Below, in pieces: positions 1 through 47,368 of a DNA stretch of 47,368 bases (positions are counted from its first letter, which is position 1; each line of letters opens with the position of its first letter). Source of the DNA: a virus; the IMG/VR virus record IMGVR_UViG_3300042484_000660, positions 1 to 47,368 of that record, one strand, 5' to 3'. Position numbers and translations under genes: made by a program. The notes under the pieces are model-generated. The model was given only the letters and a program-made list of their open reading frames with translations. It searched no databases and had not been told where the DNA came from.

Positions 1-126
1 CAGCATTTTTGCATGATAAGTAGGGGAGTAGAAACACCTAATACTTGGACAGTTACAACCAAACTAGGCGGAGTGTTTAAAGACAAACCGGAAGTAAGAG
101 CTGAATTTTTAAATAACGTAAAATGA
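1..126 (+). CDS. folE: GTP cyclohydrolase I, C-terminal part (truncated by window edge)
   Basis: The first 41 codons, in frame with base 1, form the C-terminus of a GTP cyclohydrolase I. The motif H-x-C-M-x-S-R-G-V followed by T-x-T-V-T-T and a GGVF stretch is the family signature, with zinc- and substrate-binding His and Cys. The enzyme makes 7,8-dihydroneopterin triphosphate from GTP, the entry step for folate and for 7-deazaguanine (queuosine/preQ0) synthesis. Its stop codon overlaps the next start (ATGA), and queD and queE follow, so the 7-deazaguanine route is the likely use. The N-terminal part lies outside the window. Confidence 0.85.
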   Translation, partial: QHFCMISRGVETPNTWTVTTKLGGVFKDKPEVRAEFLNNVK

Positions 127-587
127 TATTCAACAAAATTAAACAGCTAAAAGAGGAAGGTAAAAAGATCGGGATTACTTTTAGTGCATGGGACCTGCTT
201 CATGCGGGTCACATTGCTATGTTAGCTGAAGCTAAAAATCACTGTGACTACTTGATCGCTGGTTTACAAACTGATCCAACTATTGATCGACCTGATACTA
301 AAAACAAGCCCGTTCAAAGTATAGTAGAACGCCAAATACAATTAAGTTCATGCAGGTTCGTTGATGAAGTTGTGGTTTATCAAACTGAAAGAGATTTGGT
401 TGACTTGCTGTTGATTTTACCAGTAGATGTGCGTATACTTGGTGTAGAATATGAAAATAAAGATTTTACTGGTAAAAAAGAATGTTTAGAAAAGGGCATA
501 GAATTAGTGTTCAATAGTAGAGACCATAGCTTTAGTTCAAGCAGCCTAAGAAAAAGAGTAACTGAATCGGAGAGAAAGAATGGGTAA
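123..587 (+). CDS. Cytidylyltransferase-like nucleotidyltransferase (HxGH family)
   Basis: This 154-aa protein has the N-terminal HxGH nucleotide-binding motif (H27-A-G-H30) after a beta strand, the hallmark of the glycerol-3-phosphate cytidylyltransferase / HldE C-terminal fold. Such enzymes join CTP or ATP to a phosphorylated alcohol or sugar. It overlaps folE by four bases and queD by eight, so it is translated as part of the same operon. The glycosyltransferase and epimerase downstream suggest it activates a sugar or alcohol for glycan synthesis, but the substrate cannot be read from sequence. Its place between folE and queD is unexpected for deazaguanine synthesis. Confidence 0.75.
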   Translation: MIFNKIKQLKEEGKKIGITFSAWDLLHAGHIAMLAEAKNHCDYLIAGLQTDPTIDRPDTKNKPVQSIVERQIQLSSCRFVDEVVVYQTERDLVDLLLILPVDVRILGVEYENKDFTGKKECLEKGIELVFNSRDHSFSSSSLRKRVTESERKNG

Positions 588-1044
588 GTTTTATAGTACA
601 AAAACATATGGCAATGATAGGGGACTAAGCTGTTGTTTTAGACAGTGGCGTTCTACTCACAGTCATTGTAGTTTATTACATGGATATTCAATAGGTATTA
701 AATTAGTTTTTGAGTGTGATAATCTAGATGAACGAAACTGGGTAATGGATTTCGGTGGTCTAAAAGAATTCAAGCAATGGGCTGAGTATATGTTTGATCA
801 TACTCTTCTTGTTGCTGAAGATGATCCAGAACTACAATTATTTTTGAACATGCCAAAACACGTAGCTGACTTGCGAGTAGTATCAGCAGTAGGATGTGAG
901 CGTTTTGCTGAAATGGCATATAATAAAATGTCAGAACTGTTAGACAAAAGCGAAAAAGCGGGTACACTTTTGAATCCTACAGTTAGAATAAAAAGTGTAG
1001 AAGTTTTTGAACATAGTGCCAATTCGGCAATTTATGAAGGATAA
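580..1044 (+). CDS. queD: QueD-like 6-carboxytetrahydropterin synthase
   Basis: This 154-aa protein resembles the 6-pyruvoyltetrahydropterin synthase / QueD family, which converts dihydroneopterin triphosphate to 6-carboxytetrahydropterin. The active-site segment has H29-C30-x3-H34-G35-Y36, so the catalytic Cys and one zinc His are kept, but the second His of the usual HGH motif is Tyr. The first zinc His of the usual F-x-A-x-H strand also appears replaced, the strand here reading F-R-Q-W. It sits between folE and queE in an overlapping operon, which supports the pathway assignment. Its metal site may be remodelled; alternatively H27 or H29 supplies the missing ligand. Confidence 0.75.
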   Translation: MGKFYSTKTYGNDRGLSCCFRQWRSTHSHCSLLHGYSIGIKLVFECDNLDERNWVMDFGGLKEFKQWAEYMFDHTLLVAEDDPELQLFLNMPKHVADLRVVSAVGCERFAEMAYNKMSELLDKSEKAGTLLNPTVRIKSVEVFEHSANSAIYEG

Positions 1045-1045
1045 T

Positions 1046-1594
1046 ATGAACACAGTAACGTTATCAAACTCAGATGTACAAAAAATGACTATGGATATCA
1101 TCAGACAAATAACTTTGTCTGGATATAAACCTGACTACGTTGTGGGTATTACGCGAGGTGGTTTACTTCCTGCACTTTTAATCAGTCAGTATTATAATGT
1201 GCCAATGGAAACATTGCGAGTTAGTTTAAGAGACCATGCGCAACAAGAGTGTAATGCTTGGATGCCTGAACATGCTTTTGGCTACTTGTCAACTGAAATA
1301 AGACAAACTGAAAAGTCACGTTGGGACGTATCACGTAGAAAGAATATCTTGATTGTAGATGATATCAATGATACGGGTGAAACTATCAAATGGATTAAGA
1401 AAGACTGGGAATCGTCATGTATGCCAAATGAAAGGTATGCCTGGGATACAGTATGGAATCATAATGTAAAGTTTGCTACATTGATAAACAATGAAGCCAG
1501 CGACTTTAAAGATATAGCCTATACTTCTTTGTCTATTAACAAAGCTGAAGAAGATTCTTGGATAGAGTTTTCTTGGGAAAACTGGTGGAAGTAA
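1046..1594 (+). CDS. Phosphoribosyltransferase-like protein
   Basis: This 182-aa protein is a type I phosphoribosyltransferase: it has the PRPP-binding loop I-V-D-D-I-N-D-T-G-E-T and an early G-I-T-R-G-G-L pyrophosphate loop. It should transfer phosphoribose from PRPP to, or from, a base. The start at 1046 is chosen because GAAGGA lies five bases upstream; in-frame starts at 1007 and 1034 would overlap queD. Located inside a folE-queD-queE cluster, it might act on a deazaguanine base or a salvage base, but this is inference. The long insertion between the two motifs is unlike small hypoxanthine-type enzymes. Confidence 0.75.
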   Translation: MNTVTLSNSDVQKMTMDIIRQITLSGYKPDYVVGITRGGLLPALLISQYYNVPMETLRVSLRDHAQQECNAWMPEHAFGYLSTEIRQTEKSRWDVSRRKNILIVDDINDTGETIKWIKKDWESSCMPNERYAWDTVWNHNVKFATLINNEASDFKDIAYTSLSINKAEEDSWIEFSWENWWK

Positions 1595-1797
1595 TGTATG
1601 TACCCAAAAAGTTAAAATGGGACACACTTGGTTCTTTTAAAAAGTTTTTAGAAACAGAAACTACCGAAAAGGTTGTAATTTACAACGGTTATGAGATAAT
1701 AACAGAAACTACTAGATACGGTTTGTGTGATAGTCAGTTATCATGCAGACCGGTAGAGAACCCGACCCTGAAAACTAAACGAGATACAAATGTCTAA
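1594..1797 (+). CDS. Small hypothetical protein in que cluster
   Basis: This 67-aa protein starts by TAATG overlap with the preceding stop and ends eight bases into queE. I do not recognise it and see no signal peptide or membrane segment. The tight coupling on both sides supports a real gene translated with the queuosine-type enzymes. A longer in-frame start at 1558 lies within the previous gene and is unlikely. Confidence 0.6.
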   Translation: MYVPKKLKWDTLGSFKKFLETETTEKVVIYNGYEIITETTRYGLCDSQLSCRPVENPTLKTKRDTNV

Positions 1798-2635
1798 TAT
1801 AAAGATCAGCGAACTATTTTATTCAGTACAAGGAGAAGGCAGATATACTGGTGTACCAAGTGTATTCTTACGAACATTTGGTTGCAACTTCACTTGTTCA
1901 GGATTTGGTATGCCTAAAGGTGAAATCAGTAACGAAAGAAATCTAATTCATCCTAAAAGCTATAAAAACTATAATGACTTGCCATTAGTTACGACTGGTT
2001 GTGACAGTTACGCAAGCTGGGATGTAAACTTTAAACACTTATCCCCTAAACTTACTACTGATGCGATTGCTGAAGCAATAGTTAATCTGTTGCCATTTAA
2101 AGAATGGCGTGACGAACATTTGGTTATTACTGGTGGTGAACCTTTGTTAGGGTGGCAACGATCTTATCCTGACTTATTAAATCATCCAAAGATGCAATCA
2201 TTAAAAGAGATTACGTTTGAAACTAATGGCACACAACCATTGTTTAAAGAGTTTAGACATTACTTAAGGAATGAGTGGGCGGCTCAGCATTGGGATAGAG
2301 AAATCACATTTTCAGTAAGTCCTAAATTAAGTTGTTCAGGTGAAAAACGTGAAGATGCTATTATTCCCGAAATCGTTGTAGATTATCAAAATGCAGGATA
2401 CACTTACTTAAAGTTTGTTATAGCAACCGATGAAGATGCTATGGAAGCTATAGAAGTAACTGAATTGTATAGAAAAGAAGGGTTCAAAGGTCCTGTTTAC
2501 TTGATGCCAATCGGTGGCGTAGAAAGCGTATATAGGTTAAACAATCAACGGGTAGCTGAACTAGCTATGAAACATGGATTAAGATACAGCGATAGACTTC
2601 ATATCCCGCTTTTTGGGAATAGGTGGGGAACATAA
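1790..2635 (+). CDS. queE: QueE-like 7-carboxy-7-deazaguanine synthase (radical SAM)
   Basis: This 281-aa radical SAM enzyme should convert 6-carboxytetrahydropterin to 7-carboxy-7-deazaguanine. Supporting motifs are the N-terminal E-L-F-Y-S-x-Q-G-E-G-R-x-x-G-x-P-S-V-F-x-R stretch typical of QueE and T-G-G-E-P near residue 120. The cluster-binding cysteines are C32, C36 and C71: the first pair keeps the CxxxC spacing, but about 34 residues are inserted before the third, which is followed by the usual D-S-Y-x-S-W-D. The insertion is compatible with a [4Fe-4S] cluster, since QueE family members vary in this loop. It overlaps the neighbours on both sides. Confidence 0.88.
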   Translation: MSNIKISELFYSVQGEGRYTGVPSVFLRTFGCNFTCSGFGMPKGEISNERNLIHPKSYKNYNDLPLVTTGCDSYASWDVNFKHLSPKLTTDAIAEAIVNLLPFKEWRDEHLVITGGEPLLGWQRSYPDLLNHPKMQSLKEITFETNGTQPLFKEFRHYLRNEWAAQHWDREITFSVSPKLSCSGEKREDAIIPEIVVDYQNAGYTYLKFVIATDEDAMEAIEVTELYRKEGFKGPVYLMPIGGVESVYRLNNQRVAELAMKHGLRYSDRLHIPLFGNRWGT

Positions 2636-3975
2636 AAACATATAACAAAAGAATTGGATTTTTAATAAGCGACCAGCATCTTATCCCTCACGGCGGGATA
2701 GGCCAGTTTGCTAAAGGTTTTACTGAAATGTGTGCAAGACTACAATGGAAAGTTGATATCATCGTAGATAAAAAACCTACTAACGAGTTTAGTGAACTGT
2801 TGCAGTCATTAGGTGCAAACATTGTTTATCCTTCAGACAACCTTAGATACACTGACCATACTAATACATTTGCATTTAGTGATACTATTAACTTTGAAAA
2901 GATAGTAAACTTTCGCAAATCTATTATTATCGGGTTTGAAACAAACATTTATGATATGCTAATATGTAACACACAGGAAGCAATGTCTGCTGCTTATGCA
3001 ATGACTCTAAACAGCTACATACCAATCGTGTTCTATACTCATTTACACAGTATGATCTTTAGAGAAACACAAGGTAGTGATGTTTTTCTATCAAGTTATC
3101 ACAACTTCTATAACAAGCACATGGAGTTTAGTGATATTATTATAGGAACACAAAGTCAAAAAAATATCAACGAATTAACCAAACATGGTTCTACTAATTG
3201 TAAGCTGTTAAAAATGCCAATGAGCGAAAGACAATTACTAGAACCCTATGCAGGAACTAAATCGGGTGTGTTGTTTATCGGCAGATGGGAAGAAGGTAAA
3301 AACCCTGAAGCATATATTAAAGTGATGAAAGAGTGTAAGTTACCCTGCAAAGTAATGACTAATTCCAACGGTGCTAAAAAGTTTGAAAAAGCTTTTAAAG
3401 AAGCAGGTATAACAGACTATCAAATAAAAGCAGGTATAGTGGGTAGTGAAAAAGTAGACTTTATTAAAAGTTCTAAAATATTTTTCATGCCTAGTTTAAG
3501 AGAAAACTATCCGTTTGCCTTTTTAGAATGTTTAGGACACATGCCTTGCGTAGTTCTAGATACTCAAGATTGGTCAGATAACTTTGATAGCAAATTCTAT
3601 CATAAAACAAGTTTATCACAAGCACATGAATATATCTTGGCGTTAGCTGGTATTAATCAACTTCCTGAAGCTTTGGATTACGTCAGATCGTTAGATGATC
3701 AAGTTGCAGAAGGCTGGGAACAGTTGTTAGTTGACTTTAAAGCTAAACAAGCAAAAACTAATACAGCTAAGATAAACACTTACGAAACCGTAAATTACAA
3801 AGACTATATAAAAGACCTCAACAGAACACAAATAGCAAGAGAGGACTTTGAAAGCGTATTATCTAATAAACACAAGTTTAGAGTAATATATACAGATCAA
3901 GATACATGGTTAACAAAAGATTTAACTTTTGTACCAACAGATGATACACCAAATGCATTATTTGAAGGATTATAA
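2623..3975 (+). CDS. Glycosyltransferase, GT4-like
   Basis: This 450-aa protein looks like a GT-B glycosyltransferase. The N-terminal acceptor domain contains H-G-G-I-G-Q-F-A, and the C-terminal half has V-L-F-I-G-R-W-E-E-G-K-N-P-E and P-S-L-R-E-N-Y-P-F-A-F-L-E, the nucleotide-sugar E-x7-E region of GT4 enzymes. The best start is GTG at 2623, overlapping queE by 13 bases. It abuts an epimerase by TAATG. The pair may glycosylate modified DNA bases, virion proteins or host glycans; the target cannot be read from sequence. Confidence 0.8.
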   Translation: MGNIKTYNKRIGFLISDQHLIPHGGIGQFAKGFTEMCARLQWKVDIIVDKKPTNEFSELLQSLGANIVYPSDNLRYTDHTNTFAFSDTINFEKIVNFRKSIIIGFETNIYDMLICNTQEAMSAAYAMTLNSYIPIVFYTHLHSMIFRETQGSDVFLSSYHNFYNKHMEFSDIIIGTQSQKNINELTKHGSTNCKLLKMPMSERQLLEPYAGTKSGVLFIGRWEEGKNPEAYIKVMKECKLPCKVMTNSNGAKKFEKAFKEAGITDYQIKAGIVGSEKVDFIKSSKIFFMPSLRENYPFAFLECLGHMPCVVLDTQDWSDNFDSKFYHKTSLSQAHEYILALAGINQLPEALDYVRSLDDQVAEGWEQLLVDFKAKQAKTNTAKINTYETVNYKDYIKDLNRTQIAREDFESVLSNKHKFRVIYTDQDTWLTKDLTFVPTDDTPNALFEGL

Positions 3976-4817
3976 TGAAAAAGATTTTAATTACAGGTTG
4001 CTCAGGGTATATTGGTTCACATCTTTGCAAACTATTAGAAAACGAATATGAAATACATGGTTTAGATGTTAAAGAACCTCAAGTACCTATCAAAAAGTTT
4101 TATCAAGTAGACATTACTAGACTGTTTACTATCCCAGATCAAACTGAACCATATGACGCTGTTATTCACTTAGCAGCATTAGTTAATGTAGGGGAAAGTG
4201 AACAAATGCCTATGCTGTACTATTTTACTAACCTAAATGGTACAACAAATGTAATGAATAAAATACCAACTAACAACTTTATATTTGCATCTACTGGAGC
4301 AGCGGTTGGGTGTGAATCAGCATATGGTATTAGTAAACGGGCAGCAGAAGATTGTGTAAGAGAAATGTGTACTGTACACAAGCCAATGGATTATACTATT
4401 TTTAGATTTTATAATGTGATCGGTAGTCATTATGGTATCAAGCCAACTAATCCTGACGGCTTAATGTATAATTTAATGAAAGCACGAGACACTGATGAGT
4501 TTACTATCTTTGGTACTGACTATAGAGAATCATGGGACGGTACAGCGGTTAGAGATTATGTACATGTTATGGAAATATGTACTGCATTAAAGTTAGCTAT
4601 TGAAACTCCTAGTAACAAAGTAGAAAGCTTAGGGCACGGGATCGGTCACACTGTAAGAGAAATGGTTGATATATTTAAACAAGTAAACAACTGTGACTTT
4701 AAAGTTAAAGAAGGTTCTAGGAGGAAAGGGGACTTACCATCAAGTGTATTAGAAAATGTTTCACCGTATATGGTAGAGTTGTATACTGTTGAACAACTGC
4801 TTACTTTAGATAAATAG
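3975..4817 (+). CDS. NAD-dependent sugar epimerase/dehydratase
   Basis: This 280-aa short-chain dehydrogenase-type protein begins with the NAD-binding G-C-S-G-Y-I-G glycine motif. It carries S-T-G and Y-G-I-S-K (Y-x3-K) catalytic residues in order, as in UDP-glucose 4-epimerases and related dTDP-sugar enzymes. It is somewhat short for the family (about 310-340 aa), with a compact C-terminal substrate domain. It starts at the stop of the glycosyltransferase (TAATG) and probably supplies or edits its nucleotide sugar. Its last codons contain the late promoter box of the next gene. Confidence 0.82.
   Translation: MKKILITGCSGYIGSHLCKLLENEYEIHGLDVKEPQVPIKKFYQVDITRLFTIPDQTEPYDAVIHLAALVNVGESEQMPMLYYFTNLNGTTNVMNKIPTNNFIFASTGAAVGCESAYGISKRAAEDCVREMCTVHKPMDYTIFRFYNVIGSHYGIKPTNPDGLMYNLMKARDTDEFTIFGTDYRESWDGTAVRDYVHVMEICTALKLAIETPSNKVESLGHGIGHTVREMVDIFKQVNNCDFKVKEGSRRKGDLPSSVLENVSPYMVELYTVEQLLTLDK
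4809..4816 (+). promoter_or_regulatory. Late promoter box GATAAATA for the Gp88-like gene
   Basis: GATAAATA matches the T4/cyanophage late consensus NATAAATA. It overlaps the stop codon of the epimerase gene and lies 23 bases before the next start codon. Confidence 0.6.
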
Positions 4818-4839
4818 TACAACTGACAGGTAACTTATT

Positions 4840-6108
4840 ATGGATTTTAGAAAACTTTTAGATATTATTAATGAAGCGGCAGAGTCGCTTCCGGGGTCAA
4901 CTGCTGGCGTAGAGATAATGTCACCAGAAGAATTCGTACAAGCTGAACTAAGTGATGACGAGATTTCGGAAGATGAAGTTGTAGACGAAGCTACGAAACT
5001 CTCGGCTCCTTCTAGAGAATTTGGTGATCAAGAATTTCAAGATTATATGAAAAGAATCATAGGAACACCTGACTTAGATAAACAAGGTAATCCTAAAGTA
5101 GATAAGAAAGGTATTGAAAAGTATGTATCGGGTAAAGAAAAGACAGATAGATATAAATTACCATACATGCACCGATCTAGCGTAATAGAATATTACGATG
5201 CGGCGGGTAACAGATATGACGAAAAGAAAGTTATTGATGTGTTGTCTCAAAGACCAAAAGAACTGTTAAAAGAAAACGAAAAAATGAAACACTCCAGCGG
5301 AGAACTAGAACAGTTCTTTAACGTTGGTTTTGCTGCGTTAACTGGTATCGCAGTTGATGAATCAGATAATAAATTGATTATCGTAAATACATGTCCGGGT
5401 GCTGGATCATGTAAAGTTGATTGTTTTGCTATGAAAGGCGGAAAGATTCAGTTCAAGAACGCATGGATAAGCGATGGTAGAATATTAACATATTTGTTAA
5501 ATGATCCAGACGGGTTCTTTAATCAATTGAAAACCGAAATTGAAAAAGAAAAACGTTTAGGAGATAAAAACGGATATCGTGTTACTATTAGATGGCACGA
5601 TGCTGGGGATTTCTTTAGTCCGCAGTATATGGATTTGGCATTTAAAATGGCTCAATCTATACCTGATGTTAATTTCTATGCTTACACTAAAATCGCTGGA
5701 GCAGCATTAGGAAAGAAACCAGACAACTTTATGATAAACTGGAGTGAGGGTGCTAGTAAACAACAAGAAAGACAAGTTAAAGCAACTGATCCTAACTTAG
5801 AAAAAACAAAGAACTCTAGAATTGTTCCCGACGAATTATTCAAAGATTTGTTGCTCAAGAAAGACGGAAAGTTGGAAAAGGGACCAAGTGGACAATGGCA
5901 ACTTCAGCCAGGAACATTAGATACTCTTAAAGACAGACTAGCAATTAAATACGGTTTAAATAAAAATACTATTCTTAGCTATGATGAATGGGAGAAAAAG
6001 GGTAAAGATTCTATAAACAATATATGGAATGTTATCATTGCTCCCGGTGAACCCGATCTAACAGCAAACTCTCAGGGCGTACTAAGTACCCTACTCTTAA
6101 AGCATTGA
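4840..6108 (+). CDS. Gp88-like protein with N-terminal capsid-targeting-like sequence
   Basis: This 422-aa protein contains C-P-G-A-G-S-C-K-V-D-C-F-A and later R-W-H-D-A-G-D-F-F with F-Y-A-Y-T-K, the pattern I associate with the phage Gp88 family; the three close cysteines could bind a metal or Fe-S cluster. The first 12 residues are short, amphipathic and end I10-N-E12 before Ala, matching the T4 gp21 cleavage rule (L/I)-x-E. An acidic stretch follows. It is preceded by a late promoter and followed by a terminator, so it is probably a single-gene late transcript. Packaging in the head is inference. Confidence 0.65.
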   Translation: MDFRKLLDIINEAAESLPGSTAGVEIMSPEEFVQAELSDDEISEDEVVDEATKLSAPSREFGDQEFQDYMKRIIGTPDLDKQGNPKVDKKGIEKYVSGKEKTDRYKLPYMHRSSVIEYYDAAGNRYDEKKVIDVLSQRPKELLKENEKMKHSSGELEQFFNVGFAALTGIAVDESDNKLIIVNTCPGAGSCKVDCFAMKGGKIQFKNAWISDGRILTYLLNDPDGFFNQLKTEIEKEKRLGDKNGYRVTIRWHDAGDFFSPQYMDLAFKMAQSIPDVNFYAYTKIAGAALGKKPDNFMINWSEGASKQQERQVKATDPNLEKTKNSRIVPDELFKDLLLKKDGKLEKGPSGQWQLQPGTLDTLKDRLAIKYGLNKNTILSYDEWEKKGKDSINNIWNVIIAPGEPDLTANSQGVLSTLLLKH

Positions 6109-6113
6109 TATGT

Positions 6114-6137
6114 AAGGGGTATAATAATATACCCCTT
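6114..6137 (+). terminator. Rho-independent terminator-like hairpin
   Basis: A perfect 10-bp stem (6114-6123 with 6128-6137) with an ATAA loop and a GGGG/CCCC core follows the Gp88-like gene by a few bases. A short T-rich tract comes after it. It separates the late gene from the uvsE promoter. Confidence 0.7.
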
Positions 6138-6151
6138 TCTCATCAAATCTA

Positions 6152-6179
6152 TTGACATTTCTAAATAACCGTGTATACT
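6152..6179 (+). promoter_or_regulatory. Sigma70-like early promoter of uvsE
   Basis: TTGACA at 6152-6157 and TATACT at 6174-6179 are separated by 16 bases. The predicted start site lies before the ATG at 6212, which argues against the longer open frame from 6152. Confidence 0.8.
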
Positions 6180-6211
6180 TAACTAGTCTATCATTATACT
6201 GGGTATCTACA

Positions 6212-7231
6212 ATGATCAAAAAGATTGGATTTGCGTGTAAATTTGTAGCAATCAACAAGAAAGGTCTTGTTGAAAGTGTTGAAGGTCTTAACACTGGCGG
6301 CACTACTCTTACTTACTTGAAAAAAGTGGGCAAGAATGTAGCTGAACGCAAAATGTGGGAAGTAATGGAAACTAACATCAAACACACACATAATCTTGTT
6401 ATGCGTGTTGCTAAACTTCCACTTGAGCTTAGAATTGTGAGGTTGACGAGCGACATGATGACAGCCTACACTCACGAAGATTGGCAATACTTTTACAAAC
6501 TGCCTGACGTAGTAAAGCGCATGGAGCAACTATTTGCGCCCATTGGTGAAACTGCTAGAAAGCATAACGTTAGACTTTCATTTCACCCCGGTCAGTTTAC
6601 AGTGCTAGCTTCGGAAACTCCCTCTATAGTAGAAAACTCTATTAGAGAATTTGAATATCATGTTGATATGGCTCGCATGATGGGCTATGGCAAACAGTTT
6701 CAAGACTTTAAGATCAATGTGCATATCTCTGGCAGAAAAGGTCCTCAAGGTATTATTGACGTTTTGCCTCGTTTGTCTCCTGAAGCAAGAAACATGATCA
6801 CTATTGAAAATGACGAAATGACATGGGGATTGGATGCTTCACTTGAGCTTGCAGATCATGTTGCACTAGTCCTAGATATTCATCATCATTGGGTGAAAAC
6901 AGGTGAGTATATTGAAGCTACAGATGATCGTATCAAGCGAGTGATTGATTCTTGGCGCGGTGTTAGACCTGTTATTCATTATAGTGTTTCACGCGAAGAT
7001 TACTTAGTTAATCATTGTAAAAACACACTACCCAATCTTACTACACTATTAGAAACTGGGCACAAAAAACAACACCTTCGCGCTCATTCTGATTACTATT
7101 GGAACACAGCGGTTAATGATTGGGCTATAACTCACAATGAGTGGGCCGACATGCTGTGCGAAAGCAAAGCAAAAAACCTTGCTAGCTTTGCATTATACGA
7201 TACATACATTAAGGAGAAAACTAATGTTTGA
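6212..7231 (+). CDS. uvsE: UV-damage endonuclease UvdE
   Basis: This 339-aa protein matches the UvdE/UVDE family, a TIM-barrel, metal-dependent endonuclease that nicks 5' of UV photoproducts and other lesions. The N-terminal I-G-F-A-C strand, an H-P-G-Q-F-T motif, H-I-S-G and the I-E-N-D-E and D-I-H-H-H-W metal-site strands are all present. Start 6212 is used because its promoter occupies the upstream frame. The enzyme would allow repair of phage DNA without host UvrABC. It overlaps the next gene by eight bases and has its own early-type promoter, so it is probably made early. Confidence 0.9.
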   Translation: MIKKIGFACKFVAINKKGLVESVEGLNTGGTTLTYLKKVGKNVAERKMWEVMETNIKHTHNLVMRVAKLPLELRIVRLTSDMMTAYTHEDWQYFYKLPDVVKRMEQLFAPIGETARKHNVRLSFHPGQFTVLASETPSIVENSIREFEYHVDMARMMGYGKQFQDFKINVHISGRKGPQGIIDVLPRLSPEARNMITIENDEMTWGLDASLELADHVALVLDIHHHWVKTGEYIEATDDRIKRVIDSWRGVRPVIHYSVSREDYLVNHCKNTLPNLTTLLETGHKKQHLRAHSDYYWNTAVNDWAITHNEWADMLCESKAKNLASFALYDTYIKEKTNV

Positions 7232-7667
7232 TAAACTGAAAAATCTATTTAAGAAAGCTGAAGCACAACCAGAGCAGCCAGTAGAAAAACCTGTTAAAGA
7301 ACCAAAGCCTAGAGCTAAAAAACCTAAACCAGTTGAACCCACACTAAGCGCAAAAGAACAAGCAACCGCAAAAGGTGACCCATATATCAATATTTTGAAA
7401 GTTGATGTTGATCCAAATGATATTAATAATGGTTCATTTGATCTTGACTGGAACGATAAGTTTGTGTTAAACTTAATTAAAGCTGGGTACAAAATGAAAC
7501 CTGACGATACTGATGCAGATATCGTAGATCGTTGGTTTACACAAGTATGCAGAAACGTAGTACTAGAAATGTATGAACAGCAACAAGCAGATCCAGACAC
7601 TCGCGCTCAACAAATGCGAGTAATTCAAACTAAAGATATCGGTGATGGAAGGACAGAGGTGAGTTAA
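7224..7667 (+). CDS. Hypothetical protein with Lys/Pro-rich linker
   Basis: This 147-aa protein has an amphipathic N-terminus, then a charged Lys/Pro/Glu-rich linker (about residues 15-45) and a compact C-terminal domain. I do not recognise it. The start is supported by AAGGAG eight bases upstream inside the end of uvsE. A decayed copy of its C-terminal coding region lies at about 9270-9416, after the methyltransferase gene, so it served as donor or target of a duplication. Confidence 0.65.
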   Translation: MFDKLKNLFKKAEAQPEQPVEKPVKEPKPRAKKPKPVEPTLSAKEQATAKGDPYINILKVDVDPNDINNGSFDLDWNDKFVLNLIKAGYKMKPDDTDADIVDRWFTQVCRNVVLEMYEQQQADPDTRAQQMRVIQTKDIGDGRTEVS

Positions 7668-7670
7668 GAT
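7617..7670 (+). repeat. Direct repeat copy 1 (3' end of intact gene)
   Basis: This 54-base segment covers the last codons of the 147-aa gene and the start region of the next one. It recurs at 9362-9416 with five mismatches and one inserted base. The two copies bracket the endonuclease-like and methyltransferase genes. Confidence 0.85.
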
Positions 7671-8265
7671 GAAAAATTTACTTTCAGACGAAAATATTGA
7701 CCTTGCTATCCAATATGCCTTAGGAAATGATAGCGTATTTGAAAATTTAGATCCAGGATATCGCAATTTGTTGTTGGCTATGCTAAGTGATAATAATTCA
7801 TCAACGCTTAGAGAGGCAATGGTACTGCGTATGCTAAATTATACTTCATATACGGAAAAGCATGGCATGGATGGCTACTGTCCTCTAACAGGCAAGCAAA
7901 AAGAGGTTAAGCCTAAGTTTATCGTTGAAGGTCAAAAGATCGGTGCCAATAGTGGCAATTTCAATGATATGACAAATGAATTGCTGGATAAGAAGGACGG
8001 GTGTGATGTTATTTGCGCCGGTTTTCATGAAGGGAGATTCCTGTATGTCATTGAAATTCCGTACGAGGTAATTAAGCCCAAACTCAAGACGAGAGTTGAT
8101 AGCGCCAGGATTGGCAAAAGAGTAGTATGTGAATTCGGTTACAAGAATTATGATCATGATAGCTTGCAGATTAAGTATCTAAACGAAAATCTCATTGCCG
8201 AAACAAATAGCATATCTAAGCCGCACTTTGATATGCTTAAAAAGAGATATAATGCTCTTACGTGA
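7669..8265 (+). CDS. Unknown protein coupled to DNA methyltransferase; possible restriction endonuclease
   Basis: This 198-aa protein overlaps a DNA methyltransferase by 14 bases, the usual arrangement of small Type II restriction-modification pairs. Its central segment (about residues 95-140) reads F-N-D-x-T-N-E-L-L-D-K-K-D-G-C-D-V, then E-G-R-F-L-Y-V-I-E-I. This could be a divergent PD-(D/E)xK core, but the terminal Lys is not in its normal place. I cannot assign function from sequence alone. The pair lies between direct repeats of the neighbouring gene end, which suggests acquisition as a unit. Confidence 0.55.
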   Translation: MKNLLSDENIDLAIQYALGNDSVFENLDPGYRNLLLAMLSDNNSSTLREAMVLRMLNYTSYTEKHGMDGYCPLTGKQKEVKPKFIVEGQKIGANSGNFNDMTNELLDKKDGCDVICAGFHEGRFLYVIEIPYEVIKPKLKTRVDSARIGKRVVCEFGYKNYDHDSLQIKYLNENLIAETNSISKPHFDMLKKRYNALT

Positions 8266-9259
8266 TATTTTAAACAAACGACATTCTACTAGAAACATGA
8301 GTGATGCTGATTTTGAAGCAGCATTACCCATGCTTGCCCTAGAACTTGAGCAGACTAGTTTTTACTTTTCTTATACTGATGAAGATATGAGAAAGGATTG
8401 GAAAAAGCTTTGCGATTGGACTACTACAGAAGATAGTATCAATTCTACTAGTCGCCTAGGTATGAAGTTGAGCGAACACTTTTGTCCCAACTTTTACGAT
8501 ATTGAGAGCGCAACTGGCACAAGTTACAAAAGTCTATGGACGGCTAAGAACTTAGAAAAGATTTTACGTTGGAACCGCAAGAGCCATAGTACTCCGTATT
8601 TGAGTGAGATAAAACGGGGAATTTACTTTTGCTGTGGTATGACAAAAAACACAATGTATCGTCCTCAAATGATGAAACTGACATGTATTAAATACAAACC
8701 TAAATATGTTTTAGACCCTTGTGCAGGTTGGGGAGGTAGAATGTTAGGTACAGTCAGCTATGGTGCTAACTACATTGGGTTTGAACCAAACACTACAACA
8801 TATAACAATCTAATAAAGATTGTAAACTTTCTCGGAATCCAAGATAAGGTCACGTTAATATGTGATGATGCTAGAAATATGTCACGTTATAACATTCCTA
8901 AAGTTGATATGGTGCTTACCAGTCCTCCCTATTTTGATTTAGAAGTGTATGTACACGAAGATACTCAAAGTATTAAAAACATGTCTACGTATCAAGATTG
9001 GGCTGACGATTTTTTGAGAGAAGTTATTAGGTTAGGATTAGTTCACCTTAATGAAAATGGAGTTAGCTGCTGGAATGTGGGAAAGGTTAAAAATCGTGAT
9101 ATGAACGTTGATGTTGAAAAGTATCATAAAGAATTTGGATATCAAATTTCGGATATTCTTACAGTAGCAAGTAGTAAAAGACAAAGTAATCAAACACTTA
9201 ACAAAAACGCAAAAAGTAGCGATAACACTGTAGTATATTCTAGGCTTGATAATTTATAG
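8252..9259 (+). CDS. DNA amino-methyltransferase (TSPPYF)
   Basis: This 335-aa protein has the SAM-binding motif D-P-C-A-G-W-G-G-R and the catalytic T-S-P-P-Y-F, the signature of N4-cytosine or N6-adenine DNA methyltransferases. The N-terminal 150 residues are a less conserved, probably target-recognition region. ATG at 8252 is preferred, with AAGAG upstream; a longer frame from 8195 would overlap the previous gene by more than 70 bases. Possible roles are protecting phage DNA or acting with the preceding gene. No homing nuclease motif is visible. Confidence 0.85.
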   Translation: MLLRDILNKRHSTRNMSDADFEAALPMLALELEQTSFYFSYTDEDMRKDWKKLCDWTTTEDSINSTSRLGMKLSEHFCPNFYDIESATGTSYKSLWTAKNLEKILRWNRKSHSTPYLSEIKRGIYFCCGMTKNTMYRPQMMKLTCIKYKPKYVLDPCAGWGGRMLGTVSYGANYIGFEPNTTTYNNLIKIVNFLGIQDKVTLICDDARNMSRYNIPKVDMVLTSPPYFDLEVYVHEDTQSIKNMSTYQDWADDFLREVIRLGLVHLNENGVSCWNVGKVKNRDMNVDVEKYHKEFGYQISDILTVASSKRQSNQTLNKNAKSSDNTVVYSRLDNL

Positions 9260-9269
9260 GTAACATATC

Positions 9270-9416
9270 ACGTGGGTAAATAAGTATACCTGCTGATACA
9301 AAAATGTAATGTTAGAATGCATGAATATCAACCAGCATACTAGGACATACGATCCCAAATACGAGTAATTCAAACTAAAAATATCGGCGATGGCCGGGCA
9401 GAGGTGAGTTGAAGAT
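9270..9416 (+). pseudogene. Decayed duplicate of the C-terminal end of the 147-aa gene
   Basis: The segment 9362-9416 repeats 7617-7670, and weaker similarity continues upstream to about 9270. The reading frame is broken by a stop and indels, so no protein is expected. It carries the likely ribosome-binding region of the gene at 9423. It is best read as a leftover of a duplication that accompanied insertion of the endonuclease/methyltransferase pair. Confidence 0.75.
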
Positions 9417-9422
9417 TTTATT

Positions 9423-9863
9423 ATGATAGGAGTTACACAAAAATGGGTAGAAGGTTTATCTGAGATTGAACTTTTTATACTCAATACACTACAAAAAAAT
9501 AAAGAGCATTTGAATTGCAGACTTATAATAAAAGAAACATACTGTGACTGGTTACACCGCCCTGCTATTTATTGTGCGGACCATGATAGGTTTTTATCAT
9601 GGGTAAAAGACGATTCATATTATCCTCTTCATACGCTGGAACATTACGAAATTCTAGGAATAAATGCGGTTGAATACCCGGAAGATGATACCAAAGAAAG
9701 AATACGAAAAGAGCATGGTTACGGTCATTCAAAACTAAAAGGAATTACGGTGAAAAATTATCGTGCCGGGCACAAAACAAGAATATGGCATGGTTACAAA
9801 GGTAATCCATACAGAGATCCGTCTATGCCCGAATACTGGGATTTTATAGAAACTTTCTTGTAG
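9423..9863 (+). CDS. Hypothetical protein, 146 aa
   Basis: I do not recognise this protein. It is rich in Tyr, His and Trp and has no signal peptide, membrane segment or catalytic motif that I can name. Its start follows the duplicated segment, which supplies a GTGAGTTGAAG ribosome-binding region. It was probably next to the 147-aa gene before the methyltransferase block was inserted. A stretch without genes separates it from the exonuclease promoter. Confidence 0.55.
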   Translation: MIGVTQKWVEGLSEIELFILNTLQKNKEHLNCRLIIKETYCDWLHRPAIYCADHDRFLSWVKDDSYYPLHTLEHYEILGINAVEYPEDDTKERIRKEHGYGHSKLKGITVKNYRAGHKTRIWHGYKGNPYRDPSMPEYWDFIETFL

Positions 9864-9880
9864 TGGTTGTCTTATTCGTG

Positions 9881-9909
9881 TTGTTTTTGCCCTTTTATCT
9901 TGCTATTAT
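9881..9909 (+). promoter_or_regulatory. Sigma70-like promoter upstream of the exonuclease
   Basis: TTGTTT (9881-9886), 17 bases, then TGC-TATTAT (9904-9909), an extended -10, lie upstream of the exonuclease. The -35 is weaker than in the other early promoters. It could drive the chain of overlapping genes up to about 13.2 kb. Confidence 0.5.
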
Positions 9910-9958
9910 ATTTAAATATGCTACTATATAAAAACTTACTATAACTTTGGATTAATAA

Positions 9959-10969
9959 ATGAAATACGCACTTGTAGACACTGCTAACACTTTCTTTCGT
10001 GCCCGTCACGTAGCATCGCGTAATGCCGATACTTGGCAAAAGATTGGTATGGCACTACATCTTACACTGGCTTCAGTCAATCAAGTTGTAAAGCGACATG
10101 GTATTGATCATGTGGTATTTTGTTTAGAAGGCAGGTCTTGGCGTAAAGATTTCTACAAGCCATATAAAGCTAACAGAAAGCTTGATGAGTCTGCAATGAC
10201 TGAATCCGAAGTAGAAGAAAACAAAATGTTTTGGGATACTTATGAGGCTCTGACAGTATACTTGCGTGAGAAAACAAACTGTTCAGTTATCAGAAATCCC
10301 GTAGCTGAAGCAGATGATATCATTGCACGTTTCATTCACTTGCATCCAAATGATCAACACATTATTGTTTCTTCGGATACTGACTTTATTCAACTGATTA
10401 CTGAAAATGTAAAGCAGTACAATGGTATTACTAATCAGTTGATCACACTTAGTGGTTACTACGATGATCGTGATCGTCCAGTGATTGACAAGAAAACTAA
10501 GCAGCATAAAGGACTAGACGATCCACAGTTTATCTTGTTTGAAAAGTGTATGCGCGGTGATGCTACTGATAACGTGTTTTCAGCATATCCCGGTGTTAGA
10601 ACTAAAGGTAGCAAAAACAAAGTTGGCTTGATAGAAGCATTTGCTGACAGTGACAAGAAGGGTTTTAACTGGAACAACATGATGCTGCAAAAGTGGACAG
10701 ATCATCTTGGTGTTGAACGTAGAGTACGTGATGATTACGAACGTAACCGTATCTTGATTGATTTAACAGCACAGCCTGAAGATATCAAACAGCAAGTTGA
10801 TACAACTATTCATGATACAGTAAAGCTTGATCACATACCGCAGGTTGGTGTTCACTTTATGAAATTTGCAGGAAAATATGAGCTTAACAAAATCAGTGAA
10901 CAAGCTGAAACTTATGCTCGTTGGTTGAATTCACCTTACAAAGGTACTCTTTATGAAAACGCCGCTTGA
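9959..10969 (+). CDS. 5'-3' exonuclease / flap endonuclease (T4 RNase H-like)
   Basis: This 336-aa protein belongs to the 5'-3' exonuclease family, which removes RNA primers and flaps in replication. It has the N-terminal V-D-T-A-N-T-F-F-R strand, K-D-F-Y-K-P-Y-K-A-N-R, the E-A-D-D-I-I-A acidic motif, S-S-D-T-D-F-I-Q and a later G-D-A-T-D-N-V helix-hairpin-helix entry. These acidic residues bind the catalytic metals. It probably works with the phage DNA ligase at 18.7 kb. It overlaps the next gene by 17 bases. Confidence 0.9.
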   Translation: MKYALVDTANTFFRARHVASRNADTWQKIGMALHLTLASVNQVVKRHGIDHVVFCLEGRSWRKDFYKPYKANRKLDESAMTESEVEENKMFWDTYEALTVYLREKTNCSVIRNPVAEADDIIARFIHLHPNDQHIIVSSDTDFIQLITENVKQYNGITNQLITLSGYYDDRDRPVIDKKTKQHKGLDDPQFILFEKCMRGDATDNVFSAYPGVRTKGSKNKVGLIEAFADSDKKGFNWNNMMLQKWTDHLGVERRVRDDYERNRILIDLTAQPEDIKQQVDTTIHDTVKLDHIPQVGVHFMKFAGKYELNKISEQAETYARWLNSPYKGTLYENAA

Positions 10970-11180
10970 GAAACAAGTTTATGCTGGATTGATGGAGATT
11001 TTGAAAGACAAGTCTTTTTACTACCAGAGTTACTCTTCAGAGTATTGTCATCTTACTGAAGAGGGTAAAGAAGCCATCTTAGAATATGTTACTATCATGG
11101 CTCCGCATATGATTAAACGTGAAGAGCATGAACTTAACGAACGGTCTAAACGATTAATGATGGAAGAGTTAAAGTCATGA
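10953..11180 (+). CDS. Small hypothetical protein after exonuclease
   Basis: This 75-aa charged, probably helical protein overlaps the exonuclease end and the next start (ATGA). I do not recognise it. Its coupling to the exonuclease suggests co-expression with replication genes. Confidence 0.6.
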   Translation: MKTPLEKQVYAGLMEILKDKSFYYQSYSSEYCHLTEEGKEAILEYVTIMAPHMIKREEHELNERSKRLMMEELKS

Positions 11181-11638
11181 AGAAAATATTTTACGAAAAA
11201 GTAGGTAAACGTTACAAGCCAGTAAAAGAGTATGATTCAGAGTTAATGGATGCTTTCCCTAAAGGAACAACTCTTGTTGTATGTCGACCGGGTACGACTT
11301 CATACATGTATGATGTTGATCCCATGTTTGCACCAATGCTGGCAGCAGGTAAGTACGCCGAAGATAGTATGAGTAGTGCTATCGTTAAAGCTATGGAATA
11401 CAAACCAAAGCAACAGCCTATTACTGAACGACAGCGTGAGCTTTGGCAAGAGCTTAAACAAAGCTTTGCTGATCAAGATTTTGCGATTCACGGTGCTTCA
11501 GCGACAGATGCAGCAAAAGCAGGTATCAAAGCATTAGAACAAGAAGTAGAAAAGATGTTTGAAGTTCCTGCAGTAAAATTAGCATATGACCACTTTATAA
11601 CAGTATGGGCATTAACAAAAGAACAACAAAAGGAGTAG
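11177..11638 (+). CDS. Hypothetical phage protein, 153 aa
   Basis: This soluble protein has an N-terminal beta-rich half with C-R-P-G-T-T-S-Y, then a helical C-terminal half. I do not recognise a function. ATGA overlap with the previous gene and one base to the next place it in the same operon. The composition is ordinary for this phage. Confidence 0.6.
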   Translation: MKKIFYEKVGKRYKPVKEYDSELMDAFPKGTTLVVCRPGTTSYMYDVDPMFAPMLAAGKYAEDSMSSAIVKAMEYKPKQQPITERQRELWQELKQSFADQDFAIHGASATDAAKAGIKALEQEVEKMFEVPAVKLAYDHFITVWALTKEQQKE

Positions 11639-11639
11639 T

Positions 11640-12098
11640 ATGTCAGACTTGATCGCAAAACCTATTATAAAAAATCAGTATTGGGTTGTCACTGACGGTG
11701 ACAAAAAGGTTGGTAACGTTGTTGCCGACCAAAATGGCTTTGATGTAAAATTAAATGGTACTAATTTGCATTTTGCTAGTACTGACGATATCAAACAAAA
11801 AACCAAGATTATTTTTCAATCTATAAAAAATCTAAAATCTAAACAAAATCATCCATATCCTGAGTATCCAACTACTAATAAAGTATATAACTCAGTAATG
11901 GATGTTAAGCGAAAGCTGCACTTATTCACTACTTCACCTAAGAGTAAATGTTTTCATGTTGCTGGATGGTTTGTTGTAAATCAAAACGGTGTCATACAAG
12001 TACTTTTTTGCCCGAAATACATCTTTATTCAGCGTTATGAGTATCACGGTCCATTTACATCTGAAATCCAAGCAAATCAAGTACTAAATAGTAGATGA
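11640..12098 (+). CDS. Hypothetical phage protein, 152 aa
   Basis: This protein starts with a beta-rich region and contains two aromatic-rich strands with K-C-F-H-V-A-G-W near residue 105. No catalytic motif is evident. AAAGGAG lies directly upstream of the start, giving a strong ribosome-binding site. It is part of the overlapping series from the exonuclease on. Confidence 0.6.
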   Translation: MSDLIAKPIIKNQYWVVTDGDKKVGNVVADQNGFDVKLNGTNLHFASTDDIKQKTKIIFQSIKNLKSKQNHPYPEYPTTNKVYNSVMDVKRKLHLFTTSPKSKCFHVAGWFVVNQNGVIQVLFCPKYIFIQRYEYHGPFTSEIQANQVLNSR

Positions 12099-12295
12099 TA
12101 CATATAAAAAGATTTATAGATAAAATATCTGCAATGGAATCAAAGCAAAACAAAGATGTAGTAATTTCCATGCAAGAGGCTAGGGGTTTAAGAGATGATA
12201 TAGCAAAGCTGTTAGCTGACCTACATCTACTAACAAGCGAACAAAAGAAAGACGAAGTAATCCAAGTAGAACTAACAGGTGGGTCGTTTAAGTGA
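12095..12295 (+). CDS. Small helical hypothetical protein
   Basis: This 66-aa, mostly helical, charged protein could form a coiled coil (about residues 10-55). It overlaps the previous stop by ATGA and the next start by GTGA. Function is unknown. Confidence 0.55.
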   Translation: MIHIKRFIDKISAMESKQNKDVVISMQEARGLRDDIAKLLADLHLLTSEQKKDEVIQVELTGGSFK

Positions 12296-12591
12296 GCAGG
12301 TCTCAACCAAAAGTATTAATGGAAATAGTTGACAAACAAACATACAAATGTGATCAAATCGTAGAAGCTGCGGGTATATGGGCTGTTGTGTTAGATGGTC
12401 AACCTATCAATTTAAAATCCTCACATTACTTGTCTAACGATACGGTACCTAAATACAAGAAAACTAGTTTTTCTAATCCAGGTCACGCAAGAAACTTATG
12501 TAAAAAGCTTAATACGCAGTTTAAAACTAATAAGTTCACTGTAGTCTTTATGAACTCTGGTAGACAAGTTTACCCCGATTCAGATGAGTAA
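12292..12591 (+). CDS. Hypothetical protein, 99 aa (GTG start)
   Basis: The GTG start overlaps the previous stop (GTGA). The protein is basic, with F-S-N-P-G-H-A-R-N-L-C in its C-terminal half. I do not recognise it. Its end overlaps the next start by eight bases. Confidence 0.55.
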   Translation: MSRSQPKVLMEIVDKQTYKCDQIVEAAGIWAVVLDGQPINLKSSHYLSNDTVPKYKKTSFSNPGHARNLCKKLNTQFKTNKFTVVFMNSGRQVYPDSDE

Positions 12592-12991
12592 CACCAAGTT
12601 AGAAATCACTGAAGCTGTATTTAAAGAACTACCTGAGCATAGTAAACATCGTAGTTTTACGGTTGAACAATCAATGTTCAAATGGTGGGTAAGTGGCAGA
12701 GGTGGGCAGAGCTTAAGGTTGAAAGATGACGGATACGAAGCATTTACAGAAGCTAATATAGCACATTATAAGTTTCCATTATTTACAAACAAAACCGATT
12801 ATACTAGTATTTTAAACAATCCTAACAGTTATACCTTATCTTTAAGTAAAAAGATAAAATGTCCTTTTTATATTATCAAATTAAATAAAGATGTAAAAAC
12901 AGAACCTGAAATCATAATTTATGATGATAAAATAGCAATGTGGATGACCATATACGGTACACTACAAGAATACTTAGACTCAGTGAGGTGA
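12584..12991 (+). CDS. Hypothetical protein, 135 aa
   Basis: This soluble protein with a Trp-rich central strand has no motif I recognise. It is coupled to the gene before it and separated from the next by five bases. It is probably part of the early replication-region operon. Confidence 0.55.
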   Translation: MSNTKLEITEAVFKELPEHSKHRSFTVEQSMFKWWVSGRGGQSLRLKDDGYEAFTEANIAHYKFPLFTNKTDYTSILNNPNSYTLSLSKKIKCPFYIIKLNKDVKTEPEIIIYDDKIAMWMTIYGTLQEYLDSVR

Positions 12992-12996
12992 ATAGT

Positions 12997-13161
12997 ATGA
13001 GCGACAATGAAAACAAAAAAGTAGTAAAAAACAGTGTTTATGGTGAAATGCTTAACAAGATGAAAACAAGCAATAATTCATATCAAAAAGGTAATAAGCC
13101 AAAACCGCAAAAAGGACATTCAAGCCAGGGCGTAGTAAAGCGAACTGGTAGGGGTAGATAA
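12997..13161 (+). CDS. Small basic hypothetical protein, 54 aa
   Basis: The ATG at 12997 is preferred over a longer frame from 12940 that would overlap the previous gene. The product is Lys/Asn/Gly-rich with a T-G-R-G-R end, probably disordered and able to bind nucleic acid. GTGAGGTG upstream could serve as ribosome-binding site. Confidence 0.5.
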   Translation: MSDNENKKVVKNSVYGEMLNKMKTSNNSYQKGNKPKPQKGHSSQGVVKRTGRGR

Positions 13162-13189
13162 TTACCCAAAATAGTTGTATATTGGATAG

Positions 13190-13197
13190 AATAAATA
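13190..13197 (+). promoter_or_regulatory. Late promoter box AATAAATA
   Basis: NATAAATA match 30 bases before the start of the glycine-zipper protein, with AGGAG between them. Confidence 0.55.
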
Positions 13198-13227
13198 GTA
13201 CTATAGTATAACACATAGGAGATAGAC

Positions 13228-13671
13228 ATGAAAGCGTTTTTGTTTTTAGTACTTGCAATGGTAAGTTTTAATGTATTTGCTGTTGATGCAAAAGTAGTTG
13301 CTACTGAACCGGTGTATACCACGAGTACTCAGCATCGTGAAGTATGCGCTCCTGTAACAGAAACTCGCAGATCAATCGGCGGCACTTTGCTAGGTGGCGC
13401 AATTGGTGCAGCCCTTGGTAATCAAGTTGGCGGAGGCTCAGGTAGAGATATCGCAACAGCGGTTGGTGCTGTAACTGGTGCAGCTATAGGGCAAAATCAA
13501 GCAGGTGACAGAACAGTAACTAGAAATCAATGCGTGAGTGAACCCTTTACTGTACAACAAGTTTCTCAGTACAAAGTAACAGTTGACGTAAATGGTAGCT
13601 ATCACACCGTGTACAGAAGCTTTAGCCCAGTAGTAGGAAGCTTGATCCCCGTAACTTTATCTGTCAATTAA
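13228..13671 (+). CDS. Exported glycine-zipper (17 kDa antigen-like) protein
   Basis: This 147-aa protein has a clear Sec signal peptide (residues 1-18, cleavage after V-F-A) and a glycine-zipper segment (about 50-90) with repeated G-x3-G: G-G-T-L-L-G-G-A-I-G-A-A-L-G. The pattern is that of bacterial SlyB/17-kDa-antigen-type outer-membrane proteins. There is no lipobox Cys. Two other Cys residues (in C-A-P-V-T and N-Q-C-V) flank the zipper and could pair in the periplasm. It has a late promoter and good AGGAG site. It may insert in the host envelope late in infection; a bacterial origin is likely. Confidence 0.7.
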   Translation: MKAFLFLVLAMVSFNVFAVDAKVVATEPVYTTSTQHREVCAPVTETRRSIGGTLLGGAIGAALGNQVGGGSGRDIATAVGAVTGAAIGQNQAGDRTVTRNQCVSEPFTVQQVSQYKVTVDVNGSYHTVYRSFSPVVGSLIPVTLSVN

Positions 13672-13714
13672 CGTAAGTTATTGTTTTAACTAAGGTTTTA
13701 TTTCGCAAAAAGGC

Positions 13715-13742
13715 TTGACTTATTGTCCGTTTATGCTATAAT
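13715..13742 (+). promoter_or_regulatory. Early promoter, AAGGC-TTGACT class
   Basis: TTGACT (13715-13720), 16 bases, extended TGC-TATAAT (13737-13742). It is the first full member of the repeated early promoter family and lies 17 bases before the 51-aa gene. Confidence 0.85.
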
Positions 13743-13759
13743 AGCATATATATTAGATT

Positions 13760-13915
13760 ATGAGCGACAAGAAAATGAAACCCAGAAATCATGTTGTATT
13801 AGCTATGATACGCTCTAACAAGCAATCAGTAGCGCATGGCAAGACTTTCAAAGCTTTGCGTAGAGAAAGCAAAGTCAAGCTTAAATCACGAGGTGCAGAC
13901 CATGATGGTAAATGA
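13760..13915 (+). CDS. Small basic phage protein, 51 aa (KPRN...HGK family)
   Basis: The ATG at 13760 gives a 51-aa, strongly basic protein with K-P-R-N-H near the N-terminus and H-G-K-T-F-K-A-L-R-R in the middle. This arrangement recurs in many small proteins of proteobacterial phages with no known function. It lies directly behind a strong early promoter with a short leader. It overlaps the next gene by 14 bases. Confidence 0.65.
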   Translation: MSDKKMKPRNHVVLAMIRSNKQSVAHGKTFKALRRESKVKLKSRGADHDGK

Positions 13916-14075
13916 TCGTATTGCAAGAGTTTTGGAAGCTGCTGTTAAAGAAATCAAAGAGCCCAAGTCTGATAAAGAACTTTATCAAGCACTTAGGCTT
14001 ATTTCCGCTATAGCTAAACAAGAAGCGAAAAAAGTACTGGTTCACATAGACGAATCTAATACACTACTAGGCTAA
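13902..14075 (+). CDS. Small hypothetical protein, 57 aa
   Basis: Start 13902 has GAGGT seven bases upstream, inside the previous gene; a longer frame from 13836 would overlap it almost fully. The product is helical and charged. Function is unknown. Confidence 0.5.
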   Translation: MMVNDRIARVLEAAVKEIKEPKSDKELYQALRLISAIAKQEAKKVLVHIDESNTLLG

Positions 14076-14079
14076 CAAA

Positions 14080-14748
14080 ATGAACATGCCTGATATCACA
14101 GTTGAACTTATTTGGGGTGCTAGTTGTCAGGCACTTAGCATTAATAACGGTTACTTAAAACCTGAAGATATTACATATTCAGAAGATCATCAGGGTAAAC
14201 AAGCTAACCGAGAACTGATTCAATTTTACGCATTCAACACTGACAAAATCAGTGAACAAAGTATTAAAGATGGTACAGAAGTTCGCAATTATCTAAAAGG
14301 TATGCTTTTTAAAATGCTATCTGAAGATAAGCTACATGACTATTTTAAAAAGCTGATCAACTTGGCATCCGATGATGAGTTAAAACTTACTGATAAAAAT
14401 ATTGCGTATATTGCCTCAGCACCTCATGCTGTAATCAGAGAACAGTTAAAAGACGAACAGTTTAGACAAGTAAGAGAATGTAACCATAGTTATGTGGGTT
14501 TAGAAGGCGACAAAGTACAAGTTAACTTTAAGATTATAAAGTCATATTATTCTGAAGAATGGGAAAGACATTATATAACTGCTATTACTACTGATAATAA
14601 AATGATTACATACTCTACTAAGAATAAAAGACTAATTGGTGTTAATAGTGTAGTAACTGCTAATGCTATTGTTAAGGCACTATTTATTGATCAATATACC
14701 AAACACGAAACTACTAGATTAAGCAACGTAAGAACGGGGATTAAATGA
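14080..14748 (+). CDS. Hypothetical protein, 222 aa
   Basis: This soluble protein has no motif I recognise. The C-terminal half is beta-rich with Y-S-E-E-W-E-R-H-Y-I-T-A-I. It lies in the early operon after the TTGACT promoter and overlaps the next start by ATGA. Confidence 0.55.
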   Translation: MNMPDITVELIWGASCQALSINNGYLKPEDITYSEDHQGKQANRELIQFYAFNTDKISEQSIKDGTEVRNYLKGMLFKMLSEDKLHDYFKKLINLASDDELKLTDKNIAYIASAPHAVIREQLKDEQFRQVRECNHSYVGLEGDKVQVNFKIIKSYYSEEWERHYITAITTDNKMITYSTKNKRLIGVNSVVTANAIVKALFIDQYTKHETTRLSNVRTGIK

Positions 14749-15479
14749 AAATAAAAATAGGAAAGTACAAGGATTACTTTGGGCCATATCAGTTAGCAGA
14801 ACTTCTTTGCTTTTGGGCTAAGCCAGTAAAAGACGAATACGGCTTCAAACGTAAGCCAGATTGGGTACACGACTTTGGCGAGTGGCTAGCATATGGTTAT
14901 GTAGAGTCTGAGCCTGAAGTAGGTGAAAAAAGACCTATGTTTGGTAAAGAAGAACGCAAGCAAACTTGGGTCTCTAAACTAATCTGCGGCGCCTTGAGCC
15001 TAATAGCTAAACTACAAGGTGAGCGTGTGATCAAGATTCAAATTGATCCCTGGGATACTTGGAGCGTTGATCATACTTTAAGCATGATTATTTTGCCCAT
15101 GCTTAAGCAACTAAAAGACACTACGCATGGTGCACCGTTTGTTGACGATGAAGATGTACCTGACGAACTAAAGAGTACATCAGCCCCTGCAAAGGAAAAC
15201 GATTGGGATACTGACGACAACCATTTTAAGCGTTGGGATTACGCGCTTGATGAAATGATCTGGGCTTTTGAAAAGCTAGTAGACGATGATTGGGAACATG
15301 AGTTTTACTCCGGCAACCACGAAACTCTTACAGTAAAACGCGAAGACGGTTTGTATGAAATGATTAAAGGTGAAAACGATACTTTCACTATTGATCATGA
15401 AGGTATGAAAAAAGTAAATGATCGTATTCAAAATGGTTTGAGACTGTTCGCTAAGCACTACAGAGGACTTTGGGATTAG
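14745..15479 (+). CDS. Conserved phage protein, 244 aa
   Basis: I recognise this as a widespread phage family of unknown function, marked by an N-terminal K-I-G-K-Y-K-D-Y-F-G-P-Y-Q and a central W-D-T-W-S-V-D-H-T-L segment with the V-D-D-E-D-V-P and F-K-R-W-D-Y-A-L-D-E-M-I-W-A-F-E regions. It is acidic and soluble. Its placement between replication-associated genes is typical of early/middle genes. I do not assign a role. Confidence 0.65.
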   Translation: MKIKIGKYKDYFGPYQLAELLCFWAKPVKDEYGFKRKPDWVHDFGEWLAYGYVESEPEVGEKRPMFGKEERKQTWVSKLICGALSLIAKLQGERVIKIQIDPWDTWSVDHTLSMIILPMLKQLKDTTHGAPFVDDEDVPDELKSTSAPAKENDWDTDDNHFKRWDYALDEMIWAFEKLVDDDWEHEFYSGNHETLTVKREDGLYEMIKGENDTFTIDHEGMKKVNDRIQNGLRLFAKHYRGLWD

Positions 15480-15481
15480 GT

Positions 15482-15841
15482 ATGAAAGCAGAAAAGCCAG
15501 CAACAGGTATATCCAAAATACAAGAATTTAGTGACTCAGTATGTTATCGTATTGAGTGTGAATGTACTAGTCACAATCATGCGGTAGACACTAGAATAGA
15601 AGTAGAAAAACAATGGGACGATATTCCAGATATCAGTGTTAGCTTCTATTTGACTATGTACAACAAGTTCCCGAAAAGTTTTTGGGATCGCGTTAAGCAA
15701 GCTGCTAGTATTTTGTTTACTGGTCTTAATAAACAAGAGCATGAAATTTTACTGAAACCACAAGCTGCTAAAAATTGGATTCAAGCAGTAGAAAACTCTA
15801 TTAATAACTTTGAGAAGAAACATGAAAGAAAAACTGATTAA
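15482..15841 (+). CDS. Conserved phage protein, 119 aa
   Basis: The ATG at 15482 is preferred over an in-frame TTG at 15470 that lies within the previous gene. The N-terminal half contains C-Y-R-I-E-C-E-C-T-S-x-x-H-A, where the Cys and His residues could bind a metal, followed by beta strands. It resembles a small phage family often found next to the preceding gene. Function is unknown. Confidence 0.55.
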   Translation: MKAEKPATGISKIQEFSDSVCYRIECECTSHNHAVDTRIEVEKQWDDIPDISVSFYLTMYNKFPKSFWDRVKQAASILFTGLNKQEHEILLKPQAAKNWIQAVENSINNFEKKHERKTD

Positions 15842-15989
15842 CTTTTTTAAAAAGCCAACTGCCACTGATTTAAAACTTCGAGACCGAAGGGTTAGGTCTC
15901 GTAATCGGTTGAGTCAACAAGCGTATGACTATCAAGAATTCGTTAGACGCAATCATGAACAACAAGCAAAAGAAACACATAATGGATAA
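15822..15989 (+). CDS. Small basic protein, 55 aa
   Basis: This ATG-initiated frame overlaps the genes on both sides (20 bases upstream, eight downstream) and fills a gap that would otherwise hold no gene. The product is rich in Arg, Gln and Asn and probably helical. I do not recognise it. Confidence 0.5.
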   Translation: MKEKLINFFKKPTATDLKLRDRRVRSRNRLSQQAYDYQEFVRRNHEQQAKETHNG

Positions 15990-16188
15990 ATTCGACCTAG
16001 AACAAAAGATACAAGAATGCTGGCAAGTTGTTGATGACTTAAAAGCAGTTTACCATTGTGAACGGTTGTATAAAGATGAAAACGAAATGCAAAATGCTCT
16101 ACTAGGTCTTTTCACATTATACCAAATCAAGTTTGAAAATCTTTTTCATGACTATGAAAAATTAGTAGCTGAAGAAAAACTAAAATGA
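15982..16188 (+). CDS. Small helical conserved phage protein, 68 aa
   Basis: ATG at 15982 is chosen; the in-frame start at 15925 lies inside the previous gene. The product is a helical protein beginning D-K-F-D-L-E-Q-K-I-Q-E-C-W, with A-L-L-G-L-F-T-L-Y in the middle, resembling small helical proteins of other phages. Role unknown. ATGA overlap with the next gene. Confidence 0.6.
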   Translation: MDKFDLEQKIQECWQVVDDLKAVYHCERLYKDENEMQNALLGLFTLYQIKFENLFHDYEKLVAEEKLK

Positions 16189-16559
16189 GTTATGTTCGTT
16201 GGGGTAGTATCATTAACTGTGAGTTAACTGATAAAGAATATATTGCTCTTATCGGTGACGGTTTAGAAGCTACTGAAAAGTGGTGTAAAGAAAATAAAAC
16301 TCCAGATGCTGAAATAAGCGATTGGTATATCTTTTGGCACTCAATGGGCGGAGATAAATCTGAAAAAAGAGAAGATCAGTATTTGGCTATGTGGATGGCA
16401 GGTGAGGAAAGCATTCCTGTTCTAGACTATAGTACAGTAAAAACCATGCTAGAAACGGATGATTGGTCTCCTTTGGGATACAAAAACATCACACAAAAGC
16501 ATGTGCTTGTTGATTGTGTGAAACGATGGATTAGAAACATTGAGGTAGATTGCAAGTGA
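16185..16559 (+). CDS. Hypothetical protein, 124 aa
   Basis: An acidic, Trp-rich soluble protein with no motif I recognise. It is translationally coupled on both sides (ATGA and GTGA), so it belongs with the following nuclease-like gene. Confidence 0.55.
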   Translation: MSYVRWGSIINCELTDKEYIALIGDGLEATEKWCKENKTPDAEISDWYIFWHSMGGDKSEKREDQYLAMWMAGEESIPVLDYSTVKTMLETDDWSPLGYKNITQKHVLVDCVKRWIRNIEVDCK

Positions 16560-16978
16560 GAATTTATATTGACACAGAGTTTAACGAGTTTAAGGGTGAA
16601 CTTATTTCTATGGCATTAGTGGCTGAGGATGGATCAGAATTTTATGAAGTCTTAGAATGTACTAATCCAAAATCTTGGGTAGCACAAAATGTTATGCCTA
16701 TATTGAACAAAGATCCTGTACCTGAGCATATCTTTAGAATGAAGTTATTTGGATTCTTAAACGAATTTACTAGTTTACACTTAATTGCGGATTGGCCTGA
16801 AGATATCGCACACTTTTGTGCGGCAATAATTACTGGCCCGGGTATTATGTTGAACATACCTAATTTTACTTGTGAAGTGCGTAGAGATTTAAGTGCCGTG
16901 AACAGCAAACTTTTACACAATGCTTTAGAAGACGCCAAAGCATTATGGGAAGCTGATATTGAGAGTAAACTACTATGA
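16556..16978 (+). CDS. DnaQ-fold 3'-5' exonuclease-like protein
   Basis: From GTG at 16556 the product begins R-I-Y-I-D-T-E-F-N, the D-x-E ExoI motif of DEDD exonucleases. It ends with H-N-A-L-E-D-A-K-A-L, the H-x4-D ExoIII motif of DEDDh enzymes. At 140 aa it resembles the small phage 3'-5' exoribonuclease family. The GTG overlaps the previous stop (GTGA); the in-frame TTG at 16550 is less likely. It could trim RNA or DNA; substrate not determinable. Confidence 0.7.
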   Translation: MRIYIDTEFNEFKGELISMALVAEDGSEFYEVLECTNPKSWVAQNVMPILNKDPVPEHIFRMKLFGFLNEFTSLHLIADWPEDIAHFCAAIITGPGIMLNIPNFTCEVRRDLSAVNSKLLHNALEDAKALWEADIESKLL

Positions 16979-17184
16979 GACCTAATACTAAGTTTGGCGA
17001 TAACCGCCCCAAAACTATTACTGTAACTAACACCAATACCGGTAAAAAGGTTGAAGTAGAAGTTGCAGAAATGACGAACAAAGCTATTACTATATACTTG
17101 GCCAACGAGAAAATCGTGCTGATGAATACTGGAAAACACTATATAGGGAACAAGTTTGGAATGGAGCTTACTTACACCCCTTAG
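16975..17184 (+). CDS. Small beta-rich hypothetical protein, 69 aa
   Basis: ATGA overlap with the exonuclease-like gene. The product is beta-rich with T-I-T-V-T-N-T-N-T-G-K-K. Function unknown. It is the last gene before a new early promoter. Confidence 0.55.
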   Translation: MRPNTKFGDNRPKTITVTNTNTGKKVEVEVAEMTNKAITIYLANEKIVLMNTGKHYIGNKFGMELTYTP

Positions 17185-17226
17185 TAAGTTGTTGATTTAT
17201 AAAGAGTTTTTATTTTACCCAAAGGC

Positions 17227-17254
17227 TTGACATTTGGGTAGAATGTGCTATACT
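17227..17254 (+). promoter_or_regulatory. Early promoter, AAGGC-TTGACA class
   Basis: TTGACA (17227-17232), 16 bases, extended TGC-TATACT (17249-17254). The AT-rich segment upstream and the CCCAAAGGC lead-in are shared with the promoters at 29.7, 30.7, 34.8 and 35.2 kb. Confidence 0.85.
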
Positions 17255-17288
17255 AACTGTATAAATTGATGAAACAGGAGAGTAGCAC

Positions 17289-17459
17289 ATGAGCAAGAAC
17301 ACTGTAGAGTTAAGTTTTGATGAACTGCAAGTACTTCGTGCTGTTTTGTACGAATATTACTCAGAAAACGACTATATGTGTGAAGTTGAGATGAAATCAC
17401 ATGAGTCCTTAGAACAAAAGTTGAGTACATTAGAAGATCAGTTTGAGTATGCAGATTGA
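17289..17459 (+). CDS. Small acidic protein, 56 aa
   Basis: Starts 34 bases after the -10, behind CAGGAG. The product is acidic and helical with many Glu and Tyr, beginning S-K-N-T-V-E-L-S-F-D. Function unknown; the early promoter suggests a role in host takeover. Confidence 0.6.
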   Translation: MSKNTVELSFDELQVLRAVLYEYYSENDYMCEVEMKSHESLEQKLSTLEDQFEYAD

Positions 17460-17496
17460 AGTTTAATCTGCTTTTGCTCAATGTGAGGATAGATAA

Positions 17497-17607
17497 GTGT
17501 TAAAAAAGATCAAATCAGTAATACTTTATACTTTTTTTATAATTTCAATGTTTGTACTGATTGCCCCTATTACTACATATCAGTTAGTAACTAATCTGTT
17601 TAAATGA
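17497..17607 (+). CDS. Small single-pass membrane protein, 36 aa (GTG start)
   Basis: GTG with GAGGA about eight bases upstream starts a 36-aa product. It has two Lys near the N-terminus and a hydrophobic stretch (about residues 7-27) that spans the membrane once. Its stop overlaps the next ATG (ATGA), which supports it as a real gene. Confidence 0.5.
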   Translation: MLKKIKSVILYTFFIISMFVLIAPITTYQLVTNLFK

Positions 17608-17810
17608 ATAGGGGAATGATTGAAATTAGCTTTAATCCTAACGGAGTAAAATATTACTCCGTTATTGATACCATGTTTGATAAATTGGTAATGTACACAA
17701 GTTCTACACATTTAGCTAATCATGTGGTTAAATGTGTAAATGTTTGTAAACATGAAACCTCGTATGATTATATGCTACACTTTCATAAAGCTGTTACCAA
17801 ATCCGATTGA
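17604..17810 (+). CDS. Small hypothetical protein, 68 aa
   Basis: ATGA overlap with the small membrane protein. It has many His, Tyr and Cys residues; no motif recognised. Its stop codon lies within the -35 element of the next promoter. Confidence 0.5.
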   Translation: MNRGMIEISFNPNGVKYYSVIDTMFDKLVMYTSSTHLANHVVKCVNVCKHETSYDYMLHFHKAVTKSD

Positions 17811-17834
17811 CAACGTTTGTTTTCAGTGTATAAT
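17807..17834 (+). promoter_or_regulatory. Early promoter whose -35 contains a stop codon
   Basis: TTGACA (17807-17812), 16 bases, TATAAT (17829-17834). The TGA in the -35 ends the previous gene. It drives the gene at 17865. Confidence 0.85.
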
Positions 17835-17864
17835 TAATAATCTTAAACTCTAAAGAGATTTATA

Positions 17865-18203
17865 ATGTCAGGTTATAGTTTAATCTTAGAAATAGAAAGG
17901 CTTAAAGAAAATTGCGATAAACTGGGATTTCGTTTGGGTCACTCTAAACACGAGTACCGCGGCGGCCGTGGTGATGTGGTATCCTTGTTTCCTAAAGATA
18001 ACGAGGCTCTTCCTGTATATTCACGCGATGCTGAACTATTCGTGGGTGAAATTGAAGACCTTAAAATATGGCTTCGCGGTATTGAGTGGGCTAGAAACTA
18101 TGACAGCATGGTTATAGGAAAGCTGAACGACAAAAAACGAGAAAGAAAAGAGCAAGACCTTCGCAATGAAAATCTAGTAAGAAAACTTAGGGAGAGTAAT
18201 TAA
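17865..18203 (+). CDS. Conserved-looking hypothetical protein, 112 aa
   Basis: This protein has an early helix, then R-G-G-R-G-D-V and W-L-R-G-I-E-W-A-R-x-Y-D, and a highly charged C-terminal helix (about 85-112). I do not recognise a function. AAAGAG precedes the start. It overlaps the next start by one base (TAATG). Confidence 0.55.
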   Translation: MSGYSLILEIERLKENCDKLGFRLGHSKHEYRGGRGDVVSLFPKDNEALPVYSRDAELFVGEIEDLKIWLRGIEWARNYDSMVIGKLNDKKRERKEQDLRNENLVRKLRESN

Positions 18204-18595
18204 TGTTTACAGTAGGTTCCAAACAAGGTAATACAGTTTCTATTTTTGTTCAAGCGTATCAAGCAAGTACAAATAGACGTTGGCAAGTAATAGATACGTA
18301 TTCATCAGATATGGGTTTTGTTGCTAGCGCATTAGAACTCCCTTATAGTGAGGAAAAAGACTGGACCATTGATACCAGTTATAGCAAACATAATCCTGGT
18401 AACCTTCAAGGCACTAAGTTTACATATTCTGGTAATTTTACTGCTATAGAAAAAGAAACGATTGAATGGACTTGGGAAAAAGCAAGAGCATCTGATCTCT
18501 TAGAATCTACTATGCAGTACGCAGACCAGGGATGGGAAATTAGTGTACCCAAACTTTTAGTTCCGGGGCCGTTTTATATAGAGCAAATTCACTAA
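18203..18595 (+). CDS. Hypothetical protein, 130 aa
   Basis: A soluble protein with many aromatic residues, predicted beta-rich. No motif recognised. TAATG coupling with the gene before it; the ligase promoter follows immediately. Confidence 0.5.
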   Translation: MFTVGSKQGNTVSIFVQAYQASTNRRWQVIDTYSSDMGFVASALELPYSEEKDWTIDTSYSKHNPGNLQGTKFTYSGNFTAIEKETIEWTWEKARASDLLESTMQYADQGWEISVPKLLVPGPFYIEQIH

Positions 18596-18603
18596 GTTAG
18601 TAC

Positions 18604-18631
18604 TTGACATTTCTTGTAATTCCTGTATAAT
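18604..18631 (+). promoter_or_regulatory. Early promoter of DNA ligase
   Basis: TTGACA (18604-18609), 16 bases, TATAAT (18626-18631), 28 bases before the ligase ATG, which has TAAGGA upstream. Confidence 0.85.
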
Positions 18632-18659
18632 AGAATTTCTACTTAGTTAAGGATCTGTT

Positions 18660-19991
18660 ATGTTTTCTAATTTCATTGAAGTAATAAATTCCGATCAAAG
18701 TCGTTTGTTCAAAGAAAGTAAAGTTAATGAGTTTGGTAAACAAGAACCTAAGTTCATTCGTTTGCTTAACCGTGCTTACTCTCCTGAGTATGTTTACGGC
18801 ATCAAGAAAATGGAACAAACTTCTGTAGGTACTAACACACTGGTTAATATTTGGGATCAAGTAGAAACATTGCTTGATCGTCTGACCAGCAGAAGTGTCA
18901 CAGGTAATGCTGCTCGTGCTGAAGTTGAAGCTATGCTCAATACTTTGACAGCAGAAGAAGCCACTATAGCCATCAACATGATCAAGGGCGATCTGCGTTG
19001 CGGTATCAGTGTTGCTACAATCAACAAAATGTTTCCCAACACTATTCCTGAATATCCCTACATGCGTTGCTCTCTAATGAAAGGCAGCAATATTGCTAAC
19101 TTTGATTGGAAAGCTGGTGTTTATTCGCAAGAAAAAGCAGACGGGATGTTTGCTAACATTTATCTGTATCCCGATCTTATTACCAAGATTACTAGCCGCA
19201 ATGGCACTCTTTTTGCTAACACCGAATTCAAAGACTTTATTCAGGAGTTTGTCAACGTAGCTGATGAAGGTTACTGCTATCACGGTGAATTGTTGGTACT
19301 TGAAGATGGTAAAGTAATGCCCCGTGAGCTGGGTAATGGTGTCTTGAACAGTGTGTTAAAGGGCGGATGTTTTGAAGCTAATCAAAAGCCCTTTTACTAT
19401 GTATGGGATCGCGTACCAGTAAGTGATGCTATTGCTGATGGCAAAAACAAAACCAGGTACAAAGACCGTTTTGCTGCTATCCAAAACATCAAAGGTAAAT
19501 TTGTAGATGTTATCCCTACCAAGATCGTCTATTCACTTGATGAAGCATTTAAGCATTATGTTGATATGACTTCACACGGTATTGAAGGTACGGTGATCAA
19601 GAATCCAAACGCTATTTGGGAAGACAAAACTTCTAAAGATCAAATCAAACTGAAAATTGAAGCTGAAGTAGACTTGATCGTTCGCGGGTTCAATCCAGGT
19701 AACGGCAAGAATGCTCACTTGTTTGGTTCTATTGCTGCTGAAAGTAGTGACGGCAAACTGCGTGTAAACGTTTCTGGTATTTCAGATAAAGATCGTGAGC
19801 GTATCAATGGAGAACGTGATGAATGGATTGACAAGAAAATCATTACCGTTCGTGCCAACTCTATCATGGAGTCTAACGATATTGCGGCACTGTTCTTGCC
19901 CCGTCTTGTAGAAGAAAGACTGGATAAGACTGAAGCCGATGACTTTGTTAAAATCAAGCAAATCTTTGAAGAAGCCAAACAAGGGGTATAA
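18660..19991 (+). CDS. ATP-dependent DNA ligase (T4 gp30-like)
   Basis: This 443-aa protein is a nucleotidyltransferase-fold DNA ligase that seals nicks with ATP. The adenylated lysine is K159 in K-A-D-G, the same position as in T4 ligase. The other motifs are present in order: S-R-N-G, H-G-E-L-L-V, Y-V-W-D, E-G-T-V-I-K-N-P and K-L-K-I-E-A-E-V-D. Length is close to T4 gp30 (487 aa) with a trimmed OB-fold C-terminus. It has its own promoter, and one base links it to the HIT-family gene. Confidence 0.93.
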   Translation: MFSNFIEVINSDQSRLFKESKVNEFGKQEPKFIRLLNRAYSPEYVYGIKKMEQTSVGTNTLVNIWDQVETLLDRLTSRSVTGNAARAEVEAMLNTLTAEEATIAINMIKGDLRCGISVATINKMFPNTIPEYPYMRCSLMKGSNIANFDWKAGVYSQEKADGMFANIYLYPDLITKITSRNGTLFANTEFKDFIQEFVNVADEGYCYHGELLVLEDGKVMPRELGNGVLNSVLKGGCFEANQKPFYYVWDRVPVSDAIADGKNKTRYKDRFAAIQNIKGKFVDVIPTKIVYSLDEAFKHYVDMTSHGIEGTVIKNPNAIWEDKTSKDQIKLKIEAEVDLIVRGFNPGNGKNAHLFGSIAAESSDGKLRVNVSGISDKDRERINGERDEWIDKKIITVRANSIMESNDIAALFLPRLVEERLDKTEADDFVKIKQIFEEAKQGV

Positions 19992-20347
19992 TGAAAATAA
20001 ATGAAACACCGTGGACTGAAAAGGTCTACGAAACTGAAGATTATGTAGTGTTTAAAGATGGCTTTCCAGTAACAGAAGGTCATCTTCTTTTTGTACCAAA
20101 AGTAAATATGGTAGATAACTTAGTCTTATGCTGGCAAGAAGCATATGAATGGGGAGAACGTTGGGTTTTAGAAGATTATTGCGACGGATACAATATAGGA
20201 CAGAATATAGGAACTGCTGCTGGACAAACAGTTATGTATCCACATGTACATCTAATACCTAGACGGTATGGTGACATGAAAGATCCTCGCGGCGGAGTTC
20301 GCCATGTAATACCAGAAAAAGGAAACTATCGTGCTAACGAAAGATAA
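19991..20347 (+). CDS. HIT-family nucleotide hydrolase-like protein
   Basis: This 118-aa protein has the histidine-triad motif Y-P-H-V-H-L-I-P-R-R and an upstream E-G-H-L-L-F-V-P-K. These proteins split phosphoanhydride bonds of dinucleotides or nucleotidyl-amines such as AMP-lysine. The unusual extension R-R-Y-G-D-M-x-D-P-R-G-G-V-R-H-V-I-P follows the triad and is seen in other phage HIT proteins. Coupled to DNA ligase (TAATG), it might clear adenylated intermediates; that is inference. Confidence 0.8.
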   Translation: MKINETPWTEKVYETEDYVVFKDGFPVTEGHLLFVPKVNMVDNLVLCWQEAYEWGERWVLEDYCDGYNIGQNIGTAAGQTVMYPHVHLIPRRYGDMKDPRGGVRHVIPEKGNYRANER

Positions 20348-20540
20348 TATAGTTGGTATCAAACACCAATTTGAAGACGGTGACTCTATTGAAGTCATAC
20401 AAGTAAAAAGTCGTAATGAAGAGTTACATCTAGTCACTTACCATATACAACAAGGTCCAGGCATTCCTAGAAAACTAATAATGGAGCTTAATGAGTTTAT
20501 TGGTACTTATGGGCATCTTTTTGAAGTAGAAAAAGACTAA
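20331..20540 (+). CDS. Small hypothetical protein, 69 aa (GTG start)
   Basis: The GTG start overlaps the HIT gene end by 17 bases. The protein is acidic with Q-Q-G-P-G-I-P-R-K in its second half. Function unknown. Its 3' end carries the late promoter box of the next gene. Confidence 0.5.
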   Translation: MLTKDNIVGIKHQFEDGDSIEVIQVKSRNEELHLVTYHIQQGPGIPRKLIMELNEFIGTYGHLFEVEKD

Positions 20541-20543
20541 ATA
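20537..20543 (+). promoter_or_regulatory. Late promoter box CTAAATA, four bases before an ATG
   Basis: CTAAATA followed by CATT and the ATG at 20548. The same TAAATACATTATG arrangement recurs at 25977. T4 late transcripts begin about five bases after the box, so this message would be leaderless or nearly so. Confidence 0.55.
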
Positions 20544-20547
20544 CATT

Positions 20548-22083
20548 ATGTTCATGGCTATAATCACCTTATTAACCGCACTATCAATGGCAACTGTTGC
20601 GGCAGTTTTTGCCATATATGGTATCATTGCTATCTTTGCTGGCATGCCTCAATTTGCCTTAGTTATGGGTGCTGTTATTGAACTAGGCAAAGTAGTTGGA
20701 ATTAGTTGGTTATATAGAAATTGGAATGAACCTACTAAAATCAAGTACGCAATGGCACCATTAGTATTAATTGCTATGTTGCTAACTTCAATGGGTATCT
20801 TTGGATTGTTATCTAAAGCACACTTAGAACAAACTAGCCCAGTAGCAAATAATGAAATCCAAATTGAAAGACTTGACCAACAAATTACTAGAGAGCAGTC
20901 TAGAATTACTGATGCTGAACAAGTTATTTCACAACTAGATCAAAGTGTTCAAGCATTAATTAATTTTGATCGTATCAGAGGACCAGACGGAGCCATAGCA
21001 GTTAGAGAATCACAAGCTGAGCAGCGAGAATTACTACGTCAAACTATTGATACAGCACAAACAGAATTAGACGGGTTAGAAGATCAAAAACTAGAACTAT
21101 CGCAACAGCTACGAGCCATTGAATTAGAAGTTGGTCCTATAAAATATATAGCAGAATTAATATATAATGACGGGCAGGATAGAACCGAAGAAGCTGTTAG
21201 ATGGGTTATCATTGCGTTTATATTTGTATTTGATCCAATGGCTATTCTTTTGTTAATGGCTGCTAATTACACATTAGTAAATAGAAAAAAACAAGACTTA
21301 GTTTCTGCTCCACTAGTAGAAGAACCCACTCTTATATTAGAAGAACCAGTAAATACTGAGGAAGTATTAAATGTTAAAGAGGATTCCAACAATGTCAGCG
21401 ATACAACAGATATCCCCGAACCACCCATTACCTCCGATACAAGCACATCCAGCAGCAATGAACAACCAGAATCTGGAACAGAATCAATCTATCTTGAAAG
21501 AACAGACGATTTACAAGAGACAGTCGCAGAAACAACTGAACGAGATATTGTACCTTTACAACCAGCAGGGGCAATTGATATCATCACAAGTGTACAAGAT
21601 CAACCTTCTAGTGTAGATGATGCAGCACAAGTTATCACAGAATCAGCCATAAAAAAAACTTTAATAACTACTAAAGATATAATCACTGAAGGAGTTACTC
21701 CACTACATGATGTAGGTGACGGGTACATAGAATATAATAAACAACTTTTTCAAAAAGATGCGTTAAAAGAAATAAAACCTGATTTGTTTACTATTAGACC
21801 AGATTCAGTAATGCCACATTCTAGCTTTGGTATTCAATTTCCTAAAATGGCAAAAAAGAAAGATATATTTGTTAGAGTAGACACATTACCTAATAGAGTA
21901 TTTAGGTTTGATGGTAACAAATGGATTGAAATAAATAAAAGTCTTACAGCAACATATCTTTATGACCAAGAATACATCAAATATCTAGTTGAAAAAATAG
22001 ACAGCGGAGAGTACGATGCTGAGCTTCTTTCTGATCAGGAAAGGAATCAAATAGAAGAATACTTAAGCACTCATAATTCTTAA
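20548..22083 (+). CDS. Coiled-coil multi-pass membrane protein, 511 aa
   Basis: The N-terminus has two or three membrane segments (about residues 4-32, 33-45 and 70-92). A long Glu/Gln-rich coiled coil (about 105-200) follows, then another membrane segment (about 217-245), an acidic low-complexity linker (about 250-375) and a folded C-terminal domain. This hairpin-like layout would place the coiled coil on one face of the membrane. Function unknown; it has a late promoter and lies before clpX, so it may be a virion or late membrane protein. I do not recognise the family with confidence. Confidence 0.65.
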   Translation: MFMAIITLLTALSMATVAAVFAIYGIIAIFAGMPQFALVMGAVIELGKVVGISWLYRNWNEPTKIKYAMAPLVLIAMLLTSMGIFGLLSKAHLEQTSPVANNEIQIERLDQQITREQSRITDAEQVISQLDQSVQALINFDRIRGPDGAIAVRESQAEQRELLRQTIDTAQTELDGLEDQKLELSQQLRAIELEVGPIKYIAELIYNDGQDRTEEAVRWVIIAFIFVFDPMAILLLMAANYTLVNRKKQDLVSAPLVEEPTLILEEPVNTEEVLNVKEDSNNVSDTTDIPEPPITSDTSTSSSNEQPESGTESIYLERTDDLQETVAETTERDIVPLQPAGAIDIITSVQDQPSSVDDAAQVITESAIKKTLITTKDIITEGVTPLHDVGDGYIEYNKQLFQKDALKEIKPDLFTIRPDSVMPHSSFGIQFPKMAKKKDIFVRVDTLPNRVFRFDGNKWIEINKSLTATYLYDQEYIKYLVEKIDSGEYDAELLSDQERNQIEEYLSTHNS

Positions 22084-22091
22084 CATAAATA
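22084..22091 (+). promoter_or_regulatory. Late promoter box CATAAATA of clpX
   Basis: Exact NATAAATA match 25 bases before the clpX ATG, with AAGGGA between. Confidence 0.6.
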
Positions 22092-22116
22092 TCATTATCT
22101 AAGGGATCATGTGTTC

Positions 22117-23322
22117 ATGTCAGAAAATAAATTGTCTTATTGTTCGTTTTGTAATAATCATAAAGATTTAGTTACCAAATTGATAGTAAGTGATAACGTT
22201 GCTATATGTAGCGACTGTATTGAGTTATGTAACCAACTTATAGTAGAAGAAAACAATCCAACTATAATAGAAAGTAAAGCAAAAAAAGCAGATGCTTACA
22301 GTATAAAAAAGCATTTAGATAATCATGTTATAGGGCAAGACCGAGCAAAAATCGCAATTAGTGTTGCAATAACAAACCATTATAAAAGAATCAATAACGA
22401 ACCTCCTGAAGATATTGAAATAGCAAAAAGTAATGTATTAATGATAGGTCCAACTGGCAGCGGTAAAACATTACTTGCTAAATCAGTTGCTAAGTATCTT
22501 AATGTGCCTTTCGTGGTTGCTGATGCTACTAGCTTAACTGAAGCAGGTTATGTAGGTGATGACGTAGAAAGTATGATATCAATGTTATTGGCAATAGCTG
22601 ACGGAGATGTTTCTATTGCTGAAAGAGGAATAGTGTTTATTGATGAAATAGACAAGATAGCTAGAAAAGGAGAAAGCACTAGTATTACTCGTGACGTTTC
22701 TGGTGAAGGTGTACAACAAGCATTGCTCAAACTTGTAGAAGGCACGAAATGTCGCGTAAGTGCTTCAGGTAAAAGAAAGAATCCAAACAGTGATACAATA
22801 GAAGTAGATACAAAAAATATTTTGTTCATTGCCGGCGGAGCTTTTAGTGGTTTGAGTGATATACTAAGAAGTAGAGTACAAGGGTCATCAATTGGATTTG
22901 GTGCTGAAGTAAAATCAAAAGATAATATTATTGACCAAAGTTTGGTTACTCCCGAAGACTTAATTAAGTTTGGAATGATACCAGAATTTATAGGTAGATT
23001 TACAACTACTGTAACATTAGAACAATTAGATAAACCTGAGTTGATAAGAATACTAACACAACTCAAGAACAGTTTCATAGAACAGTATAAGTATATTTTT
23101 TCATTAGACGGTATAGATTTAAGATTTACTACAGAAGCAATAGATCAACTTGCAGAAAATTGTATCATTCTTAAAACTGGAGCGAGGGGATTACACAGTG
23201 AAATAGAAAAAGTGTTATTACCGCATATGTTTCATATATCGCACTATGTAACAAATGGTATTAAGGATTTAGTAATTACACAAGACATGGTCTTAGATCC
23301 AAAAGAACTTTATTTTCCCTAA
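22117..23322 (+). CDS. clpX: ClpX, AAA+ unfoldase
   Basis: This 401-aa protein is a full ClpX, the ATPase that recognises, unfolds and feeds substrates to ClpP. The N-terminal zinc-binding domain has C9, C12, C31 and C34. Walker A is G-P-T-G-S-G-K-T (111-118), the pore loop G-Y-V-G is at 144-147, and Walker B V-F-I-D-E is at 173-177. The ClpP-docking loop I-G-F is at 259-261, so it should bind a ClpP. The substrate-sensing RKH loop reads R-K-N (220-222), a His to Asn change. GTG at 22111 is an alternative start with closer spacing to AAGGGA. The late promoter implies late expression. Confidence 0.95.
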   Translation: MSENKLSYCSFCNNHKDLVTKLIVSDNVAICSDCIELCNQLIVEENNPTIIESKAKKADAYSIKKHLDNHVIGQDRAKIAISVAITNHYKRINNEPPEDIEIAKSNVLMIGPTGSGKTLLAKSVAKYLNVPFVVADATSLTEAGYVGDDVESMISMLLAIADGDVSIAERGIVFIDEIDKIARKGESTSITRDVSGEGVQQALLKLVEGTKCRVSASGKRKNPNSDTIEVDTKNILFIAGGAFSGLSDILRSRVQGSSIGFGAEVKSKDNIIDQSLVTPEDLIKFGMIPEFIGRFTTTVTLEQLDKPELIRILTQLKNSFIEQYKYIFSLDGIDLRFTTEAIDQLAENCIILKTGARGLHSEIEKVLLPHMFHISHYVTNGIKDLVITQDMVLDPKELYFP

Positions 23323-23351
23323 AAGATATATTTTTTTACGCAATCATGTAT

Positions 23352-23359
23352 AATAAATA
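23352..23359 (+). promoter_or_regulatory. Late promoter box AATAAATA of hsp20
   Basis: AATAAATA just upstream of the leader hairpin of the hsp20 gene, 64 bases before its ATG. Confidence 0.55.
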
Positions 23360-23360
23360 C

Positions 23361-23393
23361 TAATGTAGATGCTGAATGGTCAGGTCTACATTA
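23361..23393 (+). promoter_or_regulatory. Hairpin in the hsp20 5' leader
   Basis: A 9-bp perfect outer stem (23361-23369 with 23385-23393) encloses an inner CTGA/TCAG stem (23372-23375 with 23380-23383) and an ATGG loop. There is no T-run after it, so it is not a terminator. It would lie at the very 5' end of the late mRNA and could protect it or respond to temperature; the ribosome-binding site AAGGAG is about 20 bases downstream and free. Confidence 0.55.
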
Positions 23394-23423
23394 AAAAATC
23401 TTGCTTAACTTAAGGAGACTACT

Positions 23424-23879
23424 ATGACAAGCAAAACTTTAACCCTTCGTTCCACCGATATTCCCTCAATACACAAATTCGCAATCGGGTTTGATTCAGT
23501 CTTTGACGAACTGTTTAGACTAGATTCTAAACAAACTGATAACTACCCTCCATATAACATAACTCAAATCAATGAAGATGAGTTTTCAATTTCATTGGCT
23601 GTAGCTGGTTTTGGACCAGAAAACTTAAAAGTTACTAAGGATAAAAACTTTTTAGTGATAGAAGGTAACCCACTGATACCAGTTCATGAAGATGATGTTA
23701 GTTATAAAGTTCTACATAAAGGAATTAGTAGCAGATACTTTAAGCGTGAGTTTAAACTAGCTGATCATGTAGAAATTGTAAATGCGAATCTTGAATTGGG
23801 AATTCTTGCTATTTACTTAAAACGTGAAATTCCAGAAGAACAAAAGCCCAAGACAATTGCTATTGCTTACAATAAATAG
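23424..23879 (+). CDS. Hsp20-family small heat-shock protein (IbpA-like)
   Basis: This 151-aa protein has an alpha-crystallin domain: P-P-Y-N-I at the start (about residue 43), A-V-A-G-F-G-P-E-N-L-x-V, a central F-K-R-E-F-K-L and a late A-N-L-E-L-G-I-L-A-I-Y-L, which is the I/V-x-I/V-like G-x-L strand. Small heat-shock proteins hold unfolded proteins for refolding or proteolysis. T4-like cyanophages commonly carry such genes. It lies between clpX and clpS with its own late promoter and leader hairpin. Confidence 0.9.
   Translation: MTSKTLTLRSTDIPSIHKFAIGFDSVFDELFRLDSKQTDNYPPYNITQINEDEFSISLAVAGFGPENLKVTKDKNFLVIEGNPLIPVHEDDVSYKVLHKGISSRYFKREFKLADHVEIVNANLELGILAIYLKREIPEEQKPKTIAIAYNK
23871..23878 (+). 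promoter_or_regulatory. Late promoter box AATAAATA of clpS
   Basis: AATAAATA overlaps the last codons of the hsp20 gene, 59 bases before the clpS ATG, and is followed by a leader hairpin. Confidence 0.5.
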
Positions 23880-23893
23880 TAATATAAACATAC

Positions 23894-23916
23894 GCAGTCA
23901 GTGTTTTGCTGGCTGC
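23894..23916 (+). promoter_or_regulatory. Hairpin in the clpS 5' leader
   Basis: GCAGTCAG (23894-23901) pairs with CTGGCTGC (23909-23916), with one G-T pair and a 7-base loop; TTTT follows. It could be a weak terminator for hsp20 transcripts or a 5' protective hairpin. It sits a few bases after the late promoter, as in hsp20. Confidence 0.5.
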
Positions 23917-23937
23917 TTTTACAAGAGGTAATACGAA

Positions 23938-24243
23938 ATGCCAAATGCAGAAATAAACAGTAAAATCAAACCCAACACTAGTTTAAAAGAACCGCCTTTG
24001 TTTAAAATTATTTATATGAATGATAATGTAACATCTATGGAATTTGTTATATCTTCACTTATTGAGTATTTTAATTACAATCCAGATACTGCGTCTACCA
24101 TAACTCAAAAAATTCATGAGATTGGAAGTGCAGTAGTAGCAGTGCTACCTTATGAAATTGCTGAGCAGCGCGGCATTGAAGTAACTCTTGATGCTAGATC
24201 ACAGGGATTTCCACTTCAGATCAAAGTAGAAAGCGAACAGTAA
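23938..24243 (+). CDS. clpS: ClpS-like N-degron adaptor
   Basis: This 101-aa protein matches ClpS, which binds N-end-rule substrates and delivers them to ClpAP in bacteria. It keeps P-P-x-F-K-I-I-Y-M-N-D and M-E-F-V, including gate Met34, pocket residues N28 and D29 and pocket H60, but the second pocket Asp (D36 in E. coli) is N30. That could alter which N-terminal residues are bound. Only ClpX and ClpP are encoded nearby, so it may act on host ClpA or inhibit it. Its stop is adjacent to the stop of the convergent gene. Confidence 0.88.
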   Translation: MPNAEINSKIKPNTSLKEPPLFKIIYMNDNVTSMEFVISSLIEYFNYNPDTASTITQKIHEIGSAVVAVLPYEIAEQRGIEVTLDARSQGFPLQIKVESEQ

Positions 24244-24939
24244 TTATATCTTAATAGTTACTCGTTTGGCCCAATAATTTCTTGATTTAAAATAAGGGTT
24301 GTTAACGTAGTTGACATTATCAATCGTAATGTCAACTACGTTTTCATACGTACCAAACACCCAATTAGACATCTTTTTTTCTGTATCATACTGAGCACAT
24401 GAGCTTAGCGTAGGCATAGTGTCTATATACTCAGGAAGTTGACCGAAATATAAATCTTTTCTAGGAACAGCACTAGAAGCTATAAATATTTTTTTAACAT
24501 CTAAATGTACTTGTAGTCTTTCTATGGTTTTATAAAGGTATAGTAAATCATCTTCTCGTTCATGCAACCGTTGAATGTTAGGAATACTATACTCTTCAGT
24601 TAAGTTACCCCATCCATTTACACCCACTATTGCAACACCATCTATCATGGCTACATTATGATAAAGTATTGCTACATGATCCAAATGATTACATATTGCT
24701 GCCAACTCTTCAGTTCTCATTTCAACATCATCAAAGCCTTCATATTCTAATCTACCAGGAATATAAAAAACTCCCTGGTAGTACTTAGCAAGATGACCTA
24801 ATGTTTGAATGATAGTTCTAGTATCAGAACTTATGTTACCTGCAACAATGCAATACAAGCTAGTTGCTTTGTTTGTCCACTTGAAATTATCGTTAGGGGA
24901 CAGACAAAGATCACTAATTACATCAAACCCTATTTCCAT
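24244..24939 (-). CDS. Metallophosphoesterase-like protein lacking the metal-binding residues
   Basis: This 231-aa minus-strand protein follows the layout of the calcineurin-like phosphoesterases, but each metal site is changed: S-D-L-C for D-x-H, A-G-N-I for G-D, P-G-R-L-E-Y for G-N-H-E, S-S-A-V-P for the H-x-x-P strand, and F-G-T-Y-E-N for G-H-x-H. An active paralogue-like enzyme is at 37.5 kb. It probably has a binding or structural role. It is downstream of, and four bases from, the EF-hand membrane protein gene and shares its late promoter. Confidence 0.65.
   Translation of the reverse strand: MEIGFDVISDLCLSPNDNFKWTNKATSLYCIVAGNISSDTRTIIQTLGHLAKYYQGVFYIPGRLEYEGFDDVEMRTEELAAICNHLDHVAILYHNVAMIDGVAIVGVNGWGNLTEEYSIPNIQRLHEREDDLLYLYKTIERLQVHLDVKKIFIASSAVPRKDLYFGQLPEYIDTMPTLSSCAQYDTEKKMSNWVFGTYENVVDITIDNVNYVNNPYFKSRNYWAKRVTIKI
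24304..24342 (+). terminator. 15-bp hairpin inside an opposing gene; likely terminator for the clpS transcript
   Basis: A perfect 15-bp stem (24304-24318 with 24328-24342) with a 9-base loop lies 60 bases after the clpS stop and ends in TTTT, as an intrinsic terminator would on the + strand. It is within the coding sequence of the minus-strand gene, which encodes the repeat-like V-V-D-I-T-I-D-N-V there. Confidence 0.6.
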
Positions 24940-24942
24940 AAT

Positions 24943-25416
24943 TTATTTTACTACGGTCATTTTAGGCTTTTTTGGCTTCTTGGGTTTTGGTTTCTTTTCT
25001 GGTGCTTTGCCGCCTTCCCAAGCTTCATTTACTTCAGGGGTAGCAGGGTTGTCAGCAACAAGTTTCCCGTTGTTTCTAGCTCTTTTGGGAGTAGCAGCAG
25101 GTTCGGGTTTAACTTCTGGTGTAGATTTCTTAATCTTTTTTGCAACCGTTTTGCCTTTTTCTACTGTTTCACTAATTTTAGTCTTAACAGTTTCAACAAC
25201 TACTTTAGCGTCATCTACATCTACTTTTCCATCTTTGTTAACATCAGCTACTGATGCTAAGCCTGATACAGATTTTTCTAAAGCTACAAAAAAATCTTTT
25301 ATATCAGTTTTTCCGTCATTGTTTAAATCAGTACTGGGTGCATCTTTGTTGCTTTTCCAAAACAAATATGCAACTGCTCCTATTACTACGATACCAATAA
25401 TACTTTCTATAATCAT
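24943..25416 (-). CDS. Membrane-anchored EF-hand/dockerin-like protein
   Basis: The 157-aa product has an N-terminal membrane segment (about 2-20), then two calcium-loop motifs, D-L-N-N-D-G-K-T-D-I-K-D-F and D-V-N-K-D-G-K-V-D-V-D-D-A, typical of dockerin/EF-hand pairs. A Lys/Pro-rich tail ends in K-P-K-P-K-K-P-K-K. The second ATG is used because the first is only one base from AGGAG. It may bind calcium at the cell surface or virion membrane; function unknown. Confidence 0.65.
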   Translation of the reverse strand: MIIESIIGIVVIGAVAYLFWKSNKDAPSTDLNNDGKTDIKDFFVALEKSVSGLASVADVNKDGKVDVDDAKVVVETVKTKISETVEKGKTVAKKIKKSTPEVKPEPAATPKRARNNGKLVADNPATPEVNEAWEGGKAPEKKPKPKKPKKPKMTVVK

Positions 25417-25437
25417 AAAGATCATCTCCTAAAACTA

Positions 25438-25444
25438 TATTTAG
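25438..25444 (-). promoter_or_regulatory. Late promoter box CTAAATA, minus strand
   Basis: Reads CTAAATA on the minus strand, 21 bases before the start of the EF-hand protein gene. Confidence 0.5.
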
Positions 25445-25475
25445 TTAATTATTGCATACTTTGTATTTTTATATT

Positions 25476-25483
25476 GATAAATA
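25476..25483 (+). promoter_or_regulatory. Late promoter box GATAAATA, near-leaderless
   Basis: GATAAATA with five bases to the ATG at 25489. The expected transcription start is at or beside the A of the ATG. Confidence 0.55.
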
Positions 25484-25488
25484 ATTGC

Positions 25489-25974
25489 ATGACTTCTAAA
25501 CTAATGCTACTAATGTCTGAACCTCTTCCAAGTCTTGTCTTGCAAAAAAAGCTATCATATAGAACTACCAAAAGAGAAGTAAGAGAACTTTATAACATTA
25601 TCAATGAAGAAATTTTCAACAACGAATTACCGCCTGCTAAGTTAGAAGTAAAAAGTCATTGTAGAGGATACTGGGGTATGTGTATGTCTACTGGATTCAA
25701 TCCTAAAAAGAAAAGTTCCCAATGTAAAATAAGACTGTCTGATAAATGGTATTGTAAACAATGGCTAATAAACACATTAGCACACGAAATGGCTCATCAG
25801 TATCAATGGGATGTGTACAGTAAAACAAGACATTTAGAAGGCAAATACCCCGTAATGAGTCATGGTCCTAGTTTCTATACATTTAGAAAACAACTTGCTA
25901 AATACGGACTTGTATTGAAAAGATCAAGCGGCATGAAAAGATGGTTTAGATATCAACGATTAGATAAGTGTTAA
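25489..25974 (+). CDS. SprT-like zinc metalloprotein
   Basis: This 161-aa protein contains H-E-M-A-H-Q-Y-Q-W, an H-E-x-x-H zinc site, and a later H-G-P-S-F, the third ligand region of SprT/Spartan-like proteins. The N-terminal part predicts a helical lead-in. ATG at 25489 is used because the frame upstream is occupied by the late promoter. In eukaryotes Spartan degrades DNA-protein crosslinks; the phage role is unknown. Confidence 0.78.
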   Translation: MTSKLMLLMSEPLPSLVLQKKLSYRTTKREVRELYNIINEEIFNNELPPAKLEVKSHCRGYWGMCMSTGFNPKKKSSQCKIRLSDKWYCKQWLINTLAHEMAHQYQWDVYSKTRHLEGKYPVMSHGPSFYTFRKQLAKYGLVLKRSSGMKRWFRYQRLDKC

Positions 25975-25982
25975 GATAAATA
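25975..25982 (+). promoter_or_regulatory. Late promoter box GATAAATA, four bases before an ATG
   Basis: GATAAATA-CATT-ATG overlaps the previous stop. The arrangement is the same as at 20537 and implies a leaderless message. Confidence 0.6.
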
Positions 25983-25986
25983 CATT

Positions 25987-27522
25987 ATGATTAGAAACTT
26001 ATTAAACACATTAGAATTATTAACCGAATCAACTGGTCTAGCGGGTAGAAAGCCCGGAGACGTTTTCCGCAATTCAGAAAATGACCAAATAGTATTCAAT
26101 AGTATACAGTTTTTTCCTGAAGGTGGCGGAAAACTAACCAAAGAAGAACTTGAGCAAACAGTAAATCAAGTTACGGATGGTATTGAAGTTCAGTGGACGA
26201 ACTCACCTTCAGCGAAATCTGGCGGATTTGCTATTGCATCTTTTTCTTCAGATCAAGGTGAATTATATTTTGGTAAATATTTTGAGCAGATAAAACCAAA
26301 CTTAACTAGTAATTTTTTCCCTAACAAAATAGGAGATTACTCTTTTGCAGGTAAAGCTGCTGCTAAAGCACAAGCAGGTTTATCACCACAAGATTTATTA
26401 TCTGACAAGATTGATTTAACTTCAGACGATATCATAAATCAACTAGCTACTAGTTTAGGTACAGACAATCCTCTATATACAGTGGCACGAAGAATAGCTA
26501 ATGGTGAAAAACTACCATTGCATTTTACTGCTCCTAGTGATGTAAGCTTTAGTGCGTTTAGAGATTACTTCTGCGAGATTTTACAACCAATGGCACTACA
26601 AACTGGAAACTATACAGGTAACGCAGGTGAAGCTGCCGAAGTGTTCATGGATGGATCATTTGCTGATACTCTTATCACGTTTGATACTAGTAAAACTGCT
26701 GGACTTAGTGATAGCATTCTAACCAATCCTCAAGGTAAGATTATAAAAATAAGTACTAAAGGCGGGGCTGGGGCTAAAGCAAGTGTTAAAAACTTGTTAG
26801 ATAGTGTTGAAGAAATGAAACAAACTCCAGCAGGTAGTAGATTAATAAGAAAGCATCAAGAAACTATTGGTTTATTAGAAGATATTAAAAGAGAAGGACA
26901 ATCAGGTGCCCCTTTGATGTTAGGAGTAAAATTTGGTATTATCAATGCCAAAGAAGCTAGTCAAATAGAAGACTTAAAAAATATGGCTCCTATAAACTTA
27001 AACGATATAGACAGTGTGGACATATCATCACGATTAAAGAAAATGGCGTTGAACAGAGGAACTAAAACTCCTGAAAACACTAGTTTATATTTTCATTTAT
27101 TAGCAGAAGTAGCACACAAAGCAGCAGATAAAGTTAACGATAATACTGACTTTCCAAAAGCTGCATCTGATATCTTAAACAACGGCGCATTAGTTCAAGT
27201 TTATACTAAAGCCAAAGAAGGTAAAGATACTTGGACTCTACAAGAATTCAACACTGTGTATCCAGGAGATTCTATTAAAGGTGTTTATCTTTCTGCTGGT
27301 AAAACTTATTACAGTACAGGCATAAAAGGAAACTTTACCTTTAAGATAGACAAAGGAGCGGGAGTTCCAAAAGAAGATAGTGAAGAAACTGCAAGTGCTG
27401 CAGGCAAGAAACCCGAAGTAAAACTAGATAAGGCAGCAAAACAAATCGCAACTGGCAGAGCTACTAGACCTGAAAAAGACAAGACAAAAACAGGTGATGT
27501 GGGTAGAGCCAAACGCAAGTAA
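25987..27522 (+). CDS. Large late protein with capsid-targeting-like N-terminus, 511 aa
   Basis: The product begins with an amphipathic 14-residue segment ending L12-T-E14 before Ser, matching the T4 gp21 cleavage rule. The rest is soluble, with a G-K-I-I-K-I-S-T-K-G-G-A-G-A-K-A segment near residue 255 and a Lys-rich tail (about 470-511). The D-S-I-L...I-S-T-K segment could belong to a PD-(D/E)xK-like nuclease fold, but I cannot show this. It has its own late promoter. Function unknown; head packaging is inferred. Confidence 0.6.
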   Translation: MIRNLLNTLELLTESTGLAGRKPGDVFRNSENDQIVFNSIQFFPEGGGKLTKEELEQTVNQVTDGIEVQWTNSPSAKSGGFAIASFSSDQGELYFGKYFEQIKPNLTSNFFPNKIGDYSFAGKAAAKAQAGLSPQDLLSDKIDLTSDDIINQLATSLGTDNPLYTVARRIANGEKLPLHFTAPSDVSFSAFRDYFCEILQPMALQTGNYTGNAGEAAEVFMDGSFADTLITFDTSKTAGLSDSILTNPQGKIIKISTKGGAGAKASVKNLLDSVEEMKQTPAGSRLIRKHQETIGLLEDIKREGQSGAPLMLGVKFGIINAKEASQIEDLKNMAPINLNDIDSVDISSRLKKMALNRGTKTPENTSLYFHLLAEVAHKAADKVNDNTDFPKAASDILNNGALVQVYTKAKEGKDTWTLQEFNTVYPGDSIKGVYLSAGKTYYSTGIKGNFTFKIDKGAGVPKEDSEETASAAGKKPEVKLDKAAKQIATGRATRPEKDKTKTGDVGRAKRK

Positions 27523-27534
27523 TCACCATTTATA

Positions 27535-27563
27535 TTGATTTACTAATCCTCTTAGTGTATTAT
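27535..27563 (+). promoter_or_regulatory. Sigma70-like promoter of clpP, inside a hairpin
   Basis: TTGATT (27535-27540), 17 bases, TATTAT (27558-27563). The -10 is within the loop of the hairpin at 27545-27593, so transcripts from this promoter would lack the left arm. Confidence 0.55.
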
Positions 27564-27593
27564 AGAATCTCACATAATATAACTAAGAGGATT
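27545..27593 (+). promoter_or_regulatory. 12-bp hairpin covering the clpP ribosome-binding site
   Basis: AATCCTCTTAGT (27545-27556) pairs perfectly with ACTAAGAGGATT (27582-27593), which contains the AAGAGG ribosome-binding site eight bases before the ATG. In read-through mRNA the site is closed; in mRNA from the promoter in the loop it is open. It could also act as an intrinsic terminator, since TTTT follows the stem. Confidence 0.65.
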
Positions 27594-27597
27594 TTTT

Positions 27598-28185
27598 ATG
27601 GCATTGATTCCCATTGTAATTGAACAAACTTCACGCGGTGAACGTAGTTACGACATTTATTCACGTTTGTTAAAAGATCGGGTAATACTACTTGAAGGTG
27701 AAGTTCATGATCAAATGGCTAACTTGATTGTAGCCCAGCTTTTGTTTCTGGAATCAGAAGATCCGGACAAAGACATCTTTCTTTATATAAATTCTCCCGG
27801 CGGCTCTGTTACTGCAGGCATGGCTATTTACGATACAATTCAGTTTATCAAACCAGATGTGAACACTATTGTAATGGGACAATCCTGTTCAATGGGATCA
27901 CTTTTAGCACAAGCTGGTTCTCCTGGTAAACGTAAAATTCTGCCCAATGCTCGTCATATGGTTCATCAGCCCTCCGGAGGTGCTCGTGGTCAAGCAACTG
28001 ATATGGAAATTCAAGTAAAAGAAATCTTGGCAATGAAGAAGTCTCTTACTGAAATCTATGTCAAGCATAACAGTAAAAATAAAACGTTTGAAGAATTAGC
28101 TAAGGACATGGAGCGAGACTTTTTTATGTCTGCTGCCGAAGCTGTTGAATATGGACTAGCAGACGAAGTAGTTACTAAGAGGTAA
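27598..28185 (+). CDS. clpP: ClpP serine protease
   Basis: This 195-aa protein is ClpP, the tetradecameric protease that works with ClpX or ClpA. The catalytic triad is complete: S98 in G-Q-S-C-S-M-G, H123 in M-V-H-Q-P and D174 in M-E-R-D. The length equals a processed bacterial ClpP, and there is no long propeptide. The sequence around Ser has C instead of the usual A-A (GQAASM). With ClpX and ClpS in the same region, the phage can field a complete protease. It starts 8 bases after AAGAGG, which is in a hairpin. Confidence 0.95.
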
Positions 28186-28883
28186 TGAAAATGAGCATAT
28201 GGTCTAATGTAATCGCAATCCCGTGGAACCAAGAAGATTCAATCTTTAGTGAGCCAAAACGAGCGAAAAAAGAACTGGGTTCACTATGTAAATATCAAAC
28301 AGTTCATCCTGATGATCAATTGCCCGTCAATGTTATTAACCCTGATATAGATAAAGGCCCTTGGATTGCAGGTGGAGCTTGTTTACGTTGGTTTCAAAAT
28401 ATTCCAGTTGGTGAACACAGCGACATAGATGTTTTTTGTAAAAATGAAAAACAAGCAGAAAAGCTAATAGACTATATTAAACATATTGGATTGTCGGACT
28501 ATAGCCATGGTCATTCGCATGTAGTTATAAAAACGGATAACGCATGTACGTTTAATATAAATGCAAATAATAAAAATTGGAAAGTACAAATAATTACTTG
28601 TAAGTATTTTGACACTATTAAAGAAGTTATTGATCACTTTGACATTAGTGTATGTCAAGTAGCTACAACTGGTAACGAATGGATTTTAGGTGAAATGACT
28701 GTTAAGGATATTAATAGTCATTCACTTAGATTTAATCATATTACTAAACAAGCGCCTAAAAGATTAATCAAGTATTGGACTTATGGATTTAATCCTGTAG
28801 AGGGTACAATAGAAGCTATTCAAGAATTTAAAGATTCTTCTTGGGATTTTGCTGGTGCTGATGATTACGACAATACACTTTAG
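28185..28883 (+). CDS. Nucleotidyltransferase-fold protein
   Basis: This 232-aa protein has the DNA polymerase beta-like nucleotidyltransferase core: G-G-A-C-L-R-W-F, then S-D-I-D-V-F (D-x-D) and a later H-F-D-I-S-V strand that supplies the third Asp. Such proteins add nucleotides to RNA, antibiotics or proteins. It overlaps clpP by one base (TAATG). The substrate is not predictable; phage members of this fold are common and unstudied. Confidence 0.72.
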   Translation: MKMSIWSNVIAIPWNQEDSIFSEPKRAKKELGSLCKYQTVHPDDQLPVNVINPDIDKGPWIAGGACLRWFQNIPVGEHSDIDVFCKNEKQAEKLIDYIKHIGLSDYSHGHSHVVIKTDNACTFNINANNKNWKVQIITCKYFDTIKEVIDHFDISVCQVATTGNEWILGEMTVKDINSHSLRFNHITKQAPKRLIKYWTYGFNPVEGTIEAIQEFKDSSWDFAGADDYDNTL

Positions 28884-28891
28884 GGGTTAAC

Positions 28892-29281
28892 ATGTCAGCA
28901 GAAAAAGCTTGGAGTTTGTTAGATAATAGACCAGTTTTAAAATACGTTCCACAATGCGATGATTATATTGTATATTGGAATGGTATAGTAATGCCTCATA
29001 AAATGGCTCTTTGTTTTGGCGGTACATTGTTAAACATTTATCCTACTCCAGAGATGAGGCGAGAATTAAATCTTAACTACCGAAAACTTTACTATGCTAA
29101 TGCGTTTGAAACATTAGGTAAATGGGATCACATACTAGATGGAAGAAAAGAGCATGAACAAAGAGATATGCATGGCTTTCTTTTTAGATACATAGAAAAG
29201 CACCTGAATACTCTTAAAGAACAAAAGATTTCAGGTGCAGAAGTTTTGGGATGGTTTGACTATAAACGAGTTACTAGTTAA
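28892..29281 (+). CDS. Hypothetical protein, 129 aa
   Basis: A soluble, Tyr/Trp-rich protein with no motif I recognise. It converges with the speD-like gene, overlapping its stop by eight bases. GGGG before the start could serve as ribosome-binding site. Confidence 0.55.
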   Translation: MSAEKAWSLLDNRPVLKYVPQCDDYIVYWNGIVMPHKMALCFGGTLLNIYPTPEMRRELNLNYRKLYYANAFETLGKWDHILDGRKEHEQRDMHGFLFRYIEKHLNTLKEQKISGAEVLGWFDYKRVTS

Positions 29282-29645
29282 CAGAGATTTCTGTTAATCC
29301 ATGTTCTCTGTCTAGATACTTGTATTCTAGTTTAACTGGTTCAAACTGTTCTAGTTCTTTAAAGATAATATCGGTATCTAACTGGCCACAAGTGTACACA
29401 TCCATTTGAATCAAACTAGGACTTCCCTCATCCCAAACATGTATAGCCATATGACTAGTTTCAATTACTACAACCGCAGTTACCCCTCTATTGCCGGGAA
29501 CGTCAACATATGCGCTGATAGGTCCCATGCAGATTTTCATACCAATTTTACCTGTCAACTCTTTTAACCAGTTAATAACCCATTCAGGGTCACGGGGTGG
29601 GTTATTAATTTCTGCTCTAATAATCAAATGTTTGTGTACTAGCAT
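29274..29645 (-). CDS. speD: S-adenosylmethionine decarboxylase-like (SpeD)
   Basis: This 123-aa minus-strand protein has the SpeD core: the self-cleaving serine S64 before H65, the following A-I-H-V-W and the Cys of T-C-G (C86). SpeD makes decarboxylated SAM for spermidine synthesis, via a pyruvoyl group formed by cleavage at the serine. The usual Glu before that Ser is Thr here (E-T-S-H). Cyanophages also carry speD. It has AAGGAG upstream and a minus-strand late promoter. Confidence 0.85.
   Translation of the reverse strand: MLVHKHLIIRAEINNPPRDPEWVINWLKELTGKIGMKICMGPISAYVDVPGNRGVTAVVVIETSHMAIHVWDEGSPSLIQMDVYTCGQLDTDIIFKELEQFEPVKLEYKYLDREHGLTEISVN
29278..29297. terminator. Hairpin at the junction of two convergent genes
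   Basis: TTAACAGA and TCTGTTAA form a perfect 8-bp stem with a GATT loop, spanning the two stop codons. It could act as a weak bidirectional terminator; no T-run follows on either strand. Confidence 0.4.
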
Positions 29646-29673
29646 ATTGCATAACTCCTTGAAAGATAAAGAT

Positions 29674-29681
29674 TATTTATG
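29674..29681 (-). promoter_or_regulatory. Late promoter box CATAAATA of speD, minus strand
   Basis: Minus-strand CATAAATA lies 28 bases before the speD start codon. Confidence 0.5.
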
Positions 29682-29731
29682 AGTTTTCGTAAGTCATTGA
29701 TTTTATTAGAGTTTTATTTTTACCCAAAGGC

Positions 29732-29759
29732 TTGACATTTGGGTATAATGTGCTATTAT
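29732..29759 (+). promoter_or_regulatory. Early promoter of MORN-like gene
   Basis: TTGACA (29732-29737), 16 bases, extended TGC-TATTAT (29754-29759), followed by the shared leader AGTCAACGAAAAGGAGC at 29768-29784. Confidence 0.85.
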
Positions 29760-29792
29760 ATACACATAGTCAACGAAAAGGAGCACGAATGC

Positions 29793-30263
29793 ATGAAAAA
29801 ATATCAAGTAAAAGTACATGACAACGGCGACCGTTTTTGGTATGTCAATGGCAAACGTCACCGCGAAGACGGCCCTGCTATCGAAGGGGTTAATGGCTAT
29901 CGTGCTTGGTGGGTAAACGGCAAACCACACAGAACAGATGGCCCTGCTTTCGAATATACTACCGGGGTCCGCGTTTGGTACTTCAACGGCAAACTTCACC
30001 GCGAAAACGGCCCTGCTTGCGAATATGCTAGTAGCCGTTTTTGGGTAGTCGACGGCAAACGTCACCGCACAGACGGGCCTGCTGTGGAATGTACTAACGG
30101 AGACCGCGCGTGGTATGTCAACGATAAACGGCACCGCGTAGACGGCCCTGCTCGTGAATGGGCTAATGGCAGTTGTGAGTGGTATATCAACGGCAAAGAG
30201 CTGACCGAACAAGAATTCAATAACTACACCAACCGGGTTCAGATAGTTAGTAAAAAGGCTTGA
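29793..30263 (+). CDS. MORN-like repeat protein
   Basis: This 156-aa protein is made of about seven near-identical repeats with the core W-Y-V-N-G-K-R-H-R-x-D-G-P-A, a variant of MORN/toxin-antitoxin YwqK-like repeats. ATG at 29793 follows AAAGGAGC. The repeat proteins form extended beta sheets that bind membranes or other proteins. The last two codons and stop (AAG GCT TGA) form part of the next promoter. Function unknown; early expression. Confidence 0.75.
   Translation: MKKYQVKVHDNGDRFWYVNGKRHREDGPAIEGVNGYRAWWVNGKPHRTDGPAFEYTTGVRVWYFNGKLHRENGPACEYASSRFWVVDGKRHRTDGPAVECTNGDRAWYVNDKRHRVDGPAREWANGSCEWYINGKELTEQEFNNYTNRVQIVSKKA
29820..30190 (+). repeat. Tandem DNA repeats encoding the MORN-like units
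   Basis: Repeats of about 57 bases each, centred on GGCAAAC-(N)-CACCGC and ACGGCCCTGCT, encode the W-Y-V-N-G-K-R-H-R-x-D-G-P-A units. The copies differ in a few bases. Confidence 0.7.
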
Positions 30264-30287
30264 CTTCTTACCCAAACCTGCTATAAT
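30260..30287 (+). promoter_or_regulatory. Early promoter whose -35 contains a stop codon
   Basis: TTGACT (30260-30265), 16 bases, extended TGC-TATAAT (30282-30287). TGA in the -35 ends the MORN-like gene. The shared leader follows at 30296-30312. Confidence 0.9.
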
Positions 30288-30317
30288 TACTTCATAGTCA
30301 ACGAAAAGGAGCGCGAA

Positions 30318-30692
30318 ATGTCTAAAGCAAAAAGCAAGTTTCAGTTCTACTCTGATCCCGGTCATGGTTGGTTGCGCGTTCCTTATAGCGAATTGGAACG
30401 TCTTGATATTGCTGACAAAATTACTCATTACAGCTATACCAAGGGCGATAACGTGTTTCTTGAGGAAGACTGTGATATGTCTACCTACATGAAAGCCAAA
30501 AATGCTTTGAATGAAAAAGTTGATATTCAAGTTATTCGCTGCAACCGTCAGAGCCGAATTCGCAGCTATAATAGCTATGGCGGTGCTCGTATGGTTACTC
30601 GCAAAAATCTTATGTCAGGTAAAGAGTTTCAGGAACGCGCTGATACCCCGCTGTGCTGCTCCCCTGCTTCGGAAACGTATTGGTCAATGTAA
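30318..30692 (+). CDS. Conserved phage protein, 124 aa
   Basis: The N-terminal half contains G-H-G-W-L-R-V-P-Y-S-E-L and Y-S-Y-T-K-G-D-N-V-F-L-E-E-D-C-D, a pattern widespread in phage early genes of unknown role. The rest is basic with several Arg. It is a single-gene unit between two early promoters with the shared ribosome-binding leader. Confidence 0.65.
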   Translation: MSKAKSKFQFYSDPGHGWLRVPYSELERLDIADKITHYSYTKGDNVFLEEDCDMSTYMKAKNALNEKVDIQVIRCNRQSRIRSYNSYGGARMVTRKNLMSGKEFQERADTPLCCSPASETYWSM

Positions 30693-30731
30693 GTTGTTGA
30701 TTTTCAAAGAGTTTTATTTTCAGCCAAAGGC

Positions 30732-30759
30732 TTGACTCTTTACCCAAATACTGTATACT
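30732..30759 (+). promoter_or_regulatory. Early promoter
   Basis: TTGACT (30732-30737), 16 bases, TATACT (30754-30759), with the shared leader at 30768-30784. The AT-rich lead-in matches those at 17.2 and 29.7 kb. Confidence 0.85.
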
Positions 30760-30789
30760 AATCATATAGTCAACGAAAAGGAGCAACAA

Positions 30790-31284
30790 ATGAAACTCGT
30801 AATTCAGACTCAAGTTCGTGAAAACTACGGTGCGCATGATTGGGACGGTAAAGGTGAGTGCCCGCAGCATTGGAAGTGCAAGGGCGGCGACACTTATGTA
30901 GTACCCAATCTCACGGTTACGCAAGTTCTCAAGATCAAGGATACGGGTATTCCTACTCTTAAGTCTTTGGTTGAGACTAGCAACGAGAGTTTTCAAGAGT
31001 ATGTGATTGATTGGTCAATCATGGACGATGATGCTACTGTGTGCGAAGAATGGGAAACCCCGTTTGAACTGTTCTATGAGCAGGGTCGCTGGGTCGCTAG
31101 GCGCACTGTTATGAATGACGCATACGGATATATGCGTCAGGAAGTTGCTTTTAAAACCGAGCAGTATGATATGCAGACCGGTGGCGAACGCGCAAACTAC
31201 GATGTTTCATATACCTTCAGGGACGGGCGTGTTCTGGGATATAATGATACTTGCAAAGCTTTGAAAGAGCTTAACGCGGCTTGA
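30790..31284 (+). CDS. Conserved phage protein, 164 aa
   Basis: It begins K-L-V-I-Q-T-Q-V-R-E-N-Y-G-A-H-D-W-D-G-K-G, a pattern I have seen in early proteins of other phages, with no assigned function. The protein is acidic with an aromatic-rich middle. Its stop (TGA) lies in the -35 element of the next promoter. Confidence 0.65.
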   Translation: MKLVIQTQVRENYGAHDWDGKGECPQHWKCKGGDTYVVPNLTVTQVLKIKDTGIPTLKSLVETSNESFQEYVIDWSIMDDDATVCEEWETPFELFYEQGRWVARRTVMNDAYGYMRQEVAFKTEQYDMQTGGERANYDVSYTFRDGRVLGYNDTCKALKELNAA

Positions 31285-31308
31285 CATTCTACCCAGATAG
31301 TGTATAAT
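31281..31308 (+). promoter_or_regulatory. Early promoter whose -35 contains a stop codon
   Basis: TTGACA (31281-31286), 16 bases, TATAAT (31303-31308), shared leader at 31317-31332. The TGA ends the preceding gene. Confidence 0.88.
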
Positions 31309-31339
31309 TATCTTATAGTCAACGAAAGGAGCAAGACAG

Positions 31340-31573
31340 ATGACCATCAAAGATAATACACTGGTTGCTTTTGATGGGAAGCGTAGGATTGCAGTGGCTC
31401 GTAAAAAACAGCACGGATGGCTGGTTGTGGCCGATGCTGCATGTTGGCTAGAGACAAAAGATAAGAAAAATGTTTTTGGCATTATGAATCACAGCATGAT
31501 ACTTGTTAAAAATAAATCTGAAGCAAAAAAGTTAATTGATTCAGTAAAATCATACACTAGAGGAGCAAGATAA
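31340..31573 (+). CDS. Small hypothetical protein, 77 aa
   Basis: A basic protein with two Trp in a beta-rich N-terminal half. No motif recognised. It is the first gene of a chain of overlapping genes, TAATG to the next, driven by the promoter at 31281. Confidence 0.55.
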   Translation: MTIKDNTLVAFDGKRRIAVARKKQHGWLVVADAACWLETKDKKNVFGIMNHSMILVKNKSEAKKLIDSVKSYTRGAR

Positions 31574-31836
31574 TGAGCAATGTTACTGATATCCGTGTAG
31601 GTGATCGTGTACGCTGGGAGTGTCATGCAGGTACCATGCGTGGAGAGATTACATCTATTGATCTGGATCTGAACGCCAATCAAGAATTGATTCCCTGGAT
31701 CACGATTAAAACTTTTGCACATGAATATTATGGTTTAGAGAAACATGTGCGACTCTGCGGTACTCACGGCTACTTGAAAATGATGAAATTTCAGGTAAAC
31801 TTTCGTGATGTTGAAAAGCAAAAGGTAGCATTTTAA
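31573..31836 (+). CDS. Small hypothetical protein, 87 aa
   Basis: The N-terminal segment V-G-D-R-V-R-W-E-C-x-x-G-T-M-R-G-E-I looks like a small SH3/KOW-like beta barrel. Role unknown. Coupled on both sides by TAATG. Confidence 0.5.
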   Translation: MSNVTDIRVGDRVRWECHAGTMRGEITSIDLDLNANQELIPWITIKTFAHEYYGLEKHVRLCGTHGYLKMMKFQVNFRDVEKQKVAF

Positions 31837-32261
31837 TGCCCAAAATCATCAACATATCTTACGCACAAGCTGAGTCAGGTGACTACCCTCATCCTGGTGA
31901 TAGCTATCTGATTCAGATTACTGATCCAGGTACCCCTGCTCCTGTTACTGCGCATAGCTATGTTGCCAAGCACCATTTTCAGTTTCATGATGCTGAAGAC
32001 AACGAGGGCGCTGGAGAATTTCCTTTCGTGCCCAAAAAGCTGATCACAGATGCTCAGGCTCTGGAGATCATAGAAATCTTGGAACTTGCTTTGTTCTACA
32101 AACGCCATGTGATAGTACATTGCCATGCTGGATTGTGCCGTAGCGGGGCAGTAGCAGAAGTCGGAGTTATGATGGGCTTTGAAGACACTAAGCGTGTTAG
32201 AATGCCCAATCTTTTAGTAAAGAATAAACTAAAGAAGGTATTGGGCTGGACTTATGAGTGA
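31836..32261 (+). CDS. Dual-specificity/tyrosine phosphatase-like protein
   Basis: This 141-aa protein carries the C-x5-R phosphatase loop, C96-H-A-G-L-C-R102-S after V-I-V-H. A general-acid Asp may be D52 or D55 upstream. Such enzymes remove phosphate from Tyr, Ser or Thr, or from small molecules. It is in the early array, so it could alter a host signalling protein; this is inference. The next gene overlaps by eight bases. Confidence 0.78.
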   Translation: MPKIINISYAQAESGDYPHPGDSYLIQITDPGTPAPVTAHSYVAKHHFQFHDAEDNEGAGEFPFVPKKLITDAQALEIIEILELALFYKRHVIVHCHAGLCRSGAVAEVGVMMGFEDTKRVRMPNLLVKNKLKKVLGWTYE

Positions 32262-32517
32262 GAAAATGGATTGGCGTGATATACTAAAACAAATGATAGA
32301 ACAGGCTGCTGAAGGTAACTATGATCATCTTGATAAAAGTGAGCCACGAGTGATCGTTATTCCGCAAGGTGCTGAAGACTCTGTGATTGATTTTTTATCT
32401 GAATTAGGTAAACTAGAATTTGAAATGCCTGAACTGGATGCTATTGACACTGAAATTGAAAACCTGATTGACGCTGGTAAGTTTGTGGCGTTTGAGGATG
32501 AAGAGAGGATTCACTAA
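32254..32517 (+). CDS. Small acidic protein, 87 aa
   Basis: Very acidic, probably helical, with V-I-V-I-P-Q-G-A-E-D-S. It overlaps the phosphatase by eight bases and the next gene by one. Role unknown. Confidence 0.5.
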   Translation: MSEKMDWRDILKQMIEQAAEGNYDHLDKSEPRVIVIPQGAEDSVIDFLSELGKLEFEMPELDAIDTEIENLIDAGKFVAFEDEERIH

Positions 32518-32756
32518 TGAGTAATCGCGTATTTAAAGTTTGGATCAACAACAGAGGTGATTGGATAGTAGTATCTGATGCTCGTGATGTCAGTGAAGGT
32601 AGACCGCATGCCGCTGTGTTTCCTTTTGGTGATCTTTATGATAAAGAAACACAAACGCGCAGGGCACATGATTATGCTACTTATTTAAACAAACTAAACG
32701 AAGCTGCTAAAGTAGCTTACGATCAAATACACTTAGTGGATGTGTTAAAACGATGA
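32517..32756 (+). CDS. Small hypothetical protein, 79 aa
   Basis: Begins with beta strands W-I-N-N-R-G-D-W-I-V-V-S-D-A and ends in a helix. TAATG coupling. Its end lies in the 57-base direct repeat at 32737-32793. Function unknown. Confidence 0.5.
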   Translation: MSNRVFKVWINNRGDWIVVSDARDVSEGRPHAAVFPFGDLYDKETQTRRAHDYATYLNKLNEAAKVAYDQIHLVDVLKR

Positions 32757-32793
32757 ACGAACGAATTAGAGAACTTGCTGAACAAGCAAATGT
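32737..32793 (+). repeat. Direct repeat copy A, at the start of the SGNH gene
   Basis: This 57-base segment covers the 5' flank and first 13 codons of the SGNH gene. It repeats at 33853-33909 with 51 of 57 bases identical and no gap. Confidence 0.88.
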
Positions 32794-33811
32794 CCGGGAC
32801 AGCAGTAGTGTAGCAAGATTACCAAAAACATGTCCCTATCCAGCTAATAGAGTAAATCTTTGGAATTGGTATGATTTTACAACATTTGGGGAAGCTCTTA
32901 CGTCATTTAAATGGTACTGTACAAGGGATGATGAACAGACATTCAGAAAAAACTCCTTAAAGAATGCTTTAGTGCCGAGTAATAAAACATATGGCGAAAA
33001 TGACATAGTATATTCCTATACCTCTAGAGGGCATCGCGCAGGTTGCGCCCCTTCAGAATTTGAAGATGCCCGAAAATATAAAACTTTGATGGTAAGTGGA
33101 TGCTCATTAACTGAAGGGATTGGCTTGCCGGAAGACCACATTTGGCATAGTTTTTTGACTGACATGATTTGCACACAAATTAGTGCACCTATAGCAAAAT
33201 TAAATTTAGGGAAGGGAGGTAGAAGCTTAGATGCAGCTATACGATATGTGTATACTGCAATTGAGCATGATAATGCTAGTCCTGATATGGTTTATTTTTT
33301 ATTTCCACCTGTTACTAGAAAAGAATTAATAATAACTGACGATAAAAATATACCGTATATTTGGCATTATTTAGGTTATTTGCGTCCCGGCGCATCGCAC
33401 ATCGCGACAGCAGCTCACGAAGCGATGACAAAAAATATTAACTACAGACAATTATACCATGACTGTTTTCGTAGTCTACTGTTCATCAAATATTTTTTAC
33501 AATCTAAAAATATACCGTGGTTCTTTAGTTTTTGGGGTAATGACCTTAGTGCTTATAATATAGCCGCTCACACCGAAGATACAAATATAGATTGTTCTAT
33601 ACCTGAAGAATTACAGAATCACTACATTGATGCTCATCTACGAGACAAAACGCTATATGAAAATTTGTTTGTTCAAACGATAGCAAGAGACTACGTTCAT
33701 CCGGGCCCCAATGAACATTATGATTTGGCTAAGCAGATGTACCAACAATTACAATCTAATACAACTTTTATTGAAATAATTAACAAATGGAAAAAAGATG
33801 AAAACAAATAA
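32753..33811 (+). CDS. SGNH hydrolase-like protein with acquired N-terminus
   Basis: This 352-aa protein has an SGNH/GDSL-like G-C-S-L-T-E-G block near residue 118 and, near the C-terminus, D-Y-V-H-P-G-P-N-E-H-Y (D-x-x-H). These fit the Ser nucleophile and Asp-His pair of the SGNH esterase/acyltransferase family, although the consensus GDS is GCS. The first 14 residues come from the next gene's N-terminus, so the cargo was fused in frame. Possible role: acyl or sugar esterase acting on cell-surface glycans. The rest of the gene shows no other recognisable domain. Confidence 0.65.
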   Translation: MNERIRELAEQANVRDSSSVARLPKTCPYPANRVNLWNWYDFTTFGEALTSFKWYCTRDDEQTFRKNSLKNALVPSNKTYGENDIVYSYTSRGHRAGCAPSEFEDARKYKTLMVSGCSLTEGIGLPEDHIWHSFLTDMICTQISAPIAKLNLGKGGRSLDAAIRYVYTAIEHDNASPDMVYFLFPPVTRKELIITDDKNIPYIWHYLGYLRPGASHIATAAHEAMTKNINYRQLYHDCFRSLLFIKYFLQSKNIPWFFSFWGNDLSAYNIAAHTEDTNIDCSIPEELQNHYIDAHLRDKTLYENLFVQTIARDYVHPGPNEHYDLAKQMYQQLQSNTTFIEIINKWKKDENK

Positions 33812-33852
33812 AAAACATTGGTATTATGCGAGGATAGTTTTAATTATGGAAT

Positions 33853-33909
33853 TGGATGTGATAAAGCGATGAACGAACGAATTTTAGAAATTGCTAAACA
33901 AGCAAATGT
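33853..33909 (+). repeat. Direct repeat copy B, at the start of the 81-aa gene
   Basis: Second copy of the 57-base repeat of 32737-32793; it contains the start of the intact small gene. The two copies flank the SGNH gene. Confidence 0.88.
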
Positions 33910-34114
33910 GTTGGCGGATTTTGGCGATGACATCACTGTGGGTAGATACTCAATTGGTGGAAGTTACGAACAGATGGAACAGTTCGCCGAGTTGATTGTG
34001 AAAGAATGTGTAAATGTTGTGGACGGTGGAAGTTTTCTACATGACCAAGCACCTACTGCTATATTTGCCAAAGAATGTAGTGCTGCGATTAAAAGACATT
34101 TTGATATTAAATGA
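33869..34114 (+). CDS. Small phage protein of the ELA...KFAELIVKEC type, 81 aa
   Basis: The product starts N-E-R-I-L-E-I-A-K-Q-A-N and has F-A-E-L-I-V-K-E-C in the middle, resembling a very common but uncharacterised class of small phage proteins. ATG at 33869 is chosen; earlier in-frame starts lie in the repeat flank. It is probably the original owner of the N-terminus now also on the SGNH protein. Confidence 0.6.
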   Translation: MNERILEIAKQANVLADFGDDITVGRYSIGGSYEQMEQFAELIVKECVNVVDGGSFLHDQAPTAIFAKECSAAIKRHFDIK

Positions 34115-34335
34115 TCCTAAAGCGTAGGCATGTTGCCAAAGCTATAAGTTGGCGAATAATAGGTTCAATTGACAGTTTACTAATTGCATGGTTAGTAACT
34201 GGTAGTTTTGAATTAGGTGCGATACTGGGAGGAGCAAAGTTAGTAACTGCTACAGTATGGTACTACATGCACGAAAGAATATGGTATAAATACATTAAAT
34301 TTGGTATAACAAATAAACAAAGTGAGGATATATGA
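34111..34335 (+). CDS. DUF2061-like membrane protein
   Basis: This 74-aa protein begins with R-R-H-V-A-K-A-I-S-W-R-I-I-G-S and has W-Y-Y-M-H-E-R-I-W-Y-K, which I recognise as the DUF2061 two-helix membrane family. Two hydrophobic segments (about 16-32 and 36-52) are present. The function is unknown; such proteins occur in phages and in bacteria. ATGA overlap on both sides. Confidence 0.75.
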   Translation: MILKRRHVAKAISWRIIGSIDSLLIAWLVTGSFELGAILGGAKLVTATVWYYMHERIWYKYIKFGITNKQSEDI

Positions 34336-34547
34336 ACAACTATTTTCCTGATATGGAAAACCCTTGGGTACGCAGACCTCTTATTATTTTGATGGCATTG
34401 TGTGCTGCTCCCTTTCTGTTACTACTGATTGTTGCTGAGGTGCTTTGGGAAACAGCAAAGGCCATGGTTGGGATTATAAGAAATCAGATTAAAGAAACAG
34501 CACCCACTTTTAAAAATATCGTTGATCAGATCAAGGAAACTTGGTAA
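34332..34547 (+). CDS. Small single-pass membrane protein, 71 aa
   Basis: A hydrophobic segment (about 15-40) precedes an amphipathic helix. It overlaps the DUF2061-like gene. Role unknown; it could be in the host inner membrane. Confidence 0.55.
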   Translation: MNNYFPDMENPWVRRPLIILMALCAAPFLLLLIVAEVLWETAKAMVGIIRNQIKETAPTFKNIVDQIKETW

Positions 34548-34585
34548 CCAACTAAGTCATTGATTTTATTAGGATTGCTAAACAT

Positions 34586-34638
34586 AACCTGAAACTGTAA
34601 GTGATTGATTTCATTACAGTTTCAGGTTTTTCTTTTTT
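34586..34638 (+). terminator. Strong rho-independent terminator
   Basis: A perfect 15-bp stem (34586-34600 with 34614-34628), 13-base loop and TTTCTTTTTT (34629-34638). It ends the operon from 31.3 kb. Confidence 0.9.
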
Positions 34639-34782
34639 ACAGCAGCATCAACACTCACATAAGTATCCTAGATGTTGAGCAGGTAACGTAAGCTATTGAT
34701 TCTTTGTTAAAAATCTCTTTATAAATCAACAACTTAGCTTAGTGGTTTCTTTAAAATAATAGAAAATATCTTAGCCAAAGGC

Positions 34783-34810
34783 TTGACTCTTTGCCCAAAT
34801 GTGCTATAAT
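34783..34810 (+). promoter_or_regulatory. Early promoter
   Basis: TTGACT (34783-34788), 16 bases, extended TGC-TATAAT (34805-34810). The leader differs from the others (CACGAAGAAA). Confidence 0.88.
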
Positions 34811-34845
34811 AACTACATATAGCAAACAACACGAAGAAATCAGAC

Positions 34846-35115
34846 ATGAAAAGTTACGCATCAGCAATTAACCGTATCATCAAAAATGTTACCGGTCTGA
34901 CAGTTGCCAAAACTCGCAGAGACAACTTTAACTACGGTGATTATCGCGGGTATAAATATCGCGTTTATGATAATCGGTCAACCAGGACTGGTCCCTGGAC
35001 CCCGGACATCAGCAAAGCTGAGGCGAATACTATAGCCGCTCAGATTCGGAATCTGGGACCTGGACTGAAAGTAACTGTGTATGAAGGTGATGTTACTGTA
35101 ACTCAGACTGTATAA
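34846..35115 (+). CDS. Small basic protein, 89 aa
   Basis: Basic N-terminus with Y-R-G-Y-K-Y-R-V-Y-D-N-R and a C-terminal helix-strand. No motif recognised. It is a single-gene unit behind the promoter at 34783. Confidence 0.6.
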   Translation: MKSYASAINRIIKNVTGLTVAKTRRDNFNYGDYRGYKYRVYDNRSTRTGPWTPDISKAEANTIAAQIRNLGPGLKVTVYEGDVTVTQTV

Positions 35116-35155
35116 AAGCACTGATTTCCTTAGGAAAATTATTTCACCCAAAGGC

Positions 35156-35183
35156 TTGACTTCTTACCCAAATATGCTATAAT
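35156..35183 (+). promoter_or_regulatory. Early promoter
   Basis: TTGACT (35156-35161), 16 bases, extended TGC-TATAAT (35178-35183). The leader after it is ACAAATTGAGAAAAGGAGC, shared with the unit at 35565. Confidence 0.9.
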
Positions 35184-35214
35184 AGCTATACAAATTGAGA
35201 AAAGGAGCAGTAAA

Positions 35215-35568
35215 ATGATTTCAGAAAAAGCGTATATCACTAATCGTTTTCAGCGTGACTTGGTAAGCGTACAAGCCGAGATTGCTGAATTTACTGCTAA
35301 AATGGCAGTTGATGCTGCTTATACTCTTACTTGGGGTATTTCAGTTTTTCAAGCTGCCGCCAAAGAACGTGTGTTAAAACAAGTACTTGAAAGCATTGAA
35401 CAAGGTGACGATATAGTTTCTATCGTTACTGATCGCGTTATTCATAAAGCCAAGTACCCAGCACAAAGTACTTTACCAACTTCAAATCTTATTGAACAGT
35501 ATGAATTGGCTGCACTGGCTGAAGTATTGAGCGCAATTAAAGACGTTCAGGAGTTCAATAAGGCTTGA
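35215..35568 (+). CDS. Hypothetical early protein, 117 aa
   Basis: A helical, Ala/Glu-rich protein with no motif recognised. Its stop TGA lies in the -35 of the next promoter, after AAG GCT. It is a single-gene unit. Confidence 0.6.
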   Translation: MISEKAYITNRFQRDLVSVQAEIAEFTAKMAVDAAYTLTWGISVFQAAAKERVLKQVLESIEQGDDIVSIVTDRVIHKAKYPAQSTLPTSNLIEQYELAALAEVLSAIKDVQEFNKA

Positions 35569-35592
35569 CATTTGGGTAATTTCTGCTATAAT
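35565..35592 (+). promoter_or_regulatory. Early promoter whose -35 contains a stop codon
   Basis: TTGACA (35565-35570), 16 bases, extended TGC-TATAAT (35587-35592). The TGA ends the previous gene. Leader as at 35189. Confidence 0.9.
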
Positions 35593-35625
35593 AGCTATAC
35601 AAATTGAGAAAAGGAGCGAGTCTAG

Positions 35626-35982
35626 ATGTCATACAAAGTTTACCAGCTTAAGATTGCAAGACAAGTGTACGATTACGTTAATGAAGTCGGACACGCTGAA
35701 GCTGCTGTTAAATACCCCGAATATAAAGTTTCAATGGACATCCGCTTTCAAGGTTCTGCTAAGTGGGAACCATCAATGTTCGCCTACTTTACCCCCGTGT
35801 GTGAAATTGCCGCTAGTGACTTAGATGAAGTATTTCATGTCGGTAATGTCGGTCCTGAAGCAAAAATAGTTCGCCTTGACCGTATGCATTCTGTCAGTGT
35901 CGGCGATATCATCCAAGATCCAACCGGTGAGTTTCACATGGTTGACGATTTCGGTTTCAACAAAATTCAAGTACTGATCTAA
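35626..35982 (+). CDS. Conserved phage protein, 118 aa
   Basis: The C-terminal half has V-F-H-V-G-N-V-G, then R-L-D-R-M-H-S-V-S-V-G-D-I-I and a D-D-F-G-F end, a pattern found in early proteins of many phages and resembling the YodL-like family. The role is unknown. It is a single-gene unit between two AAGGCTTGAC elements. Confidence 0.62.
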   Translation: MSYKVYQLKIARQVYDYVNEVGHAEAAVKYPEYKVSMDIRFQGSAKWEPSMFAYFTPVCEIAASDLDEVFHVGNVGPEAKIVRLDRMHSVSVGDIIQDPTGEFHMVDDFGFNKIQVLI

Positions 35983-35987
35983 AAGGC

Positions 35988-35993
35988 TTGACT
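35988..35993 (+). promoter_or_regulatory. Orphan -35 element, remnant of the early promoter
   Basis: AAAAGGC-TTGACT (35988-35993) is identical to the other units but no TATAAT follows at the expected 16 bases; instead AAAATAAAGAGG directly precedes the next gene. The gene after it is probably read from upstream. Confidence 0.5.
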
Positions 35994-36013
35994 AAAATAA
36001 AGAGGATCAAATT

Positions 36014-36193
36014 ATGATTACAGTCAAATTTTATGTAAAGAAAGAAACCTACGAGTTCACCGCTGAGTCCATTGGTAAGGCGATGGAAATGTGTAACCGT
36101 CAGGTTATTGACAAGTTGGATTTGCATCCCATGGTATGGGCTGATGCTGGTAAGAATGAATTTGTATGTCAGCCCGGCAACTTTTTTGATTAA
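36014..36193 (+). CDS. Small hypothetical protein, 59 aa
   Basis: ATG with AGAGGA upstream. The product begins I-T-V-K-F-Y-V-K-K and contains a Met-rich helix. It has no promoter of its own and is followed by the next early promoter, so it may be cotranscribed with the gene at 35626. Function unknown. Confidence 0.55.
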   Translation: MITVKFYVKKETYEFTAESIGKAMEMCNRQVIDKLDLHPMVWADAGKNEFVCQPGNFFD

Positions 36194-36196
36194 GGC

Positions 36197-36224
36197 TTGA
36201 CTTCTTGCCCAAATCTGCTATAAT
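36197..36224 (+). promoter_or_regulatory. Early promoter
   Basis: TTGACT (36197-36202), 16 bases, extended TGC-TATAAT (36219-36224). The previous stop (TAA) is directly upstream and a shared leader variant is at 36233-36249. Confidence 0.9.
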
Positions 36225-36256
36225 AGCTTTATAGTCAACGAACAGGAGCAAACAGC

Positions 36257-36478
36257 ATGACAGACTACTCAAAACGCACTCCATTCACACGACACGGTGG
36301 TGCTTATGATCGTGGTGCAGCAGATGCTTTTTACGGTCGCCCTTATACGCCCCATTACTTTACTGGTGCTACTTACTCTTCAACTAAGATTGAAGAAGTA
36401 GACATGAGTGCTGAAGAAGTGGCTGCATACAAGCAGGGCTATGCTGACAATGCTGATAACCGAAAGGAGTGGAACTAA
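36257..36478 (+). CDS. Conserved small phage protein, 73 aa
   Basis: R-G-A-A-D-A-F-Y-G-R-x-Y-x-P-H-Y and A-A-Y-K-Q-G-Y-A-D-N match a small family common in early phage regions. It is basic and aromatic. Function unknown. It is followed by the next gene without a promoter. Confidence 0.62.
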   Translation: MTDYSKRTPFTRHGGAYDRGAADAFYGRPYTPHYFTGATYSSTKIEEVDMSAEEVAAYKQGYADNADNRKEWN

Positions 36479-36479
36479 C

Positions 36480-36716
36480 ATGAACTGGAACTTGGAAGGT
36501 CTTCGCGTTAAGGGTCGTTACATGGATTCGGTAAATGTAAGCGGTGTGGTCAAACTCAGCCGTGTAGCATTTGGCGGTGAAGTTCAGCATCATGTTACAG
36601 TTGACAAAGGGTTTTCCCTGTTTAAGGGCGCAGTAAAGCGCGATGCAGGCGAAACTGTAATCCTGGAACACAAGTTTATTACTCAAGTTTTTAGCAGCCT
36701 TAACGAGTTTATCTAA
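36480..36716 (+). CDS. Hypothetical protein, 78 aa
   Basis: ATG at 36480 has AAAGGAG about ten bases upstream. The product is beta-rich with repeated V-x-G-V-V-K. No motif recognised. A longer frame from 36408 overlaps the previous gene and is unlikely. Confidence 0.55.
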   Translation: MNWNLEGLRVKGRYMDSVNVSGVVKLSRVAFGGEVQHHVTVDKGFSLFKGAVKRDAGETVILEHKFITQVFSSLNEFI

Positions 36717-36717
36717 T

Positions 36718-37047
36718 ATGATAGCAGTTAAAGAAGTTACTCTTTGGGATATGGAAAGCCAGCCCAATCACATCTATCTGTTAGATGGTGACAAGATCAT
36801 GGCTTACATACCCATGGGTAAAACTGAGCCTACTTATCTTAACCGCCCTATGAGAATAGACCAGCGTGGCCGCAAGTTTCAAGAACTAAAGATCAGCCCT
36901 TTCAAAGCACAAGTAAAGTCAACACTGATTGAAATCAAAGGTAGCAAGGGCAACAGTTATTGGGTGGACCCAGACAAAAGTACCTGCTCTTGTCCAGCGT
37001 TTAAGTTTGGCAAAGGTACTTGCAAACATATCAAAGAGGTGTTATAA
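36718..37047 (+). CDS. SWIM zinc-finger protein
   Basis: The C-terminal 30 residues carry C-S-C-P-A-F-K-F-G-K-G-T-C-K-H, the C-x-C-x(n)-C-x-H SWIM motif, which binds DNA or proteins. The N-terminal 80 residues are beta-rich. Its stop lies in the -10 of the next promoter. Role unknown, but a DNA-binding or host-control function is plausible. Confidence 0.72.
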   Translation: MIAVKEVTLWDMESQPNHIYLLDGDKIMAYIPMGKTEPTYLNRPMRIDQRGRKFQELKISPFKAQVKSTLIEIKGSKGNSYWVDPDKSTCSCPAFKFGKGTCKHIKEVL

Positions 37048-37048
37048 T
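37020..37048 (+). promoter_or_regulatory. Possible promoter overlapping the SWIM gene end
   Basis: TTGCAA (37020-37025), 17 bases, TATAAT (37043-37048). The -10 is eight bases before the next ATG, so any mRNA from it would be leaderless. Weak evidence. Confidence 0.4.
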
Positions 37049-37055
37049 ACTTGTT

Positions 37056-37472
37056 ATGACCATGCATCTTATTAAGGGCGTATGTACTTTAAGTACACGC
37101 AAGCCCAAGCAAAAAATCACAAAGGCTAAACAGGCTCAGCTAGTGCAAGACTTCAAAGAGTATAATAAATTCTTGAAGTCCAAGCACATGGCTAAAATTA
37201 CTTTTGAAGAATATGTTGACCAAGTATTTGGTAGGGTAACTAAAGAGAAAAAGAAAACAGAAACCTTTGTGAGTAATATCCCGACAACTTACCGTGCTAA
37301 TACATACGCTAGTATAACGGGTACTGGTTTGGCTGTCTGTTCAAAGCAACAACCGCAAACATATTCAGGTGAACAAAAACTCTTGGGTATTGCTACCCTC
37401 CACAAGTCTAACATGGTTCCTGTGTTTGCTAAACAAGATGCAGTAGATATTGCTAATATGCGTAGAAACTAA
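37056..37472 (+). CDS. Conserved phage protein, 138 aa
   Basis: H-L-I-K-G-V-C-T-L-S-T-R-K-P-K-x-K, then Y-N-K-F-L-K-x-K-H-M, F-E-E-Y-V-D and a C-terminal A-T-L-H-K-S-N-M-V-P-V-F match a family that is widespread in phages, with no known function. It is basic. It precedes the metallophosphoesterase by one base. Confidence 0.68.
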   Translation: MTMHLIKGVCTLSTRKPKQKITKAKQAQLVQDFKEYNKFLKSKHMAKITFEEYVDQVFGRVTKEKKKTETFVSNIPTTYRANTYASITGTGLAVCSKQQPQTYSGEQKLLGIATLHKSNMVPVFAKQDAVDIANMRRN

Positions 37473-37473
37473 T

Positions 37474-38310
37474 ATGAAAATAGCACTAGCCAGTGACATA
37501 CATTTGGAGTTTGGTGACTTAGAGTTTACCAACGAAGGTGCTGATGTATTAATTTTAGCAGGTGACATTATGATCGCCCAGTACCTCTATGACCATAGCG
37601 CCGACTCTATTCAACGCTCTATTGATCTTGGCAACAAGTTGGGTGATAGACAAAAAGAAGCTATCAAGTACAGAGGTTTTCTAGAACGAGCAAGTAGCCA
37701 ATTCAAGCATGTAATCATGATTGCAGGTAATCATGAGTTTTATCATGGTCGGTGGTATCAAGCACTTGAGACTATGAAACTGGAATGTAATCAGTTTGCA
37801 AATATCTATTTCTTGGAAGATCAAGTTAAAGAAATAGACGATGTTATGTTCGTTGGTGCTACGCTTTGGACTGACATGAACAACAATGATTGGCATACAA
37901 AGTACCAAGTCAAGCAGGGTATGAGTGATTTTAGAATCATTAAAAATGATAAGAATGGATACCATAGCTTACATCCAGATGATGTTATCGTTCGTCATAA
38001 TAAAAGCTTGGAGTTTATAAAAAATACAGTTGCTAATACTAGCAAAAAAATAGTAGTAGTAACTCATCACGCTCCTAGTGATCTTTCGGTAGCTGAATGT
38101 TATAAAGACCAACATTTAATGAACGGCGCATATAGGACCAACTTGGAAGAGGTTATCATGGATAGCAACATTACCCAGTGGTATCATGGTCACACACATC
38201 ATGCATTTGATTACATGTTGGGTAATACTCGCGTAGTGTGTAATCCTAGAGGTTATCACGGTCACGAGCCAATTGCTGAAAACTACAAGTTTAAGTATTT
38301 GGACATCTAA
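37474..38310 (+). CDS. Metallophosphoesterase
   Basis: This 278-aa protein has every metal site of the calcineurin-like family: S-D-I-H, A-G-D-I, G-N-H-E-F, V-V-T-H-H-A-P-S and H-G-H-T-H-H. It should hydrolyse phosphodiesters or phosphomonoesters. It is probably early or middle, given its context. A degenerate relative is at 24.2-24.9 kb. ATG at 37474 is used; 37450 would overlap the previous gene. Confidence 0.88.
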   Translation: MKIALASDIHLEFGDLEFTNEGADVLILAGDIMIAQYLYDHSADSIQRSIDLGNKLGDRQKEAIKYRGFLERASSQFKHVIMIAGNHEFYHGRWYQALETMKLECNQFANIYFLEDQVKEIDDVMFVGATLWTDMNNNDWHTKYQVKQGMSDFRIIKNDKNGYHSLHPDDVIVRHNKSLEFIKNTVANTSKKIVVVTHHAPSDLSVAECYKDQHLMNGAYRTNLEEVIMDSNITQWYHGHTHHAFDYMLGNTRVVCNPRGYHGHEPIAENYKFKYLDI

Positions 38311-38334
38311 AATAAACAAAATTAACCTTTTCTA

Positions 38335-38363
38335 TTGCTTTCATATACTTACTATTGTATTAT
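38335..38363 (+). promoter_or_regulatory. Sigma70-like promoter of the HTH gene
   Basis: TTGCTT (38335-38340), 17 bases, TATTAT (38358-38363). The leader holds a small CGCTG/CAGCG hairpin (38371-38375 with 38393-38397). Confidence 0.5.
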
Positions 38364-38417
38364 ATGTATACGCTGTAGGTTTATACGAAATGCAGCGAAT
38401 AAAATAGGAAATCAAAA

Positions 38418-38687
38418 ATGATGACAGAAACTAAAACTCAGCGTCTAGTAGAGGCGCTTAAAAACGGTGAAGAACTTACTGCTAAGCAAATTGCAGCACG
38501 ATTTAACATCGCAAACCCAACCGCTACTGTAAGCGATCTTCGCCTTCGTCACGGCTACGCAGTATATGCTAACCGTAAGACTGACACAAAAGGTCGTGTA
38601 AGCACTAAGTATCGCATTGGCAATCCTAGTCGCGCAGTGGTAGCTGCTGGTTACCGCGCATTGGCTGAAATGAACGAAACTGTTTAA
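38418..38687 (+). CDS. Helix-turn-helix DNA-binding protein
   Basis: This 89-aa protein contains a winged-HTH-like segment, L-T-A-K-Q-I-A-A-R-F-N-I-A-N-P-T-A-T-V-S-D-L-R, and a basic wing. It resembles small regulators in T4-like marine phages. It may repress or activate phage genes. The gene stands alone between its promoter and a terminator. Confidence 0.7.
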   Translation: MMTETKTQRLVEALKNGEELTAKQIAARFNIANPTATVSDLRLRHGYAVYANRKTDTKGRVSTKYRIGNPSRAVVAAGYRALAEMNETV

Positions 38688-38709
38688 TAGCAGATACTAA
38701 AGGTTCTTG

Positions 38710-38742
38710 AGCGGGTCCTTTCTAAAACCCGCTTTCTTTTTT
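38710..38742 (+). terminator. Rho-independent terminator
   Basis: AGCGGGT (38710-38716) pairs with ACCCGCT (38727-38733), followed by TTCTTTTTT. It ends the HTH gene and rules out the longer upstream frame of the next gene. Confidence 0.85.
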
Positions 38743-38751
38743 AAGGCTACT

Positions 38752-39195
38752 ATGAACATCTTTCATAAATTGATGACCAAACTAGGTAGATACCGTCTTA
38801 TTCTTGATCGTCAATCGCATGAACAATACATGCACCGATATTATCTTTTGTTCAAAGATCGGGTATCGTTTCCATTTAATTTACTTTTGCATAAGATTGT
38901 AAGAAGTGACGACCCGGTTTATCATGACCACCCATGGGACTACACTACAATCGTTTTAAGAGGCGGTTATTGGGAACACACTCCCCAATTCTGTCAAGGT
39001 AAAGTAATAGCAGATCAAGTAGTTTGGCGTGGTTTTGGTAGTATTATTAGTCGCGGCGCACATGAATTTCATTGGCTTGAATTAGATAACAATCAACCAG
39101 CTGTAACTCTTTTTATCCCTAAAAGAAGAAAAAGAGATTGGGGCTTTTTAGTAAACGACAATTGGATTATTCACACTGAGTATCTAGTAGACTAA
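38752..39195 (+). CDS. Cupin-like protein
   Basis: This 147-aa protein has H-D-H-P-W (about residue 63), R-G-G-Y-W-E and a later H-E-F-H-W-L-E, the metal-binding pattern of small cupins, and a C-terminal F-I-P-K-R-R-K-R-D-W-G-F. The His residues suggest a metal-dependent isomerase, lyase or dioxygenase. The family is widespread in phages and proteobacteria and its role is unknown. The start is placed after the terminator. Confidence 0.7.
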   Translation: MNIFHKLMTKLGRYRLILDRQSHEQYMHRYYLLFKDRVSFPFNLLLHKIVRSDDPVYHDHPWDYTTIVLRGGYWEHTPQFCQGKVIADQVVWRGFGSIISRGAHEFHWLELDNNQPAVTLFIPKRRKRDWGFLVNDNWIIHTEYLVD

Positions 39196-39197
39196 TT

Positions 39198-39542
39198 ATG
39201 GAACTGTTAATACCATTTATAATAATCTTTTCAGTAGTGTTATGCTTACTTAATATTTTTGCTAACTACCAGTTAAAGAAACTAGATAAACTAATTGAGA
39301 AAAAAGTACGCGATAGCATACCAACTATGTTTACTGAAATTGACGGTAATACTGTTTACTTGTATGACAAGAAAACAAACAATTTTCAATGTCAAGCCGC
39401 AACAATAGAAGAGCTTGCTGAAAAATTGCTAGAAGTAAGAAAAATAGAACTAGCAAAAGTAACTCACAATAACAAAGAAATTTGGTTTGTTACTGGTGAT
39501 GTTTTAGATGAAATTGAATTTGAAATTAATCCTAAGGAGTAA
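39198..39542 (+). CDS. Membrane-anchored hypothetical protein, 114 aa
   Basis: An N-terminal membrane segment (about 4-23) is followed by a soluble, acidic domain. No motif recognised. It is coupled to the next membrane protein (TAATG). Confidence 0.6.
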   Translation: MELLIPFIIIFSVVLCLLNIFANYQLKKLDKLIEKKVRDSIPTMFTEIDGNTVYLYDKKTNNFQCQAATIEELAEKLLEVRKIELAKVTHNNKEIWFVTGDVLDEIEFEINPKE

Positions 39543-39925
39543 TGAATATGCCCTTGTTAGAAATTTATAAGTCTTTTGGTGATTTAGCAATAATAACAAG
39601 CGGATCACTTGCTGTGATTTATGTTGTGTTGTCATTAATTTACTTTGTATATAGGTATGCTAAGGGTGATGACATTCCTAAATTTACTAGCATTCCTACC
39701 TTAACTATAACAAACCTATCAGATATAAGATTTTATATAAATCCCTTTTACTTCAAACATCCTGTTAATTGTCTGATGACAGCAATGAGTATTTTTCTCA
39801 TACCGTTTATAGTAGCAGTTGGTTGGCCAGTAGTAATACCATTAGCAGTAATTTGTTACTTTATACAAAGAACAAGAAAAGTTAACCTTGACAAGAAAAA
39901 AATGTGGGAAGAGTTAAAGTCTTAA
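39542..39925 (+). CDS. Membrane protein, 127 aa
   Basis: Two or three hydrophobic segments (about 17-36, 84-103, 104-112) with a basic end. Function unknown. It ends nine bases before the dCMP deaminase start. Confidence 0.6.
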   Translation: MNMPLLEIYKSFGDLAIITSGSLAVIYVVLSLIYFVYRYAKGDDIPKFTSIPTLTITNLSDIRFYINPFYFKHPVNCLMTAMSIFLIPFIVAVGWPVVIPLAVICYFIQRTRKVNLDKKKMWEELKS

Positions 39926-39933
39926 ATAATACT

Positions 39934-40458
39934 ATGAAACCAAAGTTTGTAAAGTATTATATGGAAATAGCTGAACTTACTGCTAAGCTTAGCTATGCTG
40001 TTCGTTTGAATGTTGGTGCAGTTATCGTTAAGGGTAATCAGATACTAGCATCGGGTTTTAACGGTATGCCTTCTGGTTGGGAAAATGTATGTGAGGAAAA
40101 ACAATGGTTAGAATCTGATGCTGGTATGTGGTTGGACGCAGAAGATATTGAAGAAGAATGGCCATTCAAGGAATACAGACCTGATGCGGGCAGAGAAATG
40201 AGATATAAGCTTAAATCCAAACCAGAGACAATGCATGCCGAAAGAAACGCCCTTGACAAGGTTGCAGCAAGCAACGAAAGCACACTGGGTGCTACACTGT
40301 TCGTTACCCACTCGCCTTGCTTAGAGTGTGCTAAAAGCATTTACAATACCGGTATCAGTGATGTATACTACAAGCACGATTATCGTTCAAATGACGGTAT
40401 TGAATTCTTAAAGAAAACTGGAGTTAAGGTCCATAAGTACGCTGAACCTGACTTATAA
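39934..40458 (+). CDS. Deoxycytidylate deaminase
   Basis: This 174-aa protein has H-A-E-R-N and S-P-C-L-E-C, the zinc ligands and catalytic Glu of the cytidine/dCMP deaminase family. A loop before the H-A-E motif has the length typical of phage dCMP deaminases. It makes dUMP for dTMP synthesis. ATG at 39934 is used; the in-frame 39904 lies within the previous gene. It is a typical T4-like nucleotide gene. Confidence 0.9.
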   Translation: MKPKFVKYYMEIAELTAKLSYAVRLNVGAVIVKGNQILASGFNGMPSGWENVCEEKQWLESDAGMWLDAEDIEEEWPFKEYRPDAGREMRYKLKSKPETMHAERNALDKVAASNESTLGATLFVTHSPCLECAKSIYNTGISDVYYKHDYRSNDGIEFLKKTGVKVHKYAEPDL

Positions 40459-40675
40459 ATCTAAACTATCTATTCCTTTTGGAAAACTTCAATCAGTCTT
40501 AGACTGGTGTTACCGCAATTGCAAAGAAAAATGGTCCTATCATGATGATACAAGTCTTAGTAGCTATAATTGGACAAAAGCCATTCTTGATAAAACTAAC
40601 AAATACAACTTAGATTATGTCTTTTCTTTTGAATCTGAAAAAGACTATCTTGCCTTTATCCTTGTTCACGAATAA
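40442..40675 (+). CDS. Probable small protein with a non-ATG start, 77 aa
   Basis: An open frame from 40412 to the stop at 40675 has no ATG, GTG or TTG near its start. It encodes I-P-F-G-K-L-Q-S-V-L-D-W-C-Y-R-N-C-K-E-K-W and a terminal F-S-F-E-S-E-K-D-Y-L-A-F-I-L, a pattern I have seen in small phage proteins. CTG at 40442 or ATA at 40433 (with GGAG nine bases upstream) would be the start. Its stop overlaps the late promoter at 40671. Sequencing or assembly error is an alternative. Confidence 0.4.
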   Translation: MNLTYKSKLSIPFGKLQSVLDWCYRNCKEKWSYHDDTSLSSYNWTKAILDKTNKYNLDYVFSFESEKDYLAFILVHE

Positions 40676-40678
40676 ATA
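40671..40678 (+). promoter_or_regulatory. Late promoter box AATAAATA, near-leaderless
   Basis: AATAAATA with five bases to the ATG at 40684, the exact T4 spacing from box to transcription start. The message is predicted to be leaderless. Confidence 0.6.
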
Positions 40679-40683
40679 ATAAT

Positions 40684-41265
40684 ATGAAAATTAAAGAATT
40701 GTTTGAAAATACTACACAAAAGATGCCGCATGTATTTCTTGACATGGATGGTGTACAGGTGGATTTTGCTGGTGGAATACAAGATGCTATTGGAGTGTCA
40801 CATAAAGAAGCTAAACAAAAAACTGAAGATGAAATTGAGCGTTTAGCACATAGTTCTCCTAAAGCAGTTTACGAATTCTTTGCTGAGCTTAAACAATTAC
40901 CAGGTGGTAAAAAAATCACAGATTGGCTAAATAGTAATAACATTTCTTATACTATTTTAAGTGCGCCTCTAAGAGGCCCATACGCAAAATCTAGTATAAT
41001 GGGTAAGCAAGCATGGTTACAAAAGTATACGCCAAACGCTGTTAAAGGTGCTATCTTTAAACATGACAAGCACGAACACGCACTAGACGGCGGCAGACCA
41101 AACATCTTGATTGATGATTATGGTAAAAAGATTAATGCATGGCAACAAGCTGGCGGTATTGGTATTAAGCATGAAGATGAATATGAAACACCTGATGCTG
41201 CGGAAAGAACTATAAAAAGATTAGAAAAAATCTTTTTCAACAAGGATAACAACAATGAGCAATGA
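40684..41265 (+). CDS. HAD-family phosphatase (5'-nucleotidase-like) with capsid-targeting-like N-terminus
   Basis: The HAD motif L-D-M-D-G-V (D20, D22) and the late I-L-I-D-D-Y-G-K-K segment identify a phosphatase of the 5'-nucleotidase-like group. The first eight residues end L6-F-E8 before Asn, a weaker match to the (L/I)-x-E cleavage rule, and precede the HAD core by only about ten residues. The 193-aa length is normal for 5'(3')-deoxyribonucleotidase-like enzymes. A late promoter is directly upstream. Confidence 0.72.
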   Translation: MKIKELFENTTQKMPHVFLDMDGVQVDFAGGIQDAIGVSHKEAKQKTEDEIERLAHSSPKAVYEFFAELKQLPGGKKITDWLNSNNISYTILSAPLRGPYAKSSIMGKQAWLQKYTPNAVKGAIFKHDKHEHALDGGRPNILIDDYGKKINAWQQAGGIGIKHEDEYETPDAAERTIKRLEKIFFNKDNNNEQ

Positions 41266-41734
41266 TGGCAATGATGTAATAAGAGATATCTTTAAAAAGA
41301 TAAACGAGCTAAGTGTCGAGGATGATACTAAAATAAGCTTATACGACAGTTTTGATATTGAGCTTTCAGAAAGCTTTGTGATTGAAACTGGCGTAGTCGG
41401 GTTTACTGAAGATGGTATTATCGTTGAAGCTGATGAATCTATGCTTGAGTTTTTAGACTTTAATGGTGTGTTGTTAGAGTCTGAAGATTTAGATGAAGCA
41501 GAATATCAAGGCAGAAAAGTTCCTCTTGGCAAGCCAATGGCTGGAGATGTAGCCAAATCGAAGGTCTATGTCCGTAAGCCAAACGGCAAAGTAGTTAAAG
41601 TAAACTTTGGCGATAAAAACATGCGTATAAAAAAGTCTAATCCTGCTCGTAGAAAATCATTCAGAGCTAGACATAACTGTGATAATCCCGGGCCTCGCTG
41701 GAAAGCACGTTATTGGAGTTGCAGGGCTTGGTGA
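41255..41734 (+). CDS. Probable virion protein with Cys-rich C-terminus, 159 aa
   Basis: The C-terminal half reads A-E-Y-Q-G-R-K-V-P-L-G-K-P and then N-P-A-R-R-K-S-F-R-A-R-H-N-C-D-N-P-G-P-R-W, a pattern widespread in phage structural proteins of aquatic T4-like phages. An L-D-E before A-E-Y could be a gp21-like cleavage site that removes the acidic N-terminal part. It overlaps the HAD gene. Role in head assembly is inferred. Confidence 0.65.
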   Translation: MSNDGNDVIRDIFKKINELSVEDDTKISLYDSFDIELSESFVIETGVVGFTEDGIIVEADESMLEFLDFNGVLLESEDLDEAEYQGRKVPLGKPMAGDVAKSKVYVRKPNGKVVKVNFGDKNMRIKKSNPARRKSFRARHNCDNPGPRWKARYWSCRAW

Positions 41735-41767
41735 TGTTACCTTTTATTATTGACTTATCATTCTAAA

Positions 41768-41774
41768 GTAAATA
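41768..41774 (+). promoter_or_regulatory. Late promoter box GTAAATA
   Basis: GTAAATA, a variant of the NATAAATA box, is ten bases before the AbrB-like ATG. Confidence 0.4.
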
Positions 41775-41784
41775 TAATAACAAC

Positions 41785-41976
41785 ATGGCCAATCAACCCG
41801 GTAAAGACAATTTACGTTATGAAACTATTACTCACGAAGCCGACGACGGCTCAGGAGATTTAATTCTTCCTATTCCGCCTCATTTACTAAAACAAATGGG
41901 ATGGAAAGAGGGTGATGAACTAGACATAGGCGTAGGAGAAGATGGCCGCATTTTTATTAAAAAGGTATATAAATGA
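41785..41976 (+). CDS. AbrB/SpoVT-like DNA-binding protein
   Basis: This 63-aa protein has L-I-L-P-I-P-P-H-L-L-K-Q-M-G-W-K-E-G-D-E-L, the swapped-hairpin AbrB pattern also found in MazE antitoxins. No toxin gene is next to it. Similar small proteins occur in T4-like marine phages. It may regulate late genes or DNA packaging. Confidence 0.72.
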   Translation: MANQPGKDNLRYETITHEADDGSGDLILPIPPHLLKQMGWKEGDELDIGVGEDGRIFIKKVYK

Positions 41977-42383
41977 GTCAACAAACTATTACATCACTTG
42001 AATCTATCAGTGCTCAGGGAATTTACACTACAGGTACCACGCTGTCTCCTTATACTATCAACACCGGTACGGCAGGGCAAACACTAAGTGCGGCAGGGCA
42101 AACACTAATGTGGAATGGTATTAACACAAGTTGGGATACTACTATTACAAGTAATAATCCATTACATGTTAAAGGTGATGCTGAAATTGAGGGTGATCTA
42201 AAAATAAAAGGTAAAAGTTTAGCAGACGCAATAGATAATATTGAAAAACGATTAGCTATTTTACACCCTAATAAAGACTTAGAAGAACGTTGGGAACAGT
42301 TAAAAGCACTAGGCGAACAGTATAGAGAACTTGAAAAAGATATCTTAGAGAAAGAAAAGATTTGGAACACAATTAAAAAATAG
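41973..42383 (+). CDS. Tail/virion-associated protein, 136 aa
   Basis: The N-terminal half is Thr/Gly-rich with two tandem A-G-Q-T-L repeats, as in tail-fibre heads. The C-terminal half has [19 protein letters not shown], then a helical coiled coil. The pattern is frequent in structural proteins of T4-like phages of water. It overlaps the AbrB-like gene by four bases (ATGA). Confidence 0.62.
42070..42111 (+). repeat. 21-bp tandem duplication
   Basis: CGGCAGGGCAAACACTAAGTG is repeated once in tandem with small changes, in frame, encoding the repeated A-G-Q-T-L. Confidence 0.75.
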
Positions 42384-42403
42384 GAGCAATAAAAACCACT
42401 TAT

Positions 42404-42622
42404 ATGGCCAAAGAAGACAATACAGTAAAGCTAGAAGGAGACATAGTAGATGTTATGCCAAATGCTATGTTTAAAGTCAAGACTGAAATAGGACATACTA
42501 TTCTCGCACACATATCTGGCAAGATGCGTCAGAATCAAATAAGAATTTTGATGGGTGACAAAGTTGAAATAGAATGCTCACCCTATGATTTGAATCGTGG
42601 AAGAATCACTAGACGAAAGTAA
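42404..42622 (+). CDS. infA: Translation initiation factor IF-1
   Basis: This 72-aa protein is the S1-fold translation factor IF-1 and is the same length as E. coli IF-1. Identical signatures are [18 protein letters not shown]-x-G-D-K-V and P-Y-D-L. IF-1 binds the ribosomal A site on the 30S subunit and helps start translation. GGAG is about 20 bases upstream, too far to serve as a normal ribosome-binding site. It lies in a late block between virion genes. A phage version could favour phage late mRNAs. Confidence 0.95.
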
Positions 42623-42639
42623 CTTAATTCTCGCACAAT

Positions 42640-42647
42640 CATAAATA
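42640..42647 (+). promoter_or_regulatory. Late promoter box CATAAATA of the superoxide dismutase gene
   Basis: CATAAATA with seven bases to the ATG; the predicted leader is very short. Confidence 0.6.
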
Positions 42648-42654
42648 CTAGATT

Positions 42655-43209
42655 ATGCGCGATATTATAAATTTATTAGAACAAAAGTCAAAACCTCAAG
42701 ACATTGAGATAATCAAACGCAACTTTACTGATAGTGAAGTTAGTCCCGTTATGAGTAAAGATACCATAGAACTACACTATGGCAAACTTGCCCACGCTTA
42801 TGCTACGCGATATAATGCTGGTGAAGGAGATCCTGAGTTTAATTTCGCAGGAGCATTTTTACATAACACGTTATTCACTCAGTATCGTGAAGTAAGAAAC
42901 AACAATAAACCTAATGGTCCTGTGTTAAGTTTTATAAACAAACACTTTAAAAGTTATGAAAACTTTAAAGATGAGTTTTTGAAAGAAGCTATGACTATAC
43001 AGGGATCAGGTTGGGCTTACTTGGCCTACGACGGCAAGATTAAAACAATCAAGAATCATGAAGTCAGAGATGATATATTGTTACTCATTGACTGGTGGGA
43101 ACATGCATTTTTGTTGGACTATGGAACTGACAAAGAAAAGTACTTAAACGAACAGTGGAAGATTATCAACTGGAATGTGATATCTACCAGGTGGGGTAAG
43201 AGTTTATGA
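42655..43209 (+). CDS. Iron/manganese superoxide dismutase with capsid-targeting-like N-terminus
   Basis: This 184-aa protein is an Fe/Mn superoxide dismutase. All four metal ligands are in place: H41, H70, D146 and H150, the last two in I-D-W-W-E-H. The core G-S-G-W-A-Y-L is present. The H-H residues next to the first ligand are Y and L-A here, so second-shell positions differ. The first nine residues end L7-L-E9 before Gln and precede the enzyme. It would convert superoxide to peroxide; if packaged it could act at injection. Confidence 0.85.
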   Translation: MRDIINLLEQKSKPQDIEIIKRNFTDSEVSPVMSKDTIELHYGKLAHAYATRYNAGEGDPEFNFAGAFLHNTLFTQYREVRNNNKPNGPVLSFINKHFKSYENFKDEFLKEAMTIQGSGWAYLAYDGKIKTIKNHEVRDDILLLIDWWEHAFLLDYGTDKEKYLNEQWKIINWNVISTRWGKSL

Positions 43210-43382
43210 CACATGATCAAGAACTAGCACAGTGGAAAAGAATAGCTGGTATAAAAGAAACTAAAGAACAATCAACTACAGAACAACTAAGTTATAAGAT
43301 TGGATCACCAGAATGGTTTAATAGACCGGTAAATACTGACAGTTTCCCTCAAGGGTTTAGAGGAAGAGTAAAGAAAAGATGA
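43206..43382 (+). CDS. Small protein, 58 aa
   Basis: ATGA overlaps link it to the superoxide dismutase gene and to the next gene. The N-terminus has E-L-A-Q-W-K-R-I-A-G-I-K-E, with a possible I-K-E cleavage site, as seen in small virion-associated proteins of marine phages. Function unknown. A weak GTAAATA box lies in its 3' part. Confidence 0.6.
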   Translation: MTHDQELAQWKRIAGIKETKEQSTTEQLSYKIGSPEWFNRPVNTDSFPQGFRGRVKKR

Positions 43383-43780
43383 GAGCTAAAGAGTTTTTAA
43401 CAGAACAACAGTTATCAGATGTACATGATGCGCTAGATGTAGCAGCGTTATCGTTACCAAATACTTATATGATGCCAGAAATAAACAATAGTAATTTTTA
43501 TGACATTTATCGTTTTGGTCTTGCGGTAGCAGCAGTGCGAGGTGAAAGCGGGAATGATAATGTACATGCGCATAAAACTCCAGAGTTTCGCGCTCAAAGT
43601 AAGTGGGGACCTAATTTAATAATAAGTAGCTTTGATCCCGATGTTAAACAAGTAATTCAACAAGCATTGAAAAAAGTTAATAAGAAGGGAATAAAAACAG
43701 TAAGTTCACAAGGTAGTGACGAAATGTTAGACACAAATAAAGGATCTCCAGTAAAAGGATTTAAAGGATATCCAAAGTGA
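43379..43780 (+). CDS. Late protein with capsid-targeting-like N-terminus, 133 aa
   Basis: It starts with a nine-residue segment ending L7-T-E9 before Gln, matching the T4 gp21 rule. The body has Y-R-F-G-L-A-V-A and S-S-F-D-P-D-V, a pattern seen in structural proteins of other phages. Role unknown; packaging is inferred. ATGA coupling on both sides. Confidence 0.6.
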   Translation: MRAKEFLTEQQLSDVHDALDVAALSLPNTYMMPEINNSNFYDIYRFGLAVAAVRGESGNDNVHAHKTPEFRAQSKWGPNLIISSFDPDVKQVIQQALKKVNKKGIKTVSSQGSDEMLDTNKGSPVKGFKGYPK

Positions 43781-44622
43781 GAGCAACAGATTTTATTACG
43801 GAAGCACCATTACAAAGCTATGACACCATGGGCGACTTTAATAAACCGGGGCCATTCAAAGGACCTGATAAGAAACTAGTGCCTCATCCTACAAATATCT
43901 TAAAGACACAAAGATTCTTAGAAAAGACTCCCTACGACTTTAGACTGTTCTTTAGCAACATATCGGGTACTGGTAAGTACTCTGAGTATGGCCCGGCTGA
44001 TGCTGCTAAACTACAAGAAATCTTTGGCGATGAGCAAGCACAAAAAATAATCGCAGGTAGTGAAGATGCTATCACTGTAGTTTTCGTAGGAAATGCAGGT
44101 GATGCTAAAGTGCCAATGACCCCATGGATCATGGCTCACAGATTTGGTCATGCTATTCAAGCGGGTGTTCGTAAAAATACAGGATGGAGTACTTGGAAAG
44201 AAGCAGAAAAACATTTCTTTAATCAAGTTAACTCTATGCTGTATGAATACTATAATAAAGGCAGAGCATACGGTGGATCTGGTTCTATGAAATCAGACTT
44301 AACTCCAGAATACAATGCTCTGTTCAATGCTATCGGTACTCAGCGTAGTAGTAGAAACAATGAAATAAAAAGACCGTATGAATTCTTATATGAAATATTT
44401 GCTCAATACTTAGGCACCGGTAAAGTAACTTTTAAACCATTACCTGGTAATCTAGGTTATGGCAGAAAAGTATGGGGCAATCCTTCACAATACTTAAACA
44501 TGAAACCTGAATATAAAAACAACGAAGACGCTAGAGAAGCAGCAGAAATATTAGGTAGAGACATGGAGTACATGTTTGATGATGTACTATCTAGTTCTGT
44601 TGGTAAAATCTTTGTGATGTAA
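43777..44622 (+). CDS. HRxGH protein with capsid-targeting-like N-terminus, 281 aa
   Basis: It begins with a nine-residue segment ending I7-T-E9 before Ala, as in T4 internal proteins. The body contains M-A-H-R-F-G-H-A (121-125), like a zinc metalloprotease helix but with Arg in place of the catalytic Glu, and a later Y-E-F-L-Y-E-I-F-A-Q-Y that could supply the third ligand. It could be a peptidase, a different metal enzyme or an inactive relative. Late expression is implied by position. Confidence 0.55.
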   Translation: MRATDFITEAPLQSYDTMGDFNKPGPFKGPDKKLVPHPTNILKTQRFLEKTPYDFRLFFSNISGTGKYSEYGPADAAKLQEIFGDEQAQKIIAGSEDAITVVFVGNAGDAKVPMTPWIMAHRFGHAIQAGVRKNTGWSTWKEAEKHFFNQVNSMLYEYYNKGRAYGGSGSMKSDLTPEYNALFNAIGTQRSSRNNEIKRPYEFLYEIFAQYLGTGKVTFKPLPGNLGYGRKVWGNPSQYLNMKPEYKNNEDAREAAEILGRDMEYMFDDVLSSSVGKIFVM

Positions 44623-44647
44623 CAAGTGTCCTATTTTATTTAGGTAT

Positions 44648-44655
44648 GATAAATA
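44648..44655 (+). promoter_or_regulatory. Late promoter box GATAAATA of the tail-fibre-like gene
   Basis: GATAAATA 21 bases before the ATG. Confidence 0.58.
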
Positions 44656-44676
44656 CATCATACAGGACTAATATAA

Positions 44677-46164
44677 ATGGCTATACAAGGTTTACAACAA
44701 ATCAATATAGGGCTCCCTAATGAATCTACAGGCAGTGATTCACTATACGCTGCCTTCAATAAAACTAAAGACAATTTTACTAATTTATTTGCTAACGCTA
44801 GCCCTACGCCTTTAGCAGGTAACGGTATAGCAATAAGCAACGTAGCTAACGCTATTACTGTATCTGCTAACTTAGTAGCAGGTAATAACATTATACTTAC
44901 TAACTCTAACGGAGCAATCATAATTGACTCGTTAGGTGGCAATGGGGGTGGTAATGGTACGATCACTGGAGTAATCGCCGGTACTGGTTTAACAGGCACC
45001 GGATACTTTGGAAATGTTACTTTAAACTTAGCAAGTTCAGGAGTAGCTGCTGCTCAATATACTAATCCCACAATAACAGTAGATGCAACAGGAAGAATAA
45101 CAAGTGCGTCTACTAATGTTATTGCAGGTACTGTTACTAGCGTAGGCTTCATACCAGGAGCAGGAATTCAAATAAGCGGCGGCCCTATTACTTCTAATGG
45201 TAACATTACAGTTACGAATACGGGTGTTACAAGATTATCAGCCGGATCCGGAATAACATTAAGCGGTAGTACTGGCAATATTACTGTATCGGCTGCAAGT
45301 TCAGGTGCAGTTACTTCAGTAGGTATATCAAGTTCTCAATTAGTAGTTGCCAGCAGCCCGGTAACTTCAGCGGGAACTATTTCTGTTAACTTACCAAACA
45401 ATGTTACTTTCTCTGGTAATATAGTAACTAGCAACATTGCTGCTAATAGTGTATCTATCACGAGAACTGCTAATGCAGTAGGTGCAGGTGCTACTGTAGG
45501 TGCTAGTTCAATCCTTACTGTTAGTTCTGCTTTTGGAAGCAGTGATCCTAATAGTCCAGCAAGCGCACAGGGTTTACGTGGTCGTATTACGGGTTCTAAC
45601 TTAACTGGTAATAGCAACTATTTAACCGGTGTTACTGGACAATACTTAATTACTGGAACAAACGCAAGTAATTTTATAAAAGCCGGGGTGCTTGGTGTTG
45701 TGGGCGATCAAACAACTACTGCGGACGCTGCGGTTGTTGCTTATTTAGATGGTGACGGTGGTTTAACAACTGCTACTGCTGCTTATGGCGTAAGCATGAA
45801 AAATAGCACAGGTGGTTCAGGATTTGATTATGGTCTTGACTTACAATGGATCAATCTAGGACTAGTTGGACTGGATGTTCCATTTAAACAAGCAGATATT
45901 CGTTTTAATAATGGTGTTGAATTAATTGCTAACACCGCCAATGCTGTAAGTATAAATGCAAACGTTACAGTTGGAATGGTGGTAAAATCTACCGCAGCAT
46001 TGTACTCTGCTTTGCCTTCAGCATCTACTGCAGGAGCAGGTAGTAGAGCATTTATTACAGATGGTAATTTAGTAGCAGCAGGAAATTTCGGAGCCATGGT
46101 TTCCGGAGGCGGGGCTAACAATGTTCCGGTATATAGTGATAGCACTAACTGGCGTATAGGATAA
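44677..46164 (+). CDS. Tail-fibre-like structural protein, 495 aa
   Basis: It begins with I-N-I-G-L-P-N-E-S-x-G-S-D-S-L-Y-A-A-F-N-K, a head typical of fibre proteins in T4-like phages. A long Gly/Ser/Thr/Asn-rich body of beta repeats (about 60-300, repeated G-x-G-I-x-L/I-S) follows. It then has a more complex C-terminal region. Such fibres bind the host surface. It precedes another fibre-like gene and has its own late promoter. Confidence 0.75.
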   Translation: MAIQGLQQINIGLPNESTGSDSLYAAFNKTKDNFTNLFANASPTPLAGNGIAISNVANAITVSANLVAGNNIILTNSNGAIIIDSLGGNGGGNGTITGVIAGTGLTGTGYFGNVTLNLASSGVAAAQYTNPTITVDATGRITSASTNVIAGTVTSVGFIPGAGIQISGGPITSNGNITVTNTGVTRLSAGSGITLSGSTGNITVSAASSGAVTSVGISSSQLVVASSPVTSAGTISVNLPNNVTFSGNIVTSNIAANSVSITRTANAVGAGATVGASSILTVSSAFGSSDPNSPASAQGLRGRITGSNLTGNSNYLTGVTGQYLITGTNASNFIKAGVLGVVGDQTTTADAAVVAYLDGDGGLTTATAAYGVSMKNSTGGSGFDYGLDLQWINLGLVGLDVPFKQADIRFNNGVELIANTANAVSINANVTVGMVVKSTAALYSALPSASTAGAGSRAFITDGNLVAAGNFGAMVSGGGANNVPVYSDSTNWRIG

Positions 46165-46179
46165 AAACAGGAAAATAAA

Positions 46180-47368
46180 ATGAGCATATCAAGTATTAAA
46201 ATAACAGCACTTAACAATATAGGAAACTCAATAGCTTATACTACATTAGTACCAGTAGTAAACATGACAGGTACACCTACAACAGAAAAAGCAAACTTAC
46301 AAATACTAGGTAACTTGATTTTGAGTGGAGCAGGCGGCTCTTATTTTGCTGCTGCTGCCCAAGCTATCAATGCACAGACAGTAAGTAATGCTGCGCAACC
46401 TGCTATTACATCAGTAGGAACACTAGCAAATCTTACAGTAAGTGGATTATCAAATTTAGGACCTGTTAGTAATGTTACTATCACCGGCGGAACAGCAGGT
46501 TATGTTTTATCTACTAACGGCAGCGGAGCATTATCTTGGGCATCTCCCGGGGCAGGTGCGACCGGAGTAACAGGTGCGACCGGAGTAACAGGCGCCGCAG
46601 GTGCTACTGGAGTAACAGGCGCCACCGGGCCTACTGCTAATTTACTAGCATTAACAGATTTAATACCTGCAACTGATGACGCATCTGACCTAGGTAATAC
46701 TACACATAGGTGGAGAGATTTATATCTAACAGGAAATACACTATATCTAGGTAATGCTACAATCACTGCTAACGGCAACAGTATTGTTATGGATAGTATT
46801 GAATTAACTGGCGGCAATATCGGTACTTTGGGAAACATTGCAAGTATAAATCTAAACGGTAGCAATGCTAATGTGTTGTACGGTAACGGAGTATTTGCGG
46901 CAGTAGCCGGCGGGGGCAACGGTACACCTGGTGGTTCTAATACACAAATACAGTTTAATGACAATGGTAATTTTGGTGCTAATTCTGGTTTTACATTTGA
47001 CAGTGCTACCGGCAATATTGGCATCCCAGGAATTATTATTGGATCCAATACAATAGAATTTGACAACCGTGCTACTGGTAACGGTGCAGATATCAATCTA
47101 TATTCAGCCGACGATATTACACTACAAGCCCGTGATCGTGATATAGGATCTACCAGTGAAGGTGGTGACATTAATATCTATGCAGGTGATAGTGCTGAAG
47201 ATGGTGATTCTAGCGGCGGTGATGTTATCATTGAAGCCGGTCGTGGTGGCGCAGCCAATCTTGATTTTGGTGGTGATGGTGGATTCATTCGTATAGAGGC
47301 CGGTCGAGGCGGTAATGCCGTAGGTGCTAATTACTCTGCACAAAGCGGCGGTTCTCTTACACTTAATG
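46180..47368 (+). CDS. Tail-fibre-like protein with collagen-like repeats (runs off window)
   Basis: The open frame continues to the window end without a stop. The N-terminal region is Thr/Asn-rich, followed by G-A-T-G-V-T-G collagen-like repeats (about 46550-46632) and R-W-R-D-L-Y-L, the fibre motif of phage tail proteins. Further Gly-rich beta repeats follow, including Gly/Asp stretches near 47160-47300. Probably a host-recognition fibre. The C-terminus and stop are beyond the window. Confidence 0.72.
   Translation, partial: MSISSIKITALNNIGNSIAYTTLVPVVNMTGTPTTEKANLQILGNLILSGAGGSYFAAAAQAINAQTVSNAAQPAITSVGTLANLTVSGLSNLGPVSNVTITGGTAGYVLSTNGSGALSWASPGAGATGVTGATGVTGAAGATGVTGATGPTANLLALTDLIPATDDASDLGNTTHRWRDLYLTGNTLYLGNATITANGNSIVMDSIELTGGNIGTLGNIASINLNGSNANVLYGNGVFAAVAGGGNGTPGGSNTQIQFNDNGNFGANSGFTFDSATGNIGIPGIIIGSNTIEFDNRATGNGADINLYSADDITLQARDRDIGSTSEGGDINIYAGDSAEDGDSSGGDVIIEAGRGGAANLDFGGDGGFIRIEAGRGGNAVGANYSAQSGGSLTLN
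46550..46632 (+). repeat. Collagen-like repeat DNA
   Basis: An 18-base unit, GGTGCGACCGGAGTAACA with variants, is repeated and encodes Gly-x-y triplets. It is a likely site of slippage and length variation. Confidence 0.75.

Follow-up and report, generated by a model that had tools for sequence, protein, structure and literature searches.

A probable array of exchangeable small-gene cassettes joined by a standard promoter-bearing linker in an uncultured jumbo phage

Why does one region of a phage genome carry almost the same promoter again and again, each copy in front of one or a few small genes? The question is raised by a window of 47,368 nucleotides, the whole stretch of DNA analysed here, which lies at one end of the ~267-kb record IMGVR_UViG_3300042484_000660. 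The record comes from an uncultured jumbo phage whose TerL is nearest to PA5oct-type phages, and a megablast search of INPHARED found no near-identical phage. An earlier note on this DNA had listed ten promoters and proposed that gene swaps are bounded by them. The region is, with high probability, one of three arrays of exchangeable cassettes, each of a single gene or sometimes of a few, joined by a standard linker (Table 1).

Table 1. Coordinates of promoters, upstream boxes, cassette genes, and the hairpin in the window.
Feature	Position	Strand	Details
Upstream IHF-type box	13674–13687	+	TAAGTTATTGTTTT, 41 bp before TTGAC
Family promoter	13715–13742	+	TTGACT-N16-TATAAT; spacer without CCCAAA motif
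Upstream IHF-type box	17185–17198	+	42 bp before TTGAC
Family promoter	17227–17254	+	Inverted spacer motif (TTTGGGTA)
Upstream IHF-type box	29690–29703	+	42 bp before TTGAC
Family promoter	29732–29759	+	Inverted spacer motif
Cassette ORF	29793–30263	+	156 aa; repeated NGK-HRxDGPA units; distant homologues in G022
Family promoter	30260–30287	+	Spacer CCCAAA; preceding ORF ends on TGA of TTGAC (30263)
Cassette ORF	30318–30692	+	124 aa; no family match
Upstream IHF-type box	30690–30703	+	42 bp before TTGAC; includes the TAA stop of the preceding ORF
Family promoter	30732–30759	+	Spacer CCCAAA
Cassette ORF	30790–31284	+	164 aa
Family promoter	31281–31308	+	GCGGC upstream; spacer CCCAGA; preceding ORF ends on TGA of TTGAC (31284)
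Cassette ORF	31340–31573	+	77 aa
IHF-type box	34553–34566	+	Shortly 3' of ORF ending at 34547
Terminator-like hairpin	34586–34639	+	Strong, with T-run; IHF-type box 34598–34611 in loop
Inverted IHF-type box pair	34689–34736		34689 (+), 34736 (−); upstream of promoter 34783
Family promoter	34783–34810	+	Spacer CCCAAA
Cassette ORF	34846–35115	+	89 aa
Family promoter	35156–35183	+	Spacer CCCAAA
Cassette ORF	35215–35568	+	117 aa; weak match to phrog_11723
Family promoter	35565–35592	+	Inverted spacer motif; preceding ORF ends on TGA of TTGAC (35568)
Cassette ORF	35626–35982	+	118 aa
Vestigial joint	35983–35992	+	AAGGCTTGAC, without −10 box
Cassette ORF	36014–36193	+	59 aa; behind vestigial joint
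Family promoter	36197–36224	+	Spacer CCCAAA
Cassette ORF	36257–36478	+	73 aa

All ten promoters of the earlier note are present on the + strand as TTGAC[A/T]-N16-TATAAT-like sequences, each with a spacer of exactly 16 bp. The AAGGC described upstream of TTGAC is found in nine of them, the exception being 31281, and the TGC said to precede most of the −10 boxes is present in eight, with a plain TG at 30732 and 31281. The −10 box itself is TATAAT in seven promoters, TATACT at 17227 and 30732, and TATTAT at 29732. Both leader types are also confirmed, one with GTCAACGAA at 29769, 30297, 30769, 31318, and 36234, the other with ACAAATTGAGAAAAGGAGC at promoters 35156 and 35565. Chance is excluded as the source of this likeness, since GGCTTGAC-N17-TATAAT with at most one mismatch occurs ten times in the forward direction, never in reverse, and never as a reversed control pattern. 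The description of the promoters as almost identical is correct but understated, as conservation extends to a motif in the spacer and to an upstream box that is helically phased. Promoter 29732 and the TACCCAAA upstream of it make up a perfect inverted repeat (29721–29745).

The family extends beyond the window. The whole 267-kb record directly reveals 24 such promoters, all on a single strand and in three clusters, two of which lie at 121–134 kb and 166–168 kb of the record; controls gave none. Across the record and its relatives, 43 unique promoters are alike in their GGC-TTGAC, in the length of the spacer (16 bp), and in the motif inside it, which is of the CCCAAA type in 30 and of the inverse TTTGGG type in five. 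A scan for spacer CCCAAA returned at least 119 stretches (at least 60 clusters), compared with 41 (27 clusters) for a reversed control. As a general motif it was rejected, its enrichment in unbiased sets having disappeared after deduplication, and its conservation is claimed only inside this promoter family. A search for the promoter in bacterial genomes, by which a host might have been identified, was uninformative (no match to the strict pattern, nine scattered matches to a looser one).

Promoter-bounded gene swaps do occur and are seen directly when the genomes of relatives are compared. The earlier note would have been contradicted by a lack of variation at these sites; cassettes differ in G023, G032, G033, G022, G025, and G026, while the genes flanking them stay in place. 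In a relative that covers this locus, none of the nine cassette genes is conserved, compared with 12 of the 14 backbone genes (p = 7e-5). Homology to G023 stops at the −10 box of promoter 34783, and the gene content behind promoter 17227 is different in G032 and G033. The ORF at 36257 has a homologue at the 17227 locus in G033, and homologues also connect array 1 of G023 with array 2 of G001. The ORF at 30790 has ~600 relatives in IMG/VR and is absent from G023; its predicted structure (pLDDT 93.6) has no significant fold match in PDB or BFVD.

The position of one exchange can be read directly from a hybrid promoter, G022_2724. Its upstream part is identical to that of G025_3171 (60/60), whereas its core (29/29) and downstream part (42/48) correspond to G025_3463. 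As its two halves match two different G025 promoters, the crossover is placed in AAGGCTTGACT of the −35 region; exactly one cassette was gained or lost. In several other promoters, too, the best partner of the upstream half differs from that of the downstream half. The contigs compared are metagenome assemblies, so that a chimeric assembly could in principle mimic a hybrid promoter, and linkers do break assemblies, with the end of contig G031 falling inside promoter 29732 and G026 starting at a promoter. That the hybrid and the missing cassettes are artefacts of repeated linkers is nevertheless highly improbable, because the cassette differences recur in contigs of several independent samples with flanks 70–97% identical, and the hybrid carries strain-specific differences downstream that distinguish it from both putative parents.

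Could the linkers simply be strong σ70 promoters kept alike by selection for the host polymerase, with breakpoints of general mosaicism that are merely intergenic? Small genes come and go throughout phage genomes, and several intergenic regions outside the family also vary between the relatives. However, the likeness (in AAGGC, spacer CCCAAA, leader, and upstream box) exceeds what RNA polymerase contacts, one crossover lies within the promoter and the halves of several others have different partners, and the first genes of cassettes are much less conserved than their neighbours in the same region. This explanation is unlikely.

The upstream box, TAAGTYRTTGATTT, is common to the longer linkers, where it lies directly 3' of the preceding stop codon; it is absent from the short ones. 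Both the box and its helical phasing are new in this analysis, and a literature search for its sequence returned nothing relevant. With at most one mismatch it occurs at 18 sites, compared with 0.7 expected. Distant phages with the same cassette gene gave 30 and 25 hits, compared with 1.9 and 1.3 expected. In 81 non-redundant IMG/VR phage promoters, the box lies at preferred distances from the −35 box, namely 31, 41–42, and 51–53 bp, with a period of ~10.5 bp (Rayleigh p = 4e-13); after stricter gapped deduplication, 56 promoters are in phase and seven out of phase (p = 6e-10, n = 67). A collection of 845 promoters assembled independently of the box includes 11 sites, also phased (p = 4e-4), and none for two control patterns.

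The protein that acts at this box would be IHF, a reading that we moderately favour and that is the least certain step of the model. The box matches every base of the E. coli consensus WATCAANNNNTTR (PMC7581858) and has an A/T-rich side where IHF needs one. Its NNNN centre, free in that consensus, is almost always GTYA or GTYR here; boxes with other centres show no phasing, and the bases that follow NNNN on the 3' side are biased, which the consensus does not require. These features, and the stronger over-representation of GTYA sites in bacterial genomes (45 compared with 5 in the control) than of generic IHF-consensus sites (72 compared with 25), would fit another sequence-specific protein, of the host or the phage, with the phasing reflecting its contact with RNA polymerase. 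Such a protein is a possibility of some weight, although we lean against it: a fixed helical phase is typical of a bending protein, and in bacteria the box adjoins certain genes for integrases, plasmid replication, and tRNAs, near which IHF commonly acts. The choice affects only the IHF step and leaves the cassette model untouched.

The same box could alternatively be the site of an integron-like, site-specific recombinase acting on the linkers, as it ends each longer cassette, at times as an inverted pair or within a hairpin, and sequence resembling it adjoins integrase genes in bacteria. This is very doubtful, and integron-like recombination is set aside because the only crossover that could be resolved maps to the −35 box, outside the upstream box; in addition, many swapped cassettes have short, box-free linkers.

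Returning to the cassette model, the standard linker consists, in order, of a stop codon, the TAAGTYRTTGATTT box (in longer linkers only), an A/T-rich stretch that is probably an UP element, AAGGC, TTGAC-N16-TGC-TATAAT, and a short leader with a ribosome-binding site before the ATG. Homologous recombination between linkers may add, delete, or swap genes, and an incoming gene would be expressed at once because each linker supplies its own promoter and ribosome-binding site. Since neither an HU/IHF-family gene nor a multisubunit RNA-polymerase gene was detected in the phage by searches with positive controls, the cassette genes are probably driven by host σ70 polymerase together with host IHF or an IHF-like factor. 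We infer that the linker promoters drive the cassette genes and that transcription would occur early in infection. Host IHF, or another protein that recognizes its site, would presumably assist by bending the DNA ~60–80 bp upstream of the start, in the manner of IHF at the lambda PL promoter.

The closest known system is the PeSLs (promoter-early stem-loops) of T4-type phages, reportedly described by Arbiol in 2010 and Comeau in 2014 and taken up in citing papers such as PMC4503421. Small DNA circles arising from exchange between nearby copies are a trait of PeSLs. PeSLs are strong σ70-like promoters that recur among the small, non-essential genes of plastic genome regions, and each repeat includes a stem-loop terminator. 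They mark places where close relatives differ in gene content, for which recombination between copies has been proposed. The repeated σ70-like promoter, recognized by sequence and strand bias, and the gain, loss, and replacement of genes bounded by it are found here, whereas the terminator is mostly absent. A terminator scan remained at chance level (five terminator-like sites, 5.9 expected), folding of 25 linkers gave z ≤ −3 in three (B3159, B6272, and B13943), and most linkers have no stem-loop terminator, the hairpin at 34586–34628 being an exception. In PA5oct, the nearest isolate by TerL, the first 50 kb contain arrays of small genes with genuine hairpin terminators, but members of the promoter family and copies of the upstream box were both absent. 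Other differences from PeSLs are that many linkers abut the preceding gene, whose stop codon falls in the −35 box, that the linkers here can carry an IHF-type box in helical phase as well as a conserved motif in the spacer, and that the phage is of jumbo size, its TerL being nearest to PA5oct-type phages.

The PL of phage lambda is a single promoter with its IHF site farther upstream, whereas the site described here belongs to a linker that recurs, and it stands ~31, 42, or 52 bp ahead of the −35 box in dozens of phage promoters that are unlike one another. PL, an IHF-stimulated σ70 phage promoter (Giladi 1998, cited in PMC1784095 and PMC2753651), resembles the present ones in its upstream IHF-consensus site and in the A/T-rich DNA between. 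Integron cassettes, which are marked by an integrase gene and attC-type recombination sites, likewise form arrays of single exchangeable genes with a common separating element, but every cassette here has its own promoter, and the resolved crossover, which falls in the −35 box and not at a dedicated site, fits homologous recombination.

It is an even chance that one standard joint is common to many phages of aquatic Pseudomonadota, with an IHF-type box that precedes a consensus σ70 promoter by successive whole turns of the helix (~31, 42, or 52 bp); being alike everywhere, the joint would double as a crossover point for small takeover genes between genomes and phage lineages. The array described here is a case, at the nucleotide level, of trade in accessory genes, in which the promoter would serve both as expression signal and as recombination joint. 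Because of the helical phasing, the part that IHF, or a protein like it, may play at promoters of lytic phages can be tested directly with reporters, and the spacing between box and promoter provides a simple signature for finding such cassettes in metagenomes, by which unknown genes for host takeover or anti-defence can be collected and tested.

All ten promoters listed in the earlier note are present in the window, on the plus strand and with a spacer of exactly 16 bases. A search of the window for GGCTTGAC-N17-TATAAT, allowing at most one mismatch, returned 10 forward sites, none in reverse, and none with the reversed control. The window, an entire 47,368-base IMG/VR record, matches the opening ~47 kb of the longer record G001 (IMGVR_UViG_3300042997_002652, 266,967 bases) in the opposite direction, at 98–100% identity in the tested stretches. 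In G001, 24 family promoters form three clusters, all on a single strand. The nearest relatives of the G001 terminase are found in PA5oct-type jumbo phages of Pseudomonas (49%), and that of its DNA polymerase in a Sinorhizobium jumbo phage (50%).

Features of the window and promoter clusters of G001
Position	Feature	Remark
17216–17240, 29721–29745	TACCCAAA-N9-TTTGGGTA	perfect inverted repeat around the -35 box
22111–23322	ClpX-like ATPase (ClpX zinc finger)	phage-encoded
27598–28185	ClpP protease	phage-encoded
29274–29645 (-)	S-adenosylmethionine decarboxylase (PF02675)	adjoins first cassette; not found in G023
30790–31284	cassette protein	about 600 IMG/VR relatives; only one weak match in phage isolates
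31836–32261	small dual-specificity-phosphatase-like protein	hundreds of relatives in other phages
34586–34628	hairpin
35983	AAGGCTTGAC without -10	looks like a remnant
36718–37047	small SWIM zinc-finger protein	conserved in one relative
G001, 11–33 kb	promoter cluster	one strand; = window
G001, 121–134 kb	promoter cluster	one strand
G001, 166–168 kb	promoter cluster	one strand

The proposal that gene swaps are bounded by these promoters is borne out by three relatives (G023, G032, and G033), whose cassettes differ while the flanking genes are conserved. G023 spans the array locus with 77–86% identity in the main backbone blocks, retaining genes 27598–29281, 31573–34547 (minus two), and 36480–37472, and carries other cassettes in place of the four at 29732–31573, as well as three others in place of the five at 34783–36478. 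None of nine first-in-cassette genes is conserved there, versus 12 of 14 backbone genes (Fisher p=7e-5), a count that omits the opposite-strand decarboxylase gene, likewise not conserved. At the 17227 locus, one promoter and two genes in the window correspond, between conserved flanks, to one promoter and five genes in G032, and to three promoters and several genes in G033. Cassette homologues occupy different arrays in different phages.

One exchange can be followed between two contigs, G022 and G025, which share a 97%-identical gene on either side of the compared site. G025 has an additional 74-aa cassette between promoters 3171 and 3463; G022 has a single promoter (2724), identical in its upstream half to G025_3171 (60/60 bases), and in its core (29/29) and downstream part (42/48) to G025_3463. 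The putative crossover point must lie within the shared AAGGCTTGACT. In further promoters the best partner of the upstream half differs from that of the downstream half, with the caveat that all these contigs are metagenomic.

The linkers that carry the promoters follow the consensus AAAGGC-TTGACT-TCTTACCCAAATCTGC-TATAAT-A (43 unique promoters from the window record and relatives), with a CCCAAA-type spacer motif in 30 and its inverted TTTGGG type in five. This motif is found in both orientations, as would be possible for an operator. Longer linkers open with TAAGTYRTTGATTT, located right after, or containing, the stop codon of the upstream gene and typically 42 bp before TTGAC, and short linkers are gapless, three window ORFs stopping on the TGA inside TTGAC. 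The GGC-promoter-CCCAAA pattern is present too in contigs from gut Clostridia and relatives (L384–L390). The cassette protein 30790–31284 possibly represents a new fold, since its confident AlphaFold model (pLDDT 93.6) has no significant match in PDB or BFVD.

With one mismatch allowed, G001 contains 18 copies of an upstream box, TAAGTTATTGATTT, against an expectation of 0.7, and almost every copy lies within an array. Distant phages in which cassette gene 30790–31284 has homologues contain 30 and 25 matches to two box variants (expected 1.9 and 1.3), while the reversed controls gave 2 and 0. Two further sets of phages have few or no copies of the box. Its reverse complement agrees with the IHF consensus WATCAANNNNTTR (PMC7581858), and 398 Pseudomonadota genomes contain 45 matches versus five for the reversed control, some adjoining integrase, plasmid-replication, or tRNA genes. 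The central NNNN of the box, almost always GTYA or GTYR, is tighter than the textbook consensus, and an IHF site is therefore likely rather than certain.

Scanning IMG/VR for boxes 27–57 bp before a sigma70-type promoter yielded at least 121 promoters. Among the matches listed, 81 remained after deduplication, with distances clustering at 31, 41–42, and 51–53 bp (Rayleigh R=0.594, p=4e-13, period 10.5 bp), and 67 after stricter gapped deduplication (R=0.56, p=6e-10; 56 in phase, seven out of phase). Copying of a single linker was rejected as the source of this phasing because the distances differ by whole turns. A set of 845 promoters gathered irrespective of the box includes 11 that are preceded by an IHF-consensus site 27–57 bp away, also phased (p=4e-4), with none for two control patterns.

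The linkers behave like the PeSLs of T4-type phages, as these are described in PMC4503421; the stem-loop that defines PeSLs is not a regular part of these linkers, apart from some individual linkers and the hairpin listed in the table, and they are therefore a PeSL-like variant rather than PeSLs. PA5oct, the nearest isolate, has a linker system that differs from that of the window: at 25024–35418 of PA5oct, small genes are separated by recurring copies of a AAAGGAAAGGGG...CCCCTTTCCTTT hairpin, and there are also repeats with TTCTTATTTGCA.

Searches of the phage found neither a multisubunit RNA polymerase nor an IHF/HU homologue, both with positive controls. The family promoters are therefore probably read by the host sigma70 polymerase, and any bending protein would be that of the host. 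Stimulation of lambda PL by IHF at an upstream site is established (Giladi 1998, cited in PMC1784095 and PMC2753651). Early timing of the cassettes is inferred solely from the type of promoter and the genes they contain.
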